From a virus, in IMG/VR virus record IMGVR_UViG_3300020430_000008, positions 62,001 through 126,000 of that record: DNA of 64,000 bases; one strand, 5' to 3'. Of the stretch, positions 1 to 64,000 are shown in pieces (the first letter of the stretch is position 1; the number at the start of each line of letters is the position of its first letter). Under the pieces are notes generated by a model. That model had not been told where the DNA came from, searched no databases, and saw only the letters and a list, made by a program, of their open reading frames with translations. Made by a program: the position numbers and the translations under genes.

Positions 1-3000
1 CATTTCTGTGAACCTTATGCCACGAAGGACTAACACCATAATCGTGTGAGTGGTCTTGAATCTCAGTGTCTTGTCCAACAACATTCTCGACACCGAATCT
101 GCCAGATGGCATAGCACGCAATGAGCGCAGACCCAAACGTGGGTGGTGACTAGAAGAATGAATTTCTGCTTTTGTGCTTAAATACTCGCCACTCGACGAG
201 CCCAAAACTTCAAGGTTACGCCATGGGTATGCATTATATACTGAGTATTCTTCTGCTGCTAAATCAAGAAAGCCCTTCGATTGGTTTCGTGGACCACCGG
301 GAGCCGAGAACCTATTTGCAATAATAGTATTAAGGTTGGTGCTGCCCGACTCTCTGCTCTGGACTTGGAAATTGGTGTAAATAAACGCATGTTGGTCTTC
401 ACCATCGCCAAAATCAGTCCTTCTGAGCTTTGGAATTATCTTGAAATGGATCTGCTGAGCGCCAGTCTGAGAGTAGTCAAAACTGGCGTGATTGATTTTA
501 TCTTGCAAGTCATGAAGAAGCAAATTGCCATCTTGGTCTTTATCAGTCCAAAAACGTTGGGGCATAGTCAAAATTGTCTCAACATGAGTAGTAGCCAACA
601 AATCAATGGGGCGTGCTCCGCTGTCGGCACCGGTACGCACCGAAGAGCTAACCTGACCTAACTTTGTGAGATCTGTGTCGTCTGGAGCGTACCAAGCTCC
701 GTAATCTATTTCGCCGTCAACAACGCCATCGATAAGCTGCCATCTGCCGCCGACAGCAGGATTAGAGCCGATCTCGTATGCAGAGCCCGTTTGGGAAATA
801 TTACGAACAGACTGGTTATCTCTTAAAAATGGCTTCTGATTTGAGCGACCAACCGTGTGTACAACCTCATAGTTGTGTCGGTAGTTACCAAGCACTGTGA
901 TAGCCGAACCGGTTGCAATCTGCTCATGATAATGCTTTGTCCATGAAGACTCGTCATCGCCATCGCTAGCAATAACATCGACTCGATGCTCACCAATCAC
1001 AGCAGTCTTGGCAGACGATGTTACCATCTGAATATTTCTAATGTTTACCGGGCGCTTAGCAACTTCGTCACGATAGTAACGTCCACCAATCGGACGCCAG
1101 TGAATTGAATTGCCGCCGCCGCCGTCATCTGCTTGGAACGGATAAGGACCATGTGGGAAAGGATAATCAGGACCGGTCAGACCAACACCACCACTAGTCG
1201 CATGCAAGATACCCGACGATGTACTGAGCGCTGTATTGATCAGAACCAGCCAACCTTCCATACGATTCTTAAGAGTGTCTGTTCCATCGTTGATTGCTGC
1301 GTGTCTGTACTTGCGACCACCAACATACTTCTCTGTGAACGGTCCCTGCATTGGGGTTTCTTTGTCTTCACCGTATGTGTCAGTGTGCAAGTTGACTAAG
1401 TTGACGCCTCGACCAAGACCGCCAAGCTCTGTAGCTGTGGCAGAACCATCGTCATCGTCACCAGTGCGTGATTCGTGAAGTCCATATGCATGGCTTCTTT
1501 TGTTAATATATGTTCCTGCGTCAGTCGAGTGTCCGACGCCAGTGCCTCCACCCCAAACAGTCAGATCTTGGTTAATAAGCTTGGTATAACCTTCATTGAC
1601 ATCATCAGCGCTGGATGAAATGACGTTGAACGGCATGACCAAGTTGCCTCGGAAATGAATGTACGAGCCAGAGCCCCAGCTAGGAGTTGGCGTAACACCT
1701 TCTTGACCACCTTGAAGTGGTGTGCTCTCTAATCCGTTAGTTTCAAAAGTTGTAGACGAACCCGGTACTGAGCCTGTAAGGATGATCGAACGATTACCTG
1801 AAATGCCGGCTTCAGCTTGGGTCACCGTTACGAAGGGGAACGCACCACCAACTTCGCCAGTAAATGCTGCTGTGAGTTTGGGGTGATTATTTAAAGCTTC
1901 AAAAATCCGATAACCATACCCTTCACGCCATGAATCGCTGTTAATGCTCGCGTCGATTCTTTCAATTATTGGATTGTTAGCGTCTGTAAAGTCTTTTGCG
2001 CCAGCTTGGTATACCGAAACAACAGTGCCGTCCGTTGTTGTAAGTTGCAAAAGAACCTTGTGAATGCCTATATCATAAAGGTCTGCTGAGTTAGTGACAG
2101 TAACCGTGCCCGACGCGGCGATTGGTGCAACATATGCTTGGTTGCCTGCCTGTGACTTGAAGCCTTCCCAGCCGTCCATGACGCGGTAGCCTTCACGCTT
2201 GACCTTAGCTCCATAGGAAGCGGAACGTGGCATGTCACATTGCGGCAAGCTTGCGCTTGGCGATGCGTCAGTGTCCATGTCCTTCGCAACAAGATAGCCC
2301 AGAGGGTATCCACCGAACTTGCCATAGTCAACACCTCTTGGGGAGAACGGCACAGTTGCAGGATAAACATAATCGAGCTTCTTGTTGTCATCGTAGTTAA
2401 TACCGCCATGAATAATGCGAGTCTGATCAACGCTGTATTTATATGGCGTGTGCAGCTTGCGGTTAAACGCGCTGGTGCTGGCACTAAAGATTGCGATACG
2501 AGAAGTCAACGTTCCCGAAAGGTTCATGCCCGGTGAACTGGCAGACAGCGCCGTGGAAGCAAGAATCGGATGCTCGCGCTCTGCTCTCTTGCTCCACCAA
2601 AGGCAGTTGTCATCCTGATCCATCATTTCAGCACCACCCGGCGCTAACGGAACAGGGGCATGACCACGCTGGTAATCATATAGGAGAGTATTAATTGTGT
2701 CGAAAGATGCAGCCGGTGGGTCATCAGCCATTTCCATAGAGGGGAACTTGGTTTCGTACTTGTTCCGCTCCAACATATGGCTTTCAACCATGGTCTGCAT
2801 GCCTTCTGAGTGCTCTGCAGATGCTGGGAACAGGTCTTCTAAGAACCTGCTGACTGCGCTGTCAATCCACTTGTAGTAGTCTACATACTTGTCAAGGTCT
2901 GGGCTGTTAGGCATCTTCTCAAAGAAAAGTTGTCTAAGCTTTCCGAGATCCTTGTACTTGGGGCGATACCTGTTGACTGGCTCGCCAATAAGATTATCGA

Positions 3001-6000
3001 AGTCTTTGATCGAAGAGAACATCTTGACCATCTCTTCCGAGATTGTCTGGTACATGCTCTTTTCAATAGAATAATAAACCTTACTAGGTCTTGTGTCGAT
3101 CGTGAAAAACTCGTCATCGTTCTGACGAATCTCAACCATGTCGCTGCTGTGCAGATACTCTGGGAGGACAACCTTAGCAGTTGGGATATATCGAGTATTA
3201 ACAATATCTTTCTTGTTTTCCAAGAAGAAATCACCAATACCCAAATGCTGCATCATTACCTGATCGCTAAACGCTGGCTCATATCTTTCGCCATGTTCTG
3301 CAGAACCAGACGAGATGTCTTGAACAATAAACTGTGCGTCTTTTGTGTTCTCTGTAGTCGTCGGGCTAGGACCAGAACCTGTTACGTTGTCAAAGTTCCA
3401 GTGAAGTGCCAGTGTTGCGATTTGTGGAACGTAGTTTCCGCTCATCGACGTTTGGTAAATGAACGCATTCTTGTACGGACTTTCAACACCGAAGCTGCTT
3501 TGATCCATTGCGTGAGTCAACACAACGTCATCGGACACATCGCTGAACCAATACCTTAAGTTGCCCACCTCGACATTACTATAGTATTCTGTGCTGCCTG
3601 TAAAATCTGTATGTAAAGCACCGACATAGCAGCGCTTTGATGAACTCAAAAATGCTTTTCCGACCGCTTCACTCACTGTGGTCGTTTTTAAGAATTCATG
3701 CTGCACAACGTCCGTGAAAACGTTTACACCGTAGAACTCCACATCAAACGTTTGATCGCCGAGCGCACCGTCAGAGCCACTAATGTGATCAACCCACGGG
3801 TGCTTAGTGGGCTTGACACGGACAGCGAAATTCCATCGCGTATCGTCATAAACATCTTCGTAATAATCAGTAGTTAGTGTTCCAAGCCTGTCTGATTTCA
3901 ACATGAACCGGGCGCGCTTAGACTCTAATTTATCTTTGAGTGCAAATACCTTGAGATCTACCGGGCTTTCAGTGGGAAAACGAGTGTCTGTTTGGCTCTC
4001 AACTGTGCCCTTAGCACCAAACATTGAAGCCGTAACAAATGTGTCAGGATACCACTGCTTGCTGAGGATGTCTTCTGTCTTAAGTGGGAAGAACACCTCG
4101 CATTCAATAGTCTGCGCATTGTATTCGCCAAAGCCGCTTGAGCCAGTGATATAAGCGCGAGCATTTGGGTTACTATACACGCCGTCAACAGACATCGAAA
4201 CAGCTTGATAGACTGTACCGGCGATTCGATCACTGTGGTTGAACGTAACATAGTTTGTTTTGTTTGAAGTTGCGCGGCGATTATCTTTGAAAACATAGTC
4301 AGAATTGTCAGCGTACGCATTAATCTTGACAAGCTCATCATCAACACCAAAGCAGCGCAACATGTTTCGCATCGACTTCTCTGTACCCTTTGTCTTAAAA
4401 ACGTACAGCAGGTTAGCGTAAATGTTGGAGTAGATTTGGTTGCGAATATTATAAAGCTTTTCTTCGTATTCTTCGACTTCGTTGCGGTTCAAAAAGTTTT
4501 CAATAAGCTCTGCTTCTTGCAGGATTTCTGGAACTGCAATACCAAACTGTGTGACAAGGTTTTTCGCAAATGGCACAGGCTTGAAGCTTGCTGACACGTC
4601 GCCAGAAGAGTAAGAGCTTCCGTACCTGTCCTTGAGCTTACCTAAGCCTTCAATCTGCATATGCAGCTTATCAAAGTAGCTGGCAAAGATTTGAGTAAAG
4701 TGCTTAAGCGTCGTCGTTCTTGACTCTGTGTCAATCCAGTCAGGGAAATTGGATGTGATGAGGGAGTTATTAAGATTGTCATGAAGCGTACCGCTTGCAA
4801 CCATAGCAATCTCAAGATCTTCAACATCTGGATGTTCAGAATAGATGATCGGGTCATGGAACTCGTTCATGTTGTGACTACCAGATGCCATGGCAGAGCC
4901 ACTGTTGCGACACTCGGCAACGCCGCCCTTCCAGAATCCGTTAGAGATACGACCTGAGTAGTCTAGCACCGTGCGGTCACGGCTACCAGAGTTCATGATT
5001 CCTTCGTTAAACTTATAGTATACGCCAAGTCCGACGTTAGCCTTATCAGTGTTTGTGCCGCCGCCGACTTGTGTGAACCAGTAACGTCCAATCTGGCGCG
5101 GATCGCGCTCTAGCTTCCAGAAACGGAACTCATCAAGAGATGCAGAAAGCTTTGCGCCACCCTTTGCAATCGTAGTAGAATCGTAGAATCCTGTCGCACC
5201 AGATGGTGGCGCAATCAAAGCGCCGATGGTCGCCATCATAGAGCCTGTAACTCTACCAAGACCGGTGGAGCCAAGCTTGGCTGAACCGCTGACTTGTCCG
5301 TTTACATAAAGTTTGGCAGTGATACCGTCATTGTTAGCGTGGTTCTTGAGCGTAATCGCGTAATGCTTCCAAACACCGTCAGCAACCTCAGATGGCGTGA
5401 GCGTGGCAAGAGGCTCGTTGACGAACCCAGAAGTACCGGACTGGGCAGTAAGCCTGATTGATGAGCCTGCGTCAGAACCGCCCGAAAGCTCGATCATCAA
5501 GCGACCATAGCCAGCAGACGATGAGTTTTCGTTGTTCCATAGATCGAAAACAACCTCTCGCTCTGTCTTGCTTGTGTAGAAAGAATTCTTGAGCATCCAG
5601 AACTCGACAGTCATACCGGTTCTAAGATCGTATTCTAAGTTGTACTCACGGGCTGAGCCTGAATCATAAACGTTGGAGAAGTCGAACAACTTCTTAAGTT
5701 GTACGTCCTGAGTCTCAAATGTTCTATCGGCAGAGCCCGTGTTGGGACCACCCTTGATTTCAATATATTCTAAGATGTTGTTGCTGGTGGTGTCGGGCAT
5801 GCCATAGCCACCAACACCGGACGATTCGCTGACCATGCTTAGCCAGTCGCCAGAACCAGAGGTAGTACCTAAGTGAACGTAACCGGTACTTCTTGGGTAT
5901 TTGTATTCCAGCATCCATCGATCCAAAAAGGAAGATGAATTGTGGAAGTCTAAAACTTCGTATTTTGATCCGTCGTACGGATAACTGTTATAGATTCGCT

Positions 6001-6202
6001 GAATACTGTCTTCGTAGTATTTTGCTGCCGAACCATATCTTGCAAAGTTAGATGCCGTAGAAAAGTCTACAGGAGGGACATACTCATTTTTGTCTTGGAC
6101 AAACGCATCCGTGTACGCATCAGACTCAACTTCATAAGCTGTCTCATCTGCGCTGCCGGATTTCGTTACTTTTGTGCTCTCAAATAAATCCTTAAGACTC
6201 AT
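1..6202 (-). CDS. Very large tail/baseplate structural protein with LamG-like domain (3' end outside window)
   Basis: The reading frame starts at ATG 6202 and stays open to the left edge, giving 2067 residues with the C-terminus missing. The start overlaps the upstream stop by 11 bases. Residues about 175-375 look like a concanavalin A/LamG beta-sandwich: segments such as GMTVEFWMLKNS, GVWKHYAITLKN and LSASLDEFRFW follow the usual LamG pattern. The rest is rich in Ser, Gly and aromatic residues with no enzyme motif. It lies directly downstream of the gp25- and gp6-like genes, so a role in the outer baseplate, or in the attachment of tail fibres, is likely. A carbohydrate-binding function for the LamG part is an inference. 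The family is not one I can name precisely. Confidence 0.85.
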   Translation of the reverse strand, partial: MSLKDLFESTKVTKSGSADETAYEVESDAYTDAFVQDKNEYVPPVDFSTASNFARYGSAAKYYEDSIQRIYNSYPYDGSKYEVLDFHNSSSFLDRWMLEYKYPRSTGYVHLGTTSGSGDWLSMVSESSGVGGYGMPDTTSNNILEYIEIKGGPNTGSADRTFETQDVQLKKLFDFSNVYDSGSAREYNLEYDLRTGMTVEFWMLKNSFYTSKTEREVVFDLWNNENSSSAGYGRLMIELSGGSDAGSSIRLTAQSGTSGFVNEPLATLTPSEVADGVWKHYAITLKNHANNDGITAKLYVNGQVSGSAKLGSTGLGRVTGSMMATIGALIAPPSGATGFYDSTTIAKGGAKLSASLDEFRFWKLERDPRQIGRYWFTQVGGGTNTDKANVGLGVYYKFNEGIMNSGSRDRTVLDYSGRISNGFWKGGVAECRNSGSAMASGSHNMNEFHDPIIYSEHPDVEDLEIAMVASGTLHDNLNNSLITSNFPDWIDTESRTTTLKHFTQIFASYFDKLHMQIEGLGKLKDRYGSSYSSGDVSASFKPVPFAKNLVTQFGIAVPEILQEAELIENFLNRNEVEEYEEKLYNIRNQIYSNIYANLLYVFKTKGTEKSMRNMLRCFGVDDELVKINAYADNSDYVFKDNRRATSNKTNYVTFNHSDRIAGTVYQAVSMSVDGVYSNPNARAYITGSSGFGEYNAQTIECEVFFPLKTEDILSKQWYPDTFVTASMFGAKGTVESQTDTRFPTESPVDLKVFALKDKLESKRARFMLKSDRLGTLTTDYYEDVYDDTRWNFAVRVKPTKHPWVDHISGSDGALGDQTFDVEFYGVNVFTDVVQHEFLKTTTVSEAVGKAFLSSSKRCYVGALHTDFTGSTEYYSNVEVGNLRYWFSDVSDDVVLTHAMDQSSFGVESPYKNAFIYQTSMSGNYVPQIATLALHWNFDNVTGSGPSPTTTENTKDAQFIVQDISSGSAEHGERYEPAFSDQVMMQHLGIGDFFLENKKDIVNTRYIPTAKVVLPEYLHSSDMVEIRQNDDEFFTIDTRPSKVYYSIEKSMYQTISEEMVKMFSSIKDFDNLIGEPVNRYRPKYKDLGKLRQLFFEKMPNSPDLDKYVDYYKWIDSAVSRFLEDLFPASAEHSEGMQTMVESHMLERNKYETKFPSMEMADDPPAASFDTINTLLYDYQRGHAPVPLAPGGAEMMDQDDNCLWWSKRAEREHPILASTALSASSPGMNLSGTLTSRIAIFSASTSAFNRKLHTPYKYSVDQTRIIHGGINYDDNKKLDYVYPATVPFSPRGVDYGKFGGYPLGYLVAKDMDTDASPSASLPQCDMPRSASYGAKVKREGYRVMDGWEGFKSQAGNQAYVAPIAASGTVTVTNSADLYDIGIHKVLLQLTTTDGTVVSVYQAGAKDFTDANNPIIERIDASINSDSWREGYGYRIFEALNNHPKLTAAFTGEVGGAFPFVTVTQAEAGISGNRSIILTGSVPGSSTTFETNGLESTPLQGGQEGVTPTPSWGSGSYIHFRGNLVMPFNVISSSADDVNEGYTKLINQDLTVWGGGTGVGHSTDAGTYINKRSHAYGLHESRTGDDDDGSATATELGGLGRGVNLVNLHTDTYGEDKETPMQGPFTEKYVGGRKYRHAAINDGTDTLKNRMEGWLVLINTALSTSSGILHATSGGVGLTGPDYPFPHGPYPFQADDGGGGNSIHWRPIGGRYYRDEVAKRPVNIRNIQMVTSSAKTAVIGEHRVDVIASDGDDESSWTKHYHEQIATGSAITVLGNYRHNYEVVHTVGRSNQKPFLRDNQSVRNISQTGSAYEIGSNPAVGGRWQLIDGVVDGEIDYGAWYAPDDTDLTKLGQVSSSVRTGADSGARPIDLLATTHVETILTMPQRFWTDKDQDGNLLLHDLQDKINHASFDYSQTGAQQIHFKIIPKLRRTDFGDGEDQHAFIYTNFQVQSRESGSTNLNTIIANRFSAPGGPRNQSKGFLDLAAEEYSVYNAYPWRNLEVLGSSSGEYLSTKAEIHSSSHHPRLGLRSLRAMPSGRFGVENVVGQDTEIQDHSHDYGVSPSWHKVHRN

Positions 6203-7703
6203 GCTTCTCTACTCTGAATTTGAATACTTCGGGCTGCTCCACATAGGTATCCAGTGCCCCATTATAGTAGGCAAACTGAATAGCGTAACCGTACCCCGGT
6301 TCAAAAATCTCCATATCCAAATCGAAATAGTTTCCTGACACGTCGAACGATAGCTGTGTTTCCAAGTCGCTGCCTGTTCCATGTGGTATGACCTCGTAAT
6401 CATCTGCGATTCTATAAATCTTATACGAACCGCTATCAATACTGTGATTTGGGATTGTGGCTGTAGCCTTGGAATAAATAGATGGGCTCCAACCTTTTTC
6501 TCGCACGAAAAGACGGAATCTTGCTGTCTCGTCGCGGCTGTACGCAGCCTTGAGGTTCGTGATTTTTGTAACGTATTGCGGTGTCGGGTTGTAGGACACG
6601 GCTTCCAGCAAGTTTGGATAAATAGAGCCAGTGTGCCACTGTGTATCATCAACACGTCCTGTGTGCCATACATCAAAAAGCTTGTCAATAGGCGGGGAAG
6701 CAGCAGTAAGGCATACAGAAGCAGTGTAAACACCGGTTGCGACCCAGCCACCAGTTGCAGGCGTAGAAGCCGACATTTGATCCGAAGTGGTTACCAGCGT
6801 CAATGCGCTGGTGTCTGGCACTGTGTTATCTGCAGAGCCAGAGTACAGGTGAACATAGACACTACCTGTGCCGCCAGCTTCACCAGCAGACTCGCTGATG
6901 TGTGGCAGATTCTTTAACTGCCCTCTGACATAATTGTACAGATACAGTGTGTTCATGTTGTCATCAGCCTCAGCTAATGAGCTACTATAATAAAAGTTTG
7001 ATCGGTCGTCCTTATCTGCGGAGTTCCAACGCGCCTCAATGATTGGGCGCTTAAAGAAATATTGACTGCCTCTGCAGAAAAACTTTTTGGTATACAAAGA
7101 GCCGGAAGCAACCTCATGACTTGACGACAGCATAACGCCAACACCATAGTCGGTATATGTCCCTGCTAACCAGTATTCAACCATGCCAGTGATGTCTACA
7201 AACAAATCTTCTGTGCCGTCAACAAAGCTGGAAGAATATTGCAGACTTGTTTGATAATCTCCACCTTCGGAAGTCCAACTAACAAGCCCGCCGCCAGAAG
7301 AACTCTGCGCAATAATCCAGTTGCAGAAACCAAAATCTGAATAGCCGTCAGAATCGATGCCAGTTCCCTCATCCCAGTTTCTTGACACAGCCTTGACCAT
7401 AAGTGTGTAATCAGAAGGTACAGTGAACGGATGAACAGCGTTGAACAATCTCAAGTAGAAAGACACGTTACCACTTGCAGGCAATGTCCCTGCAGCACGA
7501 TCTGTTGTGATGTTCTCCGTGGGGAACTTGACCAAAATACGAGAGTTTTCAGATGAAGTCATCTGCTGCTGCCCGTAAATATGAAAAATCTCCATGCTGT
7601 CAGACGCACCCATGTTAGAGCCGGTAGCGCGCTTGCTTAAGCCGGATTTGAATGCGTTTGTGATGGTAGTGTCGTGGGTGGCGTAATACCTTTTGATGCC
7701 CAT
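6192..7703 (-). CDS. Tail/baseplate structural protein, DNRLRE-like beta-sandwich
   Basis: This is a 503-residue protein starting at ATG 7703, where the sequence TAATG joins it to the stop of the gp6-like gene. The N-terminal half contains SRILVKFPTENI, followed by alternating strands and VKAVSRNWDEGTG. This is the pattern of DNRLRE-type beta-sandwich domains that occur in surface and virion proteins. No catalytic motif or signal peptide is visible. Its place between the gp6-like wedge protein and the giant LamG protein points to a peripheral baseplate component. Assignment to DNRLRE rests on pattern only; a fibre connector is an alternative. Confidence 0.8.
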   Translation of the reverse strand: MGIKRYYATHDTTITNAFKSGLSKRATGSNMGASDSMEIFHIYGQQQMTSSENSRILVKFPTENITTDRAAGTLPASGNVSFYLRLFNAVHPFTVPSDYTLMVKAVSRNWDEGTGIDSDGYSDFGFCNWIIAQSSSGGGLVSWTSEGGDYQTSLQYSSSFVDGTEDLFVDITGMVEYWLAGTYTDYGVGVMLSSSHEVASGSLYTKKFFCRGSQYFFKRPIIEARWNSADKDDRSNFYYSSSLAEADDNMNTLYLYNYVRGQLKNLPHISESAGEAGGTGSVYVHLYSGSADNTVPDTSALTLVTTSDQMSASTPATGGWVATGVYTASVCLTAASPPIDKLFDVWHTGRVDDTQWHTGSIYPNLLEAVSYNPTPQYVTKITNLKAAYSRDETARFRLFVREKGWSPSIYSKATATIPNHSIDSGSYKIYRIADDYEVIPHGTGSDLETQLSFDVSGNYFDLDMEIFEPGYGYAIQFAYYNGALDTYVEQPEVFKFRVEKHES

Positions 7704-9520
7704 TAGACGGTAACTCCCTTAATATCTTCAAACAAATATTTCACTTCCATAATAACATTTTCTGGAACTGCAATAAAGCGTTTGTCTGGCGTCATTTGCG
7801 CCTCGAAATTGAAACGAATGTCGGAGTAACGATCTCCAACTTTCTGATGAATGTCAACATCCACAACGTCCGCGACACCATCAAGACGACCAAGGATTCT
7901 ATAAATCTCGGTAATCTCAAGCGGCTCGCCAATGTCGTGCTTGCGGCGGTATCTTGCTCTCAGCACTCGACCGCAGCGTTGAAGAACGTCGTATTTGTTT
8001 TCCCCTGCCTCTACAACGATAGAGTAGGTAATGCCAAAGTTTACGATTTTCGCATCCAGAATGTCAATAGTGTCATTAATCATTCTATTATCATTTAGCC
8101 AAACTTTCAAATTGTTTTTAAGGGCAGGATTAGATTTTACCAATCTTCTCTCGACATCCTCTGAAACAACGTAAATATTAAGGTTTCGCTTAAATGAATC
8201 TCTGTCTTGCGCGAGGTTACAACGTGTGATTGAACCAAACTTTGGGGGCATCGAGTAGATCAAGGATTGATAATCTTTCTTTGTTACCGCTCTGTTCTGA
8301 GTTGCGTAGTTGTCAATAGTGGAGCGGCGAAGCTCGTCTGCACCCGGCATCGTGACATCACCGACGATGCGGTCGTCATTGTTGCACTCAAAAGAATTCT
8401 TGACTGCGGTAACCTTCTCTTCGTCCAAGTCAAAACGGTTAGCGAACTTGACTTTCATGTTTTGAATCTGCTGAATAGAGCTTGGCGATGCATTTGCGTT
8501 GCTGTTAGAGTTTACGCGGTACTGAACAGTGAGCGTAGTGTTTGATGGACCTACGCCGAACTTGTCGCTTTTAATAAGGTTTGTCGGGTCAAAGCCAACA
8601 TCGGTGATGTAGTTTCTGGCATGCAAATCCATGACCACATTCGCTGGCTCGATAACGTCACCAGTGACTGCACCGGCTTTCAGTTGATCTTCTGCGCCAT
8701 ATCCAAAAACAAGTGACGTGGTGCGTGAGTCGCGCTCGACAACAAAGCGGCGAGGGACTGCAAACGGCTTTAAAATATTAGGGACATTATGTCGCCAGAC
8801 GCCCATGTTGGGCACCTCTTTATAGATTGTGTCTTGGGAAAGATAGTCTACCTCAAAATAATCGTGACCTTCGGCATCTCTGACTCTCAAAATCTCAGCA
8901 ATGTTGATACCGACAAGCGGAACCTTTCTGAACTTCTCAAAGCCGCCGATGTTAATAGTTTGTGATGTGATTCTGCCTGAGACAATACTGCCCTTGGCAC
9001 GCACAACGTAATGTGTGGGTGCCCCGTTCTCGTCAACACGACCAACCACAACCTCGTTTTGAGTGTTGGCAAAATCAACATCTTCGGTAAGAATGAAACC
9101 ATCGCCGGAAGTAGACATAAACTGACTGCCCTTCAATGCAATCGGCAAGTATGCAGTATCTGGTCCAAGACCTGTGACGTTTGCGGGACACAACACGTAA
9201 AGCGTGATGATGCCAAAAGTGCTGGGCTTACCTCTGAACTTGTATCCCAGTTGACGACTGAGCTTGACTACATTATCGAACTCGACAGCCGTGTCAAGGA
9301 ACGATTCATTAACAGCATAGTCAAGATAGAACGACAAAACGTCGCCGACGTACGCAACCGTATCGACCATCATCGCTCCAAACGATGCGTCACTAAAGTC
9401 CTTGAATGAGTCTGGATAATATCTTTTTGCGTAGTCTACTAGGTCAGATTTGATGCTGCCGAAGTCTCTCGCAGTATATTTAATTGGAACCTTTTTACTC
9501 TCGTCATCCCACTTTGCCAT
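7703..9520 (-). CDS. Baseplate wedge protein, gp6-like (baseplate J family)
   Basis: The protein has 605 residues. The N-terminus (IKYTARDFGSIKSDLVDYAK) and the following SFGAMMVDTVAYVGDVLSFY are the typical opening of T4 gp6-like and baseplate-J-like wedge proteins. In T4, gp6 forms the inner ring of the baseplate wedge together with gp25 and gp53. Length is close to T4 gp6 (about 660). The gp25-like gene lies just upstream, as expected. The start has a clear GCAGGAG ribosome site, and an AACTATTTATT motif sits 21 bases upstream of the ATG, which may be a promoter. Function as a wedge protein is confident; one-to-one orthology with T4 gp6 is inferred. Confidence 0.92.
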   Translation of the reverse strand: MAKWDDESKKVPIKYTARDFGSIKSDLVDYAKRYYPDSFKDFSDASFGAMMVDTVAYVGDVLSFYLDYAVNESFLDTAVEFDNVVKLSRQLGYKFRGKPSTFGIITLYVLCPANVTGLGPDTAYLPIALKGSQFMSTSGDGFILTEDVDFANTQNEVVVGRVDENGAPTHYVVRAKGSIVSGRITSQTINIGGFEKFRKVPLVGINIAEILRVRDAEGHDYFEVDYLSQDTIYKEVPNMGVWRHNVPNILKPFAVPRRFVVERDSRTTSLVFGYGAEDQLKAGAVTGDVIEPANVVMDLHARNYITDVGFDPTNLIKSDKFGVGPSNTTLTVQYRVNSNSNANASPSSIQQIQNMKVKFANRFDLDEEKVTAVKNSFECNNDDRIVGDVTMPGADELRRSTIDNYATQNRAVTKKDYQSLIYSMPPKFGSITRCNLAQDRDSFKRNLNIYVVSEDVERRLVKSNPALKNNLKVWLNDNRMINDTIDILDAKIVNFGITYSIVVEAGENKYDVLQRCGRVLRARYRRKHDIGEPLEITEIYRILGRLDGVADVVDVDIHQKVGDRYSDIRFNFEAQMTPDKRFIAVPENVIMEVKYLFEDIKGVTV

Positions 9521-9541
9521 CTAGATGTGTCTCCTGCAAAT

Positions 9542-9554
9542 AATAAATAGTTAG
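9542..9554 (-). promoter_or_regulatory. Recurrent CTAACTATTTATT motif upstream of the gp6-like gene
   Basis: On the minus strand this 13-base string lies 21 bases before the ATG of the wedge gene, in the only gap between the gp25- and gp6-like genes. The same 13 bases recur at 53811-53823, 22 bases before another start. It could be a late promoter element read by the phage's gp55-like sigma factor. The reverse orientation (AATAAATAG) resembles the T4 late box TATAAATA more closely, so polarity is uncertain. Confidence 0.35.
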
Positions 9555-9563
9555 TTACCTAAG

Positions 9564-9956
9564 TTATGCGCTTACTGGCACCTCAAGCATTGCTCTTCTG
9601 TTAAGAGGCTTAATATTGAAAATAAGTCTGATCATGACAGTGTTCGCAGCAATCGCAGTATTGCCCGTACCATTAGAGTCATAAGTGATGTCCTCAATCT
9701 CAATGTACGGTAAATACTTATCGACTTGCTGCTTGATTCTGGCAGAAACGTTTGAATAAGTTGACGGGTGATCCATTTCAAAAATAAACTTTCGCATGCC
9801 AACACCAAAATCAGGGTCCATGATCCTTTCTCCCGGTGCGGTAAGCATTAGCATGGTCAGATTTTGATTGACCAAATCAATATATTCTTTATTAAGTTTT
9901 ACTCCATCTCTATCGTCAGTAACGAAAGGAATTGCTGGTGAAAGTCCTTGTGCCAT
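9564..9956 (-). CDS. Baseplate wedge protein, gp25-like
   Basis: A 130-residue protein of the gp25/lysozyme-like baseplate family. The central segments LMLTAPGERIMDPDFGVGMR and ARIKQQVDKYLPYIEI are hallmarks of this family, in which the EPR-type core anchors the sheath to the baseplate. In T4 it binds gp6 and gp53. The neighbouring gp6-like gene downstream supports the call. The start codon shares a base with the stop of the giant upstream protein. Despite the family's historical lysozyme name, its role is structural. Length matches the usual 120-140 residues. Confidence 0.93.
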   Translation of the reverse strand: MAQGLSPAIPFVTDDRDGVKLNKEYIDLVNQNLTMLMLTAPGERIMDPDFGVGMRKFIFEMDHPSTYSNVSARIKQQVDKYLPYIEIEDITYDSNGTGNTAIAANTVMIRLIFNIKPLNRRAMLEVPVSA

Positions 9957-12900
9957 TATTCATCTGCCTCGTCTTGTTCTGGATTACAATCCGCATCCGA
10001 TCCGCTGCCGCCTGTACCGGGCGGGGGTGGTGGATTGTTTGCGTCGTTCATTCTCAAATTCTGCTTCTCCAATGGCGTAAGTGCGCCCAATGCCAAATAC
10101 GCCAAGCCAATCGGGGTAATCGGTGGTCCGATACCGGGTCCGAAAGGCGGTGGTGGAATAAGGTTGAATGGCAAAGCCATCAAAGTTGATGGGAATTTGG
10201 CAATCTTACCATTATCTCCGTCTGCCGCAATTCTAATTAGTTTCGCGATCATGATATTCGGATCCATTGTTTCAGCAATTCCCTTAAAAAGCATAGGAAT
10301 TGTATTTAATGCCATCTTAATCGGTAGCGGTAAGCCGCCTCCGTCTGTATCAGTATTGAGGGTAGCAACCTCCATGTCAGTCGTTTCTGTCTCTGCACGG
10401 AAGGAGAATCCGTCACCACCAGTACCAATGTCATTATACAATGTCCAGAACAAAATGCGCAGTTCTTGCTTGGTCTGCGCGAAAGCCATATCGATTCTGG
10501 GAACACTTGTGGTCGTCATCATAGCGCAGTAGTTCCACAGTTGTTGTACAATCTGCTTCGAGTGGAAACATTGACGGAACATAAAATTCCAATCGTCTGA
10601 TTTGCGCATCTTCACTTGCAGTGCCTTCAACTTTTCGTCAAGAGCGACCGGCGCGTTAGTCCATGGTGTGCTGAAAGTTGTAATGGTATCGGCGTCTGGC
10701 ACGATTCCGGCTTCTAAATAAGCGGTGATTGCGTCGAATGCAGCGCCCGCACCTTCTGCCATGACAAAGCTGATTGGTGAGCCTGCGCTGATTGTTGTCT
10801 CAACCAGTGGAATAGAGATGTTGAAAAACTTTTCTTGCGTGCTTTCGATAGCTGTTGCAGTTACCATGGGAGTCTCTGCGTCTGCAGATTCGTCTGCTGC
10901 TGATTCTGAGTCGGTTTCGCTGCCGCCTGTGCTGACAGCGCGTGGATCAGGAATCTCAGCAGTCACCTCAGCGTTGAAAATAACTGCTTCTGGCTGCAAC
11001 AAGGAGCCTTGCATCTTTGACAAGTCTGGCATCAAGCCCATAGAGTTACCGAACATTTCATTGAGAAGACGCAAATAATCAGCATTTGCAGCAATTGTGC
11101 TGCCTGCTGCCGGAGTAAGCGACGGAGTGCGCGTTGGTGCCATGTAACATAAGCGCAAGCCATACTCTGCTTCTGTGTTGGCGTATTGTGCCAATGCCGC
11201 AATCGCTGATGCGTCCGGACTTTCTTTTGTTGCTGCATCGATCAGCAAATCTAACCACTCTTGCAAGTTGTCAGCGTTCCAATATTCTTGACCAATCTTA
11301 ATAAATTTCTCCATGTACAAGCCGCCTTTAACGTCGGTTGTTTTTGGAAACGATCTAGGCGAAGGATATGCAGCATGCTGTGGTCGATGCCAGTTGTCGA
11401 GAAGGCTGTAGTAAAGGTTATTGTATGGTCCGGTTTCGAGGAATGAACTAACAGGATCTGAAATCTGTTGCCATTGAGAGCTAAGAGTTACTGACTCTCT
11501 TGTTGCTAACCATGCTGCCTCTTCCGTTGGCGTAAGTTCTGTTCCGTCTGTAAGGTATACTTCTTCGTCAACATAAGTTAGGTCTTCACTACTATAGTCT
11601 GTGTCAGAGAAAGTGAAAAGTCTTGGCAACGGCAGATTGTCGGGATAGTCTGGATCAATGAATTCTCCTGAGTTTACAAATCCGATATCGGTTTCAATGT
11701 ATACAGGAGGTACGACAGACGTGGTTGTGTCTTCCGATGTTGTACCTTCTTCTGTTGCGATTGACTCGCCGACGAAATAAGTTTTCATGCCGTCTATAGA
11801 CGCCTCAGAGCGTGGGTTGTTGAGAATCGTTGCGTACAAGTCAGCCTGCGAAGCGAGTCCTGTAACGTCCATGCCGTCAGGGATCGGATACTCAGGAATA
11901 GGCAAAGTCTCAAGCCACATTTCTTGTGCAACCTTAGACACATTAGGAGTAGAAGTGCCAAACTTGGTATCTAAAATATCTGCTACATCGTCCAAATGCT
12001 TTTTAATATAATACATCAATGCAGACATAGACTCGCAATCAATCTCTTCGCCAGTCATCGGATCGGTCATTGGCTCGTCCTTGCAAGCTGCGGCATCACA
12101 CGCTGCCTTAAACAACATGTCGATAGTGTCCATAAAGGCGTCATGATATTGCGGGTCGAGAACTTGTGTCTCTCTGATGATTTTATCTGCTACTTGCTGT
12201 AGGAAGATGCTGTCAAAATCCCCAACATCGTACTCAGAAATCGGGAAAATAGAGCGCAGCAACATGTCAATGACATAAACGCGAATGGTGATTTCACACA
12301 CACCAACCAAGCCGGCTTGCTTGAAAGCATTTTTACCAGTTTCCTTTTCTTTTGCCGGGTCTTTGCATGCTTTAGAGAACGCATCCTTCGTCGGCTTCTT
12401 ACCTGAATCGTCCAAGTCTAAAACGCTTCTTGGCTTGTCGCCGCATGCATTTGCTGGCGAAAAGCTGGTGGGCTCGATCTCTAGAATTCTGAGCCTATCT
12501 GCGCTAAACAACTCTGTGAAAATAATCTGAATACCAGCGCTCTGGATTAGCTGATTAATAATCTGCTGATAAACACCTCTGATGCCAAAGCCGACAAACA
12601 GTCCGTCGCCGTCATCATCTAGTCCAAGAGTAGCCCAAGCCGTTGACGATGCGACATCAACGCCCTCTACTATCAATGGGTGCTTCAAGAACTTATCGCG
12701 TATGAGTTGTCTGAAAAGCTGATACTTGAGCGGTATTCCTTCTTCTAGCGTGGGTTCCATCGACTCTGGGATCTCTACATCCTCAGACAACGTGACTGTG
12801 TAATCGTCGCATGCTTCACCCAACGGCGTTTGATATGTAGATGGCACAGAAGTAGTTGAGGTTGCAGGCGGCTGGGCGCTGGCTTGTAGCTGCGCCTCGC

Positions 12901-15900
12901 TAATAGGATTCATTTTCCACACCAACGTTGGCCATTCATCTCCTGTTGGAGTTTCGCTTTCGCCGCCATACTGAAAGAACCATGAGTAGTTGCGATTGTC
13001 AGTGTCCCATGTGTTGCTTACAAAGTCATATGTGCGTAGCGACTGGTACAATACGGGCACAACAGAGCCTGAGTTATGTTGTTGTAAAACGTGCGCTTTC
13101 TTGAAATCTGAATTGGATGGTTCTTTCTCAGTTGCCAAAACCTTTCGTACATTTTTCATAATATCAGGGTAGTCGCCCTCGCTGAAAAGATTTGCACCGG
13201 AGTCTACCAGTTGGTTACCGGCGTTGAAAAGCTGTTCAGCGTATCTGCTGATTCCCGCTTCGCTACCACCTTCGTGTGTTCCAGCCGGCTCGTAAAACGG
13301 AACCGCAACATTCTGCACAGTGCCGGATATTAACATCTCAGGATATAAGTCTGATTCCATTTTGAACGCCAACTTGACTGGCTCGTACATAAGATCGGTT
13401 GCGATCTCGTTCATAAAGTTTAATGTTGGAATCTCGTCATCTGCTGGAAATAAAGACGGCTTCTTGGGTTCGCCGTCCTCTGCAGCGCACGCTTCTGGGC
13501 ATGGCCATACGTCTGGCACGATTGTGTCTCCGTGCCCATCACCAGCAAAGGGGAAGCCTTCGGGCAGACCCATGAGCATGTTAGCCAGATTCTTAAGATC
13601 ATCAATTTGTTGTCCAAGCTCTTCTGCTGCATCAGCAGCCGCTTCCTCTTCTGGCACTCCCTTGTCTGTTCTTGCTTTAATCTTATCTCTAAGTGGCTCT
13701 TCGCAGCAAATCTTTCGCAAGTCTCTCAAGACAGGAACAACAGGTGTTTCGATTTTTTCTTTTACCTTGTTAGGGATATATTTGCCGATAGCCTCAAACG
13801 TGTCTGCAATCTTTTGGCAATCATCGAACACCAAAGCGTAGTGTGGACATTCATCTCTCATTACGTCCTCTACTCTCGCGCACATTCTTGGTCCTACAAT
13901 TCCGTCAAGAAGCAAAGCCGTTTCTTGTGGAGACATTTTGGCACTAACTGCACTAATAAACGTTGCAGGCGGACAAGGTTCAGGATCTTCTGCTGGATCG
14001 ATTTCGATAGGCTCGTCACAACCCATATCAATTGTCACAGTAGTAGTAGAATTCAACACATTGCCAGCGGGATCGGTTACGTTTCCGTCGCAATCAACTC
14101 CCATATTAGAGAAAATATCACACACCAGATCTTCTGCAGCCATAGCGCCGTACGCATCATTCAGTGCGTCCATAACATCAAAGTCGCCAAAGCCGCCATC
14201 AGATGCGCTATCAAGGAGGCTGCGCAGAACCGATTTACCCATCTCTACGATGGCAGATTCAATTGCCTGCTTGACCGAGCTTTGCATGCCTGAGAACAAC
14301 GCACCCATCAGGTCGCCAGTTGGAATATTGTCGGGCAAAGTGATTGTGGGAATCTTAAATGAGCCACCCATAGAAGCAATAGCACCGCCTGTTGTGGAGC
14401 CTCCACCGGGCGAGCCAGATGGCATACCAGCGCCGGGAAGCGAAGCAGGAGCAGACTCGATAGAGGGACCGCTAGCACCGCCTAAACCGCCAACACTACC
14501 GCCAGTCAATCCGTTAAGAGCGCCGGGACTAAAGGAAGGCAAACCATCTGCACCGGGAATAGAAAGTGCATCAATCTTTGCTTGGATGGCTGGAATATCT
14601 TGGATCATTTCGACTGTTAAGTCTCCAGCATCCATGAACTGCATCAAGATTTCTGTAAGTTGTCCGATCATTGGCTTGAAACCCAGCTTGTCAACAATAA
14701 ACTTAAACAGAGCAATCGCAATTTGCTTTGCAGGAATTCCTTGTGCGGTGCCGGGAGCACCCGCATCCATCATTTCCATGTTTTTAATAATTGCGTCGAA
14801 GCTGCCCAAGGCTGCTGGCACATCAGGAATGTCGCCGACCATCAAGCCGCCGAGTTGTGCAAACAAGTCTGGTTTATCACACAGGATCGAAACGTCCAGA
14901 CCGACATCAGTTGCGGGAATGTCAGGCAACACATCGGGGAAGTTTGGCACCTCTGGTAGTTTACCGAGTAGCGCTTCTAAGTCAAAAATATCAAATGTCT
15001 CATCACCATTAGGTCCAGCAATAGGAATAGGCAAGCTCATGCCGCCAAGTCCGAAATCAGGTATGCCGTAAATTTGGAACGTTCCACAACCAACTTCTGG
15101 TCGGAACACTGCAGTAGGAAGTTTAATATCTGCAATGTTACAGAAATACTCACCTTCGATAAAGTAATCTCCAGTTTCTGGATCTAAGTCGAATGATTCT
15201 AATGCAATGCTGAGTCCGTCAGCCGCCTCAAACAAAGCACACGGTGAGAAGCCTGCGGAAAAGTCAAAATCTTTCAGAGTATTGATTGCATCTTTAACGC
15301 TTGCAGCGCTCGATTGTGCAAGTGCCGGTAAATCTTCTATCTGGGTAATCAGAGACTCGAAGTTGGGCAGCGAAACGACCGAATCGATACCGGAGCCGTC
15401 AACAGAAGCCTGCCACCATTCTCTTGGCATTGTGGCAAGAGTTTGCCAGCCAATGCCGCTAGTCTCTGTAACGCTAGCATCAAGAGTACAAGTCCCAGCG
15501 GGAGTTTGCATACCTGATGCGTTCCACTCGGGAATGTTTGGCAGGGTGGAGTTAGGAATAGATGTGCCGACCTCGCCGATATCCATAGACGCGCCTTCTG
15601 AGCCCCAACTGAATCCTTCCATTCTGTTTCTAAGCATGCTAAAAGGTCTTCCACCTCCGGCAATCGCAAATACAAAGTTGCTCAATAAGAAACCAGAAAA
15701 TGCTTCAACAAATACTCTTCGCCAATCGTCAAGCAGTTCGCCAAATCTAACATCACTAATGTCCGATAAGTTAGCAGCACCAGATGGTCCCAAGCCGTCT
15801 AAAGAAATGCCGGGAATCGCACCGTCTGCCAAGCCGCCGATTGCTTCAATCAATGTCTCCATGCCACCGGGCATTTCAATGTCAGAAAATGCTTCTGTAA

Positions 15901-18541
15901 ATCTAATATTTGGAAATTGTAATCCACCGGGTGAAGCTGATAAATCTCCTGTGCTGGCGTCAACGCCTCCTAGCGCAAACTGAGGGAAGTTCAAGTCAGG
16001 CGCAACAACACCGGGACTAAATCCTCCACTTGGCAGATGGAAACCCGGCAACTCAGCTAAGTCAGCAGCCTGAACGTCCCAGTCTTGAATATGAATAAAC
16101 TCGCCGTCTGGTGTCATCAATTGAATGTCGGGCATGTCAGGGGCAAGTCCCGACCAATCGATCTCGCCTAAACGTGTAACGTCAAGAGGGAAGCCGGTAA
16201 GCGGAATCATAAATGGCATCAAAGCTGCGCCCATTGCCAGTTCAATATCCTTCACAAAGCAACTCAAATCAATACTAGGAGGCTCGAAATCAAACGAAGG
16301 AACACCAACTGTAGCGATTTTTTGGATAATGAGCTTGAGATCATCGCAGGTTAACTCTGCCAAGATGTTCTCTAAAGAATTTGTCATGTCATCTGCTGCA
16401 TCAGCAACAATATCATCAGCATCTGTATCTGCTTCGACACTGACATCGGTGCCGCAAACGGACGGAATCATTGAGTTTACAGCATCGATTTGATCTTGCA
16501 GAGCGCTGATTTCATCGCCAATCTGATCTGCAATACCTTGCAAATGATCCGTCGAAATGCCCATATCAATCATAAGCTGAATCAGATCGTCACAGCTAAC
16601 ATCCAACATGTCCATTAACTGCTGTAACAAATCAGATAATAAGTCCTCTGGGAGTTGTAGCATGAACTGTTTGATTAGTGCGTCCACAGAGAATTGGCTT
16701 AAAGCTGCTTCAAGCAAAGCTGCATAAATATTGTCCAGTCCTAACTCAGCCATAAGCTTCGCCATGGCTTGCTCAATCAGTTTAGGAATAGAAATCTTTT
16801 GCAACAACTCAGCATATACATCATCGAGCGAGTTGATTTTATCAAGCACAATTGGTATGTTTGCAACGATATTATCGCCAGCCGGTATCGCAACGTCAAA
16901 GCGCGCTGCAGCCATGTTAGACAAGAAGTCTGGATCTTCCAGCTTGAGATTTTCAAAAGCAATATCCTTCGGCGTTTTGATAGGCAAAGCATTCATCTTG
17001 TTTGCAATGCTGCCCATATCTGCAAGCTTGGGAACATTAAGCCCACTAGGTGGCGTGGGTCTGATTTCCAGTGGCGGATATGTGTATTGTGTAAGGTACG
17101 TCATCCATGGCGGCGACAAAGAAATCATCTCTGGCTTCTTCGCGTCACTGAACATGTTATTGCCTTGCAGAATGTAGTGCATCAAACGCGCAGACGACGC
17201 AGGAATTTGTGAGGCAAAGTTATTAAATCCGATAGTTTGAGGCATGCCAATGCCGGTGTCGTCTGGATATACAATTACGTGCGTTGGGTTGAACTCTCCA
17301 TCTGTACCGATTTCGATTATGTCTTCGTGGTCTTTTCTCAAATCATAGCCATTTGCCTTGAACAGCTTCTTTAATGCCGGAACGAACGACTTGATCGATT
17401 GACCCCATTTTTTGGGTGAGAAATCTTGCGAACCTCTGATGGTGCCGGGAAACATATCGACAGAAGCTTGCAAGTTCTCCATAGTGTTTCCGACCTTGTT
17501 GAGCTTTTTTTGGATTGTATCTGACTGGTACATGACACTGCGATGCCCTGTTCTGACCTCTGTTGCAGACGCAAAAGTCCGAACCATTCGCGGAACAGCC
17601 ATCAAGTGAGAGTAGTTTACAGAAATTAATGCCTTAATAGACTCGCCGGGGCGCTCGGGTAAAAATGTTTTTTCTAACTTGGCAAAGTTATACAAGTCTT
17701 TATTTAAGTGTGCAACGCCATTGTCGAGCGTGTGTACGTCATAACCAGTTGGCAAGCGGTCGTAATAAACACAAAGCTGTTTGATACCAATACGCTTAGC
17801 CTGCTCCGCGAGCATGTCCATAAGCTCACGGTCTTTGTGCCCTGTGTTCACTGTTGTCATGAACTTCAATTCTTTTTCGTCAAGCCATGGTTCACATGCA
17901 AGCATTTCATACCACGGCGAACCCAATGACCATGACGATATCTTGCGCTTCTTATGCTTGACATATTTGGGAGAAGGCAATGTTGATGGACCTTGCCAAC
18001 AAAGAACGCCGTACTTTAAACCACGAAGATGGACGCGCTCGCAATAGCCGACAACGTTATAAAAGTCAACTGACCGGTCGAGATCCTGAACTCTGATCTT
18101 GCACCACTTAGAACCGGGACCGATGCCTTCGTCAAGTAGCGTAATAATAGTAAGGTGCTCAGCTTCTGCAACAGTTTGAGATCTGGGGTTTGCGAACTTT
18201 TTAATCTTTATCTTCTTGTTACCCGGCTCACCTTCAAATGTAATAGGCTCGGTGTAAAAATAGTGCGTACCTAAGCTGCTTTCAAAAGAGCCCGGTATCG
18301 CGTCACCCGCATCCCACTGAGCGGTAAGGCACTCTTCCTGTGGACAATCTCGTAACTCTTCATCAGTATACCTTTGCATGATTGGCGCAGTCGGAACAGC
18401 AGACTGACCCGTGGCAGAGCCGTGCGCCATTTCTCTTGATTCAGTGTTGACAGACGCATAGAAAGGGTTGGCGGCGATAGAGATCGTCAAACCCGATTCG
18501 TCAGTTTCTGTCGTAAATGTTACTGCTTCTAAATTAATCAT
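9956..18541 (-). CDS. Giant 2861-residue baseplate/tail-associated protein of unknown function
   Basis: This is the longest complete gene in the window. Residues about 1-520 look like a globular mixed alpha/beta region. Residues about 520-2100 are dominated by hydrophobic and acidic repeats with many P-x-[IL]-P steps, Gly-rich turns and scattered Cys residues. The C-terminus is very Pro/Gly rich, with a PPPPP run, and ends acidic. No catalytic motif is recognisable. It sits between the spike genes and the gp25-like gene, where T4 keeps hub and wedge genes, so a baseplate scaffold or a tail-tip role is inferred. Its size would be unusual for T4 relatives. The start is ATG 18541, just after the stop of the beta-rich spike protein. 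Confidence 0.85.
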   Translation of the reverse strand: MINLEAVTFTTETDESGLTISIAANPFYASVNTESREMAHGSATGQSAVPTAPIMQRYTDEELRDCPQEECLTAQWDAGDAIPGSFESSLGTHYFYTEPITFEGEPGNKKIKIKKFANPRSQTVAEAEHLTIITLLDEGIGPGSKWCKIRVQDLDRSVDFYNVVGYCERVHLRGLKYGVLCWQGPSTLPSPKYVKHKKRKISSWSLGSPWYEMLACEPWLDEKELKFMTTVNTGHKDRELMDMLAEQAKRIGIKQLCVYYDRLPTGYDVHTLDNGVAHLNKDLYNFAKLEKTFLPERPGESIKALISVNYSHLMAVPRMVRTFASATEVRTGHRSVMYQSDTIQKKLNKVGNTMENLQASVDMFPGTIRGSQDFSPKKWGQSIKSFVPALKKLFKANGYDLRKDHEDIIEIGTDGEFNPTHVIVYPDDTGIGMPQTIGFNNFASQIPASSARLMHYILQGNNMFSDAKKPEMISLSPPWMTYLTQYTYPPLEIRPTPPSGLNVPKLADMGSIANKMNALPIKTPKDIAFENLKLEDPDFLSNMAAARFDVAIPAGDNIVANIPIVLDKINSLDDVYAELLQKISIPKLIEQAMAKLMAELGLDNIYAALLEAALSQFSVDALIKQFMLQLPEDLLSDLLQQLMDMLDVSCDDLIQLMIDMGISTDHLQGIADQIGDEISALQDQIDAVNSMIPSVCGTDVSVEADTDADDIVADAADDMTNSLENILAELTCDDLKLIIQKIATVGVPSFDFEPPSIDLSCFVKDIELAMGAALMPFMIPLTGFPLDVTRLGEIDWSGLAPDMPDIQLMTPDGEFIHIQDWDVQAADLAELPGFHLPSGGFSPGVVAPDLNFPQFALGGVDASTGDLSASPGGLQFPNIRFTEAFSDIEMPGGMETLIEAIGGLADGAIPGISLDGLGPSGAANLSDISDVRFGELLDDWRRVFVEAFSGFLLSNFVFAIAGGGRPFSMLRNRMEGFSWGSEGASMDIGEVGTSIPNSTLPNIPEWNASGMQTPAGTCTLDASVTETSGIGWQTLATMPREWWQASVDGSGIDSVVSLPNFESLITQIEDLPALAQSSAASVKDAINTLKDFDFSAGFSPCALFEAADGLSIALESFDLDPETGDYFIEGEYFCNIADIKLPTAVFRPEVGCGTFQIYGIPDFGLGGMSLPIPIAGPNGDETFDIFDLEALLGKLPEVPNFPDVLPDIPATDVGLDVSILCDKPDLFAQLGGLMVGDIPDVPAALGSFDAIIKNMEMMDAGAPGTAQGIPAKQIAIALFKFIVDKLGFKPMIGQLTEILMQFMDAGDLTVEMIQDIPAIQAKIDALSIPGADGLPSFSPGALNGLTGGSVGGLGGASGPSIESAPASLPGAGMPSGSPGGGSTTGGAIASMGGSFKIPTITLPDNIPTGDLMGALFSGMQSSVKQAIESAIVEMGKSVLRSLLDSASDGGFGDFDVMDALNDAYGAMAAEDLVCDIFSNMGVDCDGNVTDPAGNVLNSTTTVTIDMGCDEPIEIDPAEDPEPCPPATFISAVSAKMSPQETALLLDGIVGPRMCARVEDVMRDECPHYALVFDDCQKIADTFEAIGKYIPNKVKEKIETPVVPVLRDLRKICCEEPLRDKIKARTDKGVPEEEAAADAAEELGQQIDDLKNLANMLMGLPEGFPFAGDGHGDTIVPDVWPCPEACAAEDGEPKKPSLFPADDEIPTLNFMNEIATDLMYEPVKLAFKMESDLYPEMLISGTVQNVAVPFYEPAGTHEGGSEAGISRYAEQLFNAGNQLVDSGANLFSEGDYPDIMKNVRKVLATEKEPSNSDFKKAHVLQQHNSGSVVPVLYQSLRTYDFVSNTWDTDNRNYSWFFQYGGESETPTGDEWPTLVWKMNPISEAQLQASAQPPATSTTSVPSTYQTPLGEACDDYTVTLSEDVEIPESMEPTLEEGIPLKYQLFRQLIRDKFLKHPLIVEGVDVASSTAWATLGLDDDGDGLFVGFGIRGVYQQIINQLIQSAGIQIIFTELFSADRLRILEIEPTSFSPANACGDKPRSVLDLDDSGKKPTKDAFSKACKDPAKEKETGKNAFKQAGLVGVCEITIRVYVIDMLLRSIFPISEYDVGDFDSIFLQQVADKIIRETQVLDPQYHDAFMDTIDMLFKAACDAAACKDEPMTDPMTGEEIDCESMSALMYYIKKHLDDVADILDTKFGTSTPNVSKVAQEMWLETLPIPEYPIPDGMDVTGLASQADLYATILNNPRSEASIDGMKTYFVGESIATEEGTTSEDTTTSVVPPVYIETDIGFVNSGEFIDPDYPDNLPLPRLFTFSDTDYSSEDLTYVDEEVYLTDGTELTPTEEAAWLATRESVTLSSQWQQISDPVSSFLETGPYNNLYYSLLDNWHRPQHAAYPSPRSFPKTTDVKGGLYMEKFIKIGQEYWNADNLQEWLDLLIDAATKESPDASAIAALAQYANTEAEYGLRLCYMAPTRTPSLTPAAGSTIAANADYLRLLNEMFGNSMGLMPDLSKMQGSLLQPEAVIFNAEVTAEIPDPRAVSTGGSETDSESAADESADAETPMVTATAIESTQEKFFNISIPLVETTISAGSPISFVMAEGAGAAFDAITAYLEAGIVPDADTITTFSTPWTNAPVALDEKLKALQVKMRKSDDWNFMFRQCFHSKQIVQQLWNYCAMMTTTSVPRIDMAFAQTKQELRILFWTLYNDIGTGGDGFSFRAETETTDMEVATLNTDTDGGGLPLPIKMALNTIPMLFKGIAETMDPNIMIAKLIRIAADGDNGKIAKFPSTLMALPFNLIPPPPFGPGIGPPITPIGLAYLALGALTPLEKQNLRMNDANNPPPPPGTGGSGSDADCNPEQDEADE

Positions 18542-18565
18542 TTATTAGTAATGCCTTCGCATATG

Positions 18566-19498
18566 TTAGTTGGTGTTGTTGTACCTACTATTAATATACT
18601 TTCCACCCGCAACACTGAAATATGTTTGCTTGAACATAATCAAGTTTGCGCGTTGTGTCATCAATGATCTTTTTGTATCAGCCAGAAGATCAATGACGTT
18701 TTGAATACCGCTAGCCATAGCAGGCGGTGAAGGAGATGTGGGGGCTCCAAAGAATGGAGAATGGTGAAAGTGAGTTGCTAATGCTGTGTTATATTTCATT
18801 TGGTACATCAAGAAGTTGTCTGTAATACCGATTAGTTTATCAACATGATCTGTAAGTCTAACTAGAGCTTCCTCAAGGTTGTTACCCAAAGGAATAGGTT
18901 GTAAATCTTCATCATCATTTCCAGCAATAAGGTCAATACCGCTGATTTGGTCAACTGCACCGCCTTGTGAATTCTTTTTGTCTGTCTTAGTAACAAGTTT
19001 AATACCTTCACGGGCAACAATTCTGACACCATCGGCTTTCAAGCCAATAGCTGATTTGGCAGAAGCATTGCCGACATTTCCATCAGCCAAACCAAAGTTT
19101 GTGTCAACGTCAGTCTTTTGGCTGATGTGAATCCTTGCAGCATCAAGCTTAAAGTTTGGATCCGTACTAACCGGGTCGCCTTCTGTTGTAGCAGTTGCGG
19201 CGAGGTTAGCCATTCTACCAGCAACCATGTCAATTGATGCACAGTGGGTGTCACCAGAGCCGCCGTAACCACTCAAGCGGCTACCGGGTCTATCGCGACC
19301 TAAAACAATATTTGCATTAGATGCGCACGTTAAAACATTCTCGGTTTCCGACTGAATAAATCGTGGGTTAGGTTCTGCAATTTTCGTTCCACCAATACCT
19401 CGACCAAGACCTCTTGATTGCGCAGAATTACTTTCAGCAAGTGCTCTCTTTTGTGTCGGAGATAGGTTTGCGGTATCTACCGCCTTTCTTTTTCCCAT
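18566..19498 (-). CDS. Baseplate spike-like beta-structured protein
   Basis: The protein has 310 residues and starts with a Lys/Arg-rich segment. The middle contains GLKADGVRIVAREGIKLV, a pattern seen in the beta-helical spike tips and gp5 C-terminal parts of contractile tails. Residues after about 215 switch to helices (EEALVRLTDHVDKLIGITDN), which may mediate trimerisation. It lies between the lytic spike protein and the giant baseplate protein. A role in the central cell-puncturing device is inferred from position and from this segment. The start has an AAAGGATAAT ribosome site. Confidence 0.75.
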   Translation of the reverse strand: MGKRKAVDTANLSPTQKRALAESNSAQSRGLGRGIGGTKIAEPNPRFIQSETENVLTCASNANIVLGRDRPGSRLSGYGGSGDTHCASIDMVAGRMANLAATATTEGDPVSTDPNFKLDAARIHISQKTDVDTNFGLADGNVGNASAKSAIGLKADGVRIVAREGIKLVTKTDKKNSQGGAVDQISGIDLIAGNDDEDLQPIPLGNNLEEALVRLTDHVDKLIGITDNFLMYQMKYNTALATHFHHSPFFGAPTSPSPPAMASGIQNVIDLLADTKRSLMTQRANLIMFKQTYFSVAGGKYINSRYNNTN

Positions 19499-19518
19499 AT
19501 TATTATCCTTTATCCGGG

Positions 19519-22500
19519 TTAACCGCCAGTGTAGGGTCCACCCGGTGTCATATTTTGATTACCTGCGGCACACAAGCGTCCGTATCTTGAGTGACCTTTG
19601 GCTTTCGCGTTACATTCAAGTCCTAATGCGGAGAACGGATCTACCTTACTGCTATTGTATGCATCCCCTGTCCACAAACTGTAGTGCAAATGCACACCGG
19701 TAGATTTACCGGTGGTGCCCATTGTCCCAACAACATCGCCGGCACTTACTCTCTGACCGCTAGTAACTTGAATTGTGTGCAGGTGCATATACTGTGAGGT
19801 CATGCCATCGTCATGCTTGACATTTACAATTTTACCGCCCGAGACTGAAGACGGATTGATGCTCGATACAACACCGTTAGCTATAGAAAAAATAGGAATA
19901 GTGCCGGGATTTCCACTAGAAACCGGGTCTAACGAAATAGTATCAATACCGGGATGGTTACTGGAACCAAAACCACCGGGTGGTGGGCGGGGTCCAAAAT
20001 CTGACGAAATGGCGGGGGAGCCGCCCGATGGCCAGTCTCCTTGGAACTCGCCTAAAGCTGCAACCTGTGCTGCCGTCAAGGGCGCTCCACCAGCCGAACC
20101 TGCTCCACCTCCACCGCCTGCACCACCGCCACCGGGGGCACACTGTTCAGGCGCGTTAGCCGAGGCTGCAGCGCTGCCGGGGGCAACACTAGCACTTCCA
20201 ACAGCAAGCGCGGTTGACGGCGGTGTGGGCACGCCAGCGCCGGAAAAGAAGCCATTTACTAAGCCCATAAACTTCTCCCAGTCAAATGTCTCATTACCTG
20301 CAGCATTGGGCGAGTATGAGTTAATCTGGAAGCGAGCGCCGGGAAAAGCCTCACCACCTGACGGTCCTTTGTTGGAGCCATCGCTGGCAATACCGCCGTA
20401 AGGATAAGAAATGCCTTGTGGGTGTGGGTTCTGCAAAAGTGTGCCGGGGTCAGACTTTCTCATTGTCATTTCGTCATGACCAAAAATGTGCGTTCTGTCT
20501 ACGGCAATTTGATTTCTTTTGCAAATATTAGCAACTAAGAATGCAAGGTTTTCATACATAACTTGAGTGTACCACTTGCCGGGTTGCTCTGCCTCTTCCT
20601 TGGGAATACCTGTGATCTCAATGCTAATTCCAGTTCCGTTAGAGTTATTAACATATTTATCTGTTCCACCAGCAAGATTTCTGCGACCTCCTTGTGATGA
20701 AGGCGGGGATGCGTTAGAAAGAGCACCACCATTGCCGAATGCAACGTCGCTTTCTTTTACAAATTGATATACAAAACCACCCGTGTTAATACCGTAATGT
20801 GTTGAGACACCCGCACCGGTACGACAAAATACCTCACCACCTGCCAACTGGCTTGCGCCGGCTGTGGTGTGAATAACAATATGATCAATAGTTGCTGGTG
20901 ATCGGCTGCTAGTCCGGAACGCAGATGAGACTGCAGGGAACCAGCCGCCTTGATTGCCGCCCGTAATAGGACTGCTGAAATTGATGTATCCAAATGCTGG
21001 GTATGCGTCTAAGCTACCTGCACCAGAAGCTGTGCCTGACTCGGTGGCTTGCTCGTAACATTTCTTTATGATGTTGCCTTCCCAGACGCCGCCTTCTTGA
21101 CGGCATTCCGCTTCCGACAGGACGCCTCCAATCACCCTTCCTCGGTCAGAGCCGTAATACGCATCTGCGTCAGCAATCTCGTCTTCTAAGCCTGAGTCCA
21201 TGTCTGTTCCATCGCCCGAGGCTGACCCTTCGCCATCATAACCTAACTCTGTTGCAGCGCTTTGCGCAACCGAAGAGGCTGCTTGACCGTAAGACTCCAT
21301 GTCACTGCCATCAGCAAATGTGGACATTGATTGGGCTTGTTGAATTGCCATCATGTATTGTTCCAAACTGATCTTGTGCATAGCAGGGTTAGTCTCTGCA
21401 ATGCGATTGTATGCTTGAATCGCCTCCATAGCGAGGCGAATTTCAGCCGAAAAATGTTCAAAGTTGCCGGGATTAATAGCGCCACCCTCTTGTTGACGCT
21501 CATATGCAATGGGGCTGTATCTGTGAAAGTTTTTAATCATCTCCCAGCGTGTGCTTTTCCAACAAGGCACATTTTCTTCCGCGTTCAGCCAATCCCACCA
21601 CATGACAGACCAAGCCACCTGCGCTTTGATGGGCGGGTTAGGCTTAGGAAATGTGGGAAAGATTTGACTTGTAACCTCATCTGCCACATCAGCAACAGTG
21701 TCAAGGATCTCATCAATCACTTCAACTTCTTGCTCAACAAACGTAGACTCGGGACGAAGCGCAATGATTGCGTCATAACAATCGCCGGGACAGCCATCAG
21801 GGTACACGCTGGATGTATTGCCCTCGTACACAGACACAACATCGCCGCTCGTTGGGCTGGTATACGTGATTACGTTGCTGGTGTCGATTGTATAGTCAGC
21901 CCATCCGTCAGACCATTCCATGACCGGGACTTCTACCAATTCAGTTTCAATTGTTGGCGGCGTAGCCTCTACCGGTGGAGGATCCTCGACCACTACAGGA
22001 TCAGGCGGGAGTTCACATCGACGATCAACTCCGATTTCCTCATCTGAACATTCGATAATAGAACCAAAATACCCTGTTGCCCAGTCTTTAACGTCTAATC
22101 CGGGGTTACCGGGACCGGGGCTTGGCAAGTGTGCAGGATCAGTTTCTTCATCTCTCACCTCGCCAATAACTGCAGGCTCTTCGATAGCGCCAAGGAAATC
22201 AAGCTCTTCTTTCATACGAAATGGCGGCTTCTCGGAAGTGATTTGATAATCTTCCCAACCAGAACCCATAACGCCAAAGGCAGGAATGATAAACTTGAAT
22301 CCAACATTCATATAATCGTTTAAAACTTGAACAAAATCTTCTTGCTTGAGAGCTTCCGAGCCCTTTTGAGAAACGATTTTGACTTCGCCAGTTGACTCGT
22401 TAACTTTAATAACTGACATTCCAGAAGTAGACAGGATTTGTGCAATCGACCAATCTACGTCGGAGAAACAATAATAAGGGAACGAGTCTTTGTATCTAAT

Positions 22501-23787
22501 CGATACTTCCCCATCTTCACCGTCTACTGTTGTAACAGTATATTCTGCAGATGGCATCCATGGGTTTGAAAATCCAAGCTGTAGACTGTTTGCCAATGCT
22601 GCCTTCTTCATTTGGCTTGTGACGTACTTAGCTTGTCGGGCGTACTTGTCTTTGTTACCGGGAGACAGATAGCCCCACGATGGAGTCATGACCATGCCCT
22701 TACACGGCAAGTCAGTTGCCACCTCTGTCATGTACTCAACAAACTTAGATGCTTTGCCGGGGTAGGGTGTACCTGAAATATACACGTTGATGCCACCCAT
22801 GGCGAACATGCGCGCATAATCTTTTAATTTGTTACGATTGGCAAACCTTGTTTTGCCAGAACTTTGATGTATCGCCTCAAGAACTACATACCCCATGTCA
22901 GCCCACAGAGCGCGTGTCAGGGCAACCAACGGAGTTGGCATGTTTCTGCTTGTCAGCGATGTTCTGCTAATAAAAATACCCTTCATGTCCATAGGACTAC
23001 CACAAGTTGTGATCTCGCCATGAGGATCACGACCGGGACACAAAGGTTGTGTTACGTTGATGCCAGAAAGGAACTCCATCATGCAGTCAAAATCACAATC
23101 GGCTGGCAAGCCAAACGGATTGACTGGTCCAGCGGAAACTGCTTCTCCGCCCATTGCATCGCCTGATGCTCCAGCAGCGGTCTGCGGCACATCTGTGGGG
23201 AACTGTTCTTGCGGCGGGCAAGAGCCTCCAAGTTTAACAGGATTGTTTTCGCGGGTCACAACATTCTTAATAATCAGCCCGCCGCCTGCTGCATCGCCAC
23301 CACCGCTAGCATCGTCTGCGTTGACGCTTACGATAACGACATCTCCACACTCAGGCATCTCGATATCTTGAGATGAAGCATAGAATGTTGGGTGCATATT
23401 GATGTAAAACTGGTGTATGCCAGATGTACCGTCGCATCCATATTTGTCAGGCTCGGGAATTCCTGCATGTAGTGCGGGAATACGCGCCTTGATTTTAATT
23501 GTCTCGGGCATGGCGACACCAAGAATGTCATCATACCATGCAGTCATCCAGCTAGAGCCGGCTGCAGCCATCAGGTTAACTTTGTCAACTCGCAGTACAA
23601 TAGCAGCATAGTTGCCGCCCATTGCCTTCTTGGGGATCGCAGCTTCTTTAGCTTGCCCCATGAGTTGTCCCATCGCAGATGTGCGATAGCGACTATTAAC
23701 ACCGGGAGTCTTCTTCGGAGAACTGGGCTTTTTATTACCGCCGAGTTTACCCCAGCCTAAATCCTTGAACGGACCCTTTCTTGCCAT
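19519..23787 (-). CDS. Tail spike/lysin with OB-like N-domain, amidase_2 and M23 peptidase domains
   Basis: This 1422-residue protein is multi-domain. Residues about 60-190 resemble the OB fold of gp5-type spikes (IKARIPALHAG, then HPTFYASSQD and ECGDVVIVS). About 250-520 is a globular region without a clear name. About 955-1120 is an N-acetylmuramoyl-L-alanine amidase: IVIHTTAG and FGHDEM carry zinc ligands and the following SDPG the third. A Gly/Ala/Pro linker follows. About 1270-1395 is an M23 endopeptidase with NHPGID, QYMHLH and HLHYSL. It should cut both the stem-peptide amide and the cross-bridge during entry. The neighbours are baseplate genes, so it is a virion lysin rather than a free endolysin. 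Confidence 0.93.
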   Translation of the reverse strand: MARKGPFKDLGWGKLGGNKKPSSPKKTPGVNSRYRTSAMGQLMGQAKEAAIPKKAMGGNYAAIVLRVDKVNLMAAAGSSWMTAWYDDILGVAMPETIKIKARIPALHAGIPEPDKYGCDGTSGIHQFYINMHPTFYASSQDIEMPECGDVVIVSVNADDASGGGDAAGGGLIIKNVVTRENNPVKLGGSCPPQEQFPTDVPQTAAGASGDAMGGEAVSAGPVNPFGLPADCDFDCMMEFLSGINVTQPLCPGRDPHGEITTCGSPMDMKGIFISRTSLTSRNMPTPLVALTRALWADMGYVVLEAIHQSSGKTRFANRNKLKDYARMFAMGGINVYISGTPYPGKASKFVEYMTEVATDLPCKGMVMTPSWGYLSPGNKDKYARQAKYVTSQMKKAALANSLQLGFSNPWMPSAEYTVTTVDGEDGEVSIRYKDSFPYYCFSDVDWSIAQILSTSGMSVIKVNESTGEVKIVSQKGSEALKQEDFVQVLNDYMNVGFKFIIPAFGVMGSGWEDYQITSEKPPFRMKEELDFLGAIEEPAVIGEVRDEETDPAHLPSPGPGNPGLDVKDWATGYFGSIIECSDEEIGVDRRCELPPDPVVVEDPPPVEATPPTIETELVEVPVMEWSDGWADYTIDTSNVITYTSPTSGDVVSVYEGNTSSVYPDGCPGDCYDAIIALRPESTFVEQEVEVIDEILDTVADVADEVTSQIFPTFPKPNPPIKAQVAWSVMWWDWLNAEENVPCWKSTRWEMIKNFHRYSPIAYERQQEGGAINPGNFEHFSAEIRLAMEAIQAYNRIAETNPAMHKISLEQYMMAIQQAQSMSTFADGSDMESYGQAASSVAQSAATELGYDGEGSASGDGTDMDSGLEDEIADADAYYGSDRGRVIGGVLSEAECRQEGGVWEGNIIKKCYEQATESGTASGAGSLDAYPAFGYINFSSPITGGNQGGWFPAVSSAFRTSSRSPATIDHIVIHTTAGASQLAGGEVFCRTGAGVSTHYGINTGGFVYQFVKESDVAFGNGGALSNASPPSSQGGRRNLAGGTDKYVNNSNGTGISIEITGIPKEEAEQPGKWYTQVMYENLAFLVANICKRNQIAVDRTHIFGHDEMTMRKSDPGTLLQNPHPQGISYPYGGIASDGSNKGPSGGEAFPGARFQINSYSPNAAGNETFDWEKFMGLVNGFFSGAGVPTPPSTALAVGSASVAPGSAAASANAPEQCAPGGGGAGGGGGAGSAGGAPLTAAQVAALGEFQGDWPSGGSPAISSDFGPRPPPGGFGSSNHPGIDTISLDPVSSGNPGTIPIFSIANGVVSSINPSSVSGGKIVNVKHDDGMTSQYMHLHTIQVTSGQRVSAGDVVGTMGTTGKSTGVHLHYSLWTGDAYNSSKVDPFSALGLECNAKAKGHSRYGRLCAAGNQNMTPGGPYTGG

Positions 23788-23791
23788 ATCA

Positions 23792-24088
23792 TTAAGACTC
23801 CTTGATCAGATCATAAAGCTGATCCTTGTCTGAATCAGAAAGCGAGATGCCGCCGTCTGCAGACTCTTTCTTTAGAAGAAGACCGGAAATCTTAACTAGT
23901 TGTTCGTTGGAGCGTTGGAGTGTTTCGACATACTTTGCAGCGGTCATGCCAACTTCGCGGTGAGTCGAGTCACCCTTCGCAAGAAACTGAATCACATCAT
24001 CAAGAAGCTCTTTGGTCACATCACGATCTTCTCGAATGTTCTCAACTGCTTCCTTTAAATAATCATCGATTTCTTGCTTTTTGCTCAT
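23792..24088 (-). CDS. Small helical protein next to the late sigma factor
   Basis: This 98-residue acidic protein is predicted to be mostly helical (KQEIDDYLKEAVENIREDRD and a later coiled segment). I do not recognise the family. It overlaps the gp55-like sigma gene by four bases (ATGA), which suggests coupled translation. T4 uses a small coactivator, gp33, with gp55; this could fill a similar place, but no sequence likeness supports that. A tail chaperone is another possibility, because the next gene downstream is the spike. Confidence 0.7.
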   Translation of the reverse strand: MSKKQEIDDYLKEAVENIREDRDVTKELLDDVIQFLAKGDSTHREVGMTAAKYVETLQRSNEQLVKISGLLLKKESADGGISLSDSDKDQLYDLIKES

Positions 24089-24771
24089 AATTTGCCCTCA
24101 TTCCAATCTTTCTTAAAAGCCCTGTATTTAGCCCTCATTTTGTTGAGGTTGTTTACAATCTGCTTCGTATTAAGACCGGTGATCTCTCTAATGTATAAGT
24201 AAATAGCTTTCTTGTTAAAAATTTCAATTGAATCAGGGTGCTCAAGAAGCAGCTTTATAGCCTCCAAAACCTTTTGCTCGTTAGGCTTAAGGTTTCCCGT
24301 ATCCCATGATTCCATTTCTTTCCAAAGTTGAGTCCAAAATTCTTTCTCTACGCGGTTAGCATAATATCCATGATCAACAATCAGCTTTTCATCAAGCACT
24401 GGCTTGATCATGATATCTTCGATTGGGATCTCAGTTCTCTTTGCTTTTGAGTTTTTCTTGACCTTGGCGATGAACCAGTTTTTAGTGATCACTGAAAAGT
24501 ACGAGAAGGCTTTAGAACCTTTGCTTGGATTATACTTTTGAATAACCGTAGTGAGCCAGATCTTACACTCATCTCGCAACGAGTCGATGTTTGGCAGTGT
24601 AGTAAAGCGATAAGTAAAAACAATCTTGTCAACCATCTCGCTGAACACTGGTCCAATCAATGTAGAGTACAAATGCTCTCTTTCTTCTAAGTTTGTGCTA
24701 TTGTTGTAATCAATGATAGCCTGTTCATGCACCTTGGTAAAATATGATGTCTTTCTACGCCTCTTCGCCAT
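24085..24771 (-). CDS. Late transcription sigma factor, gp55-like
   Basis: The 228-residue protein matches the layout of phage T4-type gp55 sigma factors. After a basic N-terminus, the stretch with DECKIWLTTVIQKYNPSKGS and FSYFSVITKNWFIAKVKK corresponds to the sigma region 2 helix set that contacts RNA polymerase and melts the promoter. The C-terminal part (NLNKMRAKYRAFKKDWNE) is basic. It would redirect host RNA polymerase to late promoters for the tail genes downstream. The start overlaps the upstream gene by 17 bases. It is somewhat longer than T4 gp55 (185). Confidence 0.88.
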   Translation of the reverse strand: MAKRRRKTSYFTKVHEQAIIDYNNSTNLEEREHLYSTLIGPVFSEMVDKIVFTYRFTTLPNIDSLRDECKIWLTTVIQKYNPSKGSKAFSYFSVITKNWFIAKVKKNSKAKRTEIPIEDIMIKPVLDEKLIVDHGYYANRVEKEFWTQLWKEMESWDTGNLKPNEQKVLEAIKLLLEHPDSIEIFNKKAIYLYIREITGLNTKQIVNNLNKMRAKYRAFKKDWNEGKL

Positions 24772-25099
24772 CTACGGCTTCTCCTTCTTCATCAGCTTCT
24801 GCTCCTAAATTCTCATATCCCTCAGCAACTTTATAAATGTCATCAAACTCAGAAAGCATTTGCACAACAAGTTCAGAATGTTGCAGCAAACCTTGCAAAG
24901 TTTGATCCCCATAGAAGGTTTCCATGGAGTGGACCGCCTCAAGGTGTTCTGAAAATCTCAGCATTACCTCGTTGACTTCTCCTAAGTTGTTTGAAACAAA
25001 AAACAGTTTCGTTAATAAATTTCTAATGAACCAAAAAGCGACTGCATTAAGTGCAACAGAAATCACGAGTAAGGTTATTAATATTTGTACTGTTGTCAT
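24755..25099 (-). CDS. Small membrane-anchored protein with acidic tail
   Basis: This 114-residue protein has one clear N-terminal transmembrane helix (about residues 5-28: ILITLLVISVALNAVAFWFI), a helical middle part and a strongly acidic C-terminus (EADEEGEAVDGEEA). I do not recognise a named family. It overlaps the FmdB-like gene upstream by four bases and the sigma gene downstream by 17 bases. It may be an inner-membrane protein with a cytoplasmic coiled segment. There is no evidence that it is a holin or spanin. Confidence 0.7.
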   Translation of the reverse strand: MTTVQILITLLVISVALNAVAFWFIRNLLTKLFFVSNNLGEVNEVMLRFSEHLEAVHSMETFYGDQTLQGLLQHSELVVQMLSEFDDIYKVAEGYENLGAEADEEGEAVDGEEA

Positions 25100-25368
25100 T
25101 TACTTTCCTCGTAATCAGCAGTTTGCAGATCAGACTTTTCTCTATTCAGTTCTTCTCTTGCCTCCCTGATGTGCTGCTCGACAAGCGCACCAACCTTGTT
25201 TCCCGTGGGGGCAGGGGAAGCGTTGGTCTTGATGAATGTCATTGCAGGTACGCGGACTAGTGTTTCTTGCTCTTCACATTTAATGCAATCAGTCAAACAC
25301 TCTTTCATCGAGTGGACTGTCTCAAACACGTCTTCGCACTGCTCGCAGCGGTAAGTGTATCTGGGCAT
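25096..25368 (-). CDS. FmdB-type zinc-ribbon protein
   Basis: The 90-residue protein opens with MPRYTYRCEQCEDVFE and continues with DCIKCEE, two Cys-x2-Cys knuckles forming a small zinc ribbon. This is the layout of the FmdB family, whose members are small putative regulatory or structural zinc proteins. The C-terminal half is charged and helical. It overlaps its neighbours by ATGA joints in the group that also encodes the late sigma factor, so a role in transcription is possible but unproven. Confidence 0.85.
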   Translation of the reverse strand: MPRYTYRCEQCEDVFETVHSMKECLTDCIKCEEQETLVRVPAMTFIKTNASPAPTGNKVGALVEQHIREAREELNREKSDLQTADYEESK

Positions 25369-25370
25369 GT

Positions 25371-25577
25371 CTATTCCGTATCTGGAGTAGACTCCCCATC
25401 ATTTGCGCGCAGAATGGGCGGGTTGGTAACAACCAATCCATCATTGTCATCGAATACAAAATTGAATCCCTTCAATACTGGTACGATGTCGGTTTGCGTT
25501 AGCAGTGAGTTCTGTAGCGCCAGCATAACTGCTCCAAGCGCCTGATCAGATAAAGTAATATTCTTAGGTGTAGGCAT
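25371..25577 (-). CDS. Conserved small phage protein of unknown function
   Basis: The protein has 68 residues with the core ITLSDQALGAVMLALQNSL, followed by a short beta-rich end. Proteins of this style, I recall, accompany late genes in large aquatic phages, but I know no function. It has a good ribosome site (AAGGAGATCGAA) and lies between the gmd gene and the FmdB-like gene. It is probably cytoplasmic, since it has no signal or membrane segment. Confidence 0.75.
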   Translation of the reverse strand: MPTPKNITLSDQALGAVMLALQNSLLTQTDIVPVLKGFNFVFDDNDGLVVTNPPILRANDGESTPDTE

Positions 25578-25587
25578 TTCGATCTCC

Positions 25588-26559
25588 TTATAGTTCCTTT
25601 TCCCAACGTTGAATCATGTCATCCAGAAGAGTTTCAAAAGTATATTCTGGCTCCCATCCAAGCACTTCTCTTGCCTTGGAAGAATCGCCCTTGAGGTACT
25701 TAAGCTCTTCGGGTCGCATATACTTTGGATTCTGTACGACATAATCCTTGTAGTTCATTCCCAACTTAGTAAACACAATATCTACAAGATCTCTTACAGA
25801 ATGTGTTTGACCAGTTGCAACAATAAATTCGTCTGGCTCATGATGATTTACAATCATGTGCATAGCACGAACATAATCTTTTGAGTGACCCCAATCTCGA
25901 TACGAGTCAAGGTTACCCAACTCCAGCTTGTCTCTTAAGCCCTTCTTGATTTGCACTGCGGTCTTTACAACCTTATTAGTGACAAAGTTAGAACCGCGCC
26001 GTGGAGACTCATGGTTAAACAGAATACCGTTGCAGGCATGAAGCCCGTAGGCATGGCGGTAGTGCCTAACCAGATTGTACCCCATGACCTTGGCGCAGCC
26101 GTAAGGACTGACAGGGTTCATAGGGGTTGTGAGGCGTTGTACACCGTCTGCGTCCACTGAGTTGCCGAACATCTCGGACGAGCTAGCCTGATAGAAGCCA
26201 GCGTGAGGGCAGACAGAGCGGTACACCTCTAGCATATTCAACACACCCAAAGCATTTGTTTGGATAGTGAATGACGGCATGTCGAAACTGATTCGGACAT
26301 GACTCATTGCGCCAAGGTTATAGATCTCATCAGGTCTAACCTCAGAAACAATACGGACTAAAGATGGATAGTCCAACAAGTCTCCGTAGTGTGTAGTGAT
26401 TTGACCTTGAAGATGCTGGATACGGCTATCTTGGTTCTCCGCAACCGAAGAGCGCCGAATGATACCATGGACTTCGTAGTTGTTCTCTAACAGGTACTCA
26501 GACAGATAGCTACCGTCTTGTCCTGCGATTCCTGTGATTAGTGCTTTCTTTTTGCTCAT
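25588..26559 (-). CDS. gmd: GDP-mannose 4,6-dehydratase
   Basis: This 323-residue short-chain dehydrogenase/reductase makes GDP-4-keto-6-deoxymannose from GDP-mannose. The Rossmann motif GIAGQDGSYL is at residues 10-19. The catalytic Y153-x3-K157 is in SPYGCAKVMG, preceded by the ASSSEMFG segment typical of this enzyme. GSNFVTNKV and RDWGHSKDYV are also characteristic of Gmd. It is a little shorter than bacterial Gmd (about 345-370). It is the last gene of the long glycan operon, overlapping the upstream gene by ATGA. With the aminotransferase at 27619-28740 it could supply GDP-perosamine. Confidence 0.95.
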   Translation of the reverse strand: MSKKKALITGIAGQDGSYLSEYLLENNYEVHGIIRRSSVAENQDSRIQHLQGQITTHYGDLLDYPSLVRIVSEVRPDEIYNLGAMSHVRISFDMPSFTIQTNALGVLNMLEVYRSVCPHAGFYQASSSEMFGNSVDADGVQRLTTPMNPVSPYGCAKVMGYNLVRHYRHAYGLHACNGILFNHESPRRGSNFVTNKVVKTAVQIKKGLRDKLELGNLDSYRDWGHSKDYVRAMHMIVNHHEPDEFIVATGQTHSVRDLVDIVFTKLGMNYKDYVVQNPKYMRPEELKYLKGDSSKAREVLGWEPEYTFETLLDDMIQRWEKEL

Positions 26560-27203
26560 TTAAGTTCCTTGTAATATCCACCAACTGTGAATGAAGTTCC
26601 GCGAGTAGCAGACTTCTTCGCCTTTGATGGGTCGTATTTGCTAAGTGGTAAAATCCTGAAATCAAACGATACGCGGGTCTGATCCGTATCATTGATCATG
26701 TTGCCATGGCGACACTTGTTGCCATTAAAAATTGTAAACTCGCCTTGCGTCATTTCCATCGGCGCATAGTCGCCAAGACCCGGCACAGACTCTGCCCATG
26801 TTGCATTTGTGCCAAACATATCTGTCACAGCAATCTGAAAGTTAATCTCCCACTCGGGATGATTGTATACGGGCTGTGAATCATAATGAAACTCTGGCAC
26901 TACCCAGTTGCCTACAAGGTGTACCCTAAATGTAGGTAGCGCTTGGTAGATGAAATCTCTGCTTCCAAAGATGGGCGCAACAATGTCAGAAACAAAACGG
27001 TCATATGTGTCAGTGAAGTCTTGCCACCCGCCACGAAGTTTATTATAAAAGCGATCATGCAACTCAGTATTAGAATTGTTGTCCATGGTAAACGGCTCAT
27101 AAACATACTGCTCATGAAGCTTTTCTAAATCGCTATGACCAAGCGCTTGCTCAACTAACTCACGAAAATCATAAGAATGAGCATCGTACTTCTCTACTCT
27201 CAC
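26556..27203 (-). CDS. Putative Fe(II)/2-oxoglutarate-type oxygenase, StrG-like
   Basis: A 215-residue protein with a GTG start that overlaps the cupin gene by GTGA. The pattern H106-Y-D108 in EFHYDSQP, H166 in CRHGNMI and a later Arg (RVSFDFR) fits the facial triad and co-substrate Arg of 2-oxoglutarate dioxygenases. It resembles proteins such as StrG that occur sporadically in carbohydrate clusters. The likely role is oxidation of a sugar or nucleotide sugar. The substrate is unknown, and the assignment relies on motif spacing. Confidence 0.75.
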   Translation of the reverse strand: MRVEKYDAHSYDFRELVEQALGHSDLEKLHEQYVYEPFTMDNNSNTELHDRFYNKLRGGWQDFTDTYDRFVSDIVAPIFGSRDFIYQALPTFRVHLVGNWVVPEFHYDSQPVYNHPEWEINFQIAVTDMFGTNATWAESVPGLGDYAPMEMTQGEFTIFNGNKCRHGNMINDTDQTRVSFDFRILPLSKYDPSKAKKSATRGTSFTVGGYYKELK

Positions 27204-27622
27204 TCAGGTTCCTCAATATAGGTCTTGTCTTTCTCAACACCGAAGTAGGGTCCAGTCTTGAACTCGTACAGTACAGTGTCGTCCTCAAGAACCTCAAAAC
27301 TGTGTCCACCGCGAAATACAATTGCTGCATCTCCTGCGCCTAGCTCTGTTTCGTAAATCAGTCTGTCGTCAATGTCCCAGAAACGCGCAGCCACACGACC
27401 ACTGAGAAACACCCACGCTTCCTGAGTAATGTCAGTGGTCCTCACAAGTTCATTGTGTCTGTGTGGAGCGAACGTAGTGCCCTTTGTAAGCTTCTTGGTC
27501 GCGCACTGCAGGTATTGATCGTCAGGACTAAGATCAGCGCGGTTGGTGCCAATCTCATTAGCTCTGTTAATGACCAGAAGCATAACGCTCGGGTCTACTG
27601 CAGAATAAACATGCGTCATCAT
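27200..27622 (-). CDS. Cupin-fold protein of the glycan cluster
   Basis: This 140-residue single-domain protein has a cupin pattern: FAPHRHNE carries metal-binding His residues and the second box is GDAAIVFRGGHSFEVL. Small cupins of this kind in O-antigen clusters include sugar epimerases, isomerases and WbuC-like proteins. Which one this is cannot be told from the sequence. It overlaps the aminotransferase gene by ATGA and the oxygenase gene by GTGA, so it is co-translated with them. Confidence 0.8.
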   Translation of the reverse strand: MMTHVYSAVDPSVMLLVINRANEIGTNRADLSPDDQYLQCATKKLTKGTTFAPHRHNELVRTTDITQEAWVFLSGRVAARFWDIDDRLIYETELGAGDAAIVFRGGHSFEVLEDDTVLYEFKTGPYFGVEKDKTYIEEPE

Positions 27623-28740
27623 TTTCTCCTGTAAAACTCTTTAATCACATCGCAAACATAATGAATCTGGTCTTGAGTCAATGCTGCGAATGAAGGCAAG
27701 CAAACACCATGGTCATAAGCATGCTCAGACACGTCAAAGTGTTCGCGGTTATGTCGAGGATCGTCAGCCCAAATGTCAAAGCATGGCTGCAAATGCAGCG
27801 GATAGAAAAAAGATCTTGGCTCAACGCCGTTCATCTTCATGAAACCCATCAAGTTTCTGCTGGGGTCTGACTTCTGTGTAGTTCTGAGTACTACGCGAAA
27901 CGGAACGTAAGGCTCTACGTTTTCCGCAGGACTAAGTAGCTCAATCTCTTCAACATCAGCCAACGCTTCCTTATAAAGATTATAATTTGTCTGCTTTTTT
28001 TGCACAATCTCTGGCAACTTCTTCAACTGTGCCAGCCCGATTGCTGCTTGAATATCATTGATTCTAAAGTTGTAACCAATCGCTGGGTGTGTGAATGTTC
28101 CTCGATGCAGCCGACCTTGGTTTCTCAAAAGCAGAAGCTTGTTATATACCTCTTCATCATCAGTAGTGACAAACCCACCTTCACATGTAGTTAGAGTCTT
28201 ATCAGCAAAGAAAGAGAACGAACCAGTAGTACCAAAGCTGCCGCAACCCTTGCCATCCCAGTTGATGCTAAGAGCTTGTGCGGCATCCTCGATAACCATA
28301 AGGTCATGCTCTTTGGCATACGCCATGATCTCGGTCATGTTAGCGGCAAAGCCAAAGATGTGTACGGGCATAATAGCCCTTGTCTTGTCGGTGCGTACAC
28401 GCTCACATTCATCAATCTTCATTTGTAAGTCGTGACATCCAACGTCAGCAAATACGGGGCGGGCACCGACCATTTCGACGGCGTTAGCGGAGGCAATAAA
28501 TGTGAAATCTGGCACAATGACTTCATCGCCGGGACCAATGCCCATCGCCCGTAAAGCGAGATAAAGCGACAAAGTGCCGTTTGGAGCGAAAACACCGTAT
28601 TTACTTCCAATTATTTCTAGCAATTTATCGCTAAACTCTGCTGCCTTCGGACCTTCTGTAATCCAGTTGTCCTCAAAACAGCTTCTAATAGCTTCATATT
28701 CTTCCATACCAACGTATGGCATAAACTGTGGTACTCTCAT
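27619..28740 (-). CDS. DegT/DnrJ/EryC1/StrS aminotransferase, perosamine-synthase-like
   Basis: The 373-residue PLP enzyme has the family landmarks PNGTLSLYLALRAM, VIEDAAQALS and FFADKTLTTCEGG. Lys181 in that last motif is the expected PLP Schiff-base residue. The D-K-T-x-T-T-x-E-G-G segment is close to that of GDP-4-keto-6-deoxymannose aminotransferases (RfbE/Per). Because gmd is in the same operon, the most likely product is GDP-perosamine. Other 4-keto or 3-keto sugar aminotransferases of this family cannot be excluded. It starts with ATG overlapping the upstream stop. Confidence 0.9.
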   Translation of the reverse strand: MRVPQFMPYVGMEEYEAIRSCFEDNWITEGPKAAEFSDKLLEIIGSKYGVFAPNGTLSLYLALRAMGIGPGDEVIVPDFTFIASANAVEMVGARPVFADVGCHDLQMKIDECERVRTDKTRAIMPVHIFGFAANMTEIMAYAKEHDLMVIEDAAQALSINWDGKGCGSFGTTGSFSFFADKTLTTCEGGFVTTDDEEVYNKLLLLRNQGRLHRGTFTHPAIGYNFRINDIQAAIGLAQLKKLPEIVQKKQTNYNLYKEALADVEEIELLSPAENVEPYVPFRVVLRTTQKSDPSRNLMGFMKMNGVEPRSFFYPLHLQPCFDIWADDPRHNREHFDVSEHAYDHGVCLPSFAALTQDQIHYVCDVIKEFYRRK

Positions 28741-29201
28741 GTGCCGAACTCGTATCTATAGTTTGAAACAAAATCGCTGCAAACACCAAAGCAGCGCGAT
28801 AACTCTACTTTAGAGTATAACACGTTTTCTGGCATAACGCAAATAGTTTTCTCATTTAATGCGCTGCCGGGGTAAGCCCAGATGTGACCTGCAGAGGTTA
28901 ATGTATAATCATCCTCTTGGTGCCAGAAGACTGTAAAGTCTTTTTGACCAACAAAATAGGAGTATGTAGCCAAGTCTTTTGCATGAATAAATAAACGGTC
29001 TTTTCTCTCTTCAAACCATTCAATCGGCAACTTGTGTTCGCCATAGTCGTGACCCATGATGAACTCTCCAAGCATATTGCCATTTCTAACGTCTATTTCG
29101 GCGTAGAAGCCTTCTGACAGGGCTTTGTCGATGTACTCGGGGCTATTCTCCAGTTCCGGCTTAGGACCGTCTGTATTGCCTCTGTGTGCGATATAAATCA
29201 T
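28737..29201 (-). CDS. Glycerophosphodiester phosphodiesterase-like protein
   Basis: Starting at ATG 29201, which has a GAGG site five bases upstream, this is a 154-residue protein. A longer frame would run through the preceding gene and is not believed. The N-terminus IYIAHRGNTDGP, then ELENSPEYIDKAL and FYAEIDVR, matches the metal-binding core of the GDPD/PI-PLC-like TIM-barrel family. It is shorter than full GDPD enzymes (about 240), so it may be a minimal version. Its position in the glycan cluster suggests removal or transfer of a phosphodiester-linked sugar substituent. Confidence 0.78.
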   Translation of the reverse strand: MIYIAHRGNTDGPKPELENSPEYIDKALSEGFYAEIDVRNGNMLGEFIMGHDYGEHKLPIEWFEERKDRLFIHAKDLATYSYFVGQKDFTVFWHQEDDYTLTSAGHIWAYPGSALNEKTICVMPENVLYSKVELSRCFGVCSDFVSNYRYEFGT

Positions 29202-29202
29202 A

Positions 29203-29457
29203 TTACCTCTGTGGTAGGACAAATAGGTCAGGGTTGTAGCTTTCGGGTGGCAAACACTCGCAACTTGTAGCGGTGACCTCTTTAATACCCCGTGACGAAC
29301 ATGCAGCTTCGCATTCTTGAATAGTTTTTGCGTCGATGGTACAAGTAGAGAATAACATACCTGCAGCAATTGTTAAACAAATAAATGCTATTGACTTGCC
29401 AATAGCGTTAGCGACAGTCTGAATGAGCATTTTATCTTCGGGATGAGGCTCACTCAT
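29203..29457 (-). CDS. Small membrane protein with Cys-rich exposed part
   Basis: This 84-residue protein has one transmembrane helix (about residues 20-40: IAFICLTIAAGMLFSTC) followed by a short domain with four Cys (CEAACSS and SCECLPP). The Cys pairs probably form disulfides outside the cytoplasm. No family is recognised. It is wedged between a glycosyltransferase-like gene (ATGA overlap) and the GDPD-like gene. It might serve as an anchor for the glycan machinery. Confidence 0.7.
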   Translation of the reverse strand: MSEPHPEDKMLIQTVANAIGKSIAFICLTIAAGMLFSTCTIDAKTIQECEAACSSRGIKEVTATSCECLPPESYNPDLFVLPQR

Positions 29458-30191
29458 TGAGTCAAGCCCCCGTGCAGACGGCGCACAAGTTGAAAATCTT
29501 CAATCTCCCAAAAATGAAACTTAAATTGGTCAAGCATGTTTTCCTTCTCGATGTGATATGGAATGACATCATGATTTGACATGCGACAGTTACCAACATA
29601 AATATATTCAGGCACTTTGCGAACAATCTCTCTTGTGCGATCCATAACTTCCGAGCCACCGAAGAGCCAGTATTCCAATACGCCCTCGACAGGCATGCCC
29701 TTATCGTTAAAAGTGTCAAAGATGGTGCCTTTCTCATGACGACCGCACCAAATAGAATCGCGATCAAACTGGCTAAAGTCCAATGGTCGTAACCATGCAA
29801 CGTCAAACCTGCTAGTCATGACGTAATCGTACTTGAAGCCGTGCTCCTTCTCGTAGTCACTCTTGAGGCGCAACACTTTATCATTAGAATACCATCGACT
29901 CATAATAGAATGAAAGTGACGCGGAACATCAGAATGCACCTTCTTATTGAATTTATTCGCCAAAGAATCAAAGTCAATCTGTTTCTGCACCATGTACTTC
30001 TTGGGATCATAAAATTCTACCAGTTCTTCCTCAGCCTCAGTGCTCCATGTGTGAAAAAACACATCGACGTTTTGACTAGGAAGGTTAATAATATTCTCCT
30101 TGAAGTGCGGCACAGCCAATTGCCAATCGACGGGAAAGCCCTTATCGTTCTTCCCACCAGCTAGTCCGTTGAAACACAATGCTATTCTCAT
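29454..30191 (-). CDS. Putative glycosyltransferase (capsule/LPS type), family unassigned
   Basis: A 245-residue protein opening with RIALCFNGLAGGKN and DVFFHTWS. It later has DYVMTSRFDVAWLRPL, in which RFDV occupies the place of a DxD-like metal site. Proteins with this opening and VMTSRFDV are found in surface-polysaccharide clusters. A nucleotide-sugar transferase is likely but not proven. It has no signal or membrane helix. ATGA overlaps link it to the HAD gene upstream and the membrane protein downstream. Confidence 0.75.
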   Translation of the reverse strand: MRIALCFNGLAGGKNDKGFPVDWQLAVPHFKENIINLPSQNVDVFFHTWSTEAEEELVEFYDPKKYMVQKQIDFDSLANKFNKKVHSDVPRHFHSIMSRWYSNDKVLRLKSDYEKEHGFKYDYVMTSRFDVAWLRPLDFSQFDRDSIWCGRHEKGTIFDTFNDKGMPVEGVLEYWLFGGSEVMDRTREIVRKVPEYIYVGNCRMSNHDVIPYHIEKENMLDQFKFHFWEIEDFQLVRRLHGGLTQ

Positions 30192-30820
30192 CCTGCCCTC
30201 CTAATCAAGTCTGCAACCAAACCATAGTTTACGTCTTGCCATCTCTTCACCTCATGCACAGAAGCGCCAGTTGCACGCGCTGCTTCCAAGCCGACCGCTG
30301 AGTCTTCAAAAATAATACACTCTTCTAAATCACAACCAATGCGCGCCAACTGCATCAAAGCGCGGATATACGGCTCGGGGTGTGGCTTGGGGTTGACAAC
30401 ATCGCTATTGGTCACAAGCACGTCAAGATACTTCATGAAGTCCAGATGATCCAACAACATCCTTGTAGACTCGCCGTTTGCATTTGTGACGATGGCAATT
30501 TTCTTGCCGGCAGAAACAAGAGAGTCAAACATTTGTCGCTTGTCAAAATAGTGTTGCGGATTCATTTGCAACATCAGTTCGTTGGCAACGCGCTTTTTCT
30601 CTTCGTAAATGCTCTCGACCTGATCCATCGAGATGTGACCCTTATCGCAAAACTTGATAAGCTTAGCCTTGGTAGTGATAGTAGAATGCACAATGTCCAA
30701 GTCGCTAGGATGCCTAACGTCGAAACCAAAGCGCCCAAGCGCACGTACAACAGAACGCACTTGGATGTCTGTGGTGTCTACAAGAACGCCGTCAAAGTCG
30801 AAGATGAAAGCCTTGTACAT
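30188..30820 (-). CDS. HAD-family phosphatase, beta-phosphoglucomutase-like
   Basis: The start chosen is ATG 30820, which has AAAGGAG just upstream; the longer frame enters the preceding gene. The protein has 210 residues with motif I FDFDGVLVDT (D8 and D10), motif II IVTNANG, motif III Lys in KPHPEPY and motif IV IIFEDSAVGLEAA. This is a complete HAD subfamily I set, with a helical cap. It would dephosphorylate or isomerise a sugar phosphate in the nucleotide-sugar pathway. The substrate cannot be read from the sequence. Confidence 0.9.
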   Translation of the reverse strand: MYKAFIFDFDGVLVDTTDIQVRSVVRALGRFGFDVRHPSDLDIVHSTITTKAKLIKFCDKGHISMDQVESIYEEKKRVANELMLQMNPQHYFDKRQMFDSLVSAGKKIAIVTNANGESTRMLLDHLDFMKYLDVLVTNSDVVNPKPHPEPYIRALMQLARIGCDLEECIIFEDSAVGLEAARATGASVHEVKRWQDVNYGLVADLIRRAG

Positions 30821-30821
30821 G

Positions 30822-32210
30822 CTACTCCTTTGGATGATGAGCCAAGTAGTGATTAAGATCCTCGGGCGTCCCAAGACCCCACATTCTGTCAATGTGGAAT
30901 ACCTTAATCTTTTGGTTGTCCTCACAAGCCTGATTATAAACAGGGCAAACGTAAAACTCGTTATTGGTGCGAATGTCGCGCTCGATCATTTCCTCAGCGT
31001 ACTTGACATAATCAGAACCCTTACGGAAGTAGTAAACTCCAGCAGTAGCAATGTTGCTGATTGGGTTTTTCTCTGCAACCTCTGTGACAAACCCATCCTC
31101 GCCCAGCTTCGCAAAGCTCCACTTAGGGTGAGTTGCCTCGAAAGTGAGAATACCGCCATCGACCTCATCAGCCACCATAGAGTACATAAACTCGTTGCTA
31201 TCCCACTCAAAAACCTGATCGGAGTTTGAGATAACCAAAGGCTCATCGTTATTGATAAACTCCTTTGCCAACAACGTAGTACATGCTGCACCCTCAGTGA
31301 TGCCGTCTACTTGTACGATAACACACTCTGGTGAGATGAGGTTTAATAACTGTTGTAGGTTATACTTCTCGTAGTGTGATTTCTGTACGATGTAAATGTG
31401 ACGAGCCTCGATGTTTAGGTTCTCCGTCACCAGTTGAATCATTGGTTTGCCGTTAACATCGATAAGCGGCTTGGGGAAAGTATACCCCGCCTTCTCAAAT
31501 CGACTTCCAGCACCAGCCATTGGAATTAATACATTCATTTTGCCTCCTTGCCATGGTGTAATAATTTTTTGAGATTTAAAGTTATGCTCAATAGCACCCT
31601 TGACCTTTTCGTATGTCACATCGTCTGGGTTTCTCACAGCACACAAAGAAGCGCCTGAGCTTAGCGCAGCCTTGCGACCAATATGTGAGTCCTCAACGAT
31701 GAGGGTGTACTTGGGACCAATGCCAGCCTTAATCATGCACTTCAAGTACATCTCTGGGCTTGGCTTGGGATGCTTCACATCCTGATTGGAATAAATAAAC
31801 TCAATGTATTCCAGCAGACCCTTTTTAAGAAGCATCATCTTTACTGATTCTCTGATAGAGTTAGATGCACAGCAAATCCTGTGTCCGTCCTCTCTCAGCC
31901 TGCGCAGCACACTTCGCATACGCTCGTCATATTCCATTTCTTCTGAAATGATCTTGTACGTCATTTCTTGCTTACGCTTCCACACAGTGTTGTGCAGTTC
32001 CTTGGGCAAGCCCTTATTCTTTGTAAGCATGTTCAGCTTCTTTGACGTTGGCAATCCATCGTACGTTGACAGATGCTCTTGACGCTGCACGATGTACTTC
32101 TCATCGACTGTCGCAAGGGCACGGTTAAGCGCCTCATAGTGTAGCTCGCGAGCGTCAACAAGAACGCCGTCCAAATCAAAGATAACTAAGATTTCACTGT
32201 TATCTACCAT
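30822..32210 (-). CDS. HAD phosphatase fused to a sugar nucleotidyltransferase
   Basis: The 462-residue protein has two enzymes in one chain. Residues 1-222 are a HAD phosphatase (IFDLDGVLVDA, CASNSIRES, KHPKPSPEMY, LIVEDSHIGRKA). Residues 225-462 are a sugar-phosphate nucleotidyltransferase, with MNVLIPMAGAGSRFEKAGY and PKPLIDVNGKPMI as the nucleotide loop. Met225 is preceded by a strong ribosome site, so the second domain may also be made alone. Such pairs dephosphorylate and activate sugar phosphates. It sits in the middle of the glycan operon; TAATG joins it to the gene upstream. Confidence 0.92.
   Translation of the reverse strand: MVDNSEILVIFDLDGVLVDARELHYEALNRALATVDEKYIVQRQEHLSTYDGLPTSKKLNMLTKNKGLPKELHNTVWKRKQEMTYKIISEEMEYDERMRSVLRRLREDGHRICCASNSIRESVKMMLLKKGLLEYIEFIYSNQDVKHPKPSPEMYLKCMIKAGIGPKYTLIVEDSHIGRKAALSSGASLCAVRNPDDVTYEKVKGAIEHNFKSQKIITPWQGGKMNVLIPMAGAGSRFEKAGYTFPKPLIDVNGKPMIQLVTENLNIEARHIYIVQKSHYEKYNLQQLLNLISPECVIVQVDGITEGAACTTLLAKEFINNDEPLVISNSDQVFEWDSNEFMYSMVADEVDGGILTFEATHPKWSFAKLGEDGFVTEVAEKNPISNIATAGVYYFRKGSDYVKYAEEMIERDIRTNNEFYVCPVYNQACEDNQKIKVFHIDRMWGLGTPEDLNHYLAHHPKE
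31538..31550 (-). promoter_or_regulatory. Internal ribosome site and ATG inside the HAD-nucleotidyltransferase fusion
   Basis: On the minus strand AAGGAGGCAAAATG places a consensus Shine-Dalgarno sequence five bases before Met225, exactly where the nucleotidyltransferase domain begins. Translation could therefore start here as well. Inside a coding region such a strong site at a domain border is unlikely by chance, and it suggests that the fusion came from two genes. Confidence 0.5.
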
Positions 32211-32923
32211 TATTGTCTTCCTAAAAATATTTTTTCAAGCCTGTGATTCTCTCGGTAACCCGGATCATAACAGTACCCTTGTAGGGAAAGCTTCGACAAG
32301 TCGTAGCCCTCCAAGTTTAAAACCATTCCCCAAACGCGCTCCATGGCTTCTGACTGCCTCTTGGTCGTCGGGCGCACCTTGTCGAAGCCTGCCGCCTTAA
32401 GCTTGTCCAGAACGCTTCTCTTGCACATAATCATGGGACCAAACAGTGCAGCGAAACGCATACCCATTTCTGGTCTGTATGTAGTCTTGGACAGCAACTG
32501 ACTATTAGCCCAGTTGAGAGTTTCTGAAAATACGAAGCCATTGTCGCCGCTTGGGTGCTCTTGCGGTGTCCAGCCAAGACCATTCCACGAACGGAAGTAG
32601 CGAAGCGCAGTCACATCTGTCTCCATAAGATCAAGGATTCCGTCTTTAATCAGCATAGAATCATGAAGAAAATAATAAAAATCGTAATCAGGATACTTTT
32701 CGTAGGTATGCCAAATATTTCCAGTTGTGAGGCTTTGATTGCCGATGTCCTCAACTTTTGCGCCAAACTTTTCGACTTGCTCATAATATGATTTATCCTC
32801 CGATGCACTGTCAACAACATGAATAGGAGATTCAGGATGGTGCGCACGAATACTTTGCACGCACGGAATCACTACCGGGTTTGCCGGGTCGAATCTGCAA
32901 GTTATTGAAAAGAGATGCTTCAT
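32210..32923 (-). CDS. Putative glycosyltransferase-like protein
   Basis: The 237-residue protein begins HLFSITCRFDPANPVV and has IHVVDSASEDKSYYEQV, similar to the first half of GT-A folds. YYFLHDSMLIK could hold the metal-binding acidic residues. The C-terminal half is basic and aromatic. I cannot assign a CAZy family. It is joined to its neighbours by ATGA and TAATG overlaps within the operon, so a transferase acting on the phage-specified glycan is the simplest reading. Confidence 0.7.
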   Translation of the reverse strand: MKHLFSITCRFDPANPVVIPCVQSIRAHHPESPIHVVDSASEDKSYYEQVEKFGAKVEDIGNQSLTTGNIWHTYEKYPDYDFYYFLHDSMLIKDGILDLMETDVTALRYFRSWNGLGWTPQEHPSGDNGFVFSETLNWANSQLLSKTTYRPEMGMRFAALFGPMIMCKRSVLDKLKAAGFDKVRPTTKRQSEAMERVWGMVLNLEGYDLSKLSLQGYCYDPGYRENHRLEKIFLGRQ

Positions 32924-33831
32924 TTGTATTCGGGTGGTGCCGTGACTTCGATCAATTTGTTATAAAGTGCAGTTGCCTTGTCAGGACCAACGTTCATGAT
33001 CTTAGTCAACATTGGGCGGTAGCGAGAACCATAAAATCCGTCGTTGCGCCATACACGCATAAGAATGCTGCCATCACGATCACGATAGATGCGCATCTGG
33101 TCTGGCATTCCGATACCCCAGCCGCGATTAGCACGACCAAGATCGTTGTCGTTATCCCACACATCGTTGACCTGTAGCTCATAACCGGCTCTGTTCGCCG
33201 TCAGACCCCACAGAGACTGCTCGTTCAAGCCCTGTTCCATCATTGGGTTCTGGATAGTCTCAGCGTCTTGTGACACCTCGTAGATGTCCTCAATAACCTG
33301 CTGGTATGGACCGCCGGCTTGCCAACCAAGGATAGCAGCAAACACTTGAAACTTACCTCGCTCTTCCTCGGTCATGTTGATGCCCTTCCAGTAGTTCTCG
33401 CTGGTACGCCAATCATTTCGCCAGCGCTGATCAGAAGAGAAGAAAAGACCGTCGCGCTTGATGACCTCAAAAACCTTGCCAACGTTAGTAAACGGTGCAA
33501 TCCCAGAATCAATCCACAGAATGTTCTTGCCGTAGTCTTGAGCGTGCCTCACAGCGCCACACTTCCACACATGATTGCGGCTTTGGCTTGTTTGCTCATC
33601 AGTCATGCAGTCGGTATAACCCTCGTACGGAACTTCGGGAAACTCAACCACCTGTGTCTTGGGGTAATCATTGATGATAGACTTTTCTTCATCAGTGAGC
33701 CCAAGATTGAAAACAATAATCTGATCCACAACGTCATCTGAGAACGTCAGGATGTGTTCAATCATCGTGCGACCGGAAATAAAATATTCGCCCGAATTGT
33801 TGAATGCTGTTGCAATAATATTTTCGTGCAT
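32920..33831 (-). CDS. Putative glycosyltransferase, DUF1647-like
   Basis: The start is placed at ATG 33831, which follows AAGGGGTAAC; 22 codons of the longer frame lie inside the preceding gene. The protein has 303 residues. IIVFNLGLTDEEKSII and GKNILWIDSGIAPF, with an acidic DSG in the usual DxD place, resemble the DUF1647/GT-A-like family seen in surface glycan clusters. It ends with an ATGA overlap. Substrate unknown. Confidence 0.75.
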   Translation of the reverse strand: MHENIIATAFNNSGEYFISGRTMIEHILTFSDDVVDQIIVFNLGLTDEEKSIINDYPKTQVVEFPEVPYEGYTDCMTDEQTSQSRNHVWKCGAVRHAQDYGKNILWIDSGIAPFTNVGKVFEVIKRDGLFFSSDQRWRNDWRTSENYWKGINMTEEERGKFQVFAAILGWQAGGPYQQVIEDIYEVSQDAETIQNPMMEQGLNEQSLWGLTANRAGYELQVNDVWDNDNDLGRANRGWGIGMPDQMRIYRDRDGSILMRVWRNDGFYGSRYRPMLTKIMNVGPDKATALYNKLIEVTAPPEYK

Positions 33832-33832
33832 G

Positions 33833-34168
33833 TTACCCCTTGTATGCGCGGATAGAACTGATAAGTCCTTCCGAGTTAAATTCAATAATGTCAACAACCA
33901 GCAGCGGGTCTGACTCGGGAATCATAATCTCGATTTCTGCTGCAATCGTACGTGCATCTTCGTCGCAATGGAGCGCAATGATGCGTACAGCCAGAGCATC
34001 TACGTTATCAAATAACTGCTTGTTGGCATCTAGAACGACCATAGAGCCAACATAGGTGCCCTCCCAGTCGCGCAAATAAATGTTATTAGCGTACAACTCA
34101 CGCAACGCATCCAGATCGCCTTCGCTGAATGCCTGAAAGTACGCAACGGTCTGATTGTATAAATCCAT
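33833..34168 (-). CDS. SnoaL/NTF2-like fold protein
   Basis: This is a 111-residue protein with the NTF2-like pattern: an N-terminal helix (TVAYFQAFSEGDLDALREL), YANNIYLRDWEGTYVG, then curved beta strands ending EFNSEGLISSIRAYKG. Family members include ketosteroid isomerases and small binding proteins. In this cluster it could be a sugar-modifying isomerase or cyclase, but no catalytic dyad is evident. A good AAAGGTATTAAC ribosome site precedes the ATG. Confidence 0.8.
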   Translation of the reverse strand: MDLYNQTVAYFQAFSEGDLDALRELYANNIYLRDWEGTYVGSMVVLDANKQLFDNVDALAVRIIALHCDEDARTIAAEIEIMIPESDPLLVVDIIEFNSEGLISSIRAYKG

Positions 34169-34169
34169 G

Positions 34170-35057
34170 TTAATACCTTTGACCCATTACGGTCTTGTTA
34201 TCGTCTTCCCTTGGCTCCTTTCGGTTTGGTCCGACGATGGAATGAAATAAGTGTACCACAAAAGCACCCGGTGTGTCAACAAAGGGAATATTTTGAATAC
34301 GTTGGGCTGCTTGTATGCCCCAGAAACTCAGATTCCAAGTGCGCTCTGGGTTTGAGCCTTTGAAATCAATCTCTGCAAAAGTCTTGCCATCCATATAGTG
34401 GCAGTTGAAATCAGAACGGATAGTGTGCGACACAAACCTAACCCTAGGGTCAGTAGGCTTCTCGCAAATGCGAAGAGATTTGCCTAAGTCTTCGGGATCG
34501 CCATGCCAAACATTCTCAAGATATCTAAATTCATTAGTACCAAGCGAATCAGAATAATCACTTCCAAAATACCAAGTCTCTTCACACCTTGGAGTAAAAC
34601 TTGCACGCATCAAATATCTCATAATCTCATCTTTCTCAATATATTCTTTTGCGTTTGCTGTGGGTGCGGTAAAAATAAACTGACTATTTTCGTCTGTTGA
34701 GTTGTCAATGATGCCAAGACCTTGCATGAAGTTTCGTGATACTCCGTAATCTGACTTGAGCATCAACACTCTGCTTGGCTTTACCTCGGCGCAGTGGCTA
34801 GTTAGATACAGCATATCCTGCCCAAGAGTCTTTCCATCGCTCTTGGGCAGGATCTCAATCTTATCAAAATGGTGTCGAAGCCTATATTTGTCGATGAGAC
34901 TGAGCAGTGTGTCATTGGATAGCTCATGTGGGTGCGTGTTGTAGATGTACATCACGTCAAACTTGTAATCGATGCTCTGGTTCGCCAAAGAGTCGAAACA
35001 AATATCAGCATGCCAATGATCTAATGTTGCATGTGTGTTGAAATAACAGATTCTCAA
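34170..35057 (-). CDS. Putative glycosyltransferase-like protein with TTG start
   Basis: This 295-residue protein starts RICYFNTHATLDHW and has RVLMLKSDYGVSRNF, in which KSDYG may take the DxD role. The only start in keeping with a ribosome site (GAGGTGGTACT, seven bases before) is TTG at 35057, overlapping the upstream stop by TTGA. No membrane helix or signal is seen. The family is not recognised. The likely place of action is the cytoplasmic face, as for the other transferases of this operon. Confidence 0.7.
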   Translation of the reverse strand: MRICYFNTHATLDHWHADICFDSLANQSIDYKFDVMYIYNTHPHELSNDTLLSLIDKYRLRHHFDKIEILPKSDGKTLGQDMLYLTSHCAEVKPSRVLMLKSDYGVSRNFMQGLGIIDNSTDENSQFIFTAPTANAKEYIEKDEIMRYLMRASFTPRCEETWYFGSDYSDSLGTNEFRYLENVWHGDPEDLGKSLRICEKPTDPRVRFVSHTIRSDFNCHYMDGKTFAEIDFKGSNPERTWNLSFWGIQAAQRIQNIPFVDTPGAFVVHLFHSIVGPNRKEPREDDNKTVMGQRY

Positions 35058-35818
35058 AGTACCACCTCGTAGTAGTGTCCTTTAGGAGCGATAATCTTGT
35101 GGTCAAGCATTTCCTGAATCGTTCCCTCGTCAAGAGGAAGCTGGAATGAGCTACGTTCAGGGTGCAGGCGAGCGCGAAGGTCGAGGATGTTGGGGCGTTT
35201 ACCGCCCGTCATCGCAACACCATCCATAATGTGCATGACATAGCGACGGTCAGTTGCCATGATTTGATAGCCGTCATTCTTTGACCGCTCGATACCCTTG
35301 ACCTCATACTCCCAACAGTCTTCGCCGGGGATGAGGTACTTCATCAGGTAGTCCTTGTTCCAGATGTTAAAACGCAGAGCCAGCCTATAGCTTGCGTCTT
35401 GAGTTAATTCAATTATATCATATCTGCCACAGTTTTCAACTAAATTATTGCTGCGCTGTGAAGGACCGGGAGTCAAGTCAACACGACCGATAGTAGGGCT
35501 CAGTCGAGCAACCAAATCATCATATATCTCAGTGTCAAGAGGCTTCAAGAAAAACTCATTTTCCAGCATGTGAACAAAGTACTGATCCTCGATACCTTGA
35601 AAATAATCAATGTGATCGTTTGTCCAATACTTAAGACCGCGCTGTTCGCCAAGCGACACAAATTCATAGTTGTCTGGCAAATCAAAGTCGGGGTGATTGA
35701 ATCCAATGATCTTCACTTGCTGTTCTGGTGACCAGAACTTGTTTAACAGAAAACTGAATGGTCGCAGAATGTGCAGATAATCATTTGATGTAAAAACATA
35801 TACGTTAAGATTTGACAT
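35054..35818 (-). CDS. Hypothetical glycan-cluster protein, possible glycosyltransferase
   Basis: The start chosen is ATG 35818, with GGAG seven bases upstream. The longer frame would read through the methyltransferase gene. The protein has 254 residues and opens LNVYVFTSNDYLHILRPF, with VKIIGFNHPDFDLPDNYEF nearby, reminiscent of GT-A proteins that handle nucleotide sugars. HMLENEFFLKPLD may hold acidic ligands. I do not recognise a defined family, and function is inferred from its place in the operon only. Confidence 0.68.
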   Translation of the reverse strand: MSNLNVYVFTSNDYLHILRPFSFLLNKFWSPEQQVKIIGFNHPDFDLPDNYEFVSLGEQRGLKYWTNDHIDYFQGIEDQYFVHMLENEFFLKPLDTEIYDDLVARLSPTIGRVDLTPGPSQRSNNLVENCGRYDIIELTQDASYRLALRFNIWNKDYLMKYLIPGEDCWEYEVKGIERSKNDGYQIMATDRRYVMHIMDGVAMTGGKRPNILDLRARLHPERSSFQLPLDEGTIQEMLDHKIIAPKGHYYEVVL

Positions 35819-35819
35819 G

Positions 35820-36638
35820 TCAAGCTCCCCTAATAAAATACGTGACGATAGAATTCTCAATCGGCTTAGCATGCCAGAATGCGCGCATGCCGTACTTCTC
35901 ACCTAAGCGACTGAGGCTGTCTTTACTGAAATAGTACAAATGCTCTGCTGGCTTGATATGCTTCCAATCGACACCTTCGTCCAAATAGTTCTGACACTCG
36001 ATATCATGAGTGCCAATGACAATAATACCCTTGGGAGAAAGTCGCTTAGTCATCTCATGCATAAGCACGTCAGGACGAGACACATGTTCAATAGTGTTGA
36101 AGCACATAATCACATCAAAGTCGCTTTCGCCGTAATCATTGATGTAGCCTTGAGAAAGCTGTACATTGTAACGTGCCATGCCTTCGTCAACATCTTGCTG
36201 GTTTGGGTCAATACCGAAAGCCTCGTAGCCCGCGTCCTCTGCAGCCTTGACCAAGAAGCCCATAGAACATCCGACATCAAGGAAGCGACCATTGTTCTTG
36301 AAACGAAGTGCGGGAGGCAGCAAGCCGTAGAAACTCTTTAGATATTGTATGCGCTCAGCAGAAATCATCTCGAACTCTTCAAAGCGCTCGTCGATACGCT
36401 TCTCTCCGATGCTGGTCTGGTACTCTCTCCAATAGTCACCTTCGTATTTGTCAACCCAGTGGTCGTTGGGTTGTGGAGGGTGAGTGGCAATAAAGCCGCA
36501 CTTCGAGCACTGCTTAATGTCAAGCTTTTGCTTACCACGACGAGACTTAGGCAAGCTCTCAAACTTATGTACTATTTTGCTGCGCTTAGCACCACAGAGC
36601 AAGCAGCCGCTGTTCTTTGTTCTATTCTTCATTGCCAT
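35820..36638 (-). CDS. Zinc-ribbon-containing class I SAM-dependent methyltransferase
   Basis: This protein has about 272 residues. The N-terminus carries a Cys4 zinc ribbon (CLLCG and CSKCG), then a class I methyltransferase with GRFLDVGCSMGFLVKA (motif I) and FDVIMCFNTIEHV (motif IV). This layout is common in sugar C- or O-methyltransferases of O-antigen and deoxysugar pathways. The start at 36638 is the best guess, because the frame is open further upstream into the preceding gene; ATG 36632 is nearly as good. Confidence 0.88.
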   Translation of the reverse strand: MAMKNRTKNSGCLLCGAKRSKIVHKFESLPKSRRGKQKLDIKQCSKCGFIATHPPQPNDHWVDKYEGDYWREYQTSIGEKRIDERFEEFEMISAERIQYLKSFYGLLPPALRFKNNGRFLDVGCSMGFLVKAAEDAGYEAFGIDPNQQDVDEGMARYNVQLSQGYINDYGESDFDVIMCFNTIEHVSRPDVLMHEMTKRLSPKGIIVIGTHDIECQNYLDEGVDWKHIKPAEHLYYFSKDSLSRLGEKYGMRAFWHAKPIENSIVTYFIRGA

Positions 36639-37536
36639 ACCAAGTGTTTTTTCCTTCCGTAATCGCTTCGTAGATTGTGTTCCACAAGTTATACTTTTCA
36701 AGAATCAGCTTTCTAGCTTCTGTCATGGCAGGAAGATGATCTTCAAAGTTGTCGTTTTCTAGAAGCTTAATAATGCGTTCTATTTCATTATGATCTCTAG
36801 CATCGAACGGAATGTAAGATCCCTCGGGAAAGAATTCATGAGTGTTTGAAATTCCGGGTGCAACATTGTAAACAGGCAGAGTCCAAGAAAGTAATGTATC
36901 TGTGAGTTGAGTTGCAAAGTAGTTTGGGTAAGTTCCATTGTCAAAAGCCAAGCAGTATTTATAGTTCTTTAGTGTATTATACTTGTCATCGTCTTTAATT
37001 TCAAGCACAAAATCAGATAATTCTGGTAATCTGCTGATGCGCCCAAACAGATCAAACTTGTCTCCGTGTTGTTGTTGAAAAGCCTTTACGAAATCAACGC
37101 GAGCGCGCATGCCGGGAAGCCATGTCTTCTCAGAAACTGTACACGACATATGCTTTGTTTTCTTCTGTGGCTTCAAGTTAAGTAAGTCGTCGTAAGTCTT
37201 TGTATAGCCCGAACGCTCACAATACCAAAACGTGGAGAAGTATGATTCGCCAGTCAAAAAGGAAAAGCGACGGATGCGGGGATCCATCGGACCCATGCCG
37301 CCACCGACACCGCGTGGTTCTCTGCTAAAATAGAAAGTCTTGCTTGGGTCAGGGGTCTTGACATCTGTAGCTTCTAGGATAATATAGTAGTCGGCATCCT
37401 CGATGTTTGGAGTGCCCTCCATATCTTTCCAGATGCCCTTGTTGCCGGGTGTTTGCCGTCGTGCGCGGTGCAGCAACTCGTTCTGATTCATGTTGTCCAT
37501 GCCCTTCGATGGCATGAAGTAAATCTTAAAACTCAT
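36622..37536 (-). CDS. GT10-like (fucosyltransferase-type) glycosyltransferase
   Basis: The 304-residue protein has a C-terminal half typical of GT10 alpha-1,3-fucosyltransferases: YKYCLAFDNGTYPNYFATQL, then DTLLSWTLPVYNVAPGI, where the acceptor and GDP-sugar pocket lies. FYFSREPRG belongs to the N-terminal domain. GDP-linked sugars are the usual donors of this family, which fits a cluster with a GDP-mannose dehydratase. Known GT10 enzymes use GDP-fucose; a different 6-deoxysugar donor is possible here. It overlaps the methyltransferase gene by 17 bases. Confidence 0.8.
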   Translation of the reverse strand: MSFKIYFMPSKGMDNMNQNELLHRARRQTPGNKGIWKDMEGTPNIEDADYYIILEATDVKTPDPSKTFYFSREPRGVGGGMGPMDPRIRRFSFLTGESYFSTFWYCERSGYTKTYDDLLNLKPQKKTKHMSCTVSEKTWLPGMRARVDFVKAFQQQHGDKFDLFGRISRLPELSDFVLEIKDDDKYNTLKNYKYCLAFDNGTYPNYFATQLTDTLLSWTLPVYNVAPGISNTHEFFPEGSYIPFDARDHNEIERIIKLLENDNFEDHLPAMTEARKLILEKYNLWNTIYEAITEGKNTWYGNEE

Positions 37537-38300
37537 TTTGTTCCTCCGAAATGATAACCAAACGTTTCTAGTATATTATGCCAGCGTTTTTCGAGCAAAT
37601 ATTTTTGCAATGGTGTATACATCTCTCTATAATCTTCTTTGTTTGGGTTGATGTTTGCGTCCTTACTTGGTACGTCATCATATTCGATGTTATTCTTTTC
37701 GCACCACTTGATAATATCGACTTTTAAGTTTTCACACCTCAACACATTCTCAAGCTTAGGCACCAGTCTACCGTCTTTAGTGTACAATTGGGCGAATAGA
37801 TTCTGCTTCAATGGTGGTATATGCCATGTTGCCTCGTCATCCAGATATCGGTCAACGAACTCTGGGAATGTCTTTGTATTCATCAGCGTGTTGCAGTTAG
37901 CCCAGCCGCCGTATTTGACACTGTTTGCGGTCCAATCTTCATGAGCGCGAGGCTGATATCTCCAGTAAGAATAGAACAGGCTAAATGGGTTCCTGACTAT
38001 TGTGACGTATTCAACATTGTCGCTTTCCATGGAATAGATCGGCTTGTACACTCTATGGTATGCCATGTCTTTTAAGAAAGGCATATGCGAATATTTAGCC
38101 GCTTTTGGATTCCAACCATCAACCGTAAAGTTGTAAGGAAACGCATGTGCTAAATTTTCAACATGGCTTCCCAACATCTCGACACCACCTCTTGGACTTG
38201 GCACATGCATAGTGCTTCCACACTTCAACATGTTTTTAAAATAAGTGCCGCCTGTCTTGGGAACATGAATGAAAAGCCACTTCGGAACATTAATAATCAT
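37533..38300 (-). CDS. Carbohydrate sulfotransferase-like protein
   Basis: This 255-residue protein has the two PAPS-binding elements of sulfotransferases: LFIHVPKTGGTYF (5'-phosphosulfate loop) and TIVRNPFSLFYSYW (3'-phosphate site). Spacing and length fit carbohydrate sulfotransferases of the Sulfotransfer family 2. A first in-frame TTG lies two codons upstream, but ATG 38300 is taken as start; it overlaps the preceding gene by 11 bases. It would transfer sulfate from PAPS to a sugar, in the cytoplasm. Confidence 0.87.
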   Translation of the reverse strand: MIINVPKWLFIHVPKTGGTYFKNMLKCGSTMHVPSPRGGVEMLGSHVENLAHAFPYNFTVDGWNPKAAKYSHMPFLKDMAYHRVYKPIYSMESDNVEYVTIVRNPFSLFYSYWRYQPRAHEDWTANSVKYGGWANCNTLMNTKTFPEFVDRYLDDEATWHIPPLKQNLFAQLYTKDGRLVPKLENVLRCENLKVDIIKWCEKNNIEYDDVPSKDANINPNKEDYREMYTPLQKYLLEKRWHNILETFGYHFGGTK

Positions 38301-39747
38301 ACTCAAACATTTCGATATCTTTACGATACCTCTCCGCTACTTTGTCACGCAACTCGTCAGAGTAGTAATCCTTGTAGGCACGCTTTGTGCCGGAGTTCGA
38401 GGAAACGTTAATATTCTCAAGCTTATTATCAATATTAATATTGGCACAGATGTATGCCCACTCATCATCAATGTTTTCCAACTTTCCAATGTGGTTCACA
38501 ATCAACTGACCCCTGTGTGTGACGAAGGTATGCTGTGAGCGGAAATGGTCTTCCGCGATCTCGTCAGGTATATCACACACGGCATTAGCAAATTCTTCAA
38601 ACGTCATTGATTGATGAAACAAATCTCCGTAGTTTCTGACCAGAGCGCGGTGGACGCCATTCTCATAAAACTCGTTTGTCTCGCCAGATGAAAGAATCTT
38701 GTTTTTGTAGCAAGAAACAAGTCGATCCCATGGATTGCGAACTATTGCAAACTTTAGAAAATCCCATGTCTGGTCTGATAGCAGTAAATGCTTCGGGACG
38801 ATTGGCCAGTTTGCAGCGTGCATAGCCTCAAATGACTTGAGATCGTTGAACACGTTGTCCTTGGCAGCGTCACTGATACTTACATCGACACCAAAATGTG
38901 GTGCCAACGCCATCTTGAGACTGCTGCATGCAACCTTCGGTATATACGTGTACACAAATCGATTGTTAGGCGATACAATGCACGTAGATGGGTGAGAGTC
39001 CGTAGGCGATGTTAGCGTGGCATACGGAGGCTTCTGACGAATCTCTGTCTCGGTACGAACCTGTAAGCCATTGTCTATCTTATGATCGTTAAGTGGGTTA
39101 GACATGTTGTATACATACAGCGGGTCGGCAATGTGAACGCTGCGAGGACCAGCCATCTCAAGCATTGGAAACATGAATGCCAAATCCCACGCCATACGAT
39201 AGAAGTTTCCATCCTTATCTTGCAAATCCTCGACCTTGATTCTGCTCCACAAGTCGTACTTAAAGGTGCGCAAGTGAGATGCCTGCCATGGGGCTTGACG
39301 CAACAAGCGTTGAGAAATCCATTCTGGTGGGATTTGCTTGGCGAACTTGCCCTTCTTGCCGCTTGGGTACTCCGCATAGCTACCGTAGGTCATGCGACAA
39401 TCGCTGTTGCGGTACACCATGTCGAGAAATGTCAAGACATCACGTCGTGAGAACCAATCATCACCGTCAAGAGTTACAATAATATCTTCGGGGTCAGGAC
39501 TTGACAACGCAATACCATCATAAATATTCTTCAAAGCAAATGCTTTTTCCTGCACTTCAACAAAGGTAAAGCGAGGGTCGTTTCCGATTTCCTCGCGTAC
39601 AATGTTTACCGTGTTGTCTGTTGACATGTCATCCAGTAGGATGCATTGAAAATCTTTATAATCTTGCGCCTTGATAGAGCGAATGCAAATCTTGATCCAC
39701 TTCTCTACATTGTAGAACGGAACAATGATCTTGAAATGACTAGCCAT
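38290..39747 (-). CDS. Fusion of GT2 glycosyltransferase and sulfotransferase
   Basis: The 485-residue protein is bifunctional. Residues 1 to about 240 form a GT2 domain (FKIIVPFYNVEKWIKICIRS, LLDDMSTDNT, and VTLDGDDWF with the DxD). Residues about 260-485 form a sulfotransferase with YTYIPKVACSSLKMAL and FAIVRNPWDRLVSCY as PAPS-binding elements. Addition and sulfation of a sugar by one chain would couple the two steps. Both halves look intact. It overlaps the next sulfotransferase gene by 11 bases and the upstream glycosyltransferase gene by eight. Confidence 0.9.
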   Translation of the reverse strand: MASHFKIIVPFYNVEKWIKICIRSIKAQDYKDFQCILLDDMSTDNTVNIVREEIGNDPRFTFVEVQEKAFALKNIYDGIALSSPDPEDIIVTLDGDDWFSRRDVLTFLDMVYRNSDCRMTYGSYAEYPSGKKGKFAKQIPPEWISQRLLRQAPWQASHLRTFKYDLWSRIKVEDLQDKDGNFYRMAWDLAFMFPMLEMAGPRSVHIADPLYVYNMSNPLNDHKIDNGLQVRTETEIRQKPPYATLTSPTDSHPSTCIVSPNNRFVYTYIPKVACSSLKMALAPHFGVDVSISDAAKDNVFNDLKSFEAMHAANWPIVPKHLLLSDQTWDFLKFAIVRNPWDRLVSCYKNKILSSGETNEFYENGVHRALVRNYGDLFHQSMTFEEFANAVCDIPDEIAEDHFRSQHTFVTHRGQLIVNHIGKLENIDDEWAYICANINIDNKLENINVSSNSGTKRAYKDYYSDELRDKVAERYRKDIEMFEYDY

Positions 39748-40588
39748 TAATAATATCCCTTACAATTTGTGGTATCTCTTCTCTCTTGTTACGCATAACT
39801 TCAATCAGTTCTTCGCCCTTAAGGTGAAACCATGGCTCTTTAGTAGCGCCGACGTTTTGATTTGTAACGACAGCCATGCCCATCATCCGTGCCTCGACAG
39901 CAATGCGCGAAAGCGTTTCAGGAGTCTGCGGGAAAAACACAAGTCTTTTATACGTCCCTAACTGTGAGAGAAAGTCATGATAATCGCTGGGTGGTATCAG
40001 CGCGTGTGGTAGGTTCTTGACCTTACAATACCTGACAGCGCCAATAGTGTTCTTATGCCAGTTGTCGCTTTGCATAATAGCACACATGTCAAGCTTCTCT
40101 TGCTTTGCCAAGCTGCTCATAAGCTCAAGACTGTCAGAAGACCACAGATTACCACCCAAGCTTTTAATAGTGTCGAGTCCAAGATTTTTACGAACAATGT
40201 TTGCATGAAAATCAGACTGACATAAGATAGCCTTTGCGTTTTGGTAGAACTTTTGATTGACCAGTTCTGACTCTGGTACTTCAAAGTTTTCATACTGCGC
40301 AGGGTTTCTGTTTCTTACATACTTGTGGTCGTGCTCGTAAATGATGTAGTTAGCACGCTCAGTGAGAAAAGTGTAGCTCTGGTAAGATAGCTCAAGAAAG
40401 TTTGAAATGATGTAAAAATCTACCAACTCATTTTGAATTGCAGCAGGGTCAAGGTTTCTGCTCTTGACCTTCATCACCGTGTAATCTGCAGATAAAAGTT
40501 TAATAAGTTCGTCATTGTTGACTTCCCCACCACCGGGGATTTCATCTGCAAAATAATCAGCTACGAACGCTATCGTCTTTTTGCTCAC
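39740..40588 (-). CDS. GT-B type glycosyltransferase, group 1-like
   Basis: The 282-residue protein starts at GTG 40588, which has GGAG ten bases upstream. A TTG at 40654 would extend it far into the preceding gene and is less likely. The C-terminal domain with ETLSRIAVEARMMGMAVVTN and GATKEPWF resembles the nucleotide-sugar-binding half of GT4-like enzymes. The N-terminal half has YIIYEHDHKYV. It continues the operon into the GT2-sulfotransferase gene (eight-base overlap). Confidence 0.78.
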   Translation of the reverse strand: MSKKTIAFVADYFADEIPGGGEVNNDELIKLLSADYTVMKVKSRNLDPAAIQNELVDFYIISNFLELSYQSYTFLTERANYIIYEHDHKYVRNRNPAQYENFEVPESELVNQKFYQNAKAILCQSDFHANIVRKNLGLDTIKSLGGNLWSSDSLELMSSLAKQEKLDMCAIMQSDNWHKNTIGAVRYCKVKNLPHALIPPSDYHDFLSQLGTYKRLVFFPQTPETLSRIAVEARMMGMAVVTNQNVGATKEPWFHLKGEELIEVMRNKREEIPQIVRDIING

Positions 40589-40859
40589 GCTTCTTTTTCT
40601 CCGTTTTCTTTCTTTCTTCAAACTCTTGTTTAGACTCAAGATAATCTTCTGCAAAAGTCATAACATCTCCGTGTTTATTTCGCAACACACCATAGTTGAT
40701 ATAATCACCAAAATATGTGTGCTGTTTTACACTCTGAACAACGCCCCAGCCAGCATCGCGACCAAGAAAGCCATCGGCATATGCCTCATACCATCTTACA
40801 AAATCACCAACTTTGAATTTTGCAGATACTTTTGGGGTGGCTTTATTCGTGTTCTTCAA
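40557..40859 (-). CDS. Small basic protein with SH3-like core
   Basis: This 100-residue protein has a beta-barrel-like core: KVGDFVRWYEAYADGF, GWGVVQSVKQ and a GDV turn. The C-terminus is a highly charged helical tail rich in K/E (EERKKTEKKKREQK). No known family. It may bind nucleic acid or ribosomes through the tail, but this is a guess. It overlaps neighbours on both sides: 17 bases into the GT4 gene and 32 bases with the chosen start of the next one. Confidence 0.68.
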   Translation of the reverse strand: MKNTNKATPKVSAKFKVGDFVRWYEAYADGFLGRDAGWGVVQSVKQHTYFGDYINYGVLRNKHGDVMTFAEDYLESKQEFEERKKTEKKKREQKDDSVRS

Positions 40860-42132
40860 CGCCTGCCTCCAACTCTGTAAGCCATGCGTCGATATCTAAG
40901 TTTTGTTCGCCTGCGAAAGCTTCGCAGAATTGAGAATACATGTTCTCAGGTGTGAAGTTATTAAGAATGTGCTTCTTAAGCCTGTTAGCAGTTCCTTGGT
41001 GACGAGAATGATTCTTGTGCAAATCACGAATCTGCTTCTTAAAGCTGCCCTCTTCTGGCTCACACCACTGAGAACCTTGCTGAATCACTCCCTCCCACAA
41101 CGTTTCCTGCGGGACCGGTCCCAGCTTGTAATCTACCTTCAAAAAATGAGGGCGAAGCTTGTCAGTCTTCTTGCTGTTGCTGGGAGCCATGAGAAAGTCC
41201 ATGTGACCGCTCCAAGCAGGAGCAACAACAGGCAGTCCACAATATGCTGCCTCAAAAATAGGTAACCCATAGCCCTCGCCATGTGTTAAAGTAACAAGAC
41301 CCTTAATCTTAGGGTGCTGATACAAGCTGTGGATTTCGTTCTCTGACATATGCCCGTGGATTAAATGAATCTTGCACTTACGATCAGGATACGCTTCAAG
41401 CATATTAGCAAGCTGCTTCTTAATAAACACTCGGTCAATGTTGGAAGTGTTCATGTGAAAAACCTTAAGAGCTAATCCAACATCCTCATCATCATGAAAC
41501 TCTTCGATAAACCATTCGATGGTGTTGTGTACATTCTTGCGCGGACCCCACTGGGCTACACAGAGAAAGTTAAAATCTGTACTCAAGTCAAGACCCAGAT
41601 CATCAGGGTTTGAGTTTGACGTGTCCTTTACAGGATAGTTAACAGTGGTAATCGGAGTCTCGCACTTGAGAGTTCCAATGCGCTCGTTTGTTCCCTGCTT
41701 CATGATACCATAAGATGTGGACTCATACACTTCTTTAGAGTGATTGGACACAACGATAATACGATCCATTTCGCGAGACTTCTCAATCCACTGTGGGGCT
41801 ACCATGGTAGTCTCGATACCAGCAGTGTAGCCGACATTGACAGGCGCAATCTTCTTCCACTCGTTAGGAATAGTAACTTGCAGAGAGATGTCATATTGCC
41901 CACCATTCTGTTGGTGGATCACAGTCTTGTGAAGCATACGGTCAATCCACTCGCGCTCTTCATCATCATCGTGAATCCAGCCGGTATTACCCCAGTTGGT
42001 TGCGTGCAGATAAATATCGTACTGGTCTTCCAGAGTACGCAAGGAGCGCAGAGCAAATCTACATTGCTCCCCGTATCCTGATAGTGTAAGTGCAGGTCCA
42101 ATCACAATGACCTTTTGTCTATTATCATTCAT
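40843..42132 (-). CDS. GT4 family glycosyltransferase
   Basis: The 429-residue protein has the two Rossmann-like halves of GT-B enzymes. VIVIGPALTLSGYGEQCR opens the N-domain. The C-domain contains FNFLCVAQWGPRKNVHNTIE and the EX7E-like region HGEGYGLPIFEAAYCGLPVV, which binds the nucleotide-sugar donor. The protein is somewhat longer than usual because of a C-terminal extension. An ATGA overlap couples it to the next GT4 gene upstream, suggesting two successive transfer steps. Confidence 0.9.
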   Translation of the reverse strand: MNDNRQKVIVIGPALTLSGYGEQCRFALRSLRTLEDQYDIYLHATNWGNTGWIHDDDEEREWIDRMLHKTVIHQQNGGQYDISLQVTIPNEWKKIAPVNVGYTAGIETTMVAPQWIEKSREMDRIIVVSNHSKEVYESTSYGIMKQGTNERIGTLKCETPITTVNYPVKDTSNSNPDDLGLDLSTDFNFLCVAQWGPRKNVHNTIEWFIEEFHDDEDVGLALKVFHMNTSNIDRVFIKKQLANMLEAYPDRKCKIHLIHGHMSENEIHSLYQHPKIKGLVTLTHGEGYGLPIFEAAYCGLPVVAPAWSGHMDFLMAPSNSKKTDKLRPHFLKVDYKLGPVPQETLWEGVIQQGSQWCEPEEGSFKKQIRDLHKNHSRHQGTANRLKKHILNNFTPENMYSQFCEAFAGEQNLDIDAWLTELEAGVEEHE

Positions 42133-43403
42133 AGCTCAGTATGCTCCCATCCCTTATAGTTTTTGCGACCCTCGGGGTGATTCCAAGAGCCAAAGTTTTC
42201 GTGTGCCTCTTCCAACAGGCTGACCCAGCGCTGACCAAAGTTTTGGAAGTTGAAATTATTCAGCGTGAACTCTCGACCGGAAAGACCTAAAGCAGAGCGG
42301 TCTGCGGCAGACATGTTATACATTTCCTTCAAGGCGTTGATAAAGTCTTCCTTAGAAATGCGGTCCTCGTAGATGTACGGAACGTCCTGAGAGCCAATAA
42401 TAGCCTTAGACGAGGGTTCAATGCCAATACCAAACCACTTTGTTCCGTCCGTTACTTGGTCCTGCAAGCCACCAGTCATGTTGACAATAATAGGTGTACC
42501 GCAAGAAAGAGACTCAAGAGTTGCAAGCCCAAAACCTTCGGCGTCACTGACATTGATTGTGCAATCAACAGCGTTGTACATCTTGGCTAACTGCTGTGGC
42601 GGGATCTTTTGCGTTGACAACAGAATCTGCCCCTCAGTCATGCCAGTGCGCTCCATAATGGCGATCATGTCTTGACCATGCTGGTCCTTTGGATCTGTAT
42701 GCATCAGCAGACGTGCCTTGTCATGACCGACTTCATCAAGAAAGTCCTTGAACCACCACATAATGCTGCCTGTTTGCTTACGGCGGGCATTGCGATTGTT
42801 CCAGAAGAAAGTAAATTTGTTATCTTCCTCGCCCTCGGGGATTTTGAAAAACACTCTTCTAAAAGCATTGATTTCATCTTGCGCCATCGGCGCGAAGACG
42901 CTGCCATCGACAGCGTGAGGCAGATATTCTCTCGCAACTGTAGGAGAGACATTCGCAACGATATCGTCAGTGACCTTAGAAATCGTAACAACCATATCAT
43001 TTGAATCATAGAACTTCTGATTAAACATAGGGTACGGCTTGTTGTCCCACACATGATAATAAATCAGCGGAACCAAGGGGCGAACCTCTTGCTCAATCAT
43101 CCACAACCAGCCGAAAAAGCGCGGGTCGGTCATAAACCACAGAATGTCAGGACGCTCAGTGCGCAGAATAGAGCGTACAGCGTCAGGAGTACCATACCCA
43201 TCGACCGGATAGATAGTCCAAAGGTCGCCCCATTCCTCAGTCTTCTGTGGCTGATGGTCTGGATGGCGAATAGCGCCGCCAAGACTGACAACTTCAAACT
43301 TGCCAGACCTAAGTAGCGCTTCAATCACATACTTTGTTTGTGTACCGACACCCGATGGAGATAACGGATGGTCGGAGATGGTTAATACTTTAATTTTTCT
43401 CAC
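42129..43403 (-). CDS. GT4 family glycosyltransferase, first gene of the glycan operon
   Basis: The 424-residue protein uses a GTG start at 43403 with GAGG upstream. The N-domain begins KVLTISDHPLSPSGVGTQTK, as in GT4 enzymes. The donor site lies in DAEGFGLATLESLSCGTPII, with both Glu residues in place. It is the promoter-proximal gene of the glycan operon. It differs in sequence from the neighbouring GT4 but shares the fold, so the two probably add different sugars or linkages. Confidence 0.9.
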   Translation of the reverse strand: MRKIKVLTISDHPLSPSGVGTQTKYVIEALLRSGKFEVVSLGGAIRHPDHQPQKTEEWGDLWTIYPVDGYGTPDAVRSILRTERPDILWFMTDPRFFGWLWMIEQEVRPLVPLIYYHVWDNKPYPMFNQKFYDSNDMVVTISKVTDDIVANVSPTVAREYLPHAVDGSVFAPMAQDEINAFRRVFFKIPEGEEDNKFTFFWNNRNARRKQTGSIMWWFKDFLDEVGHDKARLLMHTDPKDQHGQDMIAIMERTGMTEGQILLSTQKIPPQQLAKMYNAVDCTINVSDAEGFGLATLESLSCGTPIIVNMTGGLQDQVTDGTKWFGIGIEPSSKAIIGSQDVPYIYEDRISKEDFINALKEMYNMSAADRSALGLSGREFTLNNFNFQNFGQRWVSLLEEAHENFGSWNHPEGRKNYKGWEHTEL

Positions 43404-43413
43404 TTATTTTTCC

Positions 43414-44175
43414 TCATGGGCAATCCGCAGTCTTATAGAATGCACACCGTTGACACGACAAGCGATTCTTGATGTGGTTGCCCTTAATAATATTTTGTAG
43501 TGCTTTGTCTAGCAAAGCTAGAGCATTGTCGGTCTTTCTTGGACCGCTTGTTACTCTAAAAATCTCGACCCTGTTCTTCTTAGCTGTGCGCTTGAGAAGT
43601 GCGAAGTGAGTCTCAATCATCTTCGGGTCAATGCCATGCTTAATGGCATAAAAATGTTTGTACAAAGTCAACTGGTAAGTCGTCATGGGTTCGCTGCGAC
43701 GTTTTGCATCCCAGCCCCATGAACACGACTTCCAGTCAACAATGTGAATCTTCTCATCGGAAGTCTTGATCACCGCGTCGATAAAACCCTTGAAGTTATA
43801 ATCGGCATAACCGGTGATTGGTTCAAATATTTGTTCCTCAGTAGAAACTACTTCATAATCCTCACCAAAATAATCCTCGACCGCATCTTCGATCTCAGGC
43901 ATAATGTTCTTTCCCTGTGTTGCCATGTCAACAACAAGCTTCTGGTTAATCTCAACGTCATCGTCAAGACTTGCAATGTTGTTTCGTAGCTCATCAATGA
44001 AGAGCTTTGGAGACACAGCTTCGCGGAGCAGCATCTTCTCACAAATTGTGTGAATAGCTGTTCCAAAAGCCGTGTATTCGTTGCCCTTGAAACCAGCAAG
44101 CTTGTCAATGTGAACAAGCTTGTGATAAAAAGCGCAGGTATTCCAGTTCTTAAGTTCAGAAAAAGAAATATGCAC
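43414..44175 (-). CDS. PD-(D/E)XK nuclease of the Cas4/RecB type with Fe-S cluster residues
   Basis: The 253-residue protein has FGTAIHTICEKML (H42), GFIDAV with the catalytic Asp, IVDWKS (DxK) and TTYQLTLYKHF, the ordered motifs of RecB-like nucleases. Cys14, Cys241, Cys244 and Cys252 are placed as in Cas4 and AddB, where four Cys hold a 4Fe-4S cluster. It would act as a single-strand or end-directed exonuclease in phage recombination, replication or host DNA breakdown. The start is GTG 44175, preceded by GAGG. No cas1 or CRISPR array is nearby. Confidence 0.9.
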   Translation of the reverse strand: MHISFSELKNWNTCAFYHKLVHIDKLAGFKGNEYTAFGTAIHTICEKMLLREAVSPKLFIDELRNNIASLDDDVEINQKLVVDMATQGKNIMPEIEDAVEDYFGEDYEVVSTEEQIFEPITGYADYNFKGFIDAVIKTSDEKIHIVDWKSCSWGWDAKRRSEPMTTYQLTLYKHFYAIKHGIDPKMIETHFALLKRTAKKNRVEIFRVTSGPRKTDNALALLDKALQNIIKGNHIKNRLSCQRCAFYKTADCP

Positions 44176-44182
44176 AGTTACC

Positions 44183-44521
44183 TCAGTTGGTAGTAGTTGT
44201 TTTCTTAGCGGTAGTCTTTCTAGTGGTCGTCTTCTTGGTGGTGGTCTTCTTGGCGGTCGTCTTTACAACCTTCTCAAAGATCCAAACACCAGAACGGTTA
44301 CCACCCTTGCCTTCGCGACTGACCCAATTAGACAAAGCGCCACAGGTTTGAACCATTCTGTAGTTGCCGTAACCGTCTTGCTTAATAATGTCAAGAGCAT
44401 TGGTGTCGGTACATTCCAGAATAGGTTCGCGAGCCAAGTGACGTTCAGGCAACTCAACCTTGAGAGTGAGGTGCTTCTTGTCTTTACTGAGTTCGATATC
44501 GTAAGCGTAATCAGTAGCCAT
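44183..44521 (-). CDS. Small protein with histone-H1-like Lys/Thr tail
   Basis: This 112-residue protein starts at ATG 44521; the longer frame is inside the upstream gene. Residues 1-85 form a globular beta-rich part. Residues from about 86 are a repetitive tail of KTTTKK, KTTTRK and KTTAKK units, strongly basic. Similar tails occur in histone H1-like bacterial proteins and bind DNA without sequence preference. The FKBP at 58678-59256 has the same kind of tail at its N-terminus. A role in DNA condensation is inferred. Confidence 0.78.
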   Translation of the reverse strand: MATDYAYDIELSKDKKHLTLKVELPERHLAREPILECTDTNALDIIKQDGYGNYRMVQTCGALSNWVSREGKGGNRSGVWIFEKVVKTTAKKTTTKKTTTRKTTAKKTTTTN

Positions 44522-45287
44522 CGTTAATCCATCCTTCTTGTTCTTCTTTTTCCATTTCGTCCGCAGGTTGGAACTGACCTGCCTGTACAATCGCCATAAG
44601 CTTCTCATGGAGAACAGGACAAATTTGTTTTATGTACTTGGGATCCTCACCAGTGAAAATCGCCTCAAACCCATTTGCCCAGTACTCGGACACAGAGGTT
44701 GCGGCATATGGCGACAGGAAAAGCCCGCTGACCATATGCCTTAGTCTATCATATCCTACAGTTTTATACAAGAATTTATCGAACTTTTTATCATATTCTG
44801 GATTGATGTAGTCATACATGCTGAGATTGTGAATGCCGTGGGCATTTAAAGTGCTGTAAAGTACACGGCGCTTGTTGATAAACTCAGTTTCAAGCTGTCC
44901 GTCGCCAAAGATTTCCATTCCATAGTTTTTCTCAACCGCGTGCGCCACTTCATGTACAACGTCATCAAACATATCAGCTTCATCGTCTTGATCGTTTGTC
45001 AAATAGATAGCCCCGTCTTCGTACAGGGCGTCAATATCTCTAGCTTTAAACATTTCAAAATCACCGATAATGATTGCGTCAACATCCATCATCAAAAATG
45101 GTGGGATAAGTTGCTCGATTTTAGTTAAAACATTTTCAAGATCAAAACCCTTTGGAAGAGGGTTTTTAATGTAAATATCAATGTGGTTGTGAAGCCTGAC
45201 TTGTGCAGTCTTCATTTCATTAACAAAGTCGCTACTGCTAGACCTTGCAATATACTCTGTTAATCCGTCATTCCGTTTCTGTGTCAT
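44511..45287 (-). CDS. Putative zinc metallopeptidase (HEVAH motif)
   Basis: The 258-residue protein has VVHEVAHAVE at about residues 110-119, with H112, E113 and H116 as zinc ligands and base. SEYWANGFEAIF further on could give the third acidic ligand, as in gluzincins. No signal peptide is seen, so it probably acts in the cytoplasm or inside the virion. An N-terminal helical part precedes the domain. The closest family is uncertain; the motif is clear, but activity is unproven. Confidence 0.8.
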   Translation of the reverse strand: MTQKRNDGLTEYIARSSSSDFVNEMKTAQVRLHNHIDIYIKNPLPKGFDLENVLTKIEQLIPPFLMMDVDAIIIGDFEMFKARDIDALYEDGAIYLTNDQDDEADMFDDVVHEVAHAVEKNYGMEIFGDGQLETEFINKRRVLYSTLNAHGIHNLSMYDYINPEYDKKFDKFLYKTVGYDRLRHMVSGLFLSPYAATSVSEYWANGFEAIFTGEDPKYIKQICPVLHEKLMAIVQAGQFQPADEMEKEEQEGWINDGY

Positions 45288-45675
45288 TTTCTACAGGTAC
45301 TTCGGTGCTGCCATTTGGAGCAGTGACGGCAGGCGTTTCGCCAAGCTCGATTGCACCTTCCTTAAGAAGCTCAAAGCCCTTCTCAGAGTCGTGCAGCGCC
45401 TGTGCATAGCCGCGCATCCAATTCTCTTCTGCAATGGCAAGCATAAGCTCTGGAAACTCAACTCCAAAAGCGTGTACAATCATCTCGGTTGTCACATTGC
45501 CATCTGCAGGCTTGAGAATGTTGCCGACATAATCAATAAGCCACTCCTTCATAGGGTTGACTGCCTCAACAGGTTCAGTCAATACAGGATTCTTCTCCTG
45601 TTGCGCTTCGGCAGGAAACTCGCCAGTCTCGGTGCTGTCAACAAGCCCATTGGTGAGCCATTTAATTTCAGCCAT
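45268..45675 (-). CDS. Conserved small protein of unknown function behind a strong promoter
   Basis: This 135-residue acidic protein is the first gene after a consensus sigma70 promoter, 24 bases beyond its -10 box. The central part (MKEWLIDYVGNILKP and FGVEFPELMLAIAEENWMR) is helical, and the ends are low complexity. I do not recognise a family. It has an AAGGAG site upstream of ATG 45675. It overlaps the metallopeptidase gene by 20 bases. Transcription from here could run through to the nuclease gene. Confidence 0.72.
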   Translation of the reverse strand: MAEIKWLTNGLVDSTETGEFPAEAQQEKNPVLTEPVEAVNPMKEWLIDYVGNILKPADGNVTTEMIVHAFGVEFPELMLAIAEENWMRGYAQALHDSEKGFELLKEGAIELGETPAVTAPNGSTEVPVENDTETE

Positions 45676-45698
45676 AGTATTATTTCTCCTTAGCTATC

Positions 45699-45727
45699 AT
45701 TATAACCGCTTAAGAACGGTGTGTCAA
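45699..45727 (-). promoter_or_regulatory. Consensus sigma70-type promoter
   Basis: On the minus strand TTGACA (45727-45722) and TATAAT (45704-45699) are separated by exactly 17 bases, a perfect match to the Escherichia coli consensus. It lies between the end of phoH and the ATG at 45675. Host RNA polymerase should read it early in infection. Confidence 0.85.
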
Positions 45728-45734
45728 GTTTTTT

Positions 45735-47093
45735 TTATAAAATCTTTGCTGCTAATGTTGCAACTTTTGATCTCTCGCCCTTGGTCAACGTAATGTGACC
45801 AGCGATTGAGTGAGACTTAAACTTCTCAACAGCATATGCTAAGCCGTTTGTTGTCTCGTCAATATGCATATTGTCAATCTGTTCAATATCACCAGTCAAT
45901 ACAACCTTTGAATTCTCACCAACACGGGTAATAATCGTCTTCAATTCGTGTACTGACAAATTCTGGGCTTCGTCAATAATTATAAAGGCGTTGGAAATTG
46001 AGCGTCCGCGAATGTAAGTAATCGCCTCGACCTCAATCTTGCCTTGCTCCATGTACTGCTCAAGCATCAGCTTGTCATTGCCCATAAGAAACTGTAGATT
46101 GTCCTGAATGGGCGCAAGCCATGGTAACATCTTTTCTTCCATTGTACCGGGCAGGAACCCAATGTCCTTACCCAGTGGCTGTACGGGTCTTGACACAATA
46201 AGCTTCTTATATGGGTTGTTCCGTTTACCGCCGCCTTGGTCATACATGCCGATAGTCTGCTCAATACCGGCTGCAATGGCGCACAGCGTCTTTCCAGAGC
46301 CAGCCTTGCCCACCAGCGTGATGATGGGGATGTCGGGGTTCATAAGCATGTCCAGAGCGAATGCTTGCTCCTTGTTGCGTGCGTTCACGTTCCAGACACC
46401 GTTCTTGTAACGAACAACAGACTTAAGTGGAGATTGTTCATTAACGTATTTGCACAAAGCGGTCTTCTTGTCGTTTGTGGAAGACACAAGCATAATGTAC
46501 TGGTTGGCATTAAAGTTGACTGCCTTCTCTTCTTGGTCTAAAAAGATTTCTTCACCTTCGTAGAAGCGATCAACAATCTCTTCATCAACCAAGTGCTCAA
46601 CAAAACCAGTATACAGCTTCTCCCGATCCTCAACCACGTCGTTGACAACTTTATAATCAGAGCAGCGCAGACCAACCGAGTCGCTTATGACTCTCATGTT
46701 GATGTCGTTTGAAACGAGCGTGACTTGCGCCTTCTCATTGTTCTGTTGCTCTGCGAGCGCGCAGGCAATAATAATATGATCAGGAATGGTGGGGTCAAGG
46801 TCTTGAGGCAAAATGCCTAGATTAGACGACGAATAGCCACGCACATACAGCATGCCCTTGCCGCGTCCCAGACGGGCTCCTTTAAGCAGACTCTTTTTCT
46901 CGCGCAAACTGTCAAGCATGCGAATGACACGGCGGGCATTAGAGCCGACTGTATCTTGTCGCTTCTTGTGTTTGTCGATCTCTTCAAGCACCTTGAGGGG
47001 CAAAACGATATCATTGTTGCCAAATGCGTGAAGCGAGCTAGCGTCCGTTAAAAGGACGCTTGTATCTAAAACTTTGATTTTCTTAATAGCCAT
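45735..47093 (-). CDS. PhoH-family ATPase with N-terminal PIN domain
   Basis: The 452-residue protein has a PIN nuclease domain at about residues 1-150 (VLDTSVLLTDA with D10; VSNDINMRVIS). It then has a PhoH helicase-like ATPase with the Walker A TLVGKAGSGKT near residue 265, FIIIDEAQNLSVHELK as Walker B, and GDIEQID. This is the PhoH2 layout, linked to RNA unwinding and cleavage. PhoH genes are common in marine phages. The start lies after an ATATTTATAG motif. Confidence 0.93.
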   Translation of the reverse strand: MAIKKIKVLDTSVLLTDASSLHAFGNNDIVLPLKVLEEIDKHKKRQDTVGSNARRVIRMLDSLREKKSLLKGARLGRGKGMLYVRGYSSSNLGILPQDLDPTIPDHIIIACALAEQQNNEKAQVTLVSNDINMRVISDSVGLRCSDYKVVNDVVEDREKLYTGFVEHLVDEEIVDRFYEGEEIFLDQEEKAVNFNANQYIMLVSSTNDKKTALCKYVNEQSPLKSVVRYKNGVWNVNARNKEQAFALDMLMNPDIPIITLVGKAGSGKTLCAIAAGIEQTIGMYDQGGGKRNNPYKKLIVSRPVQPLGKDIGFLPGTMEEKMLPWLAPIQDNLQFLMGNDKLMLEQYMEQGKIEVEAITYIRGRSISNAFIIIDEAQNLSVHELKTIITRVGENSKVVLTGDIEQIDNMHIDETTNGLAYAVEKFKSHSIAGHITLTKGERSKVATLAAKIL

Positions 47094-47128
47094 GGTGACT
47101 CTACTATAAATATCTCTTTGTAATGTTT

Positions 47129-47368
47129 TTAACTCAACAACACGACCAAAGCAGCATAAAGTCTCATAAAAATTGTTGGGCGCTGGTACAGTATTCCTTT
47201 GGATGCTCGCTTACGGGCTTTTTTAAGCTCCAGTGGTGTGAGCGCTAGGTTTTCAATCTTGCCATCTTCGTTGACAACCGTAACCCTATAATATTCAACT
47301 TTCTTTCTACCTACATACCGCCTTAATGCCTTGTGAGGCAAAAACTCTAATTTTCCTATAAACTTCAT
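47129..47368 (-). CDS. Small basic protein of unknown function
   Basis: This 79-residue, highly basic protein has a short beta-like part and the helix PLELKKARKRASKGIL, followed by a hydrophobic end (FMRLYAALVVLL). It is probably a real gene: it has a strong GGGAGGGC ribosome site and a near neighbour of matching polarity. A membrane-associated or RNA-binding role is possible. No family is recognised. Confidence 0.65.
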   Translation of the reverse strand: MKFIGKLEFLPHKALRRYVGRKKVEYYRVTVVNEDGKIENLALTPLELKKARKRASKGILYQRPTIFMRLYAALVVLLS

Positions 47369-47401
47369 CCATAACGCCCTCCCTTGCGGTTACAAATGCA
47401 C

Positions 47402-47413
47402 AGTAAATAGTTA
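47402..47413 (-). promoter_or_regulatory. TAACTATTTACT motif, variant of the recurrent element
   Basis: This sits between the 47411-47617 and 47129-47368 genes, 33 bases before the ATG at 47368. Ten of its twelve bases agree with the elements at 9542 and 53811. It is weaker evidence than the other two copies. Confidence 0.25.
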
Positions 47414-47602
47414 TGAGATCTTTACTAAGAGATGTTTTTGATACCATCGCATCCACTTTGGAGAGTATTGAGCAGGTGATGCCCATATGACTCGCGCCGT
47501 TCCGCGCTCATCGTCAACCATCTCAATCAAGCCGACACATACAATACCTCTTTGAACATCATGAACATGCCTAACAGCATCCCCCACCTTCAATATGATC
47601 AT
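47411..47602 (-). CDS. Small SH3/KOW-like protein
   Basis: The ATG at 47602 follows AAAGG and gives 63 residues; a GTG five codons earlier is less likely. The sequence MIILKVGDAVRHVHDVQRGIV followed by VIW and KWMRWYQKHLL suggests a small beta barrel. Barrels of this kind often bind RNA or other proteins. No family can be named. It overlaps the membrane-protein gene upstream. Confidence 0.65.
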   Translation of the reverse strand: MIILKVGDAVRHVHDVQRGIVCVGLIEMVDDERGTARVIWASPAQYSPKWMRWYQKHLLVKIS

Positions 47603-47891
47603 GTTTTCCTTTTCCACTTATTCTAATCCATGCTCCCCACATGATGGGTACTGCAAGCCAGTGGAGACAGAGAATCCAAGCGGCAGGTGCGCCGGCATAG
47701 AACGCGGGATGAACATAGTTTCCAAGAGCAATGAATAGAATAGGGAACAGTACATCTTCGATTATCTCCCACACGACTATAATAATAACTAGAGCCATGC
47801 CGTGCTCTTTGAGAGTTTGCTTTAGAGAATCCCATTTGAAATGTCCTAGCTTGTGTGACAGGCGTTCTTTCAACCATTTAAAAAACTTCAC
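47571..47891 (-). CDS. Small membrane protein with about three transmembrane segments
   Basis: This 106-residue protein has an amphipathic basic N-terminus, then hydrophobic segments (ALVIIIVVWEIIEDVLFPIL, AFYAGAPAAWILCLHWLAV and IMWGAWI). It ends KHDHIEGGGCC with two Cys. It starts with GTG overlapping the thioredoxin gene by GTGA. It is an inner-membrane protein of unknown function. A holin is conceivable but not supported by more than size and topology. Confidence 0.7.
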   Translation of the reverse strand: MKFFKWLKERLSHKLGHFKWDSLKQTLKEHGMALVIIIVVWEIIEDVLFPILFIALGNYVHPAFYAGAPAAWILCLHWLAVPIMWGAWIRISGKGKHDHIEGGGCC

Positions 47892-48373
47892 TGTGTTAAG
47901 TCATCCAATATTTGTATGTATGTGTCTTCGACGCCAGCAACATAGCCAGTATGTGTGTGGACAATTCTCATCTCACGATCAATAATCAAAGTAAAAGGGA
48001 TTGCTTTGGACGGGTTGTACTGCGAAACAACTGATGTCTCTGTGTCAAACAGTGCTGTGAACTGGTATTTGCGCGATTTGATATATGCCTTGGCTTTTGA
48101 CACTTCTCTTGCCGCGTCAATACTAATCACAACAACGTCAACACCTTTATCTTCGTACTTCTTGTCGATAGCGTTTAAATGCGGTAACTCAACCAAACAA
48201 GGGCGGCACCATGTAGCCCAAAAGTTCATAACAATAATCTCGCCTTTATGTTCATGCAAATCATATGCATCACCAACAAGATCGCGCAAAGAAAAATCCG
48301 GCGCTTGCGGATTAGTAGCGAATGACGATGTGCTGGTTAGCGATAAAATGGCGGCTAATAAAAACTTCTTCAT
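47888..48373 (-). CDS. Exported TlpA/ResA-like thioredoxin
   Basis: The start is set at ATG 48373, because a promoter -10 box overlaps the upstream alternative and AAGGAGAAAAC lies just ahead. The protein has 161 residues. The N-terminus MKKFLLAAILSLTSTSSFA is a Sec signal peptide. The body has a thioredoxin fold with C56-R-P-C59 in FWATWCRPCLVELPHL and PFTLIIDREMRIV with the cis-Pro. It should act in the periplasm as a disulfide reductase or oxidase. Confidence 0.92.
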   Translation of the reverse strand: MKKFLLAAILSLTSTSSFATNPQAPDFSLRDLVGDAYDLHEHKGEIIVMNFWATWCRPCLVELPHLNAIDKKYEDKGVDVVVISIDAAREVSKAKAYIKSRKYQFTALFDTETSVVSQYNPSKAIPFTLIIDREMRIVHTHTGYVAGVEDTYIQILDDLTQ

Positions 48374-48639
48374 GTTTTCTCCTTGCTTATTATACAATCA
48401 TCGAACACAAATGTCAAATCACCAACGTTAATCGGTATCTGGCACTTTCTCAAAGCGGCGGCTTCGTTTTCATACAAAACCTCGGCATGCCATCCAGCGT
48501 ATCCGTCCCAGTTTTCACTCTTTGGCACTTGAATGCGATTAGTGAGTTTAACGTGAGTGTGTGGTATACCAGAGCCAGCAGGAGATTGAACCAAAACAAC
48601 ATCGCCTTGCTTGTATTTCAATTTCCTATCTCCTGCCAT
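48370..48639 (-). CDS. Small beta-rich protein of unknown function
   Basis: This is an 89-residue protein beginning MAGDRKLKYKQGDVVLVQSP, with a turn at GSGIPHTHVKL and a Trp-rich middle (WDGYAGWHAEVLY). It may be a small beta barrel. The gene carries the promoter for the next gene inside its final codons and overlaps it by ATGA. It starts inside the end of the fibre-like gene. Function unknown. Confidence 0.7.
   Translation of the reverse strand: MAGDRKLKYKQGDVVLVQSPAGSGIPHTHVKLTNRIQVPKSENWDGYAGWHAEVLYENEAAALRKCQIPINVGDLTFVFDDCIISKEKT
48389..48417 (-). promoter_or_regulatory. Consensus sigma70-type promoter for the exported thioredoxin
   Basis: TTGACA (48417-48412), a 17-base spacer and TATAAT (48394-48389), all exact on the minus strand. 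It is located inside the last codons of the upstream gene, 15 bases ahead of the ATG at 48373. The early ATG overlapping the -10 box is therefore not the true start. Confidence 0.85.
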
Positions 48640-49487
48640 GCGTCGTTTCCGTCAGAAATAAACGTCTTGAAGCTAGCTGGTGCCGGTAGAGCTACTGATG
48701 CGTCAATACCGTTGATCGTATCAGAGCCAGCGCGGGCAATAGTGATTGTATTGACATCAGCATAGCCTGCCGCATCTTTGACTGTAACAACCATACCGGG
48801 ATTGTCGCTGGCATCAGGCAGAGTAAGCGTGATAGCGCTGTTAATACCACCCTGATTAGTTGGACGGGTATTTACAAGGATGACACATTCTGTGTCGGTA
48901 ATTGTGTATGTCGTTCCGGGGTCATTTGATGCGCCAATGTTGGTAACCCTTAATGCCATTGACCCGCCAACAGTCAAAGTTGACTTTGGGGCAGAATGGT
49001 TAACTCCAACGTTATTATTTCCACCGTCCACAAACAACATATGTGTGTTGCTATCGGATTCAACACGGAAATCAACAAGCGAGTCGGATTGTTCATTGAC
49101 AACAACTTCCGGCACCATACCATTTAGACGAATACCCTCTCTCACAGCCCCAGCATCGTTAATCTTTAAAACAATGTGCTTATTTGTCTGCTGCTGTTGA
49201 ATTACAAGATTGTCGGAATCATTAATGAAAACCTTGGCTCTGTCAGCACCACCCTCAGTGAATTGTACGCACGGCTCAGTTGATTCAATAGTAATCATTT
49301 CCGATGGCGTAGACGTGCCAAAACCGACACGACCAGAACTATCAATGATTACCCTTTCTGTACCGCCGGTTTGGATTCTAACACTGTCGTCATCACTGTT
49401 AAGCTCAACCATAACTTTGGTATCACCGTCTGCGTCCTGCAGTGTATCTTCGTTGACCTGATCTGGGTTAAGTTTGCTGCGTGACAT
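48618..49487 (-). CDS. Tail-fibre-like beta-structured protein
   Basis: This 289-residue protein has repetitive beta structure with Gly turns: RVIIDSSGRVGFGTSTP and later NNNVGVNHSAPKSTLTVGG. This is the pattern of phage fibre shafts and adhesins. Its end AFKTFISDGNDAWQEIGN-like region (residues about 275-289) resembles fibre tips. No chaperone is nearby. It is far from the baseplate genes, next to tRNAs. It overlaps the downstream gene by 22 bases. A receptor-binding role is inferred. Confidence 0.78.
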   Translation of the reverse strand: MSRSKLNPDQVNEDTLQDADGDTKVMVELNSDDDSVRIQTGGTERVIIDSSGRVGFGTSTPSEMITIESTEPCVQFTEGGADRAKVFINDSDNLVIQQQQTNKHIVLKINDAGAVREGIRLNGMVPEVVVNEQSDSLVDFRVESDSNTHMLFVDGGNNNVGVNHSAPKSTLTVGGSMALRVTNIGASNDPGTTYTITDTECVILVNTRPTNQGGINSAITLTLPDASDNPGMVVTVKDAAGYADVNTITIARAGSDTINGIDASVALPAPASFKTFISDGNDAWQEIGN

Positions 49488-49669
49488 TATTTCTTAATCC
49501 TATAAGAGTCCGAATCTTCTGCGTGCAGAAGCAAATCTTTGGTGCCAGTCCAGCGTGATTGTTCAACAAAAATCTTCATTGCCTCGTCCTTGCTATTAGC
49601 CAAGATTGCCCCCAAATCACGGTACTTCTTAGTTCTTCTATTATACTCTTGAATGATAAAGTTCTTCAT
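49487..49669 (-). CDS. Small charged protein
   Basis: A 60-residue protein with GAGG upstream of ATG 49669 and the TAATG joint to the fibre gene. It has FIIQEYNRRTKKYRDLGAIL and a helix with KDEAMKIFVEQSRW. No family recognised. Because both joints are typical of the real genes here, I believe it is translated. Its function is unknown. Confidence 0.6.
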   Translation of the reverse strand: MKNFIIQEYNRRTKKYRDLGAILANSKDEAMKIFVEQSRWTGTKDLLLHAEDSDSYRIKK

Positions 49670-49690
49670 TTTTTGTTACCTCGTTATCGA

Positions 49691-49787
49691 TGGCTGGAGG
49701 GGTAGGAGTCGAACCTACAAGATGCGCTTTCGCGTACTCACCGCCCGAGAAACAGTCGGGTGCGTCTGCCAATTTCGCCACCCCCCA
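49691..49787 (-). tRNA. tRNA with GUU (Asn) anticodon and long variable arm
   Basis: The 97-base gene folds into a full cloverleaf with encoded CCA. The acceptor pairs U1-A72 and has G73. The anticodon stem CCCGA/UCGGG encloses CUGUUUC, giving GUU at positions 34-36. The variable region is 25 bases with a GAAA-capped stem, a class II feature normally confined to Leu, Ser and Tyr tRNAs. U1-A72, G73 and GUU are Asn-type identity elements, and the D-arm resembles Leu tRNAs. It should read AAC and AAU codons, but the charged amino acid is uncertain. Confidence 0.9.
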
Positions 49788-49792
49788 AAATA

Positions 49793-50287
49793 CTATTTTT
49801 CGCTGTGTCTGATTTTGCCGTATCCAGACATTGCCTCTTCGTCGGGTTGACCGGGCTTTGTCTTGGACCGCTCGGCGCGATTAACCAACTCGCTGCTGCT
49901 TTCGATCTTGCCGCCACCAACATTCCAAATCATTTCAATGCCAAGTTCCTTGCACACCGCAACCTCTGGTACGTTATCGCCCTTCCGGTCGCCGCCGTTG
50001 GCAAAGTATGTAGGCTTAATGCGCCGTAGAGCCTCACAGACTGTCTCGTCGGTATCATCTACCCACTCTACCTTCACAACGCCCTTAAGCGCCTCCAGAA
50101 TCTCTTTACGCTGGTCCCACGTCATAAACACAAAGCCCTTCTTTCGATACAACCATGAGTCACTGTTGGCAACAACGATAACGTCGCCGTATTCAGCCGC
50201 CGCCAAGATAAGGCGAACGTGTCCGATGTGAACAGGGTCAAATCCTCCAGAAACAACTACGGTGTCGTATGGTGATTTTGCTGTCAT
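49793..50287 (-). CDS. Nucleotidyltransferase of the cytidylyltransferase-like family
   Basis: Starting at ATG 50287, behind GGAGAAAAAAA and the tRNA-Arg gene, this is 164 residues. The motif GGFDPVHIGH (His20 and His23) is the nucleotide-binding HxGH signature. The second signature, the ISSSK-like region in phosphopantetheine and glycerol-type transferases, may be KIESSSELV. It might activate a sugar, a glycerol phosphate or a coenzyme. The C-terminus is charged. It is transcribed with the tRNAs on both sides. Confidence 0.85.
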   Translation of the reverse strand: MTAKSPYDTVVVSGGFDPVHIGHVRLILAAAEYGDVIVVANSDSWLYRKKGFVFMTWDQRKEILEALKGVVKVEWVDDTDETVCEALRRIKPTYFANGGDRKGDNVPEVAVCKELGIEMIWNVGGGKIESSSELVNRAERSKTKPGQPDEEAMSGYGKIRHSEK

Positions 50288-50303
50288 TTTTTTTCTCCTA
50301 TAG

Positions 50304-50380
50304 TGGCACACCCGATAGGACTCGAACCTATGACCCACAGCTTAGAAGGCTGTTGCTCTATCCAACTGAGCTACGGGTGC
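50304..50380 (-). tRNA. tRNA-Arg (UCU)
   Basis: A 77-base cloverleaf with encoded CCA. Acceptor GCACCCG pairs with CGGGUGU (one G-U pair). The anticodon stem ACAGC/GCUGU encloses CUUCUAA with anticodon UCU, reading AGA and AGG. The T-arm is AUAGG UUCGAGU CCUAU. It supplies an Arg tRNA that is rare in many bacteria. Confidence 0.95.
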
Positions 50381-50629
50381 CTATTCAGCGCCGTAAACAT
50401 CTTTAGCCTTTTTGTAGTAGGCTTTAGCAACGGCATAGTTATAATCAGGGTCTATCTCGTCCATCACTCTTACAATTTGCAGAATGAATCTTTTAGTTTT
50501 TTCGTATTCTTTGTCGTCATGTATGACTTGCTCAACAATATCAAACATCTCTTGCGCTGACTTTTCAACGTCTTCGTAAGAAAGCAAACGAGCGGCATAG
50601 GAGCGCGCTAATGATTCGGTGTCGTCCAT
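50381..50629 (-). CDS. Small helical protein of unknown function
   Basis: This 82-residue acidic helical protein (MDDTESLARSYAARLLSYED, then KTKRFILQIVRVMDEIDP) is next to tRNA-Arg. The start at ATG 50629 is taken in place of the GTG just before it. It lies only 13 bases beyond a -10 box, so the mRNA leader is very short. No family is recognised. Confidence 0.65.
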   Translation of the reverse strand: MDDTESLARSYAARLLSYEDVEKSAQEMFDIVEQVIHDDKEYEKTKRFILQIVRVMDEIDPDYNYAVAKAYYKKAKDVYGAE

Positions 50630-50642
50630 CACACATAATTAG

Positions 50643-50671
50643 AATATAACACGATTATTCATCTTCGTCAA
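50643..50671 (-). promoter_or_regulatory. Sigma70-type promoter ahead of the small protein and tRNAs
   Basis: Minus-strand TTGACG (50671-50666), 17-base spacer, TATATT (50648-50643). It lies inside the end of the phosphoesterase gene. It probably drives the 50381-50629 gene, both tRNAs and the nucleotidyltransferase. Confidence 0.7.
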
Positions 50672-51341
50672 GCACTATTTTGTGAGACTTTAATCTTACA
50701 ACACCATCAGTAATTTGTGCGTAAGTTGTGTGGTCCACCCAATCGCCTGTATTAACGTACGTTTTAATCTCTTCGTTCTGATCAACCCAGATAACCACCT
50801 CGGGGCGGTGTGAATGACCCATGATTGTCACGTCAACGTCGTTATTGAAATCGATTATATCCCATAACCTTATTAGTTTGCGTTTTGCGAGCGCTCGATT
50901 AGCCCACCATGTTGCCAAGTCAACATCAAATGTGCGTTCCAGCCAGTCTTGACAAATTGAGACAATCTTTAATAATAGTCCCTCAGACCATTTCGCCCAA
51001 AAACCACTCTCATACCTATCACCATGCTCAATGCGGAATGACCTTCCGTTGTCTTCAAACTCATACATTTCCATGAAGTTGATGTGATTGAATGACTTGC
51101 CGGCAAACGCATCAAAGCTGTAATCGTGGTTTCCAATAATATAAACGACTCTAGAAAACGAGGTAATCTTTTTTAGTATCTCTAATGATTGCTGAGAGAA
51201 TATTGGAATTTTAACAAAGTCAACAATGTCGCCTGCTAAGATAAGTTCGTCGCACTCTAATCCATTGAGGAAATTTAACAGTTCCTCTTCTTTGCAATAT
51301 GCACTTCCAAGATGTAGATCAGAGATTATTACTCGCTTCAC
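50655..51341 (-). CDS. Calcineurin-type metallophosphoesterase, LpxH-like
   Basis: The 228-residue protein shows all the metal-binding blocks in order: ISDLHLGS, LAGDIVDF, IIGNHDY, FRIEHGDRY and IMGHSHRPEV. The size and the FAGKSFNHI/EHGD layout resemble UDP-2,3-diacylglucosamine hydrolase (LpxH), an enzyme of lipid A synthesis, but LpxH-like proteins include other hydrolases. The start is GTG 51341. It overlaps the promoter of the next unit. It may modify host lipid A or act on phosphodiesters. Confidence 0.85.
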   Translation of the reverse strand: MKRVIISDLHLGSAYCKEEELLNFLNGLECDELILAGDIVDFVKIPIFSQQSLEILKKITSFSRVVYIIGNHDYSFDAFAGKSFNHINFMEMYEFEDNGRSFRIEHGDRYESGFWAKWSEGLLLKIVSICQDWLERTFDVDLATWWANRALAKRKLIRLWDIIDFNNDVDVTIMGHSHRPEVVIWVDQNEEIKTYVNTGDWVDHTTYAQITDGVVRLKSHKIVLDEDE

Positions 51342-51342
51342 T

Positions 51343-51765
51343 TTAATCGTCGTTATTCAATGCTGCTTTCACAGCTTTTACAAATTTAGCTCCTATGTTA
51401 TAACTATCAATCTCATCAATAGTTACCCATTCATATTCGGTATGCTCTTCACTAAGTTTTATTGTACCACTATATGACCGAGTTTTGTAAAATTTCTTTC
51501 GACCATCGTGCAATATCATTTCGGGACTTGTAATGTCAAGATCAGTCTCTTCCTTAACCTCACGTTTGAGCCCGTCGATGTCATCTTCGCCTTCATGAAT
51601 ATGTCCACCCGGCAAGTCCCATTCACCTGCGTGTTTCTCGTTTAAATCTGAACTCTTAAGGATGAGAGCTTTGTCTTCATCATTAATAAGCACGGCTTTT
51701 CTGACTTGTTCAGTGTCCATATCCTCTAGTAAGTAGTGTCGCCAATTTTCAAAAAGTTGTTTCAT
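51343..51765 (-). CDS. Nudix hydrolase with a predicted head-targeting N-terminus
   Basis: This 140-residue protein has two parts. Residues 1-14, MKQLFENWRHYLLE, match the N-termini of the proteins starting at 53003, 55505 and 56698. The rest is a Nudix domain: GGHIHEGE begins the box at residue 54, and REVKEET supplies R68, E69, E72 and E73. The box is intact, so hydrolysis of a nucleoside diphosphate derivative is likely. The L-L-E end of the leader looks like a prohead-protease site. ATGA couples it to the kinase-like gene. Confidence 0.9.
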   Translation of the reverse strand: MKQLFENWRHYLLEDMDTEQVRKAVLINDEDKALILKSSDLNEKHAGEWDLPGGHIHEGEDDIDGLKREVKEETDLDITSPEMILHDGRKKFYKTRSYSGTIKLSEEHTEYEWVTIDEIDSYNIGAKFVKAVKAALNNDD

Positions 51766-53003
51766 TGTGTAAACAGCCCCACGTCTACCATAACTAGTTG
51801 TCCGCTGTCAGGACGCATCATGACATTGCCTGTGTGCATATCTCTTGGTGAGAAGTTCTTCCCATGCAGATACTCCATCGCGTTCAGCAAGCCTTCTGCT
51901 TCGGAAAACGTTTCTTTCGTATACTTGTCTGCGCCCCCCAACTGAGCCTCGGGACCGTACTTATATGTCATAGGCACAACTTGTTTTTTTAAGTGGTAAA
52001 ACAGCCTTTCGTCAAGCTCTTTTGATGTTGTTTCCATGACTGCTTGGCGGCGGGTTGCAAAATACTCTTTCATCCTAGGGTCTTTCTGTTTATCAAGCTC
52101 ATATTTTTTTACAAAATCAGGAAGCATCTTGTCAACTTTATCAAAAAAGATGTTTAATAATCTTGGTCCGTGAGGTTTGAACGATGGGGCGTGGTAGCGG
52201 CTCAACCTTCCATAGTCAACATACATGTTTTCTCTTGGATTCTCACCCGCAAAATAAGCGCCAGCAACTTGTTTGATCAACGTGTCAAGATGCCACTTGG
52301 ACCATCTGTCAACAGCAGCGGTCATGTGCGGAGAAATCGATTTAGCCATGTTCGTAATCAACTCATTCATTGCACCTTCATTGGCAAATATACGTTTGAT
52401 CTTGTTTGTTGGAATCTCTTCATCAGGATCATCCAAAAACAAAGTGCCCAAAACCTCTTTCGGTGCGGGCGTCAACAACTCCATAAGAATAACCAAAGCA
52501 CCTTCTGCCATTTGATACGGCTGCTCGTTTCTGTCAACAATATCTTTACCGGGCACACGATAAACAGCATACACGTTAACTAAGTGCTGTTTTACTTCAT
52601 CTGGTAAGCTGGCTCTATTCTCAAGAATCCACCTATAGTTCTTTTCTTCATTGTCTACCTGTTGACCGCCCAAAAGCACAGACACAACCTTGACAGCTAA
52701 TCTGCGTCCGGTATTGCTGCCTTCTATTTCCCAGATTTTGCCGTATTGACCTTCATCAATAAAACGATTCACATAATAGCCATGCTCTTCAAGCATCTTT
52801 TCCAATCTACGAGGCATGACGCGCTTGGGTTTTGCAGGTTTGGGTGCTGTTGCGGTTTCAGCGCCCATGCCTAAGTCTTTCATCGCTTGCTTAAGCCTAT
52901 CTTCGGCTTTGCCTTGTTTCAACTTATTCAATAAGTCGTTCATTTCCGAGTCGGCAGTTTCGCCCTCAGTGAAACGTCTAAAATTTTCAAATAGATTCTT
53001 CAC
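51762..53003 (-). CDS. Protein-kinase-like protein with a predicted head-targeting N-terminus
   Basis: Taking the GTG at 53003 as start gives 413 residues beginning M-K-N-L-F-E-N-F-R-R-F-T-E, in line with three other proteins here. The kinase signs are a glycine loop (FIDEGQYGKIWEI), the AVKVV Lys105, the catalytic loop PRDMHTGN (D388, N393) and VDVGL (D407). Between them lies a long insert. The protein ends six residues after the DFG-like motif, so the activation segment and C-lobe are missing. The catalytic residues are present, but activity is uncertain. Confidence 0.78.
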   Translation of the reverse strand: MKNLFENFRRFTEGETADSEMNDLLNKLKQGKAEDRLKQAMKDLGMGAETATAPKPAKPKRVMPRRLEKMLEEHGYYVNRFIDEGQYGKIWEIEGSNTGRRLAVKVVSVLLGGQQVDNEEKNYRWILENRASLPDEVKQHLVNVYAVYRVPGKDIVDRNEQPYQMAEGALVILMELLTPAPKEVLGTLFLDDPDEEIPTNKIKRIFANEGAMNELITNMAKSISPHMTAAVDRWSKWHLDTLIKQVAGAYFAGENPRENMYVDYGRLSRYHAPSFKPHGPRLLNIFFDKVDKMLPDFVKKYELDKQKDPRMKEYFATRRQAVMETTSKELDERLFYHLKKQVVPMTYKYGPEAQLGGADKYTKETFSEAEGLLNAMEYLHGKNFSPRDMHTGNVMMRPDSGQLVMVDVGLFTQ

Positions 53004-53214
53004 CCTCTTCCTCTTCTCCTGCTTCTGGCAGGTCATCTAAGTCATCTTCGTCAAGTTCTGGCAAGTCATAACGGTTGCTTCGATGTTCTAAGGGTTTATC
53101 ATCTGATGTGCGCCACTTTTGCTCTGGCTCTACATGCTTCTTACACGATACCAATATGGATACCACAACTGCAGCCAAGAAAATATAATACAGTTGTCTA
53201 GTCGTTAACTTCAT
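52987..53214 (-). CDS. Small lipoprotein with acidic tail
   Basis: The 75-residue protein has a signal anchor and lipobox, YIFLAAVVVSILVSC, with C24 after L-V-S. It should be exported and lipidated. The mature part is charged, ending in an acidic run (LDEDDLDDLPEAGEEEEGEE). It overlaps the metzincin gene by 17 bases and the kinase-like gene by 17. It could be an outer-membrane spanin partner, but no such partner was identified. Confidence 0.8.
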   Translation of the reverse strand: MKLTTRQLYYIFLAAVVVSILVSCKKHVEPEQKWRTSDDKPLEHRSNRYDLPELDEDDLDDLPEAGEEEEGEESI

Positions 53215-53788
53215 TTTTCACTCCTGTCGATCTTAAACCGCCGTCAGACCATGCTCTGTGCATGATATGTCCGATTGAATTCATGTCCATCCAACCAAGG
53301 GCGTGACCTATTTCATGTTCTAGTATTCTTTCTGAGTCACCCCAAGCAGGAATGATCTCAATGCGGGCTTTGAAGATTTCGTTTGTTGCTGTCCATCTCC
53401 ATGTGCGAGTCTGACCAAGATGAGTGCCGAACTTAAAATCTTGACTTGGAATGTCAATAGTTATTGAGCCGCCGACTGCATCACCTGTCATACACTTTTC
53501 ATTACCTTGTTCTAATGTGGAGATAGGACCAAATGTATATCCTAATCTTTCCCAATACCTGACAGCATTCCTGACTCTATGTTCTGTAACAGGTCCATCA
53601 TGACAAATAAAAACGTATGGGCGTTGAATCCACTTTCCTTCGCGAATCGCTACATTTCCTTTAATGGGTATAACAGGGTGAATCCATATTTCTCTGTCTG
53701 GAATATCGTCAACAGTCAGACGAACAGCATCAGTGTGATGATCATGCACGCCACACAATAACATTGCTGAGAGCAATAAGGTTTTCAT
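53198..53788 (-). CDS. Exported metzincin-type metallopeptidase
   Basis: This 196-residue protein has a short N-terminal hydrophobic signal (MKTLLLSAMLLCGV). The motif HEIGHALGWMD at residues 158-168 is HExxHxxGxxD, with Asp168 as third ligand as in snapalysin-like metzincins. HIMH shortly after may be the Met-turn. It would act in the periplasm or after lysis. Cys residues occur at 61-63 and near 97. The start lies 22 bases after the recurrent AACTATTTATT motif. Confidence 0.88.
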   Translation of the reverse strand: MKTLLLSAMLLCGVHDHHTDAVRLTVDDIPDREIWIHPVIPIKGNVAIREGKWIQRPYVFICHDGPVTEHRVRNAVRYWERLGYTFGPISTLEQGNEKCMTGDAVGGSITIDIPSQDFKFGTHLGQTRTWRWTATNEIFKARIEIIPAWGDSERILEHEIGHALGWMDMNSIGHIMHRAWSDGGLRSTGVKNEVND

Positions 53789-53810
53789 TCATATTACCTC
53801 CACTATTATC

Positions 53811-53823
53811 AATAAATAGTTAG
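53811..53823 (-). promoter_or_regulatory. Recurrent CTAACTATTTATT motif upstream of the metzincin gene
   Basis: The same 13-base string as at 9542-9554, here 22 bases before ATG 53788 and overlapping the stop of the small ORF at 53820. Equal spacing to the start at both places favours a functional element, perhaps a phage late or middle promoter. Confidence 0.35.
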
Positions 53824-53924
53824 CATGTTTCAGTTTCGCACTGTTCAGATTCTTTAGTTTTAGCATCTTTATCCAGTGTAACTGTAAATGCGACCAAACT
53901 TATGCAAGCAAACAAGATAACCAT
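53820..53924 (-). CDS. Small membrane peptide
   Basis: A 34-residue ORF that starts one base after the upstream stop. It has a hydrophobic N-terminus (MVILFACISLVAFTVT) and a polar Cys-containing tail (SEQCETETC). It was missed by ordinary length limits. Coding is supported by tight packing and by a signal-anchor-like sequence. No function is known. Confidence 0.55.
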   Translation of the reverse strand: MVILFACISLVAFTVTLDKDAKTKESEQCETETC

Positions 53925-53925
53925 A

Positions 53926-54195
53926 TCAATTGTCGTCTTCAAACTCTGGCACAAGTTTCAAACGTGGAGGCGGTAAAGGCTCTTTCATTCTTTCAGCCAA
54001 TTCTTCTGCAGTGATAAACTTTAATGTAATCACTGAGCTTTCTCTGTCGTAATGTAAACCTACAGCTTCTGTCATGTTAACTGCCAAGACATCATCTTCT
54101 GACAGTACAATCTCGCCACCATCACGTTTCATGATTGCAGCTAATATTGTAAATAAAAAGTCAGGGTCTTTTAATATATTGTCGTAGTCGCTCAT
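53926..54195 (-). CDS. Small acidic protein of unknown function
   Basis: This 89-residue protein starts at ATG 54195, overlapping the thioredoxin stop by ATGA with AAGGG upstream. It has FLFTILAAIMKRDGGEIVLS and EELAERMKEPLPPPRLKLV. The style is that of small phage regulators. No family recognised. Confidence 0.65.
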   Translation of the reverse strand: MSDYDNILKDPDFLFTILAAIMKRDGGEIVLSEDDVLAVNMTEAVGLHYDRESSVITLKFITAEELAERMKEPLPPPRLKLVPEFEDDN

Positions 54196-54779
54196 AACAA
54201 CCCTTCGACCCATCCCTGTACGACGGATTCACTCCAGCCATTAAGACCATATCGCAATACCATTGACCGGTCAATAACAACAATCGTTGGCCAACTTGTG
54301 ATAGGATAACCATCTTCAAGTGGGTCAGTTGTATCAATCAAATCTCGGGAACCAGCGAGGACCATTGCTTCGGTTGAGTGCATAGTTGCCCATGTCTGTA
54401 AGTCTGACACGTCAATAGGACCGCCAGCGCTATCTTCAATCAACACAGTAATCCAAATAAAATCATCAGAACCGTATTGTGCATTCCACTGATCAGCAAT
54501 AGGTGCAATCATATTACAAGGTCCACACCACATAACAGAAAAGTCTAAAACAATAACCTTTCCATGGTTTTGATACAACTCTTGTTCAATACCGTTCTGA
54601 TCTGTCAAAGTCAAGTTACATGGATTATCGCCAATATTATGAGCGCACGTTTCCCAAGTTGCCCATGGATATGGATCTTCTGGGATGTCAACAGCCGACG
54701 AATCAGTTGTTGCCTCCAATTCTGCGGGTCCGCAAGCGCCGCATGCAATCGCAAAAATGAGCGGTATAAATTTCAACAT
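54192..54779 (-). CDS. Exported thioredoxin-fold lipoprotein
   Basis: The 195-residue protein begins MLKFIPLIFAIACGACGPAE, a lipoprotein-like signal with Cys13 or Cys16 as the lipidated residue. The thioredoxin active site is C85-G-P-C88 in SVMWCGPCNMI, and YPITSWPTIVVID carries the cis-Pro. It is thus anchored in the cell envelope and could reduce or form disulfides in periplasmic proteins. A second exported thioredoxin is encoded at 47888-48373. GGGAGGAC precedes the start. Confidence 0.88.
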   Translation of the reverse strand: MLKFIPLIFAIACGACGPAELEATTDSSAVDIPEDPYPWATWETCAHNIGDNPCNLTLTDQNGIEQELYQNHGKVIVLDFSVMWCGPCNMIAPIADQWNAQYGSDDFIWITVLIEDSAGGPIDVSDLQTWATMHSTEAMVLAGSRDLIDTTDPLEDGYPITSWPTIVVIDRSMVLRYGLNGWSESVVQGWVEGLL

Positions 54780-54794
54780 ACATATGTCCTCCCT

Positions 54795-55505
54795 TTATCT
54801 GGGTGTACCCAGCATTATCTTCATTTCATTTTCATTTCCAGAAATCGTTCTTGTGTACCATCCATCCACGCCGGGGTACTTACCCTCTGGGTGTGGTCCT
54901 AACCACTTGATGGGTTTACTAGGTCCGAGCACTCTCTGGACAACCTCTGGGTCGTTCACATGTGGCACGTCGTGATATTTCAACATGACATGTGCAATAC
55001 CTTTTGACATTTCAGCATAAGTGCCGGGAGTTAGCAACATGTCTGCTGTCTTTTTCTTGTAAGCGTCAATAGCGGGACGAGAACCATCGTGTCCAGAAGC
55101 GGACAGTTTTAGACCGGAAGGTTTGCTTTTTGCAATGCGGACAGCATCTGGTTCTGGGTCGTCGTCGAGGTCAACTGCTGACCAATAATCTGCATCACCG
55201 GGAATGTCTGCGGCAGTTTTAAAATCAAAGTTACCGCCAATGTTTTTATATGCATTATTAATGAGTGCAATCAACTCATCTGTAATGTCAACATTGTCAG
55301 GGTCATTTTTTAAATCACTTGCAGGAATCTCTTCCCACTTGCCCTTGTCATGTCCATAGTCAGCCCAGACTTCTTCTTCGAGTCCCATAGCTTTTCTGGC
55401 TTTCTTACTTCTTTTTTTGTTATCCTTCTCGACCTCATCATCATACTTGTCGCGTACTTCTGCCTCATTCAAGTACTTGCGCCAATTTTCCATGATGAGC
55501 TTCAT
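54795..55505 (-). CDS. Conserved phage protein with a predicted head-targeting N-terminus
   Basis: The start is ATG 55505, giving 236 residues. The leader M-K-L-I-M-E-N-W-R-K-Y-L-N-E ends in an L-N-E cleavage-like site. The body has PDAVRIAKSKPSGLKLSASG and the later KGIAHVMLKYHDVPHV, a layout I know from hypothetical proteins of marine phages. An acetyltransferase-like relation has been suggested by style only. An acidic helix follows the leader. It overlaps the Cys-rich small gene by ATGA. Confidence 0.75.
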   Translation of the reverse strand: MKLIMENWRKYLNEAEVRDKYDDEVEKDNKKRSKKARKAMGLEEEVWADYGHDKGKWEEIPASDLKNDPDNVDITDELIALINNAYKNIGGNFDFKTAADIPGDADYWSAVDLDDDPEPDAVRIAKSKPSGLKLSASGHDGSRPAIDAYKKKTADMLLTPGTYAEMSKGIAHVMLKYHDVPHVNDPEVVQRVLGPSKPIKWLGPHPEGKYPGVDGWYTRTISGNENEMKIMLGTPR

Positions 55506-55606
55506 TCTTCTGCATTCCAGCATCCACAACCACTGCAGCACCTGCCTATTGTAAGGTCTGCTAGTTTTCTCGCATAATGCCTAATCTTTTGGATTAATGT
55601 TTTCAT
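55502..55606 (-). CDS. Cys-rich small peptide
   Basis: A 34-residue ORF beginning directly after the stop of the next gene upstream (TAA-ATG) and ending with an ATGA overlap. The N-terminus is basic and helical (MKTLIQKIRHYARKLADL). The end is RCCSGCGCWNAEE with four Cys. It may bind a metal or form disulfides. Coding is supported only by its packing. Confidence 0.6.
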   Translation of the reverse strand: MKTLIQKIRHYARKLADLTIGRCCSGCGCWNAEE

Positions 55607-56698
55607 TTAGCAATTACAGTCCCATTTTCTTAAGGACTTGTTGATTCTGCTATCTGGATCTCTCTTACCCTTAGCGCCAGTATTCTTCTTTTTCATACCG
55701 CACATTCTTGCACAGAACGACTTTCTACGCTTTGCAGCTTTACCGCCCTTGCTCTTCTTAGCTTGCTTGGCTGATACAGGAGCCTTTAAATCACTACCGG
55801 GATTTTCCTTCTCATATGATTTACGACCCTTTGCGTTCAAGCCGCCTTCTTTATTCTTACCAGCCTTTCTTTGCCATGCTGCGCTCTTCTTCTTTTCTTC
55901 GATAGCCTCTTCCTCGTCAAGCATGTCAAGAGTTTCTTGCATTTCAAGCAGCATGTCAGCAACGATTCTATCAACCATTTCCTTTGTATGAGACTTGGTA
56001 ACCTTACCTTTCTTGGTGGCAGAAACATATTGCTTACCAGCTTTGGTGCCAGCTTTCTTCTTAGCATTATCGGCTGCTTTTTCATCGGCATCCATTGTCT
56101 TCCACTTGGAAGCTGGCTTGCATCGAGATTGTGAGCCGTCACTACCGTCCTTGGGGTCACCGCAGGGTGAGCCGTCTGAGTGTGTCCAATTTTCCTTTTC
56201 CCAGTTGCCCAAGCCACCGTCTTCTTCGCTTAGAGTACTCTCATTCTTCTTATCCTTGCCGCCCCTTCCGTAGTTCGGGTCTTTACAATACTTGGAAGCA
56301 ATCTGTGCCGCTCTTGCAGACCAGTTGTTGAACTTACCGTCTTCGCCGCGCTTAACCAACTGCCCGCCGATTGTCTTACCGTCAACCCAGTCTTTTCCTG
56401 CCTTACAGATTTCGTCTTCGTTAAGAGCTTCTAAACCTTCGTCAGTCTTCTTACGACAAGAGCCGGGTTCGCCTTCTTTACTGCCCGGTACTCTCTCGTA
56501 GCCATCCCAACAATCTTCTTCAAGCTTCCCATCATCAGTCTGATCTAAAATCTTTTCAATGCGCTCGGCTTGTCCTTTGTGCATTTTTACAGCACCACGG
56601 AGTTCGTCTGCGATTTTCTTGAGTTCTGCTTCTTGTTCTTTGCTGTGTGACTCTGTAAGAAAGTTTCGCCAGTTTTCCATAATTCTTTTCTGTTTCAT
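55607..56698 (-). CDS. DUF5872/DUF6321-like phage protein with a predicted head-targeting N-terminus
   Basis: Starting at ATG 56698, behind GGAGAGTACA, this is 363 residues. It begins M-K-Q-K-R-I-M-E-N-W-R-N-F-L-T-E, an L-T-E cleavage-like site. Residues about 60-90 hold EEDCWDGYERVPGSKEGEPG, the DUF5872-like block. The C-terminus has AAWQRKAGKNKEGGLNAKGR and CARMCGMKKK, the DUF6321-like block, and is very basic. It may bind DNA inside the head. The names are given from memory of these families and were not searched. Confidence 0.8.
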   Translation of the reverse strand: MKQKRIMENWRNFLTESHSKEQEAELKKIADELRGAVKMHKGQAERIEKILDQTDDGKLEEDCWDGYERVPGSKEGEPGSCRKKTDEGLEALNEDEICKAGKDWVDGKTIGGQLVKRGEDGKFNNWSARAAQIASKYCKDPNYGRGGKDKKNESTLSEEDGGLGNWEKENWTHSDGSPCGDPKDGSDGSQSRCKPASKWKTMDADEKAADNAKKKAGTKAGKQYVSATKKGKVTKSHTKEMVDRIVADMLLEMQETLDMLDEEEAIEEKKKSAAWQRKAGKNKEGGLNAKGRKSYEKENPGSDLKAPVSAKQAKKSKGGKAAKRRKSFCARMCGMKKKNTGAKGKRDPDSRINKSLRKWDCNC

Positions 56699-57414
56699 TG
56701 TACTCTCCTGTGACATTGCTCTGGGTCAACGAATATTGAATCATCGATTGGTCCATCGATGGTATAACCTAGACTAAGTAGTTCGTTTCCCCAACGTGCT
56801 TCCATTTTTTCTATCAATTTGTCGTTGTAGTATTTTTTATATCCTGATGTGTGGTGCCGGTTGACATTTACCCTGCCAAGTCTGACCTTTGCACCAGTAT
56901 GTGTGTCTAAATCAAACTCATCAATAATCTTATCCCAGCCTTCATTTACTTTCTCGTATCTGATTAAGATTTGCGGCATGCATTTGTTGCCAGAATATAT
57001 CTGCTCATGAATCCAGTTATGCGGTTGCATAAAGTTTATTGTTTCGGTATCGCAAATCAAATCAACAAATTGCTCAAATGATTTCCACATTCCAATATTA
57101 ACAACTTCTTTGCCGATACCGCGCCCTCTTGAGTGGTGTTCATAAAAACTGGTAATCCAGTCATAAGGATTTCTAATAACAGCAACCCAAGCCATATCAT
57201 AATCCCGCGCACGCTCAGGCGGGGTGGTTTCGTCCGCTATGCCGTGCCAATCCCAATTCTCTACTAAGTGATCATAGTTTCTATGCGTAGTGGTGTAGCG
57301 AATCTTTAAACTGTTGATTCTAATCATCTCGACAGCGCTGGTGCTCGCTGTTTTTGGCACGCGAATATAAGCTAACTGTTTGCCGGCAAGCTTTTCCCAA
57401 TCCGGCTCAAACAT
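56695..57414 (-). CDS. Sulfotransferase-like protein outside the glycan cluster
   Basis: The start at ATG 57414 shares TAATG with the upstream stop and gives 239 residues. LAYIRVPKTASTSAVEMI is the PAPS loop and VAVIRNPYDWITSFYEHH the 3'-phosphate site. The rest fits the Sulfotransfer family. It is the third such enzyme in the window and stands alone among accessory genes. A sugar or a virion/host glycan is the likely acceptor. Confidence 0.85.
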   Translation of the reverse strand: MFEPDWEKLAGKQLAYIRVPKTASTSAVEMIRINSLKIRYTTTHRNYDHLVENWDWHGIADETTPPERARDYDMAWVAVIRNPYDWITSFYEHHSRGRGIGKEVVNIGMWKSFEQFVDLICDTETINFMQPHNWIHEQIYSGNKCMPQILIRYEKVNEGWDKIIDEFDLDTHTGAKVRLGRVNVNRHHTSGYKKYYNDKLIEKMEARWGNELLSLGYTIDGPIDDSIFVDPEQCHRRVQ

Positions 57415-57836
57415 TATTCTTCCGAGATGGGGTCGCGAATGTATTTCACCCACGCATATCTAGGTCTATTGGGCAAGTAATCTTCATCCTTGTCGTTCGT
57501 ATAGGCTTCACGTTCAAACGGACTTTCATAATAAGCCTTTGCGCCATCGCGATATCTAACTAAACCAACAAGCCAAAAAAGACCATACAACAACCACTGA
57601 AACACAAACAGCAACTCAAGCTGTTGTTGGAAGTGGATTGTTTCATGACGCACAGTCTCCGCTGCTGCTGCCTTACGAGACTTGCCTGCAATCTTTTTCA
57701 AATCTAAGTTACCGGTACACCACACCCAACAGCCAAAGCTGATTGCATAGATATTGATTGGTGATAATTTAGAAAGCCAAATCGGTACTTTACTGTTTGA
57801 ATAAATAATTGGTTTCCATTCTTTGATAGGTTTCAT
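57414..57836 (-). CDS. Membrane protein with HETIH metallopeptidase-like motif
   Basis: This 140-residue protein has VRHETIHFQQQLEL at about residues 62-75 (H64, E65, H68), a hydrophobic segment (LLFVFQWLLYGLFWLVGLV), then SPFEREAY with a possible third Glu ligand. It is probably an integral-membrane zinc protein. An N-terminal membrane-like stretch also occurs around residue 30. Activity is unproven, but the family is recurrent in phages and bacteria. Confidence 0.78.
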   Translation of the reverse strand: MKPIKEWKPIIYSNSKVPIWLSKLSPINIYAISFGCWVWCTGNLDLKKIAGKSRKAAAAETVRHETIHFQQQLELLFVFQWLLYGLFWLVGLVRYRDGAKAYYESPFEREAYTNDKDEDYLPNRPRYAWVKYIRDPISEE

Positions 57837-58054
57837 AGTCCTTCGTCAACGCTCCTTATTGCTTCTTCAACGTTAGCTCCCTGAGATACAAGTTCAACAA
57901 CCTGTTGAACAGCTTTCTCCAGTCAACCAGCGGCAAGACCCTCAGCAGAAAAGAATTCTCTTGCCTGTCTCGCAGCTTCTTCGGGGCTGGTAGGAATAGC
58001 ATCTTTAAAATAACTTGACTCTCGCCAAGCATCGAATATTTCATTCATTTTCAT
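57833..58054 (-). pseudogene. Small helical gene interrupted by one in-frame UGA
   Basis: Starting at ATG 58054 the frame gives 43 codons, then UGA at 57925-57923, then 29 more codons in the same frame ending with an ATGA overlap to the next gene. Both halves have the same helical, Glu/Ala-rich character, and the end is packed as for intact genes. A single G-to-A change from TGG would explain it. UGA followed by C is a known leaky context, so readthrough is possible. The N-terminus IFDAWRESSYFKD weakly resembles the head-targeting leaders. Confidence 0.6.
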
Positions 58055-58060
58055 ATCACT

Positions 58061-58219
58061 TTAATTAGTTTGGTTTAGTTTAAATCCCAAATAGCACAAC
58101 AAACCTGAGCCAAGGGACAGCCACATAATGTCTTTAGATCCGATGAAGGTACCAAACCCAAAGAGAGTTAAGTTAACGCCGATGGCGACCAACATTACAA
58201 CTTGCAATGTGTCCTTCAT
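58061..58219 (-). CDS. Small membrane protein of 52 residues
   Basis: Residues 5-24 (LQVVMLVAIGVNLTLFGFGT) and 31-47 (IMWLSLGSGLLCYLGFK) are two transmembrane segments, with a short loop between. It is packed seven bases before the interrupted gene. No ribosome site is apparent: the AACTATTTATT motif ends two bases before the ATG. A start further in cannot be excluded. Function unknown. Confidence 0.6.
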   Translation of the reverse strand: MKDTLQVVMLVAIGVNLTLFGFGTFIGSKDIMWLSLGSGLLCYLGFKLNQTN

Positions 58220-58221
58220 GT

Positions 58222-58232
58222 AATAAATAGTT
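58222..58232. promoter_or_regulatory. AACTATTTATT motif in the divergent gap
   Basis: Third clear copy of the recurrent element, between the minus-strand membrane gene and the plus-strand gene at 58288. Here it could serve either direction. As AATAAATAG on the plus strand it is 55 bases upstream of the GTG start. Confidence 0.3.
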
Positions 58233-58287
58233 TTATATGAATCTTATCGACTACTTATAGAGTAGTTACAGCACGGGAGGTACTGAT

Positions 58288-58467
58288 GTGGCTAGTAAGA
58301 ACTGGAAGATTCTGGCATACCTGAGAAATGCACTGGAAGAATCGAAAGAAGAAATTATTAAACCCAAGTCCAAGGAAGATTTGATTGACGATGTAATGAA
58401 AATCCGCGAGTTGAAGCGAGTTGAGTTGACATTGCAACACCTCCTTGACAAAGATGGGGATGAGTAA
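58288..58467 (+). CDS. Small charged protein, first of two plus-strand genes
   Basis: A 59-residue ORF with GTG start and a strong GGGAGG site seven bases upstream. The sequence is helical and charged (NWKILAYLRNALEESKEEII, then SKEDLIDDVMKIRELKRVEL). Being plus-strand and coding by this RBS and character, it is distinct from everything else in the window. Function unknown. Confidence 0.72.
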   Translation: MASKNWKILAYLRNALEESKEEIIKPKSKEDLIDDVMKIRELKRVELTLQHLLDKDGDE

Positions 58468-58567
58468 AGAAGAAATAAAACAGATAATCTACGAAGTCGC
58501 AGCGATGAGCATCAAATACTTGATGCCTTTGTATGCGGCTCTTTTTATTTATATGCATGTAACATAA
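58460..58567 (+). CDS. Small membrane peptide, second of two plus-strand genes
   Basis: A 35-residue ORF overlapping the first by eight bases. It has a cytoplasmic N-terminus (MSKEEIKQIIYEVAAMSIKY) and one transmembrane segment (LMPLYAALFIYMHV). The GATGGGGATGAG stretch offers a ribosome site. It converges on the terminator of the FKBP gene. Confidence 0.65.
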   Translation: MSKEEIKQIIYEVAAMSIKYLMPLYAALFIYMHVT

Positions 58568-58592
58568 AAAAACCCCCTTCCGAAGAAGGGGG
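58566..58592 (-). terminator. Rho-independent terminator with UUCG loop
   Basis: On the minus strand CCCCCTTC-TTCG-GAAGGGGG forms a perfect eight-base stem with a UUCG tetraloop, followed by seven T residues. It ends transcription of the FKBP gene just before the convergent plus-strand genes. Confidence 0.92.
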
Positions 58593-58677
58593 CTAGGTTG
58601 CGGTGAGTCTCAATTTACTGTTTTATTTTAGGCATGCATGTCAACAGTAGGGATCGAGAATCGATTTTAGTCGCTGA

Positions 58678-59256
58678 TTACTCGGCGACAGGTGGCGGCT
58701 CATTATTTTGAGCAGGGTCAAAAGATGGACCCTCAGCGATAGTAGTCAACTCGATATCAAAGTTAAGAGACTTGCCTGCCAGTGGATGGTTCAAGTCGAG
58801 AGTAACATCGGTATCGGTAAACGATGCAATAGTAGCAAAGATGGGGCGACCATCTTCGGTTGCACCTTGGCAGGGAGCACCTTCAACAAAAACATATCCA
58901 TCAGGAAATTGGTTTCGCTGTACCGTGCTAAATGCCTCTGGGTTTGTGGGACCATATGCTTCCTCGGGTGAGAGAGTAATGGACTTTGTTTGTCCAGCCT
59001 TCATTCCGATAAGCGCATTCTCGAAACCCTTGATAAGTTGACCAGAGCCAACTTGAACTTTGATAGTCTCATTTCGATCATACGAACTATCGAACAGAGT
59101 TCCATCCGTGAACGTTCCCTTGTAATGCAACTCGACAAAGTTCCCCTCAGTCACAAGTGGTGTCTTCTTACGAGTTGTTTTCTTCTTGGCTGCGGTCTTC
59201 TTCGCAGTCGTCTTTTTTGCAGTTGATTTAGCTGCAGTCTTTTTGGTTGTTGCCAT
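58678..59256 (-). CDS. SlyD-like FKBP peptidyl-prolyl isomerase with Lys-rich N-tail
   Basis: Starting at ATG 59256 this is 192 residues (a TTG six codons earlier is weaker). The first 40 residues are KKTAAK-type Lys/Ala/Thr repeats. The FKBP domain has VELHYKGTFTDGTLFDSS, GSGQLIKGFENALIGMK and the SlyD-like end LDLNHPLAGKSLNFDIEL, with an inserted flap. It would assist folding of phage proteins. The tail could tether it to DNA or RNA. It lies between a promoter and a terminator, so it forms its own unit, preceded by the tmRNA. Confidence 0.92.
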   Translation of the reverse strand: MATTKKTAAKSTAKKTTAKKTAAKKKTTRKKTPLVTEGNFVELHYKGTFTDGTLFDSSYDRNETIKVQVGSGQLIKGFENALIGMKAGQTKSITLSPEEAYGPTNPEAFSTVQRNQFPDGYVFVEGAPCQGATEDGRPIFATIASFTDTDVTLDLNHPLAGKSLNFDIELTTIAEGPSFDPAQNNEPPPVAE

Positions 59257-59310
59257 TTGTTGTATATACTCCAATATTGGTTTTGCGCAATGCGACTTTT
59301 TATCTTCTCT

Positions 59311-59339
59311 AATTTAACACACCATAAATGACATGTCAA
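59311..59339 (-). promoter_or_regulatory. Sigma70-type promoter of the FKBP gene
   Basis: TTGACA (59339-59334), 17-base spacer and TAAATT (59316-59311) on the minus strand. It lies just beyond the 3' end of the tmRNA and 55 bases before the ATG. The -10 box is one change from TAAAAT/TATAAT. Confidence 0.7.
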
Positions 59340-59353
59340 GTATTTTTTTTAAA

Positions 59354-59687
59354 TGGTGGAGATGGCGGGAGTCGAACCCGCGTCCAAGATAAATCCAATT
59401 CTAGTCATTCACAAGTTTAGTCAGTTTCTATCAGCCCCTGACAAAGTAGATGGCTATAAGATATCGCTTACCATCCTGTTGCGATAAATGATTTGATTTT
59501 TACAACTGCTCTGTTGTTTTGACCAGATTGGAAAGAAGGCTCTGGTCAGCCTCCCGATTAAGCCGCTAGGCGTGCAGAATCGAAGTGATTGTTGTTATTT
59601 GCAACTATTGTTTTTGAACTGTTAAGGTCGTATCTAACCTACTTGCACTATTCCTCTTTATTACCCTGTCGAATCCTAGTCATCCCC
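59354..59687 (-). ncRNA. ssrA: Transfer-messenger RNA (ssrA)
   Basis: A 334-base tmRNA with encoded CCA. The tRNA-like part has acceptor GGGGATG/CATCTCC and the T-arm GCGGGTTCGACTCCCGC. Downstream of the start comes the resume codon GCA at 59602, and the tag ANNNNHFDSARLAA ends at UAA 59558. The last residues LAA fit a degradation tag. It would free stalled ribosomes during infection. The 5' end overlaps the stop of the preceding gene. Confidence 0.95.
59558..59602 (-). other. tmRNA tag reading frame
   Basis: Fifteen codons including the stop, GCA AAT AAC AAC AAT CAC, then TTC GAT TCT GCA CGC, and CTA GCG GCT TAA. The four Asn codons are read by the GUU anticodon, which the phage itself encodes at 49691. 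Confidence 0.92.
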
Positions 59688-59903
59688 TTTCTTCTTTCTT
59701 TTTTTCTTGGTGATCACGCCAAGTGGCTGACCGCTTTCTCCGTCCAGCCAAATGACGATCTCATCCTTACTTTCTTCTTTTACCGCATTGAGATACTGTA
59801 TCTCTTTCTTTGCCTTCTTGAGCGCTGCTGATTCGCTGGAGTGACTACTAAGTAGTTCTCCTTGAATATAGTGCCCATCCCATTTCCAGACTTTCCAACT
59901 CAT
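59676..59903 (-). CDS. Small protein ending inside the tmRNA 5' end
   Basis: This 75-residue protein has a Trp-rich start (MSWKVWKWDGHYIQGELL), a helical middle (SESAALKKAKKEIQYLN) and a basic end (ITKKKRKKKGDD). The stop codon lies within the first 12 bases of the tmRNA, which means that the two RNAs share a transcript. No family recognised. Confidence 0.68.
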   Translation of the reverse strand: MSWKVWKWDGHYIQGELLSSHSSESAALKKAKKEIQYLNAVKEESKDEIVIWLDGESGQPLGVITKKKRKKKGDD

Positions 59904-60144
59904 TTATCTTACTCATGATACCCTATCAAAACTCTATAAAAGATTGCTAGCACTCCTTGCGTCTAGCTTGCCAGCCTATCTTCAACTACCATCCCTTCTT
60001 AACTGTCCTCAATGTCATATGAGGCTTCATGCTCTCCGCATGGTCTGGATTCTACTCTGAGATGGTTAGGTTCGTTTTAGGCATTGAACCGACCCTTTGT
60101 TTAGTTGTTAAACCCTTTATAGAGCCATGTAGCTTAATAGGCTC
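59904..60144 (-). other. Non-coding gap of about 240 bases
   Basis: No convincing gene or RNA is seen. It holds a six-base inverted repeat AGAGCC/GGCTCT at 60121-60126 and 60140-60145 around the end of the upstream gene, but no T-run. The longest minus-strand reading frame is about 14 codons. It may be an RNA leader for the 59676-59903 and tmRNA transcript. Confidence 0.5.
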
Positions 60145-60489
60145 TCATCTACTATCCTCATTTATAAAAAAAGATTCTGTGTTATATTGCTTAAGGTTTT
60201 TATTCAACTCTGATACTGTGATTCCTAAGAATCTTGCTGCTTCTTTTTTTGAGCGCGTGGCTGACAATGCATATTTAAGAACAGCATCCCTAGTAATCTC
60301 TGGTAGTGATTTCCATATGGGAAAACCATAGTATTTACCTCTGAGAGATCTAGTACAAAGTTCAAGCTTGAGTGCTATTACTTCTTCTAGTGTTAAAGAA
60401 TTAATCATGACTTCAAATTCGTCACTAATCTTCTTGTCTTTTTGTAGTTTCTTTGATATACTGTAGTATAAATTCTTTCCAGTTTTCAT
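60145..60489 (-). CDS. Helix-turn-helix DNA-binding protein
   Basis: Starting at ATG 60489 behind AAGGC, this is 114 residues. The C-terminal part AVLKYALSATRSKKEAARFL followed by GITVSELNKNLKQY is a Fis-type helix-turn-helix. The N-terminal part is helical and charged. It is the first gene after a promoter, in keeping with an early regulator. Its target is unknown; it might control this region. Confidence 0.82.
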   Translation of the reverse strand: MKTGKNLYYSISKKLQKDKKISDEFEVMINSLTLEEVIALKLELCTRSLRGKYYGFPIWKSLPEITRDAVLKYALSATRSKKEAARFLGITVSELNKNLKQYNTESFFINEDSR

Positions 60490-60532
60490 ATTGCCTTCTA
60501 GGAAAGAGTTAGTAGAACTTAGTAGCAATTAT

Positions 60533-60561
60533 AATATACACTTTTTGGAAGGTCTTGTCAA
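60533..60561 (-). promoter_or_regulatory. Sigma70-type promoter of the HTH gene
   Basis: TTGACA (60561-60556), 17-base spacer, TATATT (60538-60533), minus strand. The ATG is 44 bases downstream of the -10 box. Confidence 0.8.
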
Positions 60562-60600
60562 GCGAAAAATCAGAAAGATTTCGATCATTTGACATTTTCT

Positions 60601-61077
60601 TTACATACTGTGCTGATCGTATTTTCTAATCTTGTCGTAAAGGCTCTTCAAAATTGGAAGGATTGATTGACCTTGATATTTCCCAGCAAGTCTTCCATCT
60701 GCTTTTAAAGTTTGAATGGCTTGAGGAATGTTCTCTCTGCTGGTATTGTTAATAAATTGTTCCCAAGTGTTAGCGATTATAGCGAGGTCATTCGGTGTAT
60801 CCCTCAGTCCACTAGATACGCGCGCGGGTTCTTGTTGTCTATAGAACTCATCTCTGTGGGGAGGGAACCCTTCCTTTTCTAATGCCTCAGCATCGTAGAC
60901 ATCCTCACGACTATACTTCTCAGGATTTGCCAGAACATCTCTTGCCCATTCTTCTTGAGTGCGCTCAGAGCCGTCAGGGTTTTTGCCAAACTGCGAATAG
61001 CTCCATGCTTCTTGGATAAGATAAATATAAATCTCTTCCTGTACAATTTCGTTAAGTTGTGATTCACTAAGTTTCAT
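60601..61077 (-). CDS. Conserved small phage protein
   Basis: The 158-residue protein begins MKLSESQLNEIVQEEIYIYL, a kind of opening I have seen in marine-phage proteins of otherwise diverse type. The rest is charged and has no known domain (TQEEWARDVLANPEKYSRED). A GGAGG ribosome site is in the preceding gene's end. Its N-terminus could be a head-targeting signal, but it lacks the ENWR core. Confidence 0.72.
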   Translation of the reverse strand: MKLSESQLNEIVQEEIYIYLIQEAWSYSQFGKNPDGSERTQEEWARDVLANPEKYSREDVYDAEALEKEGFPPHRDEFYRQQEPARVSSGLRDTPNDLAIIANTWEQFINNTSRENIPQAIQTLKADGRLAGKYQGQSILPILKSLYDKIRKYDQHSM

Positions 61078-61078
61078 T

Positions 61079-62155
61079 TTACAATCCTCCGAAGTCTAGC
61101 TCGTCATCGCCGCCTTCTTCTGGCATTGGCTCTTCCATTCCCATCTCTTCTTCTCCCCCGATATCAGTCTCAGCATCCTTCTCTTGTTCATACTCAGGAG
61201 TTGTAGGCTCTTCAGGTGTTCCTTCAAGTTGTGATTCCCATTGATCAAAATACAGCTTGAGGTTAGTAATCAAATAATCGTAATATTGTTTTCTGTCTGC
61301 TTCGTTGCCTAAGTTAGCATACGCCTCAGTAACATTCTTCTCGACCTTGTTCCAAGCATCGAGTGCATAGTTCCTACCGGTCTTGTCTTCGGTGTCGTCA
61401 ATATCAACACCTGCAGCAAATTCTTCGCGCTCTGACTCAAGAGGGTCTTCGTCTTTCTCAGGCTCTTGACCGAGCATCGGTGCTGCAGCTTCGACCTCAT
61501 CTTCGGGAGTGTCGCCTACAGAAAGCTCAGCCTCAAACAAGGCTCTCACAGCCTCTTCAAGCGCGCCTAAAGCGTCAGCCTCACCGTCAGCCTCACCAGC
61601 ACCGTCAGCGGCGTTAGGAAGCCCGCTAACGCGCTCAATGCCCAATGCCTTTACAACAGCGTTGATGATATGGGCGCGGAACGACTGTCTTTGCTCAGGA
61701 GCGGTGGTAAGCGTCTTATAAGCTTTCTCCAACTCGGACAAAGTATTAGTGTTTAGCAGCATCTGGTCAAGAGCGTTGCCACCAGTATTCATTGTTGGGG
61801 CATCCGTCGCTGAATCGTCTTCGTTAATAAGGCTGCGAATAATATTACGCAGTTTAGTTTCTTCAAGGCTCATTTCTTGTTTGAGTTTAGCGATTGCTTT
61901 GTCAAGCTTATTATTGCGATCAAGTCTTGGGTTGTAATCGATTCGCACATGCACGCCATTGACTGGATCATAACGATAATTGGGAATCTTTTCGTCACGC
62001 CCGCCAGCCTTCACTAATGGATTTCTTTGGGGTCCACCGACAGCACGACCCGGTACATAGCGCTCTTCGGCTAAGCGCTTCTTGCGTACAACACGGATTG
62101 CTTTGCGGATATTCTCACGCAGCAGCATCTCGTTATAAAAATCTAAACGGTTCAT
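61079..62155 (-). CDS. Acidic scaffold-like phage protein
   Basis: The 358-residue protein begins with a basic helix (LRENIRKAIRVVRKKRLAEE), then SLEETKLRNIIRSLINEDDS. The second half is extremely acidic and helical (EDEVEAAAPMLGQEPEKDED and similar), ending EEMGMEEPMPEEGGDDELDF. It resembles head core or scaffold proteins in composition only. Both the L-A-E and I-N-E sites may be cut by a prohead protease. It is closely packed with its neighbours. Confidence 0.72.
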   Translation of the reverse strand: MNRLDFYNEMLLRENIRKAIRVVRKKRLAEERYVPGRAVGGPQRNPLVKAGGRDEKIPNYRYDPVNGVHVRIDYNPRLDRNNKLDKAIAKLKQEMSLEETKLRNIIRSLINEDDSATDAPTMNTGGNALDQMLLNTNTLSELEKAYKTLTTAPEQRQSFRAHIINAVVKALGIERVSGLPNAADGAGEADGEADALGALEEAVRALFEAELSVGDTPEDEVEAAAPMLGQEPEKDEDPLESEREEFAAGVDIDDTEDKTGRNYALDAWNKVEKNVTEAYANLGNEADRKQYYDYLITNLKLYFDQWESQLEGTPEEPTTPEYEQEKDAETDIGGEEEMGMEEPMPEEGGDDELDFGGL

Positions 62156-62171
62156 GTTATTAAATAGTCTC

Positions 62172-64000
62172 CTATGCGCCGAAAGTATTCGGTCCCGGCT
62201 TAGCTTTATTTTTTATTGGATCGATCTCATCTTCTTCATCATAGTAAGGTGCGCGCTCAACTGGATCAACAGTAAAGTTTGCTGCACCCCAAGCTAAATC
62301 TGACAGTGCCTCATCAATCTCTTCTTCGCTTTCATTTTGAGAACCGTATGTGATACAAGGGTCTTGCCCGCAACCACAGTTCTTCTTTTCTGATTCTTCA
62401 ATTTCGTCGTCCTCTTCACGAATCAAAGTGTCCACCTTTTTCTTCTTCTTCTTGTTGTATGCGCTAGCTGGTCCCTCAACAGCACCGCCAGCCATGGCTG
62501 ACATTTCATCCATTGTTTCTTCAACAAGTCTTTGAAGAGTTTCAGCAACTTGTGCCTGCTCTGGGTCGCTCATTGCAACCTGTGCTCCCATCATATTAAT
62601 AACTTCTTCCGCTTGACCTCTGAGAGCTTGGGGCAAAAACTGTGCTACAGTTTCCTTGTCTCCTGCTTCAATGGCATTGCGAAAATCAGTCGCACTCAGT
62701 GGCACATTTGTCACTGTCTCTTCACCCGTTTCTTCATCGACTTTTACTACTTGACGTGTAAACTCTTTTCCGTCAATATCGATTGCAAATTGTTCACCAG
62801 CCAAAATGCGCACACCATCTCTGGCGTACTTTTGTACGCTGCCAGCAAATCGTGAATGATCACCCCCTTTGGTGCTGACTCCAAGTATTACATGGTCGCC
62901 CGGTTGTGCTTTCTGTGGGTCGTTGTCTTCGTTGCCCACATAGTTATAGGTCATTTTGATTGGTGAATTATCTGTTGACACATAGACCTTGACTGTCTCG
63001 CTTAAGCCATATGCGTCGATATACTTTTTCCATAAATTCAAAGAATGTTCTGATGTAAAGTCAATAGGCTGGGCAAACTCACCATCACTTTGTCTGCTGA
63101 GGGGAGAAATGAAGATTTTGACTTCATCTGCCATGACGCTATATTGACGTACCATGGCGAAGTGCCCACGGTGTGGCAACTTAAACGCGCCGGGAACAAT
63201 AGCAACGACTCTTCGCTGCCCTTGGTTCTCATCAAGTCTATCAATCGCTTCAACATCGCCACGACCGTATCGAAACAATCCTAGGATTTGATTGATAGGT
63301 GCAAAGTTACCAGTGAACTTATACATCTGTCCATTGTAAGTAAACACAAAGCCCTCGACTGCAGTATTAACATTGTCGTGGCTCTTGAGCTTCTTAAGTT
63401 GTCTTATTAAAATATTGTGTGCTTCATCTCTGCCCGGTCCATCATAATTTTGGATCTTGTCAATAGCAGTAGCTACCTCGCTTCGCAGTCTCTCAAGTTC
63501 TCTTGCGTTGTCAAGAATATAAGCACTTTCTAAACCTTTCAACATTTCAACTGCAAAATCGTGAATCGCATCCTCGATGGGTTCAATGATTTCACCCAGC
63601 AGTTTCTTTTTATTATTCTTTTCGAGCAACTGGGCAAGTGCTGCTACTTCGTTCTCGTCTTTTAACATCTTACGAACGAGTCGAATATTCTTTCTGCCCT
63701 TGGTTGCTTTGATGTGATCAATAATGTGACCAACCACTTCCTTGTTTGCGCTCGGTACTGCTCTCTTGATAATAGGAGTCAGCTTCATATCAGTGTATTG
63801 ACCAATTGTCATGTTGCCACTGAACCCTGCGTGATTCATACGACGCAAAGTGTCTTCTAATATACTTTTGTCTGCAAGCGCCTGTAGCTGCAGTACAGCC
63901 GTCTTGCGGACTGAGAAGGGCTCATCCCCTGTTGCTTCTTCAAAGCGGTCCAGAACGTCGTCGAGCGTCTGAGAAATGCGGTTGACTGCAGAGTCTGTCA
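62172..64000 (-). CDS. Large protein with nucleotidyltransferase domain (5' end outside window)
   Basis: The frame is open from the right edge, giving at least 608 residues with the N-terminus missing. A central domain has VEGFVFTYNGQMYKFTGNFA, and then VVAIVPGAFKLPHRGHFAMV, a GxFxxxHxGH nucleotidyltransferase signature. ILGVSTKGGDHSRFAGSVQK and LSATDFRNAI are other parts of the same domain. N- and C-terminal parts are helical and acidic with Cys (KKNCGCGQDPC). It could act in NAD or sugar metabolism, or inside the capsid; the function is open. Confidence 0.82.
   Translation of the reverse strand, partial: TDSAVNRISQTLDDVLDRFEEATGDEPFSVRKTAVLQLQALADKSILEDTLRRMNHAGFSGNMTIGQYTDMKLTPIIKRAVPSANKEVVGHIIDHIKATKGRKNIRLVRKMLKDENEVAALAQLLEKNNKKKLLGEIIEPIEDAIHDFAVEMLKGLESAYILDNARELERLRSEVATAIDKIQNYDGPGRDEAHNILIRQLKKLKSHDNVNTAVEGFVFTYNGQMYKFTGNFAPINQILGLFRYGRGDVEAIDRLDENQGQRRVVAIVPGAFKLPHRGHFAMVRQYSVMADEVKIFISPLSRQSDGEFAQPIDFTSEHSLNLWKKYIDAYGLSETVKVYVSTDNSPIKMTYNYVGNEDNDPQKAQPGDHVILGVSTKGGDHSRFAGSVQKYARDGVRILAGEQFAIDIDGKEFTRQVVKVDEETGEETVTNVPLSATDFRNAIEAGDKETVAQFLPQALRGQAEEVINMMGAQVAMSDPEQAQVAETLQRLVEETMDEMSAMAGGAVEGPASAYNKKKKKKVDTLIREEDDEIEESEKKNCGCGQDPCITYGSQNESEEEIDEALSDLAWGAANFTVDPVERAPYYDEEDEIDPIKNKAKPGPNTFGA

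Follow-up and report, generated by a model that had tools for sequence, protein, structure and literature searches.

A short N-terminal leader on unrelated proteins of uncultured T4-like phages: a candidate head-loading tag

Four leader-bearing proteins and their bodies

The window analysed is a 64,000-nucleotide stretch of viral DNA, positions 62001-126000 of a 141,217-base IMG/VR virus record, the remainder of which was read too. Four of its proteins, all encoded on the minus strand, begin with the pattern MK-x-x-[FLM]-E-N-[WF]-R-x-[YF]-[LIV]-x-E (Table 1). A preliminary description of the window had reported shared leaders at 51765, 53003, 55505 and 56698, ending in L-x-E or F-x-E; all four are present, with chance excluded, and their ends are as described. 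The leader of the kinase-like protein is one residue shorter and its site, F-T-E, is an exception to L/I-x-E. The 141-kb record has three matches to the core W[RKHN]x[FYH][LIVM]xE, each at an N-terminus and none within a protein. Leader starts agree with those of homologues; the GTG at 53003 is preceded by AGGAAGAGG, a ribosome-binding site, and the start at 51765, which lies within the last bases of the kinase gene, has no clear ribosome-binding site.

Table 1 Leaders and leader-bearing proteins in the window
Feature	Position	Strand	Basis
Leader 1, MKQLFENWRHYLLE then D, cut predicted after Glu14	51724..51765	-	Reading of ORFs; L166 homologue MKQLFENWRHYILE then D
Leader 2 (variant), MKNLFENFRRFTE then G, GTG start	52965..53003	-	L166 homologue MKLLLENFRRFTE then G, with ATG
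Leader 3, MKLIMENWRKYLNE then A	55464..55505	-	Reading of ORFs and homologues
Leader 4, MKQKRIMENWRNFLTE then S	56651..56698	-	AGGAG ribosome-binding site upstream
Nudix hydrolase with leader	51343..51765	-	Pfam NUDIX E=3.3e-15, residues 24-124, beginning past leader
Kinase-like protein with leader	51762..53003	-	Weak Pfam Pkinase; alignment; AF2 model and Foldseek
Probable GNAT-fold acetyltransferase with leader	54795..55505	-	AF2 and Foldseek
DUF6321 protein (T4-GC 119 family of cyanophages) with leader	55607..56698	-	Pfam DUF6321 E=6e-20, residues 280-359
Second-type leader, MKLSESQLNEIVQEEIYIYLIQE then A	61009..61077	-	Pattern scan
Protein bearing second-type leader	60601..61077	-	No convincing family match

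Pfam and PHROG searches and Foldseek bore out that the bodies behind the four leaders are unrelated. Two of them had been put down as phage families; their unrelatedness stands, and they are better described as one GNAT-fold enzyme, probably, and one DUF6321 protein, a family found in 472 phage records, chiefly of cyanophages. The former had no Pfam or PHROG match. Its AF2 model, made from 11 sequences, has a pLDDT of 76, and its best 50 Foldseek matches were GNAT-type acyltransferases (best E=8e-4, TM 0.2-0.4); because these scores are modest, we term it a probable GNAT-fold enzyme, an acetyltransferase identity that is new here. All ten of its aligned homologues carry an ENWR-type leader.

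For the kinase-like protein, the best 50 Foldseek matches to the AF2 model were protein kinases, with low TM-scores, and alignment of six homologues showed that the catalytic Lys and Glu, the PxDxHxGNV Asp/Asn loop and D-[LV]-G are kept and that all six stop shortly past D-[LV]-G. Members of this family (L060:1418-2455, L075:5000-6016, L017:260-1408, L072:4639-5667 and window 51762-53003) terminate just past DLG/DVG, without the C-terminal half of the C-lobe and with the catalytic residues retained.

Of two genes that sit between the leader genes, one (53198-53788) encodes a product that starts like a signal peptide and has a HEIGHALGW metalloprotease-like motif, the other (54192-54779) a lipoprotein-like thioredoxin; as neither has the leader, both are probably exported in the host cell. 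A large protein at 62172-63998, running past the window end, has an HxGH nucleotidyltransferase-like motif (PGAFKLPHRGHF); a putative cytidylyltransferase, T4-GC190, is present in cyanophage virions (PMC3037559). ORF translations also suggest a long series of sugar-nucleotide, glycosyltransferase-like and sulfotransferase-like genes at 25588-43403.

A modular peptide tag in many viral contigs

The preliminary description had proposed searching related phages for the leader on other proteins. A first scan of IMG/VR with a DNA pattern for MKx[L]FENWR matched at least 119 stretches, and all ORFs of the matched stretches yielded, among the matches listed, 210 distinct leader proteins, whose bodies fall into about 104 BLAST clusters (69 of them single-member). 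In IMG/VR the full-length leader pattern matched 95 stretches, whereas a set of 84,980 bacterial and archaeal species, represented by one genome each, gave no match; the leader was likewise absent from 2,743 ORFs of random viral contigs. No cultured phage with this leader or the second type described below was found by tblastn or blastn of leaders or leader proteins, searches to which such short queries give little power. Leader genes form arrays, with nine in a row in locus L112 and eight in L067. Domains recognised among the bodies include Nudix, kinase, HAD/5'-nucleotidase, AAA/polynucleotide kinase, tRNA CCA-transferase, HD, DEDD exonuclease, 2H phosphoesterase, DUF192 and amidase; a good share of the bodies are recognisable enzymes, not structural proteins. 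Possible ADP-ribosyltransferase bodies ('YHGT' or similar, in L051, L067 and L087) were suggestive, and were set aside with no Pfam match among the families shown. A cysteine-containing CPPATQDLELNTKNR family, annotated 'high potential iron-sulfur protein', bears the leader at L104:3691-4191, L061:1760-2209 and L250:14749-15483; in Actinomycetia phage DSL-LC01 it has no leader, and neighbouring genes are annotated as a capsid maturation protease and a major capsid protein.

The leader is modular, in that homologous bodies bear other leaders or none. Nudix homologues start with looser leaders (MNKWNKFLTE, MTPNWKEFLTE and MNYFMKKWHNFVNE), and some DUF6321 homologues carry a second leader type, MKITKSQLKQIIQEELASVLNE, others being leaderless. 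Cyanophage DUF6321 proteins have no such leader, so this body need not be head cargo. In P-HM1 and P-SSM2 the cyanophage DUF6321 gene lies near the gp14-gp17 genes; we did not adopt it as a virion marker, having found no statement of its virion presence in the searched literature. Further DUF6321 homologues (L211:2097-2465, L206:3313-3852, L213:1145-1594 and L223:2393-2755) start MKTF[NQ][QE]FQAECWKTHKKVGMKMKGG, a shape like the T4 capsid targeting sequence (CTS) with Gln at P3; the L211 start, MKTFQEFQAE, is alike in this way and was kept as a lead only.

Conservation follows the peptide and stops at the predicted cut. With the alignment anchored on the Glu of ENWR, positions 10-14 having been free in the first search pattern, information is high to residue 14: Glu14 still carries 3.2 bits, the two residues after it 1.0 and 0.5. 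L/I-x-E stands directly after ENWR in 176 of the 210 listed leaders, compared with 22 of 210 in a control stretch. Within a locus, codons for the same residue are synonymous variants of one another in 40% of cases, and identity over the 30 flanking bases on either side is about 30%, from which we conclude that selection works at the peptide level. In both AlphaFold models the leader residues have pLDDT below 50 and lie apart from the confident body fold; this and the unrelated bodies rule out that the leader is the start of a common folded domain, the objection that the preliminary description had raised against itself. It is, with near certainty, a real, modular, peptide-level tag.

The phages with the ENWR leader also have a second leader family, MKITKSQLKQIIKEEL...LxE, on about 104-120 of their proteins (up to nine in locus L095); none of the 2,743 random viral ORFs carries it. 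[LIVMF]-x-E follows MKITKSQLKQIIKEEL in 84/104, mostly ending at residue 21 or 22, compared with 23/104 in a control stretch. Besides the example in Table 1, several more lie elsewhere in the 141-kb record, and others at L002:9189-9539, L005:9075-10316, L024, L031, L035, L043, L095 and further loci.

Head genes and the meaning of the leader

Besides a portal and a large terminase, the record has genes for a gp23 capsid protein and a gp21-type protease (Peptidase_S77, record positions 28544-29152), and a putative scaffold protein lies at record positions 20219-21274; by its gene sequences the genome is T4-like. Its gp23 has an N-terminal propeptide ending LLRE, followed by A; in 12 leader phages this site reads LLRE or LLKE, then mostly A or S. 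Among leader contigs of at least 130 kb, S77 was present in 21/21 and gp23 in each of the 12 tested for it; of random viral contigs of 44-107 kb, 2/16 had S77, a difference in size that makes the comparison rough and weakens it. S77 was absent from two larger contigs fetched for other reasons. The T4-type late promoter TATAAATA was not found near leader genes and showed no coding-strand enrichment anywhere in the record, which leaves the promoter scan uninformative.

In T4, gp21 cuts after L/I-x-E, and in the CTS of IPIII residues 4 and 7 serve targeting and residues 8 and 10 processing (PMC9026906). IPII and IPIII of the T4 record both start MKTYQEFIAE. Anchored on the final Glu, the leader residues W8..Y/F11-L/I12-x-E14 have the spacing of T4 Y4..F7-I8-x-E10, a match of spacing and not of function, and the aromatic pair is kept at this distance in 197 of the 210 listed leaders. 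Only the MK start and these spaced residues match MKTYQEFIAE, which is too short for a claim of homology. Against a capsid-targeting reading stand the F-T-E end of the kinase leader and a P1' that is often acidic and not confined to A, G or S: of 147 exact-spacing leaders, 47 have E or D there.

The L/I-x-E end, the co-occurrence with S77 and gp23 and the T4 spacing lead us to read the leader as a capsid targeting sequence: it is probably a head-loading tag of the CTS kind that had not been recognised before, and a substrate of the S77 protease. The preliminary description had arrived at head targeting by likeness to T4, and each main sequence-level prediction of that idea that was tested (protease, L/I-x-E, spacing, modularity and bodies) speaks for it. 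We infer a course running from late expression through core binding, cleavage, packaging and ejection to a role in the cell. Leader proteins would be produced late in infection, and the short amphipathic N-terminal leader would bind the scaffold core of the assembling prohead, bringing the body along. The gp21-type protease would then cleave after the glutamate of L/I-x-E, leaving the mature protein free inside the head. DNA would be packaged around it there, and with the DNA it would enter the next host. There the bodies may act in the first minutes of infection, ahead of phage gene expression, in host take-over or counter-defence. Candidate cargo comprises the Nudix hydrolase, the kinase-like protein, the putative GNAT acetyltransferase and the DUF6321 protein and, in related phages, tRNA CCA-transferases, polynucleotide kinases, nucleotidases and exonucleases.

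That the enzymes reach the host in active form is a further step, which by analogy with T4 we hold to be likely, with somewhat less assurance than head loading itself. The same tag might instead dock proteins to the head for assembly only, as a scaffold does, the proteins being cut and then staying in or leaving the head, not delivered in active form. Some leader bodies are indeed small and uncharacterised (as in a 16-member cluster around L064), and T4 core proteins are likewise cut at L/I-x-E; many bodies, however, are recognisable enzymes without an assembly role, and the kinase of the window retains its catalytic residues, so that we regard docking alone as unlikely.

More improbable still is an intracellular address, in which an uncut leader on unpackaged proteins would act as an amphipathic helix directing them to the inner membrane, a host protein or a phage compartment. 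By inspection the leader is a short amphipathic peptide (L3, L4, F5, W8, Y11 and L12), yet such an address leaves unexplained both the T4 CTS spacing and why conservation stops exactly at the Glu of L/I-x-E. The arrays of up to nine leader genes are what swapping cassettes would produce, and would suit a feature kept for its nucleotides, such as a translation signal or a hot spot of recombination or gene swapping; the synonymous codon differences and the divergent flanks largely refute this, and we give it next to no weight.

If the leader is a head-loading tag, its 14-residue motif predicts which unknown proteins of T4-like environmental phages travel with the DNA, marks 'hypothetical proteins' as candidates for effectors or anti-defence enzymes of the first minutes and offers a test peptide for cargo loading into these heads. 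We lean, by a modest margin, towards a broader proposal, that a large uncultured T4-like group uses two modular tags (MKLLFENWRKYLNE and MKITKSQLKQIIKEEL...LxE) as a general head-loading code for a virion-borne effector arsenal. Were that so, each virion would carry a changing set of kinases, acetyltransferases and RNA-repair and nucleotide enzymes into the cell, and the arsenal would be readable directly from genome sequence. The open-licence PubMed Central papers searched did not mention either leader sequence in connection with phages. The class, that of the T-even CTS, is known; to judge by the literature searched, what is new is the tag, its scale and its enzyme cargo.

Comparison with known systems

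The nearest counterpart is the CTS of the T4 internal proteins IPI, IPII and IPIII, which is likewise N-terminal, 10-19 residues long, with an MK start and an L/I-x-E end, and is borne on unrelated bodies encoded by clustered genes in phages with gp21 and gp23. Foreign proteins are packaged when they carry no more than the ten-residue CTS of IPIII (PMC9026906), and the diverse internal proteins of T-even coliphages, with 'only a conserved' CTS in common (PMC3012670), are a precedent for one tag on many bodies. The tags differ in sequence, MKTYQEFIAE in T4 and MKLLFENWRKYLNE here, and in length, the latter being longer by four residues; the tag described here often has an acidic P1' and is borne by about 100 body families, many enzymes among them. 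By analogy it likely works like the T4 CTS, a peptide too short to settle membership by descent.

T4 packages an ADP-ribosyltransferase, Alt, in its head; gp21 cuts this enzyme, which on injection modifies the host (PMC9026906). Alt carries a 7-residue propeptide of its own and is also processed at the C-terminus, whereas here enzymes of other sorts share one tag. The giant phage SPN3US is also reported to have many head proteins, some of them cut by a prohead protease, that are delivered to the host (PMC5694885, PMC7411985); it belongs to another phage group and uses another protease.
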